Shown here piece by piece: positions 1 to 32,540 of a stretch of 32,540 nt of DNA (the stretch's first letter is position 1; each line of letters opens with the position of its first letter). Source of the stretch: Gonapodya sp. JEL0774. Taxonomy: Eukaryota; Monoblepharomycota; Monoblepharidomycetes; Monoblepharidales; Gonapodyaceae. The notes below the pieces were generated by a model, which was given only the letters and a program-made list of their open reading frames with translations, ran no database searches and was not told the DNA's origin. Where the stretch lies: NCBI GenBank assembly GCA_027604505.1, contig JADIIX010000193.1, forward strand, positions 1-32,540, in the 5' to 3' direction. The position numbers and the translations under genes were made by a program.

Positions 1-127
1 CCCCCCCTGCAACGCCCCCGGCCCCCATAACCCCAAAACCCCCGCGGGGCCTGGCAACCCGAGCGGCTTTTGTGGCTGCGACCTTTCCCGCGCGCCCCCC
101 CCCCCCCCCCCCCGCCTTTTCGAGAGG
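1..127. other. C-rich low-complexity window edge
   Basis: The first 120 bases are strongly C-rich, with many short C runs and one uninterrupted run of 17 or more C just before position 117. No coding signal is visible here. It could be the real 5' part of the LINE that follows or a poorly resolved assembly edge; the sequence alone cannot tell which. Confidence 0.6.
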
Positions 128-769
128 GTGTTCTTCAAACCAAAGAACACCCTCCCACTGACATCTGCCAGATTCAACGAGCGCAGGGCACGCCTGAGAA
201 TGCTGGTAGCGTTGATGGGGATCGCAAAGGAGGTATCGGGGGCCACCCTGATTCCTGGGGGTGTGGTGATGGTGGTGGTCCCGTCTGTCGATGAGGACAA
301 GGTGCGCACTGCTGTCACCACCAAGGGGTTCACTCTCGTGTCTGAACGAGATGTAGACCCATTTGCTCGACCGGCCCACTCACGGAACGTGGAGGCAAAG
401 GATACTGAGATCACCGCAGGATGACTGGCTGACATTTGTCGGTTCTCTTGGTCACGGGAGTACCACGAGACGGTGATGAGAGGGGCACCGGAGTCTATCT
501 GTGCAGCCACCCTTGTGGAGTACCGGAAACTCCTGCAGAACCCACATGCACTGCTGGGACACGCAGGGCGGCACTACCACTGGGTGGCATCTGACAAGGA
601 GGGAGATGCAGTAATGGGCACTAGCACCACTGCACCTGGGGCTGTGGCACCAGCAGTGAGTGGAGCAGGGAGGTCCCCCAGTGGGGTGATGGGGCGGAGC
701 ATTGAAGCAGGCGTCAGCGCCAGCTTGGGAGCAGGGGAGACCACCATGCCGGCATTAAGCCACGCATGA
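128..769 (+). pseudogene. LINE ORF1 remnant
   Basis: A single frame runs from about 128 to the TGA at 767-769, broken only by one TGA at 422-424. The two halves (about 98 residues each) continue in the same frame, so they look like one ORF1 product with a nonsense mutation. The second half is rich in Ala, Gly and Ser. I see no RRM, coiled coil or CCHC knuckle, so the assignment rests on its place directly upstream of the endonuclease-RT ORF and on the ATGA overlap at 766-769. The real 5' end is not visible. Confidence 0.5.
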
Positions 770-3700
770 GGGTTTTTATGCCAAACGTAAACAGCGTCTC
801 TGGCAAAGCTGATCTCATCAAATCGCTTTGCCAAGATGACCATATGGACGTCTCGCTGCTATGCGAGACGTGGCTGTCACCTAGTGCCAGCCTGCCCTTT
901 GGGACACCAATCACCAATGTGATCAACCACGATGATTCATACAGAGTGGGGGGGAAGTGGAGTGGGGGGGAAGCGGAGCGGTGGGGGGATACTCGTCAAC
1001 ACATGGTCACCGGCATATGCAGCAGTGTGCAAGCAGACACACACAGCCCTGACATCAGCGAAAAAGGGGGACAGGGCAACAGTCCTCCTACTCAATTGGT
1101 ATACAGTCATCTTTGCGTACATCCCACCCAGCAAGGAGGAGGACCATCTGCTCCTTGAACTCTTGGAGTTGGGGCAGAAGATGGCAGATGCAGGGAATGA
1201 GGTTGTGATCTGTGGGGACCTGAATGCACACTCAGAGCTTCTGTCTGGTGATCACAAGACCGACTGTCAGGGCCACCTGTTGGATGACTGGATGATGGAA
1301 GCCCATCGTTTCCGAATCCAGACACCAACCCGTGGGAAATGGACATCACTTGCCAATGGGGGACAAGGGATACCAGACGTTGTCATCTCCACATTCCAGG
1401 TGGAACACTACATTGTACATGAAGGGGTGGCGATTGGTGGATCAGACCACTGCCCACTCACATTTACCATCCCAGACAACCGACCCCCGTATGTCGAAGT
1501 GAAACGGTAGAATGTGCGTAAGCTTGTCACACCTACTGTGCTCGAGGTGTACGCAAAGCTCCTCGGAGATGATCTGATGGTGAAGGGGTTGGAGAAGGAG
1601 TGTGGGGAAACTGAGAAGAGGATCCTTTCTGCCAGGTGGTCTGGGAACGTGCAAGCAGAGGTGGATCAAGTGATGACACAGCTGTATGAGGCCATCGGCC
1701 GGGCTGCAGAGCCCACTGTTGGCTATCTGAAGTGGAGCTCATATGTGGACCGTGAGCTCCTGACAGACAACCTCTCGCAGGAGTTGGCAGACCTGCAAGA
1801 GGCCACAAGGGCGGCAAGGGCAGCCGCGTCAGCAGAGGCACCCAGGGAGGAAGTGCGCAACCTGACGGCGACAGCCACTGAGGGTGCGCGGATCTATCGC
1901 ACAGGGGTGGACGAGCGAAGGCGAACACAATTCCGCTCCCACTTCGACCAACTAGCACGTGAAAAAACGTCTGCGGCTTTTCTTCGGGCAATCAAGGGAA
2001 TCAAGAAAAGGAGGGCAAAGACAGGATGTGGACTTGACCCTGCAAAGATGAGTGATCACCTGAACTACTTCTGGACCACATGGGGAGGTGCGCCAACCGG
2101 TACAACCCCAGAGGAGCTGCCGGACCAACCCATCTTGCCACCAGATCCAGATGTTGATGAGCCGATCGAGCCATATACTGTGGCAAAGCGGTTGATGGAG
2201 CTGCCAACAGGGAAGGCATGGGGAGCCGACAAAGTACCAGCAGAGTTCTATCAGGCAGCACATAATGTCCTGATTAAACCGCTCACTGCGCTGCTTCACC
2301 TAATTGCATCGACAGCCTGCATCCCAACAATCTGGCGACGTGCACTTGTGGTGCCAGTGTGGAAGAAGAAGGGGAGTGCAGAAGATATTGCAGACCATCG
2401 GCCAATCTCGCTCACGTGCACCATCCGGCAATTGTACGAGCGCCTGCTGATTCCAGAGGTAGAAGCATTCCAGGGATGTTTGGCAGATGAGCAGGGGGGT
2501 TTCCGCCCCCACCGTGGAGTGATGCAACAGGTCGTGGTTCTGCACGAGTCCTGCAAGGACAACCCACAGATGACAACGGCGCTCCTGGACTTGAAGGCAG
2601 AGTACGACATGGTGGACAGGCGCCGTCTTTGGTGGCTGTTGGAGTATCGATATCACTTCCCTCCAGCAACAGTCTGTCGGTTGAACGATCTCTTTGACTT
2701 CAATGCAAGTCAGCTATTGGTGGGGGGGAGCACATCTGATCTCTTGAAGAACCTGCGTGGGCTGTTCCAGGGATCTTCGCTCTCCCCGATCCTGTTCAAT
2801 TTCTTCATCAACAATCTTGCTTTAGCACTGTCCGATCTGAAGGAGGAGACGGGAGTACGAGTGGCAAACAAGTTCATCAATGCTCTACTGTTTGCAGACG
2901 ATACGGCTCTCGTGGCATTCGATCACCAGCGCATGGCGAGGTTGCTGGGAGTATGCCAGACATGGAGTGTGAATGCTGGAATGCGGTTCGCACCAATCAA
3001 GTGCATTCTATTTGCACCGCAACCTGCTCAACGGGAAGTCCCCCTTCAGCTCTATGGGGAGGATCTTCCATCGAAAGAGGAGCATGACTACCTGGGATTC
3101 CCCTTCACTCGTGGAGGGGTGAACTGGAGGAAGTTGTGCTTGGATCAGTGCAAGAAAGCAGATGGCGTGACAGCAATGTTGAAGTCAGTGGGGTTCAACA
3201 TTACTGGATGGGCACCACGATCAGCAGTCCACGCATATACCACCTTCATTCGCCCAGTTATGGAATTTGGAGTTGAGCTGATGCTCCCTTCAGCACCACC
3301 GCTGCAGATCTACCAGAAGTGTCAGGAGCGTGCTCTTCGCGCCATCTGGAATGCCCCTCGCCACACCAGTCGTGATGCCATGCAGAGGGTGCTTGGAGTG
3401 CAGCCCTTTGAGCTTCATGCGAGGGAGTTGCACTTGCTATCATCTGGACGCCACCATTCTTGGAGTGGGAGTGTGGCGACGCAGACTTCGATCCACGCCC
3501 CCGGCAGGATCAATTCCATATGCAGCAATGATTGGACAGGTGCACCACAGGTGGAACCCACTAGTAGTTGCACTCCGCAACCGCTTCTGGGTGCACTCCA
3601 ACATTGCCAACCCCCTTCAGCGAGCCTCCCCCCCGCCTCACCCACCACCGCCAATTGCGCTGTGGGCAGAGAGGATAACCTGGAGACAGGCGCAGATGGA

Positions 3701-4145
3701 GTCTCTATTGGGAGAGAACTTTGAGACGAAGGCAAACGAGACAGTGGTGTCTGCAATTCGAGTTAGACCAAACGCACGACCTCACCAGTACTTGGAGACG
3801 CGTTCAACAATTAAGCGTGAGGATCGGGTGACCATCTCGCCCTGGCAAATGGGATTTGTCTCATCCCATGAGGACTGCATCAATTGTGATGATGGAGTCT
3901 GACTGTTGAGGGATCATGTGATAGAGTGTTCTGGAGTTGGACCGGCAGTGGAGAGGTGCCTGCAGTCAATCTACCCCCTGCCGCACGTTCTATATGGTAC
4001 CAATGTCATGGATCACCTGATCAACTGTGCAGTGTTAGATATGGGTCCAGTAGTGGTCAAGACCTTGGTGGATGCTATCAACAGGATGGAGTGGTGCTGC
4101 CGTGGACGTGCCAGGATGGAGTCGGGGTTCTTTCAGGTGCCCTAA
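766..4145 (+). pseudogene. LINE ORF2: endonuclease-reverse transcriptase with C-terminal zinc knuckle, disabled
   Basis: The product would nick target DNA and reverse-transcribe the element RNA at the nick. Endonuclease (about 766-1480): PNVNS near the start, LCETWL, GDLNAHS and SDHCPL supply the usual Asn, Glu, Asp-x-Asn and Ser-Asp-His residues. Reverse transcriptase (about 2180-3150): GADKVPAEFY, DHRPISLT, QGGFRPHRG, motif A DLKAEYDMVD, motif B QGSSLSPILF, motif C FADDTALVAF and the thumb-side YLGFPF. A C-x2-C...H-x3-C knuckle lies at about 3870-3935. Lesions: a frameshift in a G-rich stretch near 947-970, TAG at 1508-1510, a frameshift near 3450 and TGA at 3900-3902, with the frame then open to TAA at 4143-4145. 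The catalytic residues survive, so decay looks moderate. The start is the ATG at 766, which overlaps the ORF1 stop. Confidence 0.88.
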
Positions 4146-6998
4146 TCCCCGAGTAAGCTTTTGTGTGACTTCTGTTTTTGTGACTGAGGGTGGTCATTGT
4201 GTACTTAAGGGACTTAACTCCCTTCATACTGTAGTAGTATTGGCATTCTACTCTATAGAGGCGCCTGACATAGGAGATGACAACTTCCTTTAATAGATCC
4301 TTGATAAACTTACCACTAGGTTGGAGGTTAGATAGATGAGGTTTGAGGGTTTAAGGGTTGTGGCGTAGCAGCCACCAGATGATAGTGTAGGCACAGCGTA
4401 GATTCTTTCTTAGGTTTGACAGATAGCACTGCTTGTCTAGGTAAGACAGCAGTGTGTTGTATTGGGTTCTTTATATTCACATTGCGTCTCTTGCTGTCAT
4501 AGTTCAAGTGGTGACTTCAAGGTGGGTCACAATTTTAGTTCAAGAGTACAAAGACCTTCAATATATTATATCCTTATACAAACCATTTCAAGTCATGCCT
4601 ACACATCAGGGCATTGCAGAACTTAAACACAAAAAAAGATCAGAAAACACTCACCTTTGAGCTTGCAGGTGGCAGTGGAGGGAAAGTAAGAATGCCAAAC
4701 TCAGAAGGAGGGGATGTTGGAGTCAGGGGACAGGGGTTCTTGTTTGTGGAGAAGATTGTGGAGCATTGGCCATCTGAAGAGTAAGTTGCCAAAGTGGCAA
4801 GTGAACTAAGAAAATAACTTATGATGACCCAGCAAACTGACTCGTTCACAGTGTGCATTGAGTGACTTGCCCATTATTGTACATACCTGGTAAACCTCGT
4901 GATCCTAGTTCCATGTCCAAGTGTATTAGACAGGATCCACCCTGGAATGACATCTGACTAGGCAATCAGAAGATTTTGCACGACGGTGATGGAATAGACA
5001 GAGAGTGGGGTTTGAGGAAAACATATGGCAGAAGCACAAAATGCAATTTGACAGGCAGAGCAGGAAGAGAAGTCACTCACACACTCAGTTTATGTCTCAA
5101 CTAGGTCCATATTCATTGCCAAGAAAAAAAACGGGCCCAATAAGGGCAGATATCTTCCACTGCAGGTGCTGAGGAAAATGGGAAGACAGACAAATGAGAG
5201 GAGAGAGGAGGTGTTGGGGACAGACATACGCTTATTGTTCACTGTTCCATACTTGCTGAGTGCAATAGACCTGAGGAAGTGGGTGTGGAACTTTGAATAC
5301 ATTGACCTTGAAGAATCACGAAAATTTCCACAATGTTCCAATTTACTCAGGTGCACCATGGCAACCTCTGCATGACATTCAAAACAAAAGCGGATCTCCC
5401 TTCACCAACAAATTTAGATTGTCTATGACTCCACAAGGACAAATTGCTTGCTTTTATTGCTTTGGGACTCTTTTGTGGTGCCTTTGGCTTCAATTCTATT
5501 CAGTCTGTTGCACTGGCCTCACTCCTGTTCCTGCATCTTTGTCATGAAACCCTACAGAAACTAGACTTAAGACAATTTGACCATCACCAAAGAAAATGAC
5601 GTCGGTAGGCACCTATCATCATCTGCCTGCCTGCAACAAGCAGAGCTCAAATATGGTCGACAGACTGGACATGAGGGCACGGAGATGAGAAGAGTCTCAA
5701 ACTTATTTTTGTTCTCTCCTTTGTTAAGAGACTGCATAATTTGTTGTGTAGACCTGAATATGCCCAATCAGCACTTATATGTATTTGAAGGAGTTCTGAG
5801 GAGTTTGAATACAGTTCACGATGGTCAATAACATTCTACTGCAAATGGTGTAGTCAACTGTCAATGAACAATCAGGAGTTTGTTCAACTGCAGTCTATTT
5901 GTATACAAGTGCTTGACTATAGTGTACTTACAGATGACTGTTCAACTGTGGTGAACCTGACCCCAAGGTGGTCTACCTGTGTTCAACTTGCAGTTTACTC
6001 AAAATAGGTTTTCTCAACTGTAAGGTACTGCAGTATATCAAAATTTGCGGTGGAGTGTGGTTGAATGGTTTTGCTGTTTTCCTGATGAGCATGGATGCTT
6101 TTTTTTTGAATGATCCTTGTGAGCAAACACCCCAGCATGCTCTGACTTGGACACTTTTTGAAAATGGGGATAAGATGTATTTGAAAGATCTGCGCAAATT
6201 TCTTGCCTTGCTGCCTGTGGCTAACACCAAAACAGTAGTACAGCCACACATTTGTAAAATACCATAACTTCAATTCCTGATTTCTTGCCCCCCATGGTGC
6301 AATCATTTCAATTCAAAAGGAATTACAATTTGAACTATGCAAGCCCCTGTAATCTGATGGGTTCTGCCATTGGAAAAGACCAATTCCTAAATTACAACAC
6401 AAGCACCAGTTTTATTCAAGCTCTACAAAAGGTCTACAAAAGGGGGATACTGAGAATTGGTCACATTCACCCATTTCTTACTACAGATCTAGTTTAGCTA
6501 CTCAGGTGATGAATGAAATGAATTTATTGTTCCCTCAATGTGCCAGCATTCTTGAGTGGGGGTTCCAGAGCCCTACCTTAAAGAGTGTTTACTGTTATCC
6601 TGTCCTAAGTGTGCAGATTGTGTTTTTGCAGTTAACTTTCTGGGTAGTGTGGCCAGTCTAACATTAGCAGTTGGTCTGAGAGGAATAGTGTGGTATCTAA
6701 AATTTGCTATCATCATCCATTTCACACAAGTTGACCACAGACATTGTCCCAAATGTGACCCCTTGGGATGTCAATTCCACAACAGCAAGGTCTAATACAA
6801 GGAGTGAATGGATACTCTTGCTGTATATAAATAATGCCTCATATCTCTCTCATTTTACAATTTTCATATCTCTTAGGACTCATCTCTTTCCCTCACCAGA
6901 AAATGGTCACAAACCCGTGAACAGTAATTTGCACTTCAGTTTCAATTACAATAAATTGATGAGGTACTCCTTATCTTGTAATGAATCACATGTTATAC
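4146..6998. other. Stretch without a supported gene
   Basis: This AT-richer region follows the LINE. On the minus strand 4658-4755 there is a short proline-rich open segment (TPTSPPSEFG...FPPLPPASSK) ending in a good donor (AAG|GTGAGT). It could be a downstream exon of the F-BAR gene or of another minus-strand gene, but I cannot chain it to anything. Around 5830-6020 the motif TTCAACTG or CTCAACTG recurs at irregular spacing. Another minus-strand open segment near 6690-6800 could be a terminal exon but does not match the phase of the last SH3 exon. Nothing else is recognisable. Confidence 0.5.
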
Positions 6999-9900
6999 CT
7001 TCTGCACATAAGTTTTGGGGAAGACCCCCTTTTTGCTTCCAAGTTTCCCTTCCCACCAATCATCTGTATCATTGGCAGATGTGACAGAAATAATGTCATT
7101 TTCCTTGAATGAAAGCTCATCAGGACTGGGAAACAGCAATCCCAAATCTCAATTCAAATCATTCTAGGCGCATAAAATCTGAAGACTTACTCTGCTGCTT
7201 CATAGTCATACAATGCTTTCACTGACAGCAACAAAGTTTGTTAATTCAAAGAAACTGAAAAGTTGTAGGCAAAATGTATACCTTTTCGTTGAGTAAAAGT
7301 AGAAGGCTTTGGTGTTAATGGTTCAATTGCTCTCTGAAAGTTTTGAATGTTAACCAAAAAAGAACTATCTTAAAGAAATGGAACAATGAAACTTACCCTC
7401 AAAGTCCCTGGGGATTCTTGCACTTCTTCTACATACACATTAGGAAATTGACCAACTTTCCCATTAGGTGCTCAAAAATGGACCAATTATCAGAGGATTG
7501 TGTTTATAGAAAAATAGAGTTGCCCTACCTTTTCCCTCCCACCATGCATCTGAGCCAGTTGCCTTGCTGGTAACAACAATAATGTCACCAGCTTTTGATG
7601 ATTGAAATTGTTGAAGATTCATTAAATGAAAACATCTGCCAGAGGCTCACCTTTCATGCTAAGCTCCCCATCACATGTTGCAGTGTAGTCAAATTTGGCA
7701 CGAACTTATGAAGTAAACCATCATGAAATATTAGTGAGTAAATTCATGGAAAGGAGAGACAACAATACAGTACCTGTAGCCTTTTTAGGAGTTATACTGT
7801 TGGTGCTGACAATACTTGCTGATCTGGTGTGTCGCGCCATTGCTGGTGGTACCATAGTGTCCCATCCTTGCGTGAATATGATAGGAAACTGTCCAACTTG
7901 CCCTGTCCTTAGGTGCTTCCCTTCCCACCATTGAAGGTTTTGATCTCCTTCGTTGGGCTTTTCCGTGACCTCAATAATATCTCCAGCTACGAAGGATAAT
8001 TCTGTGTCATCAGATGCCACATGATCGTAGACTGCTTTCACACAATTTGCACCAAGTTCTGAGAATGTTGTTGAGGCACTGTCACTCCCAGTAGCATTAG
8101 TGTGAACATCAACCTTCACATAGTTTGCAGGCACAAGTCCCACTTGAGAACCCTTCTGAGCCTTTAAAACAGTCAAGCAGGGTTCATTCAATAATTATTC
8201 CAATTCTTATTACCTTCAAAGTATTGCAAACATACCTTTACCCAGCCATCCTTCTCCCCTTCAAGCAAAATGAGTCGGTCATTCTCATGGATACTGAGTT
8301 CACCCTCAATCTTGCTGGCATAATCAAACAAGGCTATGGCTGAAGAGGAACCTATAGATTTTGACTGAGCAACTGGAGTCACAAGTTTTGGGAGCTCAAC
8401 TGTCATTGGAGCAGAAGTTTTCAGGGAATATAATGGCAATGTTACTAGGGTATCTCACCTTTTTTCTCAATCAATAGATTCATTAATGTCTCCAGCCGCA
8501 ACTTCTCATTGGTCAGTACATGTAACTGATACTCCAAATCTGCTTTCTCCTAAATTGTCCAGTAAGAGTGAAATGTGGTTTATAAAAGTGAAAAACTTAA
8601 CACATACATCTGAAGCACTGTTTGCATTTCCAAATTCAGGTGTTTTGCTGTAAGCATTCACCATTTGAGATAATCCAGCAATAGCTTTCTCAACCCTCTG
8701 TAATTGGACAAGGACTTCTTGGTTTCTTTGATGATATTGCCTGCTCAAGGACAAGCATGAGGAGAGCAGTGAAGCTCAATATCTCAGTTGCTCCACTCAC
8801 CCAAGTTTTTGTGACAGCACAATTTTGGAAAATTCATCAACAGTAATATCTGTGATCTAAACAGGGGGCCAGAATATGTAAAGAAACAAGTTTAATCAGA
8901 TGCACATAGAAACTGAGAAACCTTATCTGCTCCTGTGTTTCCAAACACAAAAGGTTCTGGTTCTCTAAACGCATCAGCATTTTGTGTCACAAAAAGTCTG
9001 GAGTCTGATTCTCTCTCCACATGAGAAAGAGTTGTTTGAAGAGTTTCCATGCTGGTCTTCAACAAAGCAGAGTATTCTGTCTCCACAGCACCATATTTTG
9101 AGAGCAAATCCACAAGCAATGAGTAGTATCTTCCATCTATACGCTTCATCAATGATGGTAAGTCCACTGGGAAAAGAAAGAAAGCATAACATTGAGGGAG
9201 TAACTTTCAACAACAAAAGACTTTCTCACAACTATAATATTGCTCTTGTTGCATGTTTGTTGATTGCAATGCCAGTAAATAGTCATTTCTGGCATCCTTT
9301 TCTCAGAGAGTATGCTGATTATAGTATATTTGGCAGAAGGATCTGATGATCAGACTCTCACCTGCAATGATCTATAGGCAGCTTTAAGCTTTTGCTTTAA
9401 CTGTCGGAATTTGATGTAAGAATCCTCATGGACACCAATTTTCCTTCGAAACATGCCTTTGCAACAATTTGGTCTTGGTCAGTCTCTATAAGTAATTTGA
9501 TCAATGGAATGGCAGTTTGAGTGAGTACCAAAAGTCTGATTGGCAAACTGAAATAAATACACACGCTTAACCATGTTCCTCAACGCTGTAAAAGCAGTGG
9601 TACCCCTGTTGGATTCCAAGTCATACTTGGCCTGGGCAGCATCTGCATCCTTGGATGCTTGCTCATACTTCAATTTTACCTTAATTGGATTGATGTCAGA
9701 TTTCAGAATGTTTGAAATCATCCTAATCATCATTTTCTCCTGGCCAACAATACCTGCTCCAAATCTGTATAGCTCTTTGTGAGTTCTATTTGAAGCCTTT
9801 GCTATAAAGGAACAAACAATAATGTAAATTGTGTTACTTTGGTGAAACAGGATGTTGTATGATTACTTACACCATACTCTAATTGCTGTGTAAAAGACAT

Positions 9901-10588
9901 TTAACAACCGAAACAGAGGCACTTTCATCACAAGAGTGACGCCAGATCACTTCACCTTTTTGGAAACAATAGTTCGTTCCTTGTTGTACTCCTTAATGAC
10001 ATCGACTATTTCACTGTTGAGCTTATCAGCAAGTCTTCCGCGGAACTGGGCTTGTTTCTCAGATTCAGAGAGAAATATCGAGAAAGCATGCTGTGGTAAT
10101 CTAACGATATGAGAAGGGCAGGTGGGAAGCCGAACTTGAAATGCGAAGGAGGGTATGTTTGCTCACCTCACACCCTCTTTCGCCCCGTCCTTCGATTGAA
10201 CTTCAGCGCCACCTCCCTCACTCGCCGAACCAGAGCTCAAAGAACCAGACGCGCTTCTGGGCACTAGCGCTGACAAAACCCGCCTCTTAGATGCGAAGGA
10301 TTTGCTGAGACGCTCAAGTTTGGCCTGATAGTCCTGTTCAATCTCCGCCCTCCGCCTCATATAGTCACGAATGTTGTCGAGTGTTGCGATGTCTTCATCA
10401 GACTTTGCGCCGATTCTTTGCCACTGATGATCGCCATGGTTGGCATCAGCAAAATTCAAAGAGTTCGTGGAAACAGGTGTCGGTTGAGAGAAAGCTTTGT
10501 GTGATCGAGCAATCCAACAATCCCTCACTTGCTGTTGCTGATTCGACCTGAGAGCTTTGGTGAATTGATGAAACTCTTTGGCATTCAT
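6999..10588 (-). CDS. F-BAR protein with four SH3 domains (Bzz1/TOCA/syndapin-like)
   Basis: Probably a membrane-curving scaffold linking the cortex or endocytic sites to actin nucleators. The first exon (10588-10172, ATG at 10588-10586) carries the F-BAR start (ATLDNIRDYMRRRAEIEQDY...KLERLSKSF). Exon 2 (10090-9956) gives HAFSIFLSESEKQAQFRGRL. Further helical segments (KYEQASKDADAAQAKY, YIKFRQLKQKLKAAYRSL, ITVDEFSKIVLSQKLG) run down to about 8790. A coiled-coil segment (KLRLETLMNLLIEKK) sits near 8463-8545. Four SH3 domains follow: ALFDYASKIEGELS (about 8391-8120), AVYDHVASDDTELSF...WWEG (about 8066-7870), AKFDYTATCDGELS...WWEG...GQFPNVY (about 7700-7435) and ALYDYEAADPDELSF...WWEG...GVFPKTY (about 7222-6999). 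Each SH3 is split by one or more short introns with matching phases. Yeast Bzz1 has two SH3 domains. Downstream of 6999 a donor follows, so the 3' end is unresolved. Some exon junctions near 9360-9560 are approximate. Confidence 0.85.
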
Positions 10589-10961
10589 TTTTGCCGCGTG
10601 GGCTGAAGCTTGTCCTGTTAAATTATGTTGAATTCACAAGGGTCGATTGGCTTTGGGTTGCGGCAGTATCCACAGTAATATACACCTGAACCCATGTCCA
10701 TCTTTGCAAAAGACGGATGGGTCTCAAGGGCTCTGGAGCGAGCATCTAAGAAGCTTAGACGCGAGGTGGAGCTCAAAATGAGTCGACGCAAACCTACCGA
10801 TTGGTTCTGACGGCCCTTCTCGGCGCATGAATCACATCCATGGCCTCGATTCAACGTTCAAACGCTTGGCTAATTCTTTTAGATCGATAAGAATCCGGTA
10901 TTCCCATTCACCCCAAATCAGCAGGAGAGCGGTAATGAAGCAATGAACAGGTCTTAGGCAA
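10589..10961. promoter_or_regulatory. Shared upstream region of two divergent genes
   Basis: Only 373 bp separate the ATG of the minus-strand F-BAR gene from the proposed ATG of the plus-strand transmembrane gene. The two promoters must therefore lie in this interval or overlap it. No TATA box or other named element is obvious. A minus-strand open stretch covers 10618-10854 but stops before the F-BAR ATG and is probably 5' UTR. Confidence 0.4.
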
Positions 10962-11905
10962 ATGCGGGTTGACGAATCGCATTTGCACCTTCACGAAATA
11001 GCTCTCGAACTACGAATAAAACACAATGAGCTCCACTGGTGTATCAGCGGTGTTATTGCGTCCGTAGGCGTAATCGTAATTTTCGTTGCAAGGGGTATGG
11101 TCACGCACGTGAGTAGCAATGTTGTCAAGAGAGAGAGCGTGGCCAGGTAGATTTTACAATGGTATCTTGCATGAATGTGCTAGCAATACTTCCTATTGCC
11201 ACTTCTCGTTTTGATTGTCAGCGGGCTTGGCGTCTACAACTACAAGGTTCATTGTGTTCTGCTGCCGTTCCATGTCGTGAACTCTCACCGAATGTTTACA
11301 TAAGGACACACGAATTTTGAGGCTATACCCACATCATTGTGTTTATACCTTCTCTCGAAATTCAACCAGTTCTGTTCAAGGCGACTATTACAACATTTAC
11401 ATCCGCATCCGCCGAGATGTGAAATCTGGTGTGGCTCAATTTTTCGGTTTCTTTGGACTTAAACGAACATGTCACTGACGGGGAGCTGACAGGACTGCAC
11501 CAAAAATATTTTCTGGTCCTGAACGGATTCCAAATTGACGCTTACCGACTTTGTGGATCAACTTCGAACCTTTCAGTAAGTATTTCGTCGATTTCAGTGT
11601 GTAGAAATCCGCTCACATGAACGTAGGAGCTTCGGCAAGTTGGACAAGAGCTTGCGCGCAACCTAGACTTAAATTTTTGGGATGTGGCAAATGCATCTTC
11701 TCATCATCATATTCGCCATGTACCAGGGGAATCTGATGGGTGAGGAACGAAAATGTTGCGGTTTTAGTCGAACATTCTAGTTCGTGCGGGAAAAAATAGA
11801 ATGTGGTACCCCGTTGAGGTGTTCGAGGCCAGAAAAGATGAAGAATCGATTACCTTTATCACTGATCTGTTCACCTTTTGTTTGATACACATTGAAACAT
11901 GTTGA
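10962..11905 (+). CDS. Unrecognised protein with one predicted membrane segment, six exons
   Basis: I do not recognise this protein. A model with exons 10962-11094, 11184-11246, 11381-11428, 11493-11575, 11627-11739 and 11800-11905 keeps one frame through five GT-AG introns of 51-134 nt and gives about 181 residues. A hydrophobic stretch (CISGVIASVGVIVIFVA) lies at about residues 27-43. A soluble part follows with QGDYYNIYIRIRRDVKSG, YFLVLNGFQIDAYRL, ELRQVGQELARNLDLNFWD and HHHIRHVPGES. The smooth residue composition and consistent intron phases support real coding. The last exon is the weakest: its stop (11903-11905) lies inside the first codons of RRP44, so the true 3' end may differ. The start ATG follows a possible acceptor (CTTAG), so an upstream exon cannot be excluded. 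Confidence 0.5.
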
Positions 11906-14900
11906 AGAGCAAGTCCTTCGCAAAAAGGGATCGCAAGGGCAACGTGGTGACCGTTGTTCGAGAGCATTGTAGGTCTTCGGGAAGCTGATACCACAATGAT
12001 GTGCGAGTGTTCACCAATCACACAGACCTCCGGGACGATATTTGGTGCTCTATCCAAGGATGCCGAAAATGCCAGCATACTGATCCCGTGCTCGCAAACC
12101 CTCCATCTATGAGAAGCCCGTTGGTTCCAGGACCTCATTACTTGGTAGCAGACACCAACGTACTCTATCACCAGGTGAAGTACCACTTATCGAATGAATT
12201 TGCAGACTGTTGCTCGAGAACCAATCACTGTCGGTAATAGATTGACGTCGTTGAGCACACTGCCTTCAGGGATTTGATTATTCCGCAGACTGTTCTGCAG
12301 GAGCTTCGACATCGGAGTGTGCCTATTTATAACCGCCTTCGTTCTCTCATGAACGATCCTGGTCGACGGATGTATTTGTTTTCGAATGAGCACCACAGGT
12401 TTGTTTCTATTGATTGCTCAGTTCACCGTGTCTTGTCCGCACTGGAACCAGTGTGCACCGTCAGGGAGACGTACGTGGACAGGGAAAAGGATGAGTCTGA
12501 AAATGACAGAAACGACCGTGGTGAGCCGGAACTTCTGATTTGGAACGTTTACTTGGTCTCAACCATCGTGCTGCTTCAAGCGATTCGGGGAGTCACAGCT
12601 TGGTATCAATCACATATTCGATTGATCCAGCCATCCGGGCAGTCTTTGAGGGTCGCTCTGCTCACTAATGACGTCGCAAACAAAACGAAAGCAGCTCAGG
12701 AAGGTCTCACCGCTTTCTCTGGTTGGTTTCTGCTCGATTTCTGAATGGATAAGCGCGCCAGAGATCTAACGTTCCAAAAGTCTCGGAGTACGTGGAGTCA
12801 TTGACAGATTTTCCAGATTTGGTGGACATGGTGGCAAATGCTGTTGATGATTCAGAAGCAACCGATCGGACAGCCTTTGAGGATGTGAGTTGAATGAAGC
12901 TAAATTAAGAAATCGTCACTACAATTGGTTGATGTGGCTAATCTTTTGGCTCACTGTCTACCTTTCAGCATCTGACTCCTTTGCAAATATCTGCAGGTCT
13001 CAAGGATGGGTCACTATTGCAGGGTGTTGTGCGCACGCTGTCTCACAACAATCTCGAGGCGACAATATTTGCGGTCGTTGATGGTAAGGAGACAACTGTC
13101 GTGCTCGGAGGCCGGAAGTCCTTGAACAGGGCTTTCGACGGTGACGTCGTTGCTGTGCGCCTCCTTCCGCGGAGTGATTGGAGAGCGACAGTGTCAGAAG
13201 TTGCTATTGATGATAACGACGGTAAGGGATGCCACTGACCGCTCCAGAGAACTCTATTCAGATACTCGGCGTTCTACGACAGATGACGAAACTCTACTGG
13301 AGGAGGACGAATCTAGTATGGTCGTCGACAAGGTCAAAGATGAAGCTACGGCTGCAACCACACCAACAGGAAAAGTGGTGGGGATAATTAAGCGAAACTG
13401 GCGTCCATACTGTGGATCCATAGACCCGGCGACAATAAATCAAATGGCATCAACTACCTCAGCGCAAACACTGTTACTCCACCCAATGGACCGACGAATT
13501 CCTCGAATTCGATTTCGCACGCGACAAGCGAGTTTCCTCGTTCGAAAACGAATAGTAGTTGTTGTGGATTCTTGGAACAAGAATTCACGATATCCTTCGG
13601 GACATTTCGTGAAGGTCCTGGGCGACGTTGGCGACAGGGAAACGGAAACTGATATGCTGTTACTCGAACATGAAGTTCCCTTCACGCCGTTTACACCCCA
13701 AGTACTGAAGTGCCTTCCTCTGGAGGGCGAGGATTACAAAATTCAAGACAGCGAGATTGCGAAGAGACGGGACTTCCGGTCCCTAGACATCTGCAGTATA
13801 GATCCACCAGGTGCGCGATATCCGGGAGGTGGCTGTTGACACGTCAGATCTCCTTAGTCTTCTTCACTAGGGTGCACGGATATCGACGATGCCTTGCACT
13901 GCTTGCAGTTACCGAATGGGAATCTCAGCGTCGGTGTCCGTGAGTGATCGCATTGCGCGAATGATGAATAACTCTTAAAGAACTGTCTTTCAGATATCGC
14001 CGATGTCTCCCATTTTGTGATGGAGGGTAACGCAATGGACACGGAAGCTGCATTGCGAGGTCAGTAGTCAAAATGAGTTCCTTCTGACACCCTGCTTGCA
14101 ATAACCATGATTATCACTCTAGGTACGACAGTCTATCTGGTTGACAAGAGAATTGACATGTTGCCTGCGTTATTGGGAACCAGTGAGTGATAGGAGGCAT
14201 AGTTGCACAGAGGGCTCATAATTTGACTGGGTCACGCCCGAAGACTTGTGCTCTTTGCGCTCAAATGTCGATCGACTCGCATTTTCGTGCATCTGGGTGA
14301 GTTTTTACGATATGTTGTGACTCCTAACTCCCGTAACTTGCCGTTCGCAATTTTGGCCAGGAAATGACCCACGACGCCGAAATTGTGGGCGTTGAGTTTG
14401 CAAAGAGTGTTATACGCTCAAAGGCGTCCTTGACGTATGAAGAAGCTCAGGCACGGATGGACGATAGGTGAGGCGCACTTATCTGAAGGTGGGGCGCAAG
14501 TTCATTGCCGATGTTTCCCCAAAGCCTGCAGACCGATCCTATTACCACTGGCATCCGCAATCTGAACAAGTTGGCCAAAGTACTCCGGTCACGCCGTATT
14601 GAAGGTGGTGCTCTGACACTTGCTTCACCCGAAGTTCGGTTCCGCTTGGAAAGGGATACGAACGACCCAGTGGACGTTGGTGAGGGCCATTGCATCAATT
14701 ACGTACCTGTCTTTTTTGTGGCTGACACGTCATTGGCACTCGGCAGAAATGAAGGAGCTCAAGGAAACAAATGCTCTGGTGGAAGAGTTTATGCTCTTAG
14801 CCAATATTTCAGTCGCAAAGAAGATTTTTCAACATTTTCCTGACTCCGCGATGCTGCGGTGAGAATTTTCTAAGAACGCAATCCAATTTTTGGCGGTGCT

Positions 14901-15912
14901 GTTGAAACGCATATTGTGCACTGCGATGCAGGCGTCACCCCGCCCCTCCATCCTCTAATTTTGATTCACTAAAGAATGCTATCTCAGAATCCTTTGGGTT
15001 TGATCTGGATGCATCTTCTTCTTCATCTTTGGCCCGTTCTTTGGACAGAGCCGTGGTGAGTAATTTATCACCCCATGAATCCACCTATCGTGGAAACCTG
15101 CCGGTAATAGCCACCGCTTAAATCAAGGTTTCTGGAGACCCTTACTTGAATACTCTGCTCCGCGTCCTCACAACCCGATGTATGATGCAAGCTGTCTACT
15201 TTTGCTCTGGCACTATCGCCGAACCGGAGTTCTGGCACTATGGCCTTGCTGCACCCATTTATACCCACTTCACTTCACCTATCCGACGCTACGCTGATGT
15301 CATTGTGCATCGTGAGTTATCCGCTGCTATTGGGTACGGCACATCGGCGGTCGCGACGACTGTATCACAGGCCCTGACAGACAAGTCTCGTATGCGGGAC
15401 CTTTGCGAGAATCTTAATCACCGACATAGGATGGCGCAATTGGCGGGTCGGGGGTCGGTCGAGCTATACACGCAGTTGTTTTTCAAGGGCAAGAGTTTTG
15501 AGGAAGTGGCCTATGTAACGAGAATCCTCAAGAACGGATTCATTGCACTGGTGCCGAGGTGGGTCTTCGTAGAACTCTCGCCATCTACTGCTTATCAAAT
15601 ACTTACTCTTGGGATGAATGAAGCTACGGTATCGAAGGTATCGTATATATCTCCGCTCCAAACTCCACCTCTGCCCTTCTTCGCTACGACGAGCAGGCAA
15701 ATTCGCTCACTTCGCCAGACCTCAATATCACGCTGCGTCTCTTCTCCCGCGTTAAAGTTCGAATTACAGTCGAGGAGAAGGGTGTGGCTGGGCTACGGTC
15801 CAAGCTCACCATGACACTTGTGGAGCCTCATGTGCCGGGATTGGCTCCAGATTATGTGAAGGGAAAGGGTGTGGCGGACAATCAGAGAGGTGTTAAGAGA
15901 AAAACACGTTGA
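11899..15912 (+). CDS. DIS3: RRP44/DIS3 exosome nuclease (PIN endonuclease + RNB 3'-5' exonuclease)
   Basis: Catalytic subunit of the RNA exosome, degrading and trimming RNA in nucleus and cytoplasm. ATG at 11899 opens [17 protein letters not shown], joined over a 57-nt intron to YLRDDIWCS...C..C, the conserved N-terminus. [33 protein letters not shown] with acidic residues present. Two cold-shock domains follow (about 12969-13220 and 13370-13720). [19 protein letters not shown] joined at 13810/13871 to CTDIDDALH, so the catalytic Asp cluster is intact, then [31 protein letters not shown], and [21 protein letters not shown]. The S1-like end is at 15624-15912. Eighteen exons give about 986 residues, close to yeast (about 1,000) and human (958). 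Two junctions are awkward: exon 5/6 (12703/12762) does not keep frame with any standard splice pair, and exon 7/8 needs a 28-nt intron. Confidence 0.93.
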
Positions 15913-16329
15913 AAATAGTTTCCACGGCCCTGTGAGCCACTGATTGGGCTGTTTTATGGGAAGCTCAACAATGCATTGATCTGACATTTGCGTTATGGCA
16001 GAATTGTACAGAACATGAGAGAAAAATTATGGCTCTCCAAATGGGATCACATGGCGTCACCGGCAATCACCAGACCGTATTGCGAAGAGACTGTGGTGTC
16101 CGGTACATATTGTAGACCGAGTGAATCCGTCCTCAGAACGAATTAGGACAAAACACACACGGTTGCTCAGACGTCACAAAAAGAGGGCAGATACCAGGTG
16201 GAGCTGCTATTGTAAGCTGTCTCACCCTGCACAAGCACATGGAGGGTTTCTACATCTGAACCCTCCTGAACAGATTCACATTCCATTCTACCATCCGCCC
16301 TCCGTCTGCTTCCTCGCTCTGATCCCTCG
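15913..16329. other. Convergent intergenic region between RRP44 and YKT6
   Basis: These 417 bases hold the 3' ends of two convergent genes. No ORF or RNA gene is supported and no clear AATAAA is seen on either strand. Nothing else is recognisable. Confidence 0.5.
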
Positions 16330-18205
16330 CTATGTCCATGAGCAACACGAGTTGGTCTTTTTCGCTGTTGTGTAGAACAGTTTGCTCTGTTGCGACAGCA
16401 TGTCGGACCGCGCGACCAGGTCATCGAGCTTTTCACCACGTTGGAGGAGAGATTCCATGGTTTTGTGCTAGGAGAGACGGTGCATGTTGTTTCGGCATGC
16501 TGGAAACTTTGAAACACGTCTCAAGTACAACTCACAAGCACGATTTTGGTCTCGTCGAGTTCTTTTTGAACGCGAAGGAAGGGATCTGTGAAGTTTGCAT
16601 GAGTGAGGACGAAGTTAACGGCATTGTCATGGTCATTGAGACGATGACAACAGTATGGCAAGAATCCCGAGCACGAAGGGTTCAAATCCTACGACCATGG
16701 ATAACCGCAAGCCACAACAAGAGAAAGCAATGACAGTGATATGGCCATCGCAATAGACGGGCTAAAATTCTTCTGCAATGTCCACGCCAACTCTTGCACA
16801 TTTTGGCACACCTCAACCGAACCACCAAGTCCATCGTGTGCTCCACTCTCCGTGTTAACCATCGTGCTAAATTCCTTAAACTTTTCATTCTCTGGATGCG
16901 GGCTTTTAAGTTTGCGCACAATGGTCCAGCATTCTACAGGTACCCGTCAATCCAACACAGCGTCGCGGCCTCACTAACTCCACTACCGATACTCCCTCGC
17001 TTTCAAATGCTCCAGAATAGAAATTTCGTCAAGCAGAACTTGTATTCGAGAAGAACAGAACTTGCCCTCGAGAAGAACGTAAACCAACTCCACGTGTTGT
17101 CGTCCCCCAAAACACACCTGCTGCATGCGGATCCTGAAACTTCTGCACATATCCCTTGAGTTCCGGCCACACCTGCGGTGTCTTACTGGGCTCCAAGGTT
17201 TTCCACTGGCTTTGAGCAAATTTTGCAAGAAACTCGTCCAGCACTTTGCTCAAGATGGAGAACGCGGCACGAAGGGGGTATTCTAGGTCGGTAATGAGAA
17301 TGCCAGTAACACCTTCTGGGCGGGCATGGACGAATGCAACGACTTTCTGGTCTGGGGGAAGAGGGATCCAATAGGGGTGAGCTCATAAACGAAGTCCTCA
17401 TATCGTGGAGGCCGGCTCAGGCACGAAGAGTTCAAGTAAAAACAAGGATGATCCCATTATTCAAAACAGCTCGGGGTGTTGTGGCCTTCCCACAGGCGGA
17501 TGAGAGGCCGGCGCGAGGACGGGTTACAACCCAAACACGATTTCGACCCCTCTTTCTCATTCCATTCTGGTGGAATACTCTGTTTCTGGCGCACCACAAG
17601 AGCATTTTGAGGTGAGGGAGACTTGCTCCTCCCACTCCCCCCTCGAAGCTTGAGAGGAAACTGAATGAGCCGTCCCCTCGGCGCTCCCGCAAAGAGCCAG
17701 TCAGCATTGCCTCACTGATCCAGCCACTCCAACGATCGCCCTCACACCGAACAGACACAACGACGTGTCCAACCCACTCGACAGTTCGAGCTCTCGGGTA
17801 CTCGCGAGCCTATTATGTTGATATGCACTGATGGTCTCCTCCAGACGTTCCTTGCAACTCATACTTGCCCTCATAGGGAACTGTCTGCTGTCCTGGACCA
17901 GAGAAGATCGTTCCCTTGAACTGTACTCGCCTTGTTGCTCAACCTTCTGCCTCTCCCCGGACGCAACACGTTCAGCGAGCGTTCGGGACGTGAATAGAAG
18001 AAATTCCTGAACTCTGAGAGGGCACAGAAAGGTGAACGCCGAGAAGGGATGGGTCATTTCATATCCCACCCGTGCAATGAGTGGTGAAGATTCCAGAAAC
18101 ATACGTTCCGCGCTCAAAGAAGCCAAACGAGGAGAGGTCGAAATCCGAGAGCAAAATATTCGCGGGAGTGCCTTGCTGAACGATTGCAACACCGAGGATC
18201 TTCAT
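16330..18205 (-). CDS. YKT6: YKT6 longin R-SNARE
   Basis: Prenylated/palmitoylated R-SNARE acting in ER-Golgi, vacuolar and autophagic fusion. Five exons: 18205-18105, 18013-17931, 17351-17118, 16585-16536 and 16467-16330. They sum to 606 nt (201 residues), matching yeast (200) and human (198). Longin domain: [68 protein letters not shown]. The domain leads through [21 protein letters not shown] to the SNARE motif ([18 protein letters not shown], layer-zero Arg in QRGEK) and the C-terminal CCSWT, a CaaX-type end with the upstream palmitoylation Cys. Introns 1 and 4 are short (91 and 68 nt), whereas introns 2 and 3 are 579 and 532 nt. Intron 2 appears to begin with GC (AAG|GCGAGT), the only donor there that keeps phase with exon 3. 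The gene diverges from RAMP4. Confidence 0.95.
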
Positions 18206-18693
18206 TTGGAGTGTACGATTTGTGAGAAAACGATGCCTATCGACATTTTGCCGCTTCGTGCCCGTCCACGGCGAGCAGACGCAAACTTGACACAAGTCCG
18301 TGTCTTCAGCTTCACTCTATAACAGGCATGGGGAACTGTAGTTTTAAAATCGTGCTTGAACTCTTGCGATCGTCCTATTTGTAACCTGTTTCAAGCAGCA
18401 AGTAAAAGAGTGGACACTGGTATCAATCAAGTAATAAGTAGCTAGCTCATGAAGGGAACAGTAAAATTAAGTGAGGGGTTCAGATCCACGGAGAGCGGGA
18501 GAACAGAAAGATCTATTTGCGGTTAGTTGTCATGCCCTCGTGTGGGAGAGCGTGGCACTGCAACCACAGCAAGTCGGAGTGTGGTTGGAGAATCCGATTG
18601 CCAACAGACCCAAATCATTTCCCAACATATCCCAAGCTATTCTCGAATCTCGTGACATTTCGCTTAAATTGCTCCTCGTTGGCGAAACACCAC
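18206..18693. promoter_or_regulatory. Divergent promoter region of YKT6 and RAMP4
   Basis: These 488 bases separate two head-to-head secretory-pathway genes and should contain both promoters and 5' UTRs. No TATA box is evident. Open stretches in this interval on both strands are short and show no recognisable protein. Confidence 0.4.
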
Positions 18694-19287
18694 ATGGTAC
18701 GGCCCTGCCATCAACGGCTCCAACCTCTCTCTGATGGTCCTCACACTTCATTAAAAGGCCGGTACTCCCACTATCCGAGCGCGTAATGCTCAACATCAAT
18801 CTCTCGCAAAGAAAGGAAAGGCTCCTTCTGCAGTAGAAGCTAAAAGGGAATCGAGAATCCCTGTTGGACCTTGGACGCTCGCGCTCTTCCTTTTCATTGT
18901 GGTTGGAGGGTAAGGATCTCTGCGTCTGCACGCTCTCCATCAAACACTTCAAGGGTGACCCCATTTTGAGTGTTACTTGAGCAGAGAGAATACGATGGCA
19001 GATTGCCAAGCGGTGTGTAATCGGCGGTGGAACACAAGTGTCGAAGTAAGCTCTAATAGCTTGGTGTGGATTGCTTTGGACTTGCACCATCTTTCATCTT
19101 GGATGGCACGAGTGATGACCGTCTGATGAAGATCTCAAACGCATCAAGAACGAGTTGAATCATCCACGCCCCCTGCCCCCCACCAATACATTCCGCTTTC
19201 CTCACTTGCTCTAATACATTTCGCTCTCCTCGCTTGCTCTTCAGTGTACTCTTTGAAATGGTTTCACGACTCTACAAGATTGCTTGA
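18694..19287 (+). CDS. RAMP4/SERP1/YSY6-family ER translocon-associated tail-anchored protein
   Basis: Small single-span ER protein that associates with the Sec61 translocon and aids membrane protein biogenesis under stress. Three coding exons: 18694-18696 (the ATG alone), 18758-18909 and 19245-19287, total 198 nt or 65 residues, exactly the family size. After M|AGTPTIRARNAQHQ comes a basic segment (AKKGKAPSAVEAKR), the hallmark VGPWTLALFLFIVVGG membrane segment, and VLFEMVSRLYKIA at the end, as in RAMP4 (VLFELVS) and YSY6 (VLQLIS). Both introns are GT-AG (61 and 335 nt). The ATG start is chosen because the donor GTACGG follows it directly and the acceptor at 18757 restores frame. The gene is divergent from YKT6. 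Confidence 0.85.
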
Positions 19288-19701
19288 AGTCCTCCATCTC
19301 CGTCCAATATTTAGCTATCTTCTCTCTGTCTCTCTTTCCTTCCTTCAACTGTCTGCGAGGTATTGAGGGCCCATATCGGATCCGTGACAGATTGGTGCCT
19401 GCGATGAGTACAGCATTTATAGAGTGCCCGCGGAACGCGGAACTACGACAACTTGCACTTTTGTACGGCATAGAACACTAATCGGATTCTGTGGACGTCG
19501 AAAGAAAAGAGGGAAATGTTGTACGACAGGATAACTTGTAAACCCGCTGTTTAACGGGGCGATGAAGGAATGCACGCTTTCCATTTGTGTATTACCATTG
19601 AGATTATTGGATCGTGCTGTGTGTAACAGCCGGTGATATGACACCTGCCCCCACTCATCAAGCATCCCCCCTGACCCCACATCACAATCACGCACAATCA
19701 A
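19288..19701. other. Intergenic region between RAMP4 and selenoprotein W
   Basis: These 414 bases hold the 3' UTR of RAMP4 and the promoter of the next gene, both on the plus strand. A CT-rich run (about 19310-19345) is present. The minus-strand open frame across this region and the first SelW exon shows no recognisable product. Confidence 0.45.
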
Positions 19702-20504
19702 ATGCCCACTGCCCCTCCCGTCAAGATCGATGTTGTGTACTGGTCTGTTGCCGACCGTCAAGATTGCCGTTCCCCTCGAGATCGTTTGCCTCAGACAAGC
19801 TGACCCAGTTTGCACCGTTACTTCATAACTGTCACCCCTCGTCCACTCTCATATCTTGCAAACTCCGTTGATTGTCGTAGTGGTGCCTGAGGGTATGTAC
19901 AACTCTTGCAACCTCATTCCCTTGGGAACCAAAGGACTTACTGTGTCGTTGCCCGATTCGCCTGCCGGTTGCCATCACATTCACTTCCACTTGCCAATCT
20001 CGAACGTTAAGCTACGGGAAACGGTACGTCCGCACTGCTATAGCCTGACCTGTTCAGAACTCTTGAACTCGCACCCTTCACATCCCAAATGTGTACAACC
20101 TTCATGAAACACGATCAGCTATGCTCAATTTGCACGTGAGCTGAAAGCCCAATTTGGCGACCAAGTCCTCATTGTGGGTATCACAGCCGGAGCTTGCGTT
20201 TCACTGCGAGTCTACAACACTGCTTGCCGATGAAATCCCAAATGTGCTCCTGACTCCTCATTGACACAGGTCGGGACAGCTACCTCCAACGTCTCAGGAA
20301 AGTTTGAAGTCCAAGTGAATGGAATGATGGTGCATACTAAGGTTGGAGGAGGGGGTTTTGTCGATGGTGAGTGTAAACTGTTGGGAGAGGCAGTTGTCGC
20401 CAGAGATTACTGAACACACGTCACCACTTCTGGATCTGGCAGATGAAGCCAAGTTTGAAAGGATTGTCAATGCCATTAATGCTGTGCTGGGGACTACCAA
20501 CTGA
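19702..20504 (+). CDS. Selenoprotein W (Rdx family) with in-frame TGA (Sec) codon
   Basis: Small thioredoxin-fold redox protein. Six exons (19702-19742, 19881-19892, 20012-20023, 20119-20173, 20270-20366, 20443-20504) total 279 nt, or 92 residues with Sec read through. The N-terminus MPTAPPVKIDVVY runs into C-G-A-U-G-Y-G-K-R-Y, the SelW redox motif (YCGAUGYKPKY in vertebrates), with U encoded by TGA at 19888-19890. The rest is typical: FARELKAQFGDQVLIVGT, SGKFEVQVNGMMVHTK, GGGGFVDDEAKFERIV, ending TTN. All introns have GT-AG ends and compatible phases. Exons 2 and 3 are each only 12 nt and were found by demanding homology, acceptor, donor and phase together. In SelW the TGA replaces Cys in CxxC. 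A Cys-containing paralog, or a missed alternative exon, is the main alternative. Confidence 0.78.
19888..19890 (+). other. Candidate selenocysteine codon (TGA)
   Basis: TGT-GGT-GCC-TGA-GG|C-TAC reads C-G-A-U-G-Y when exon 2 (19881-19892) is spliced between TG of exon 1 and C of exon 3. The TGA falls exactly at the second redox position of the CxxU motif. The true stop is TGA at 20502-20504, so one transcript would use TGA for both Sec and termination. Confidence 0.7.
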
Positions 20505-20973
20505 AGCACAGCTGTCGTTCAGGACTCCATGTGTCTTGTCCAGCACACCCCCACTCTTCTTTCTCAAGTCCAATGCATGAAGACATCAATCAGGAAAATT
20601 ATGCTGTTTTTTTGTGAGCTCTCCCTACTTCTTTGTAGGGTGCCTGCAAACAACCAGCCTGGTATGATGGTTCTGATAGTAAACAATGGAGACTCTGAGT
20701 AGATCATAAAGTGGGGCAGAGCATGGATTTGAGATATAATGAATGCATAATTATCCTTGCAAGAGTTTTGTGGCTCAAGAACTCTCAAAGTCTCAATTCT
20801 AGGGACAAATATCTGTATTCAGTTTCCTGCTATGACAGCTCATCTGGGCGTGGTCGGGCAGAGGTTCTGTGATGGGATGGGTCGGAACAGATGGGAATCG
20901 GTGCCGGGAGTCCAAGATGTAATCTCCTTGATGAGTGGTGTGCCGATCAAGTAACCACCGTACAAATATATAT
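20505..20973. other. 3' UTR of selenoprotein W and spacer to the gypsy remnant
   Basis: No gene is recognised. A clean hairpin CCCTAC-TTCTTT-GTAGGG lies near 20623-20640. The AT-rich part at 20960-20980 is the left copy of an inverted repeat shared with 22434-22454. Confidence 0.4.
20664..20698 (+). promoter_or_regulatory. Weak SECIS candidate in the 3' UTR of selenoprotein W
   Basis: About 160 nt after the stop, ATGA (20664-20667) is followed 13 nt later by an A run (20681-20683) and then by a TGA (20696-20698). This is the order of the SECIS quartet, apical adenosines and GA partner. The intervening arms (GGTTCT and AGACTC) pair for only 5 of 6 positions including wobble, and the basal helix is not convincing. 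Another ATGA at about 20577 is no better. A covariance-model search is needed. Confidence 0.2.
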
Positions 20974-20980
20974 CTACACT
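20960..20980 (+). repeat. Left copy of a short AT-rich inverted repeat flanking the gypsy remnant
   Basis: GTACAAATATATATCTACACT at 20960-20980 is the reverse complement, with about two mismatches, of the copy at 22434-22454. Part of it is simple TA sequence, so chance or local palindromic drift is possible. Confidence 0.35.
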
Positions 20981-22506
20981 AAATCCGTAGCGCTCGTCAT
21001 ACAACACTCCCCCCTCTTCTTCAAGAGCGAGTCCCACTCAAGCAAAGTGGAACTACATATGAAATAGTGCGCAGCGTCACTCCAGCAGGCCTTGCGCTTG
21101 CAAAAGTTTGTGGTGCTTCTCAAATGCCTTCTTCTGGGCACGGCGGGTGAGAACCTTGCCGTTAGGTGCTGGGTGCTTCTGTTTGCATGTGTCAATGAGC
21201 TCATCTGCAGAGATGAGACTTTCGGGCTGCCACTCAGGGGTTGTGTACCCTCAAAACTTGATTCGGTGTCAGGTTCCACCATCTTGTCAAGGATAGCCTT
21301 GACAACATAGGTTGGCTGGAAGTCTGGTCCCAGCTCTTCTTGGGTAATATCACTCTGTGCAATCTCAGGTGAAACAGGTTGGGCCAACTCAGCTGTAGTG
21401 TGAGGAGGCAATGCAGCCGTCCTTTTAGGATTAGGCACGTAATGGGTGATCCATGGCTGGTAATGGCACATTTGACTCATTTGTGTTCTAATCATGTGCT
21501 CAGTGCTGATATGGCTGAGCTGGAAGATGTTCTCACTCTCCTTCTCAGTCATGTGATAGGGCCCAATCCACTTAGATATGAGCTTAGTGCCCTCCCCTGT
21601 GGGACGGGACTCTTTGTAGCACAACATCACCAGCTGGTTCACATCAAATGGGGTGGTCACAGCTGCAAGAGCACCGAGCTTAACAGATGTCACAGGGTGG
21701 GGCTTTAAGACAACTGTGCCTGTCCAGCGACAACAGGTGACAATATCCTGGGCAGCACACATGGCACCATGAAAGCCTTCTATTGTAATATCCTTGTTGA
21801 GGACAAGATCAATGTTGTGGCAGTGTGTGTTGCCAGTTTCAATATGCACAGAGGTCTTAGTGCCAAGCTTGCCGTCATCAGCTTTGAAGGCAATCCATCC
21901 TTCATCGTAGTCAATTACGGCATGCCAGATTCGAAGGAAGTCCACACCCAAGAGGATTGGATAGGGAATGTTTTTGATAACCACGAGGCAAAGTGCGTGT
22001 TGAACACTGGCAAGAGTGATGGGTAATAAGACTTGCCCAAGTGGAGCGGTGATAGCACTGTTTCCTACAGTGATTGGCTGCAGATTCCAGGGCTCAAGTG
22101 GCATCATGGAGAAGTATTGACGGTAAAAATTACCACTGACTGCTGACAGGGCAGCACCAGAGTCTTGGATGATGTCCATCTGTGGAAGTGTACCCACCGT
22201 ACCTTTAATAGTTGCAGCTATCCTGATATTAGCATAATCAGGAGGATTTCCATTACCATGAAGTTCGACAAGCATGCAATTAATTTCTTGGTGTGATTGA
22301 GAGTAATCAACACGCTGCTTCCTGGGGGGAGGAAGGGCACTTCGGGGGACTGTGTTGCTAGTGACAATATTAACCTCTGGTGGTGATGGAGCTTGTTGTA
22401 TGACCACTGAGTCGACATGTGGGACGTAGTGTAGTGTAGATATATTTTTGTATGACACGTTCACATAGCAGTCCGACAGGACTGGACACACAGAATACAT
22501 ATACAC
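20974..22506 (-). CDS. Ty3/gypsy-type Pol remnant: aspartic protease fused to integrase C-terminal region, RT/RNase H/IN core absent
   Basis: An uninterrupted 510-codon frame. Residues 110-120 hold the retropepsin active site (IIQDSGAALSA) and residues 184-190 the flap-side PILLGVD, followed by the usual spacer (GTVVLKPHPVTSVKLGA at about 263-279). Immediately after, at about residues 284-352, comes an integrase C-terminal GPY/F-type segment (FDVNQLVMLCYKES...KWIGPYHM...QLSHISTEH...CHYQPW). No reverse transcriptase, RNase H or DDE integrase core lies between, although these normally take some 900-1000 residues. The frame nevertheless stays open over the joint (about nt 21660). The last 130 residues are unrecognised, as is the first third, which may be a Gag/protease leader. 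Long terminal repeats were not found. Confidence 0.75.
   Translation of the reverse strand: MYMYSVCPVLSDCYVNVSYKNISTLHYVPHVDSVVIQQAPSPPEVNIVTSNTVPRSALPPPRKQRVDYSQSHQEINCMLVELHGNGNPPDYANIRIAATIKGTVGTLPQMDIIQDSGAALSAVSGNFYRQYFSMMPLEPWNLQPITVGNSAITAPLGQVLLPITLASVQHALCLVVIKNIPYPILLGVDFLRIWHAVIDYDEGWIAFKADDGKLGTKTSVHIETGNTHCHNIDLVLNKDITIEGFHGAMCAAQDIVTCCRWTGTVVLKPHPVTSVKLGALAAVTTPFDVNQLVMLCYKESRPTGEGTKLISKWIGPYHMTEKESENIFQLSHISTEHMIRTQMSQMCHYQPWITHYVPNPKRTAALPPHTTAELAQPVSPEIAQSDITQEELGPDFQPTYVVKAILDKMVEPDTESSFEGTQPLSGSPKVSSLQMSSLTHANRSTQHLTARFSPAVPRRRHLRSTTNFCKRKACWSDAAHYFICSSTLLEWDSLLKKRGECCMTSATDLV
22434..22454 (-). repeat. Right copy of the AT-rich inverted repeat
   Basis: The segment 22434-22454 (AGTGTAGATATATTTTTGTAT) is the inverted partner of 20960-20980. 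It lies inside the 510-codon ORF rather than outside it, so the pair does not behave as element termini. Confidence 0.35.
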
Positions 22507-23149
22507 TCGGGACCTGATTCTCGTCCCACACCCCCGTCATTCCATAGGCTGAGAAAGGGGTCGCAACAGAAAGCTTGCTGTGGAAGGGACCACATTGGAA
22601 AAGCGACCCTTGCAGCCACGGTCCAGTGAAGGGTTTGCTGCACCCTTCACCAGGCAGTGAGTGCCTCGAGGCAATCCCACAACAACATGTGCGCTGATGT
22701 TGAGCCCAGGCCGTGAACCACTTAACAGTTGTACAGCAGAAAACTGCTGCATAACCTAAGGGTTACTCTGACCACTAAACCTCTCGAACAAGTTGCTGGT
22801 CTACGCCATGCAGTACTTGGTGGGTGAGCATTGCCGCCAGGGCCATGTTAGTGGATATTCTGGAATGGAGTATAAGGCCAGATCTGGTGTGCATCATTCT
22901 GCAAGGCCTAATATCAGCTCAAATGTCAAATGTTTTCCCTCCTTGAATGCCACTCATTTAATTGATTTGGACACAATGTCTGCAAGTCTTCCTTAGAGTC
23001 TGGGTTTGTGGATGTGCAGATCAGTGCCTCCACCAATATCCACAAGTTCCTGGGCAAAAGGCCAACAACTTTTTTGCATTCATGCATCCTTCCTGTACTA
23101 TAAGTAATCTGACTCTGCCTCAAGTATGTTGAGTTGCAAGAGTAAATTA
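22507..23149. other. Unassigned stretch upstream of the gypsy remnant
   Basis: Two overlapping minus-strand open stretches (22752-22537 and 22643-22461) could be the leftover of a gag region of the gypsy element, but they contain no CCHC knuckle or other motif. No host gene and no LTR boundary is visible. Confidence 0.35.
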
Positions 23150-23275
23150 CAAAAAAAGAATAGCGACAGCTAGTTTGGATCTACCGACTTCCGGGTTATG
23201 ACACACTGTGTGGTCAGGTGAGCAAGAGCTCATTTGAAAAAGGAAAACATATAGCAACGGGTAGTTTCACTCTAC
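23150..23275 (-). repeat. Outlying copies of the tRNA-half repeat (one whole, one partial)
   Basis: A diverged unit (TAGCGACAGCTAG..GGATCTACCGACTTCCGGGTTATG) starts near 23160. A second, truncated one (TAGCAACGGGTAGTTTCACTC) starts near 23252. Both match the units of the large array beginning 1.2 kb further right. Between them the linker is of the B type (CTGTGTGGTCAGGTGAGCAAG). Confidence 0.8.
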
Positions 23276-23299
23276 ACGGCGGCGGATTTTATGTGCATT

Positions 23300-23470
23300 C
23301 CGAACAGAGAAGTTTGGATTGCTCAGAATCTGAGCAGAATATGACCAGAATATGAACAGTATTATTCAGATTTTCTTATCAGAATCTGATCAGAGTGCTC
23401 TTAACAGAATCTGACCAGATTGTCATGGTCAGGTTTTGGGGACCACAAGAATCCGAAGTTCTCTGTTCAG
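23300..23470. mobile_element. MITE-like element with 21-bp terminal inverted repeats
   Basis: CCGAACAGAGAAGTTTGGATT (23300-23320) and AATCCGAAGTTCTCTGTTCAG (23450-23470) are inverted copies matching at 18 of 21 positions. Inside, the motif CAGAATCTGA followed by G, T or C and CAG occurs three times (near 23324, 23379 and 23404), with CAGAATATGAC/A variants between. It is 171 bp with no coding capacity. No clear target-site duplication is visible, so it may be a fold-back repeat rather than a mobile element. Confidence 0.5.
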
Positions 23471-24469
23471 AAAGGGGTGGTTTCCTCCAGAGACGGTTCA
23501 TGATTTCATGAACCCACGTTGAAGAAGCGCTCGCACGCTGAAGAAGCGGAACGACGCAGGACGGTATCTCAATGGACTTTCCTTTTGTACTCAAAGATTG
23601 TGGAACTGTGTGTGTTGTGTGTGACTCCCGCTGCTGCACCTTGCGCCGGCAGACCGCCAAAAGCATCAGCAATTCCTCCAGAACAGTGAGCTGGACAGTG
23701 TCCATACTGTGCTCGGTGATGAAAAAGTGGGTGGAGAGACGCTGCTGGACGCGCAATCGGAACCTGACCCAGTGGTGCACGCGGAAGCACACGTGTTGCT
23801 TGACAATCTCTCCAAATTTTGAGCGGGAGCTGGACCGTTTTTGGGTGCAAGCCATCACCAAGAAATTGATCAGCCTGAACTTTTTGGCTGGGATTTTGGG
23901 CAGGATGGCTTCGAATTGGGGGACGCTGTCGAACTGGCTCGGTCTGCACCAGCAGGGCACAAACAATTCCCAATCATCGAGGCCTTATGGGACTCTGCTG
24001 AAAACAATGAAGTAGTCCAGAAGCGCAGAAAGCACCGGGCTGGTGCCAGGGATCCCAGGAAACCATATCTCTCGGGACTCGATCTTCTGCTCACCCTCTT
24101 TCAAGCATCCACTGCCCATCCACCCTCTCGCAACCTGTTCTACTTTGTATGTTTTCTTGCAAAGTATTGTCAAGAACATCTGCATGACACTATGCCTTCC
24201 CCAGACCACGTTTGGAGTCGCGTTGACTTGCGAATCCCTCCGGATATCATGCCTGGCCTCTCACAAGCAGTTGTCCAAACAAAGTGAGGACGTAAAACCA
24301 TCCATTCCATCTCCCTTGTGTCAATGGCTAAGCTGGTCGTTGGTGATCCCAGCCTTGCTCTGGCGCTTGGCTTTCTCCCTGAAATCAACACCTCTGGGGG
24401 CATCAAAAACATCCAACAAGCAGTGGCTTGGCACACAGATTCCTCGTGTCAACTTATGAATGTTCGGCA
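23471..24469. other. Region with overlapping open frames on both strands, no product recognised
   Basis: Long open stretches occupy both strands (minus about 23379-23966, plus about 23572-24015 and 23841-24287), and a further plus frame near 24290-24450 reads smoothly (SMAKLVVGDPSLALALGFLPEI). No motif, domain or consistent exon chain emerges. It may be an old transposon body or a degraded gene next to the array; which strand is coding cannot be decided. Confidence 0.3.
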
Positions 24470-26372
24470 GACTTCTGGATTATGAGACACTGCTTGTTGA
24501 GAGAGCAAGAACTCAGTGAAACAGTCAAAAAATATAGCGGCAGGTAGTTTCGATCTACTGACTTCCGGGTTATGATACACTGCTTGTTGAGAGGGCAAGA
24601 ACTCAGTGAAAAAGTAAAAAAAACATAGCAACAGGTAGTTTTGATCTACCGACTTCCAGGTTTTGAGACACTGCTTGTGGAGAGAGCAAGAACTCAGTGA
24701 AACAGTGAAAAAATATAGCGACAGGTAGTTTTGATCTACCGACTTCCGGGTTATAATGCACTGCTTGTTGAGAGAGCAAGAACTCCTGAAAAAGTAAAAA
24801 AATAGCAACGGGTAGTTTCGATCTACCGACTTCCGGGTTATGATGTACTCTGTGGTCAGGTGAGCAAGAGCTCATTTGAAAATGGAAAAACTGCAGTGAC
24901 ATGTTGTGTACCCGTGACATCTGGCCCCCTGGGTGGCCACAGACTAGTATAAATACCCACATGTACTAGAGACACTAGCAATATACATACGAGTACTCGA
25001 GACTACGTCCGGACCCACGGAACCGTCACGGTTACACCACATACAGGTTGTTTTGATCTACTGCCTTCTGAGTTATGATGCACTGCTTGTTGAGAGAGCA
25101 AGAGTTCATTTGAAAAAGTGAAATAGTATAGCGACAGGTAGTTTCGATCTACCAACTTCCGGGTTGTGACACACTGCTTGTTGAGAGAGCAAGAACTCAG
25201 TGAAACAGTGAAAATATATAGCGACGGGTAGTTTCGATCTACCGACTTCCGGGTTATGAGACACTCTGTGGTCAAGTCAACAAGATCCTTTGAAAAAGGA
25301 AAAAGTATAGCGACGGGTAGTTTCGATCTACCGACTTCCGGGTTCTGATGCACTCTGTGGTCAAGTCAGCAAGATCCATTTGAAATGGAAAAAAATATAG
25401 CGACAGGTAGTTTCGATCTACCGACTTCAGGGTTATGATGCACTCTGTCGTCAGGTGAGCAAGAACTCATTTGAAAAAAGGAAAAAAATTAGCGACGGGT
25501 AGTTTCGATCTACCGACTTCCGGGTTATGATGCACTCTGTCGTCAGGTGAGCAAGAACTCATTTGAAAAAGGGAAAAAAACTAGCGACAGGTAGTTTCAA
25601 TCTACCGACTTCCGGGTTAATGGTTATGAGACACTGCTTGTTGAGAGATCAAGGACTCAGTGAAAAAGTAAAAAAAACATAGCGACAGGTAGTTTCGATC
25701 TACCGACTTCCGGGTTATGAGACACTGCTTGTTGAGAGAGCAAGAACTCAGTGAAAAAGTGAGAAAAACATAGCGACAGGTAGTTTCGATCTACTGACTC
25801 CCAGGTTATGAGACACTGCTTGTTGAGAGAGCAAGAACTCAAGTGAAAAAGTAAAACAAAAGTAAAAATTTATAGCGACAGGTAGCTTCGATCTACCGAC
25901 TTCCGGGTTATGATACACTGCTCGTTGAGAGAGCAAGAACTCAGTGAAAAAGTGAAAAAATATAGCGACGGGTAGCTTTGATCTACCGACTTCCGGGTTA
26001 TGATACACTGCTTGTTGAGAGAGCAAGAACTCAGTGAAAAAGTAAAAAGCAAGTAAAAAGTTATAGCGACGGGTAGTTTCGATCTACCGACTTCCAGGTT
26101 ATAAGACACTTCTTGTTGAGAGAGCAAGAACTCATTTGAAAGAAGGAAAAATATTAGCGACGGGTAGTTTCGATCTACTGACTTCCGGGTTATGATACAC
26201 TGCTTGTTGAGGGAAGCAAGAGCTCATTTGAAAAAGTAAAACAAAAGTAAAAAATTATAGCGACGGGTAGCTTCGATCTACCGACTTCCGGGTTATGAGA
26301 CACTGCTTGTTGAGGGAAGCAAGAGCTCATTTGAAAAAGGGAAAAAATCTAGCGACGGGTAGTTTCGATCTA
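24470..26372 (-). repeat. Tandem array of initiator-tRNA-Met 3'-half units, left block
   Basis: About 18 units of roughly 88-104 bp. Read on the minus strand, each contains TCATAACCCGG, AAGTC, the T-arm GGTAG-ATCGAAA-CTACC and CGTCGCTA, then a T-rich run (TATTTTTT) like a Pol III terminator. This is 41 nt, exactly U33 to discriminator A73 of a tRNA with CAT anticodon. The T-loop ATCGAAA (A54, A60) is the signature of eukaryotic initiator tRNA. The 5' half of the tRNA is missing. In its place is a hairpin-forming linker, CACTGAGTTCTTGCTC...CAAGCAGTG (type A) or a CTGTGGTCAGG-containing form (type B). No CCA is encoded. The block ends at 26372, where a transposon has inserted. Confidence 0.88.
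24902..25041 (+). mobile_element. Solo-LTR-like insertion (140 bp) inside the array
   Basis: This non-repeat segment interrupts a unit between TGACA and TACAGGTTG, which correspond to the unit's AGCGACA and GGTAG. It starts TGTTGTG and ends CACCACA, its first and last 17 bases are inverted copies at 15 of 17 positions, and it holds a TATA box (TATAAATA, 24948-24955). Flanking GACA/TACA may be a decayed 4-bp duplication. A solo LTR fits best; a small MITE is the alternative. Confidence 0.55.
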
Positions 26373-26397
26373 CACTCGGCTCTGCCTAATTTGACTC
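26373..26397 (+). repeat. Left terminal inverted repeat of the Tigger element
   Basis: Begins CACTCGGCTCTGCC directly after TA 26371-26372. The third base C differs from the CAG normally found at pogo ends and kept at the right end. Confidence 0.9.
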
Positions 26398-26518
26398 AAC
26401 TTGGTCGACACAAAAGGGGGTCAAATAAGGCAGAGAATCAACTTAGTCAGAGGGCATAAATTTTCGTGAATTGCAGGCCTTTAAAAATACCAGTATACCT
26501 ATACAATATTTTAGAGCC

Positions 26519-28323
26519 TCAAGGGAGTCTTTTCACGCTCAAAAATGTTGTCAAGTTTGTCTGCCGATTGGCTGACAAAATGTGGTGGTTGGTATCCCTC
26601 TCCAACCGACCAAGAAAAAAATCCAGCCGCCTGGCATCAGCCCCTCCCTCAAGCACCAAATACTCTCTGAGCAGCTTTGCTGCATTCAAGACGTCTCTAC
26701 CGGATGGACGCGACTCAATTTCCTTGCCATGGAGCTCCTCCTCATCAATGGTCTCTTCTTCGGCCATCACAGAGGTGAAGATCTCCTCAGGGGTTTCCAC
26801 AGCCGAGAACGTGCCATCCTTGCTGTCTGGGTTCAGGAGAAAGTCCAGACTCATCTGGTTTCTTGGGTGCAGGACGTTTTGCTGAACCAATGCATCGAGT
26901 GTGGCTTTGATTTCGACCCCGGCACTCATAAGTTCGGCGTTTTGGTCCCTTATGACCAACACGGTTAGCTTTGAAATCGAAACATCAAGGAAAGAGACCT
27001 CCTACCCAATGTGTTCTGGTGTGGGAATGATTTTGGTACTTGCCCAACAGTTCTTCACGGTTTCCGGTGAAAGCCCCTCCCATGCTCTCTCAACCATCTG
27101 GATAGCCTGCAGAATGTTTAAGTTGTAGATCTCCGTGATGGCAACATTGTCGTTGTATCTTTTCGAGGCGTAAGTGCATTGTTCACGCCGATAGTGGGCT
27201 TTCAAAGTGCGGATCACACCAGCATCAAGCGGTTGGATGTAAGTGGTCATGTTAGGCTTGAAGAGCTCGACACCAATGTTGGTGACTCCCTCTGGCATTT
27301 GGTGACCAGCAAAGTTGTCGACAAGTAAGAGAATTTTGCGGCCTGCAGATTGAAGATCACTGTCCCATTTTAGAAGGTACTCCTGGAAGAGCTCTAATGT
27401 CATCCATGCTGTTTTGTTGTACCTCCAGTAAATTCCAAGCTGACTCCCTGCTTTCCATTGAAAGGGCCGTGGTTTTGCAGCGTGACCAATGAAGAACAGA
27501 GGTCGCTTCTCTGAACCATCTGCATTAACACAGAGAGCGACTGTGAAGCGTCTTTTATCCACTTTATTCCCACTAACTCTTTTTGCTTTCAGTCCCCTGT
27601 CGGGCTCCATACTCCAGAATAAGCCAGTTTCATCGAGATTGAAAGTGTCTTGCAGAGCAAACATAGCAGGTAGAGGTTTCAAACATTCCTGCTCCCGCGC
27701 AACCTCTTCTTCGTCTGTGGATCCTGCCTCTCCATGAGCAACGTGTTGTTTTAGCATATTTTTTGCTTTCAGTGACGTCAACCAACCGTCACTGAAGTCC
27801 ACTTGTTTTGCTCCATCATTCTCGCAAAAGTTACATATTGCGCTCTGATCATCGCTCCAGCTATGAGCAACTTTTTGTTGATAGCCTGCTGTATCCATTT
27901 GTCCATCATTTCTGTGAGTTGTGGATGTTTCCCCTCCCCAACGCAATTAACTGTCGTGCTGCCCACTGCAGCATCATTCGTGTAGATTTCTTCCTTCCTC
28001 TTCTTTCAGTTGCTTAGAGAAGAAGCGCTAATGTTGAGTCCAAGTTTCTTATTCCATTTTTCGCATAAGGCCTCCCGTTTTAGTGTTGGGTTCGTATCCA
28101 GACAATCTCTTAGAATTGTCTCATGCTCTACTATGGTAGGTTCCCGTCCCTGACGCTTCTTCTTTCTGCTTTCTGCGCTCTCGTCATTCTGAGCAGGCAA
28201 ATCACACTTTTTGGAAGGGGCGTTGGTGTTGAAGGCAGTTGCCCATGTCGTTATTGTCGATTGCAATGTAGCTGAAGGCGTTTGGCCCTCTAATATAGCA
28301 TCAGTAGGGTATTGCTTGCCCAT
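26519..28323 (-). pseudogene. Tigger/pogo-type transposase (DDE_1), inactivated
   Basis: Minus-strand segments in order: an N-terminal helix-turn-helix (ETILRDCLDTNPTLKREALC, about 28323-28009), a CENP-B-like DNA-binding segment (LTEMMDKWIQQAINKK...MIRAQYVTFARMM, about 27966-27800), and the DDE_1 catalytic core with FNLDETGLFW, ILLLVDNFAGHQ and YIQPLDAGVIRTLKAHYRR giving all three acidic residues. An acidic tail (MAEEETIDEEELHG) runs to 26519. Lesions: an in-frame stop at 28006-28008, a frameshift near 27800-27810 and an in-frame TAG at 27002-27004. The copy cannot encode a full transposase, though the catalytic core (27946-27002) is still open. Confidence 0.92.
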
Positions 28324-28776
28324 GCGACTCTTGTTTCACTCACCAGTGGTTCCGTTCACAGAAATCAATCTTCCGATTGCCTGTTGTTGTTCCTCACCCA
28401 TCCTTGAGATTTCATCTGGCAGATCCCGCGGGAGCACGTTTGCAAGCTGTTCTAGAACAAGAATCTAATCCACGAGATTCAATGGCCCGTCAAGCTCATC
28501 CAGTTCCGAAGCAGTGGCAATGCCATCTTCTTGCTTCCCCTCAATTTCCCTCCGCCTGGCATCACTCCACGTCTTTAGAGACTTGAGTCCTTTTGAAAGA
28601 GAATTGTGGGTGATTTTGGACGTATCCATGGTGTTCTAAACAAGAACGGGGATGGTTTTGGTGCCCAGGCACGCTCTTTACAATTTGACTTTTGGTCAAA
28701 TTACAGTCAATATCACTATGTCTTTTTGTGGTCAACAGGTTCTGGCGTCAAATAAGGAAGAGAATCAAATTGCACA

Positions 28777-28801
28777 GAGTCAAAATAGGGAGAGTCGACT
28801 G
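28777..28801 (-). repeat. Right terminal inverted repeat of the Tigger element
   Basis: Read inward on the minus strand it begins CAGTCGACTCTCCC and matches the left end at 21 of 25 positions. TA at 28802-28803 follows. Confidence 0.9.
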
Positions 28802-28803
28802 TA

Positions 28804-29615
28804 CCAACTTCCAGGTTATAATGCACTGCTTGTTGAGAGAGCAAGAGCTCATTTGCAAAAGGAAAATGTATAGCGACGGGCTGCTGACTTCCGGGTTATG
28901 AGCCACTGCTTGTTGAGAGAGCAAGAACTCAGTTGAAAAAGTAAAAAAAATAGCGACAGTAGTTTTGATCTGCTGACTTCCAGGTTATGACACACTGCTT
29001 GTTGAGAGAGCAAGAACTAATTTGCAAAAGGAAAAGATATAGCGACGGGTAGTTTCGATCTACCGACTTCCGGGTTATGATGCACTGCTTGTTGAGAGAG
29101 CAAGAGTTCATTTGAAAAAAGGAAAATATAGTGACGGGTAGTTTTGATCTACTGACTTCTGGGTAATGATGCTCTGCTCGTTGAGAGAGCAAGAGCTCAT
29201 TTGAAAAAGGGAAAAATTATAGCGACGGGTAGCTTCGATCTACCGACTTCCGGGTTATGATGCACTGCTTGTTGAGCGAGCAAGAACTCAGTTGAAAAAG
29301 TAAAAAAATATATCGACTGGTAGCTTTGATCTACTGACTTCCAGATTATGATGCACAGCTTGTTGAGAGAGCAAGAATTCAGTTGAAAAATATAGCAACG
29401 GGTAGTTTTGATCTACCGACTTCTGGGTTATGACACGGTGCTTGTTGAGAGAGCAAGAACTCAGTTGAAAAGGTAAAAATATAGCGACGGGTAGTTTTGA
29501 TCTACCGACTTCCGGGTTATGACACGCTGCTTTTTGAGAGAGCAAGAACTCAGTTGAAAAGGTAAAAATATAGCGACGGGTAGTTTTGATCTACCGACTT
29601 CCGGGTTATGATGCA
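28804..29615 (-). repeat. Tandem array of initiator-tRNA-Met 3'-half units, right block
   Basis: This block continues the unit broken at 26372, starting with CCAACTTCCAGGTTATAATG. It holds nine further units of about 80-91 bp, starting near 28870, 28950, 29039, 29129, 29220, 29310, 29393, 29481 and 29570. All linkers here are of the CACTGCTTGTTGAGAGAGCAAG (A) type. The unit at 28870 lacks most of the T-arm. The last unit stops inside the linker (GATGCACTGG) near 29615, giving the right edge of the array. The final units are nearly identical, which suggests recent duplication. Confidence 0.87.
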
Positions 29616-30266
29616 CTGGGACTGTCTATAACCCATGGAGTACTGAGGTAATGACCTCTATCGATGTGACCCACAGTCAAATACAGTCTCTTACATTCTC
29701 TGCTTCAAAATTGTCCCCAGGAACGACCCCCGCTGTAATCCCTCGTTTTTGAATCATGTCATTTCGCGCAGATGCCCTCCGGGTCCCCGAGCAGTCTTTT
29801 AGTTTGTAGCTCACTTCATGTTGCTCTCTTGCTCAGATTTTTCAATTATCTGGATAAAATGGATATATCAAGTCTCTATCAAGAGTTGAACTATTGTCTC
29901 CCTGCTTCTGTGTCTGTCTCCTGCCCTCTTGACTTGGTACTACCTCCCCAATCAGTACATCATCTTGATACTACCTATTTCAAAGTCCCTTAATCATCAC
30001 AAGATCACGCTACGCAAATGAAATATCACTAGACTATGATGTTTGGTGCGTTATCTTTGACCGTACCTCTTTTGTGGACTTTCACCGGCTCTGTTCAGGG
30101 TATGTTCCAGGTTAACACAAATGAAATCACTCTTTTCCACGATCCAGGACGTTTCAAGAGTGTCAACGACACTTCATTTGCTGCAAAGGAGTGTGAGGAT
30201 AATGAAAGACAACAGAAAACTCTATTCTGAAAAGACGGTGCTCGGCTCCATTAGCTACCTCAACTA
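29616..30266. other. Spacer between the array and the Crypton-like element
   Basis: No gene, repeat or RNA is recognised in these 651 bases. The 3' boundary of the recombinase element should lie in or near this interval, but no terminal repeat is seen, as expected for Cryptons. Confidence 0.4.
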
Positions 30267-32540
30267 CTACTTGCTACTTTGTTCTTTGATAAGCTCCTTC
30301 TGAAGTTTGTCCAAGGACCATTTCTCATCCAGCCAACAAGTCTCAAGAGCTTGTACTGCCCTCTCCACACCTCCATCCTTCTCCTTCAGGTCCCCAATGG
30401 CCTTGTACAACGCCTTCCACCGACGGGCAAATTGTGAATCTCCAACTTGCCACTGTGCTCCAAAGCGCTTCTCCAGCTCCTTCACTGGTGGGCCACCTGC
30501 GTATCCATCGATGTACTCGGACCAGCCATCGGGAACTGTCTTGATTGAACGATTGAACTTGTACTTGGGCATTTCACCACCTCTGCGCCAACAACACCCA
30601 GAAGTGGCCCTCTCAGGCTCTCCCTCCTCCTCCTCCTCGTTTGCAGCATCAGCACAATTTGGGTCTGGACCACTCCCAATCTGTTCCTGATCATGCCCAT
30701 GTTGACCCGCTTCACTTAAGTGGTTTTGCAGCTGATTGGCCCTGTGTTCGTAGCTCATGGCTTCCTCTGCTACTCTGACCCCCACTCCCTGCCAAAGAAG
30801 ATGCATCAATTGCCATCAGCATCTCCGTAAATGAACAAATTCTATTTCCTAGTGCCTTCAGCATTGTATTGTTCACTCGAACAAGAGACGAAACCTGATG
30901 ATTCAAAGAGTCAACAGTTTCTATCAAAGGCTGGACTGTGCGCTGAACTGAGGAGACTGTGTCACGTTGATGCACAGCCATTGCATCCATGAGGTCTGGA
31001 ACAGCTGTTTGAAGATCTGTCATGACTGGCATTTGAACACCAGGTGCTTCCATGGCTGCCTTCAACCTGTCCCAGAAGTTATGAAACTGTGGAGAGTGAA
31101 AGAGAGGGGTCTGAAATAAGTGATGGGATTTGTAGGCAGGGTTGCTCATCAAAACTGCCCCATCTTGGAGGATAACAATGCGAAGCCATCGCAGTAGATC
31201 TAAGAAACCGATGGCTGTGAGATCCTGAGTCACTCCTGTCCTACTTGTCACTTCCGCAAATAAATCGTCGATCCCGGGAAATATCAGTGACTGCAGATCT
31301 TCATCGGGAAGCGCAACATTGCGAGGTAAGAAGTATGTTTTCTGAACTGGGGAGAATCCCGCCAAGCCTAAAATGACCACAGGGGATGTTGCTCATGTAA
31401 GAGCCTTCCATGCGTTTGCCGTTCCAGTGCCGAAGTCTTCTAACCTGGTTGTCATCAATGTTGGGCAGTTGCTCAATCTGACGGACAGGGCCATGGCGCC
31501 GTGCATGAGTTTTACTCAGGGAGTTTATGTGAACTGTCTTCATCATTTCGGTGATTGCTTTGAGCTGAGCGTGGTATGCTACTCTCTCATACCGATTATG
31601 CCCATCTTTGCCACTTTTTGCGAGCACAATGTCATACCATGAACCCCGGCTGCTGAGATCTGGGAAGTCCTCTTTCTCAATGTGAAATCGATGATAGATC
31701 GATGGTAGAACCCCAACGCACCGACAGGGCAACACTGGAAAGCGAAAGAGTTAGCCAGCACCATTCCATTGTAATTTCTCTATAAACAGATCTCATTCTT
31801 GATGAGACTTGAGCAATGAATACTCACTTGCTCATTAATGTGACGAATGCATCCACCTGTTTCCAGCCGGCCAACTTGATTTGTCTTGCCACGGCACACA
31901 GTCGCCACAAGCACAAAGCAAGGGTGAGGACCCTGGTTTTTCCACTCTATCCTAGAGAGATCTGCAAGATCTGCTTCTCGGACAGATTCACTTCTAAGGA
32001 CCATGTGGTGAGAAACAAGGAAGTCCATCTGGTCCCTCAATCCAGTACCATTGTCACGGTCCCAATAGTACTTTGCAGCTTTGGGCAGGTCCCCTTCTGT
32101 GTACCCATCCAGATGCGTTCCAGCACCACAATCCTCATATGCCTGACGTTTGCGCTCACTTTCCCCCAATGTCAATGCGTGCATCTTGTCCTTCAGGGCA
32201 CCACCTCGGATCTTCTCATTCCTTGATGCCCTCCCAAAAGCAGCCTGTTGATTATGTAGGTCAAGAATTGCCTTAACTACATTTTCCAAAGTGTTTTTGG
32301 AGAGTGGAACAGGGTCTCAAGTGTGTGATGCAACGAACTCGGGGCGCTGCGTAAAGTCCACTGCAACCTGCCCAGAATGAGAGTTCACTGCCCTCTTCCG
32401 TTTTGAAGAGCTAGGGCTCCCTCTGTTTTGGCGGAGTGTCAATTCATCCTCCTGTTGTATCTCGTCCTCAGAGTCCATTTCAATCACCTGATCGGCATGC
32501 TGTGACTGTCCTTCAGCAGTGGTGGGAGTTTCTCCATTCC
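30267..32540 (-). pseudogene. Crypton-type tyrosine recombinase with C-terminal GCR1_C domain, disabled and truncated by the window edge
   Basis: Reads leftward from the right edge. An acidic/basic leader (32539-32320) ends at an in-frame TGA near 32316-32318. Then come NQQAAFGRASRNEKIRGGAL, the recombinase N-domain (DLPKAAKYYW, HHMVLRSESVREADLADL, GPHPCFVLVATVCRGKTNQVG) and, after a likely intron (donor GTGAGT near 31826, acceptor CTTTCCAG at 31734-31741), CCPVGALGFY. The catalytic part follows in a shifted frame (THARRHGPVRQI, DNQVRRLRHWNGKRMEGSYMSNIP, giving H-x-x-R, W and the presumed nucleophile Tyr). After another frameshift comes TYFLPRNVALPDEDL...GFLDLLRWLRIVILQD, and finally, after a third shift near 30720-30780, the GCR1_C DNA-binding domain (YKFNRSIKTVPDGWSEYIDGYAG...FARRWKALYKAI) with stop at 30267. 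This domain order is known from fungal Cryptons. Several frameshifts make the copy inactive. Confidence 0.82.

Follow-up and report, generated by a model that had tools for sequence, protein, structure and literature searches.

How did a tandem array built from tRNA halves arise, and does the genome still hold the gene from which the halves came? These questions are raised by the window analysed here, a stretch of 32,540 nucleotides of contig C193 (JADIIX010000193.1) of Gonapodya sp. JEL0774. A DIS3 search points to a probable zoosporic or zygomycete-type fungus: in the best 120 of 1145 matches, the named ones that rank highest belong to fungi (Lobulomycetales, Coemansia, Modicella), with another fungus (Kappamyces), animals and a plant further down.

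Organization of the repeat family on two contigs

Based on TRF, periods of about 90 bp (89–103) were found in the window at 24470–24844, 25046–26373 and 28886–29618. BLAST with the 41-mer gave 30 units or fragments, all on the minus strand: 28 within 24470–29611 and two more at 23161–23201 and 23252–23275 (Table 1). The sequence-only reading, which had described a tandem array of tRNA 3′ halves with about 28 units and two outliers, was thus confirmed. Each unit consists of U33–A73 of a tRNA-Met(CAT), or part of it, and a spacer of about 49 nt. The copies stand head to tail with high mutual identity, as in a satellite or minisatellite: over 39 units, pairwise identity averages 0.906 for the half and 0.769 for the spacer.

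The array is interrupted by a 2.43 kb DDE transposon, an insert of about 150 bp and a stretch of about 1.2 kb, the limits of the latter two being approximate. Joining the flanks of the DDE element, which we take to be pogo/Tigger-like, restores an uninterrupted unit (empty site). Two ORFs in the 1.2 kb stretch had no Pfam match above the cut-off. The spacer of the 23161–23201 unit aligns with the spacer of unit C_881 (0/500 shuffles as good) and then enters other sequence.

Table 1. Features of the array region in the window.
Feature	Position	Strand	Basis
Last tRNA 3′-half unit of the array (3′-most on the minus strand)	23161..23201	-	BLAST, 38/41 to the half
Unit fragment with the 3′ part of a half, probably separated from 24470–24482 (read by eye)	23252..23275	-	BLAST
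Sequence of about 1.2 kb splitting one unit, ends not clean	23276..24469	.	Window sequence, units on either side
Array block: part unit and 4 units	24470..24890	-	TRF, BLAST
Insert of about 150 bp between units	24891..25042	.	BLAST unit positions
Array block: 15 units, first and last cut by inserts	25043..26372	-	TRF, BLAST
DDE_1 transposon within a unit, flanked by TA, with imperfect terminal inverted repeats	26373..28801	-	Pfam DDE_1, 3.5e-40
Array block: 9 units with detected halves and a part unit cut by the DDE element	28802..29611	-	TRF, BLAST
One end of a presumably Crypton-like transposon, gene-ward side of the array	29617..32540	-	NDC10_II and GCR1_C proteins

Elsewhere in the 25 Mb assembly, one further block of the family was found (C27:165–1621, 16 units, same strand). 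All 45 matches to unit DNA in a DNA search of the assembly (45/45) and all pattern matches with up to two mismatches (23/23) fell on C193 and C27, the DNA search giving lower bounds. No dispersed parent SINE with the same junctions, as would mark a SINE-derived satellite, appeared among these matches. Chance is excluded, since the pattern CTCATAACN{8,18}GATCGAAAC occurs 7 times in the 25 Mb assembly, each time within this tRNA-half family, and its reversed control had 0 matches.

The two blocks very probably belong to one interrupted array, because C27:1–149 matches the other end of the Crypton-like family found at the window end (NDC10_II/GCR1_C, presumably Crypton-like), and the end of C193 and the start of C27 break a unit at the same phase, within about 2 bp. 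Both termini of this family, on the same strand and in the same order, are present on C13, C310 and C68. Against adjacency of C193 and C27 stand the roughly 0.86 kb of the element that the two contigs together lack and the single ends of the family seen on other contigs.

The source gene and the origin of the units

A query with the full tRNA gave 41 matches, one of full length (C27:2720–2795). Among the 40 partial ones, 38 begin no earlier than query position 35 (C32/U33), and two gapped ones begin at 26 and 32. The claim that homology starts in the anticodon loop, and that the units carry the CAT half and the B-box region, was correct. The full-length match is the sole intact copy found in the assembly and lies about 1.1 kb from the C27 block, on the same strand as the units. 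Most of the intervening sequence is a TA-flanked element of 1.07 kb (C27:1630–2694, ends read by eye) beyond which the array begins; the gene therefore heads the array. The similarity of gene and units extends 23 nt beyond A73, across the terminator and up to this element. With the element removed, the spacer between gene and first unit is about 31 nt instead of the usual 49 or so, and a deletion must therefore be assumed.

For comparison with the gene, 44 units were extracted, a set that leaves aside 23161–23201, 23252–23275 and 26350–26373; the 42 with at least 36/41 columns were scored, and the truncated W_28901 and W_24482 were dropped. The 41-mer matches the 3′ half of the assembly's own tRNA-Met gene perfectly, and 7/42 scored units carry this half letter for letter (window 3/26, C27 4/16), as expected of a tRNA-derived tandem repeat. 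It had been stated that every unit holds exactly the 41 nt from U33 to A73: the extent is right, but on average a window unit departs from the gene half at 2.77 positions (26 units, gaps counted), and several are truncated. The T run after the half and the absence of CCA hold in the units, and the earlier view that the source was gene-level DNA and not mature tRNA stands.

An initiator tRNA-Met is marked by a CAT anticodon, a GGG:CCC anticodon stem, A54/A60 in the T-loop and an A1:U72 pair. The gene shows the first three (CAT, GGG:CCC, T-loop ATCGAAA); its position 1 is T, giving T1.T72, and its D arm is elongator-like. Judging from these features it is likely an initiator tRNA-Met, as first proposed, although not a clean one. 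It is also the sole initiator-like tRNA gene found in the assembly, in a partial tRNA gene list (63/791 first-look candidates scored). The halves of two other CAT tRNA genes, on C350 and C216, do not match and were rejected as the source; the former is elongator-like, and the latter looks mitochondrial, judging from its AT-rich contig with several tRNAs.

Based on the above results, we suggest that the array is, with good probability, a local DNA satellite, born at the tRNA gene by tandem duplication and followed by CpG decay. The segment duplicated in tandem would have started at U33 of the initiator-like tRNA-Met(CAT) gene and ended about 49 nt beyond A73, and unequal exchange would have raised the unit of about 90 bp to at least 46 copies or fragments, in gene orientation and downstream of the intact gene. 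Later, the TA-flanked TIR element beside the gene, the Crypton-like element and the DDE element would have inserted into the array. The units decay chiefly through C>T changes at CpG, in the manner of methylated repeats. The U33 start common to nearly all units would then be one inherited founder breakpoint, we infer, and not the trace of repeated tRNA cleavage.

The start at U33, where anticodon-loop nucleases cut, had led to the idea of a retroposed half, in which cleavage within the anticodon loop would yield a 3′ half that was then reverse transcribed, inserted and amplified; the lack of the 5′ half in the units extracted fits this as well. However, a retroposed tRNA or half should end its homology at the RNA end, with a tail or a target duplication, and here homology to the gene continues for 23 nt beyond A73, through the T run. 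CCA is absent, no copies were found beyond C193 and C27, and the source gene adjoins the array on the same strand. Retroposition is thus highly improbable, and local DNA duplication is preferred because the gene heads the array and the 23 nt of 3′ flank are shared. In bacteria, integration leaves an intact tRNA gene and, behind it, directly repeated copies of its 3′ half from the anticodon loop on, and the layout of gene and halves seen here would suit footprints of a site-specific integrase that used the half as its attachment site. Crypton-like elements, one of which sits in the array, are moreover of a kind with tyrosine recombinases. Yet no cargo lies between the halves, only the spacer of about 49 nt, and the Crypton-like element is in a spacer, while its C13 and C310 copies adjoin other sequence; such an origin is extremely unlikely.

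The search for 5′ halves, proposed earlier as a check, gave none in the units extracted and a single one at C27:7647–7674, 4.9 kb upstream of the gene. This lone half has A1 (C27:7674) and lies beside a segmental duplicate (C27:7819–8911 versus 2927–4002, 88% across 1105 columns, continued more weakly to 9053/4433). A split, trans-spliced tRNA made of this half and the array halves was considered because an 18-mer from the gene's 5′ end matches it exactly; it was ruled out, as an intact gene exists and the 5′ half stands beside the segmental duplicate. The sequence after the lone half is not a 3′ half; ten bases resemble a T arm by eye, and an internal deletion is therefore possible. The spacer might also stem from the 5′ leader of the gene: when compared with the 5′ flanks of the gene and the lone half, its consensus reached scores of 9 and 10, but at most 8.0 with 50 other ARAGORN-called flanks, which include mitochondrial ones and one doubtful call. 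However, such scores of 9 and 10 are reached by 3–5% of background 45-mers, and with one of the unit spacers tried, another tRNA flank scored higher (9.5 versus 8.0). The roughly 24 nt of spacer adjoining U33 may accordingly be either 3′ flank or 5′ leader.

Decay of the units and their possible function

Among the 103 differences from the gene in the 42 units, 68 are C>T or G>A changes at 10 CpG positions; counted by cells, such changes affect 68/420 at CpG versus 5/462 at other G/C sites. A like bias appears in three transposon copies (23/228 versus 18/1548). This decay fits silenced, methylated repeats, and methylation of the array may thus be supposed. The DNA C5-methylase family had four matches, on C33 and C74, two with an internal stop. 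Against methylation, a review (PMC13297926) states that in early-diverging fungi 6mA has largely taken the place of 5mC as the main mark and that tRNA gene repeats of Ascobolus stay unmethylated, although repeats of Phycomyces carry 5mC.

In the 33 units with the main spacer type, to which the diversity comparison refers, non-CpG minor-allele cells are rarer in the half (13/890) than in the spacer core (38/891). Singleton variants number 7 and 14, respectively, and are not clearly different (p 0.19; this and the other Fisher p value are nominal, related units being treated as independent). Weak selection, or conversion with the gene as template, could account for the lower variability of the half.

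No A box was found in any of the 41 units of at least 80 nt that were scanned (41/41): the best scored 1.5 bits, versus a minimum of 8.6 in 40 reference tRNA A boxes picked by consensus pattern. The A box was lost with the 5′ half, and therefore the units are probably not efficient Pol III genes. ARAGORN (bacterial setting) called 0 tRNAs in the window, and Rfam at E up to 10 gave five chance-like matches on 22500–30200, none of them tRNA. The units thus do not combine an A box, a B box and a tRNA fold, as those of a functional tRNA gene array would.

The simplest reading of these sequence features is a neutral, decaying satellite, presumably without function. Transcription by Pol III into 3′-half-like small RNAs could be imagined from the retained B-box region and T-run terminator, but the missing A boxes, the ARAGORN and Rfam results and a CpG decay that fits silenced DNA make such a source very unlikely. 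A B-box-only array might instead bind TFIIIC as an insulator or as a TFIIIC sink beside the tRNA gene, for which the ETC sites of yeast and the COC sites of fission yeast are the comparison. The gene at the array head, the B-box core TCGA intact in 25/42 units and a half less variable than the spacer core by minor-allele cells would agree with this. On the other hand, the core is broken in 17/42 units, and in the 33 units CpG loss in the B box (12/66) resembles that at other CpGs (37/264, p 0.44), while non-CpG B-box cells vary in 6/297 versus 7/593 elsewhere in positions 37–73, so that B-box conservation is not above that of the rest of the half. Such a role appears improbable. Equally, we give little credence, about as little as to a small-RNA source, to a B-box-only TFIIIC landing field that would have arisen at once through a break in the anticodon-loop coding sequence and then been maintained, limiting expression of the neighbouring gene or forming a chromatin boundary.

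Comparison with known tRNA-related repeats

Satellites with tRNA-like parts have so far been traced to SINEs, retroposition or unclear sources, according to PMC10702118. As described there, the Squam3 SINE-derived satellites of snakes also have a short tandem unit (67 nt), which joins the 3′ portion of a tRNA-related head, box B included, to the sequence after it; their parent is a SINE, whereas here, in a fungal genome, an intact tRNA gene stands at the array head and one family occupies two contigs. Newt PolIII/TAN, Xenopus OAX and Rana/polIII are likewise tandem repeats with a tRNA-like or tRNA-derived stretch. However, the same source gives these amphibian families units of about 250–360 nt, or calls them too long for a satellite, versus about 90 bp here, and assigns them to retroposition (by the title of the newt paper), to SINEs or to an unclear origin, whereas here a neighbouring source gene was identified (PMC10702118). 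Tandem arrays involving tRNA genes are also found in Entamoeba (PMC2652664) and in the human 1q23.3 tRNA VNTR (PMC4041453); their units are described with tRNA genes, in contrast to the 3′ half without an A box seen here.

In the literature searched, which mostly lies outside subscription journals, we found no description of tRNA-gene 3′ halves arrayed beside their source gene. Satellites related to tRNA are already known, and one that has stayed next to its tRNA gene is instructive as a variant: with the parent gene, the junction and the array in one place, it can be read directly how DNA duplication gave rise to a tRNA-derived satellite, including its founder breakpoint at U33. Neither tRNA cleavage nor retroposition need lie behind a tRNA half amplified in DNA, and reads of small RNAs that map to arrays of this kind could pass for tRNA halves.

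The intact gene and its array

The window, a complete contig (C193, 32,540 bases) of a 25.0 Mb assembly in 381 contigs, shows tandem periods of ~90 bp at 24470–24844, 25046–26373 and 28886–29618 (TRF). Extracted units are mostly 82–108 nt and comprise a 41 nt tRNA-Met(CAT) 3′ half (U33–A73), a T run and a spacer. BLAST of the 41-mer gave 30 matches, all on the minus strand, with 28 in 24470–29611 and two at 23161–23275, the same figures as in the sequence-only reading (about 28 units plus two outliers). Its description of the halves as exact holds in part: 7 of the 42 scored units match the real gene's 3′ half without a difference, and the others differ.

The search for an intact tRNA containing this half turned up one, on a second contig of the assembly (C27; see the table). 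Among 40 other matches to this gene, 38 start at query position 35 or later (C32/U33 or beyond) and two gapped ones at 26 and 32. In the genome-wide count proposed earlier, the matches to the unit, at least 45 by DNA search and 23 by pattern search (≤2 mismatches), all fell on C193 and C27.

Features of the array and its surroundings (bare coordinates, window)
Feature	Location	Strand	Remarks
Intact tRNA-Met(CAT) gene	C27:2720–2795	−	ARAGORN call and match to half
1.07 kb element between gene and C27 block	C27:1630–2694		TA on both sides, near-identical inverted ends
Second array block, 16 units	C27:165–1621	as gene	directly behind gene
DDE_1 transposon	26373–28801		interrupts array; TA-flanked; removal site reads as uninterrupted unit
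~150 bp insert	window, between units		interrupts array
~1.2 kb stretch	window		interrupts array
Crypton-like element, one end	29617–32540		NDC10_II and GCR1_C proteins
Units with second spacer type	25622, 25530, 25438, 25348; C27:1428, 1152, 513
Lone tRNA 5′ half, A1	C27:7647–7674		beside farther duplicate

The 3′ flank of the gene aligns with the unit spacers for 23 nt beyond A73, as far as the TA of the 1.07 kb element, and the array resumes beyond that element; judged from these alignments, the gene is the head unit of the array. Six bases separate the element from the first half of the C27 block, and the first spacer is ~31 nt, compared with the usual ~49. The layout reads as that of a tandem duplication, in which the stretch of DNA between U33 and about +49 would have been duplicated behind the gene.

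The gene has the GGG:CCC anticodon stem and ATCGAAA T-loop of initiators, but departs from the initiator pattern in a T1·T72 mismatch (A1 being usual) and an elongator-type D arm. Two further CAT genes turned up, of which the one on C350 is elongator-like and the one on C216 apparently mitochondrial. Given the stem and T-loop, and the nature of these other CAT genes, the C27 gene is initiator-like and probably the initiator itself.

A probable single array on two contigs

The window array stops at 29611, in the Crypton-like element. C27:1–149 matches the opposite end of this family. Contigs C13, C310 and C68 each carry the two ends together, agreeing in order and strand, while others carry a single one. 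Moreover, the two contigs interrupt the unit at the same position, reading ...GATGCACT on C193 and CTGTGTGGTCAAG... on C27, compared with GATGCACTCTGTGGTCAAG in an undisturbed unit. C193 and C27 thus very likely adjoin and carry a single array; this falls short of proof, because ~0.86 kb of the element (scaled on the C310 copy) is missing between them and the contigs do not overlap. At the far end of the array, the final spacer can be aligned with the spacer of a C27 unit, C_881 (0/500 shuffles as good), and then departs from the repeat.

Spacers of a second type, with CTGACGAC or TTGACC instead of the CTCAACAAG kind, are scattered through both blocks (7/42 units), and six units have a common T-rich insertion, pointing to sequence exchange between distant units.

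Decay, function and known relatives

C>T/G>A changes at the ten CpG positions make up 68 of the 103 differences between units and gene (68/420 cells, compared with 5/462 at other G/C positions; nominal Fisher p 6e-18). This bias is not peculiar to the array, since three Crypton-like copies share it (23/228 vs 18/1548). Four C5-methylase family matches lie on C33 and C74, two with an internal stop. A review (PMC13297926) describes 5mC deamination in fungal repeats and 5mC in Phycomyces repeats, but also states that in early-diverging fungi the principal mark is now largely 6mA instead of 5mC.

None of the 41 units scored has an A box (best 1.5 bits); the gene scores 12.9 and the weakest of 40 reference tRNA A boxes, chosen by consensus pattern, 8.6. 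Of 42 units, 25 keep an unbroken B-box core (TCGA) and 17 have a broken one, and CpG loss is alike in the B box (12/66) and elsewhere (37/264; 33 units, p 0.44). At non-CpG sites minor-allele cells are rarer in the half (13/890) than in the spacer core (38/891), which counts against pure neutrality and could reflect conversion from the gene or weak constraint; singletons (7 vs 14) show no clear difference (p 0.19). These tests yielded no evidence of function.

The Entamoeba arrays (PMC2652664) and the human tRNA VNTR (PMC4041453) are described as repeating units with tRNA genes in them, whereas only 3′ halves are repeated here. PMC10702118 lists amphibian families and describes a snake satellite whose 67 nt unit derives from the 3′ portion of the head of a SINE, box B included; its parent is a SINE, and here it is an intact tRNA gene at the array head. 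Within the portions of literature covered, our search returned no array of 3′ halves behind their own intact gene. Tandem repeats related to tRNA are already known, and this arrangement appears to be the new feature, making the array instructive on how satellites are born.

Neighboring features

The upstream flank of the gene (C27:2927–4002) is duplicated at 7819–8911 (88% over 1105 columns), and a weaker stretch extends the duplication to 4433/9053. The duplicated segments (2927–4433 and 7819–9053) consist partly of CTCCCGTCCTCG-type repeat. The sequence-only reading held that 5′ halves in other units would indicate ordinary degenerate tRNA genes; one such fragment does occur on C27, but outside the array. 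Degenerate tRNA copies are thus present on C27, yet in the form of a separate 5′ half that adjoins the duplicate and is not continued by the 3′ half. It has A1 (C27:7674), in contrast to T1·T72 in the only initiator-like gene found.

In the window, a long minus-strand ORF (20974–22536) with a retropepsin-like motif seen by eye is perhaps a retroelement fragment; Pfam gave no match to it. A LINE-type element (923–3724) encodes an endonuclease domain and a reverse transcriptase in successive ORFs, and a gene for an exosome nuclease of the DIS3/RRP44 type, with PIN, OB_Dis3 and RNB domains, has exons at 12241–15814.
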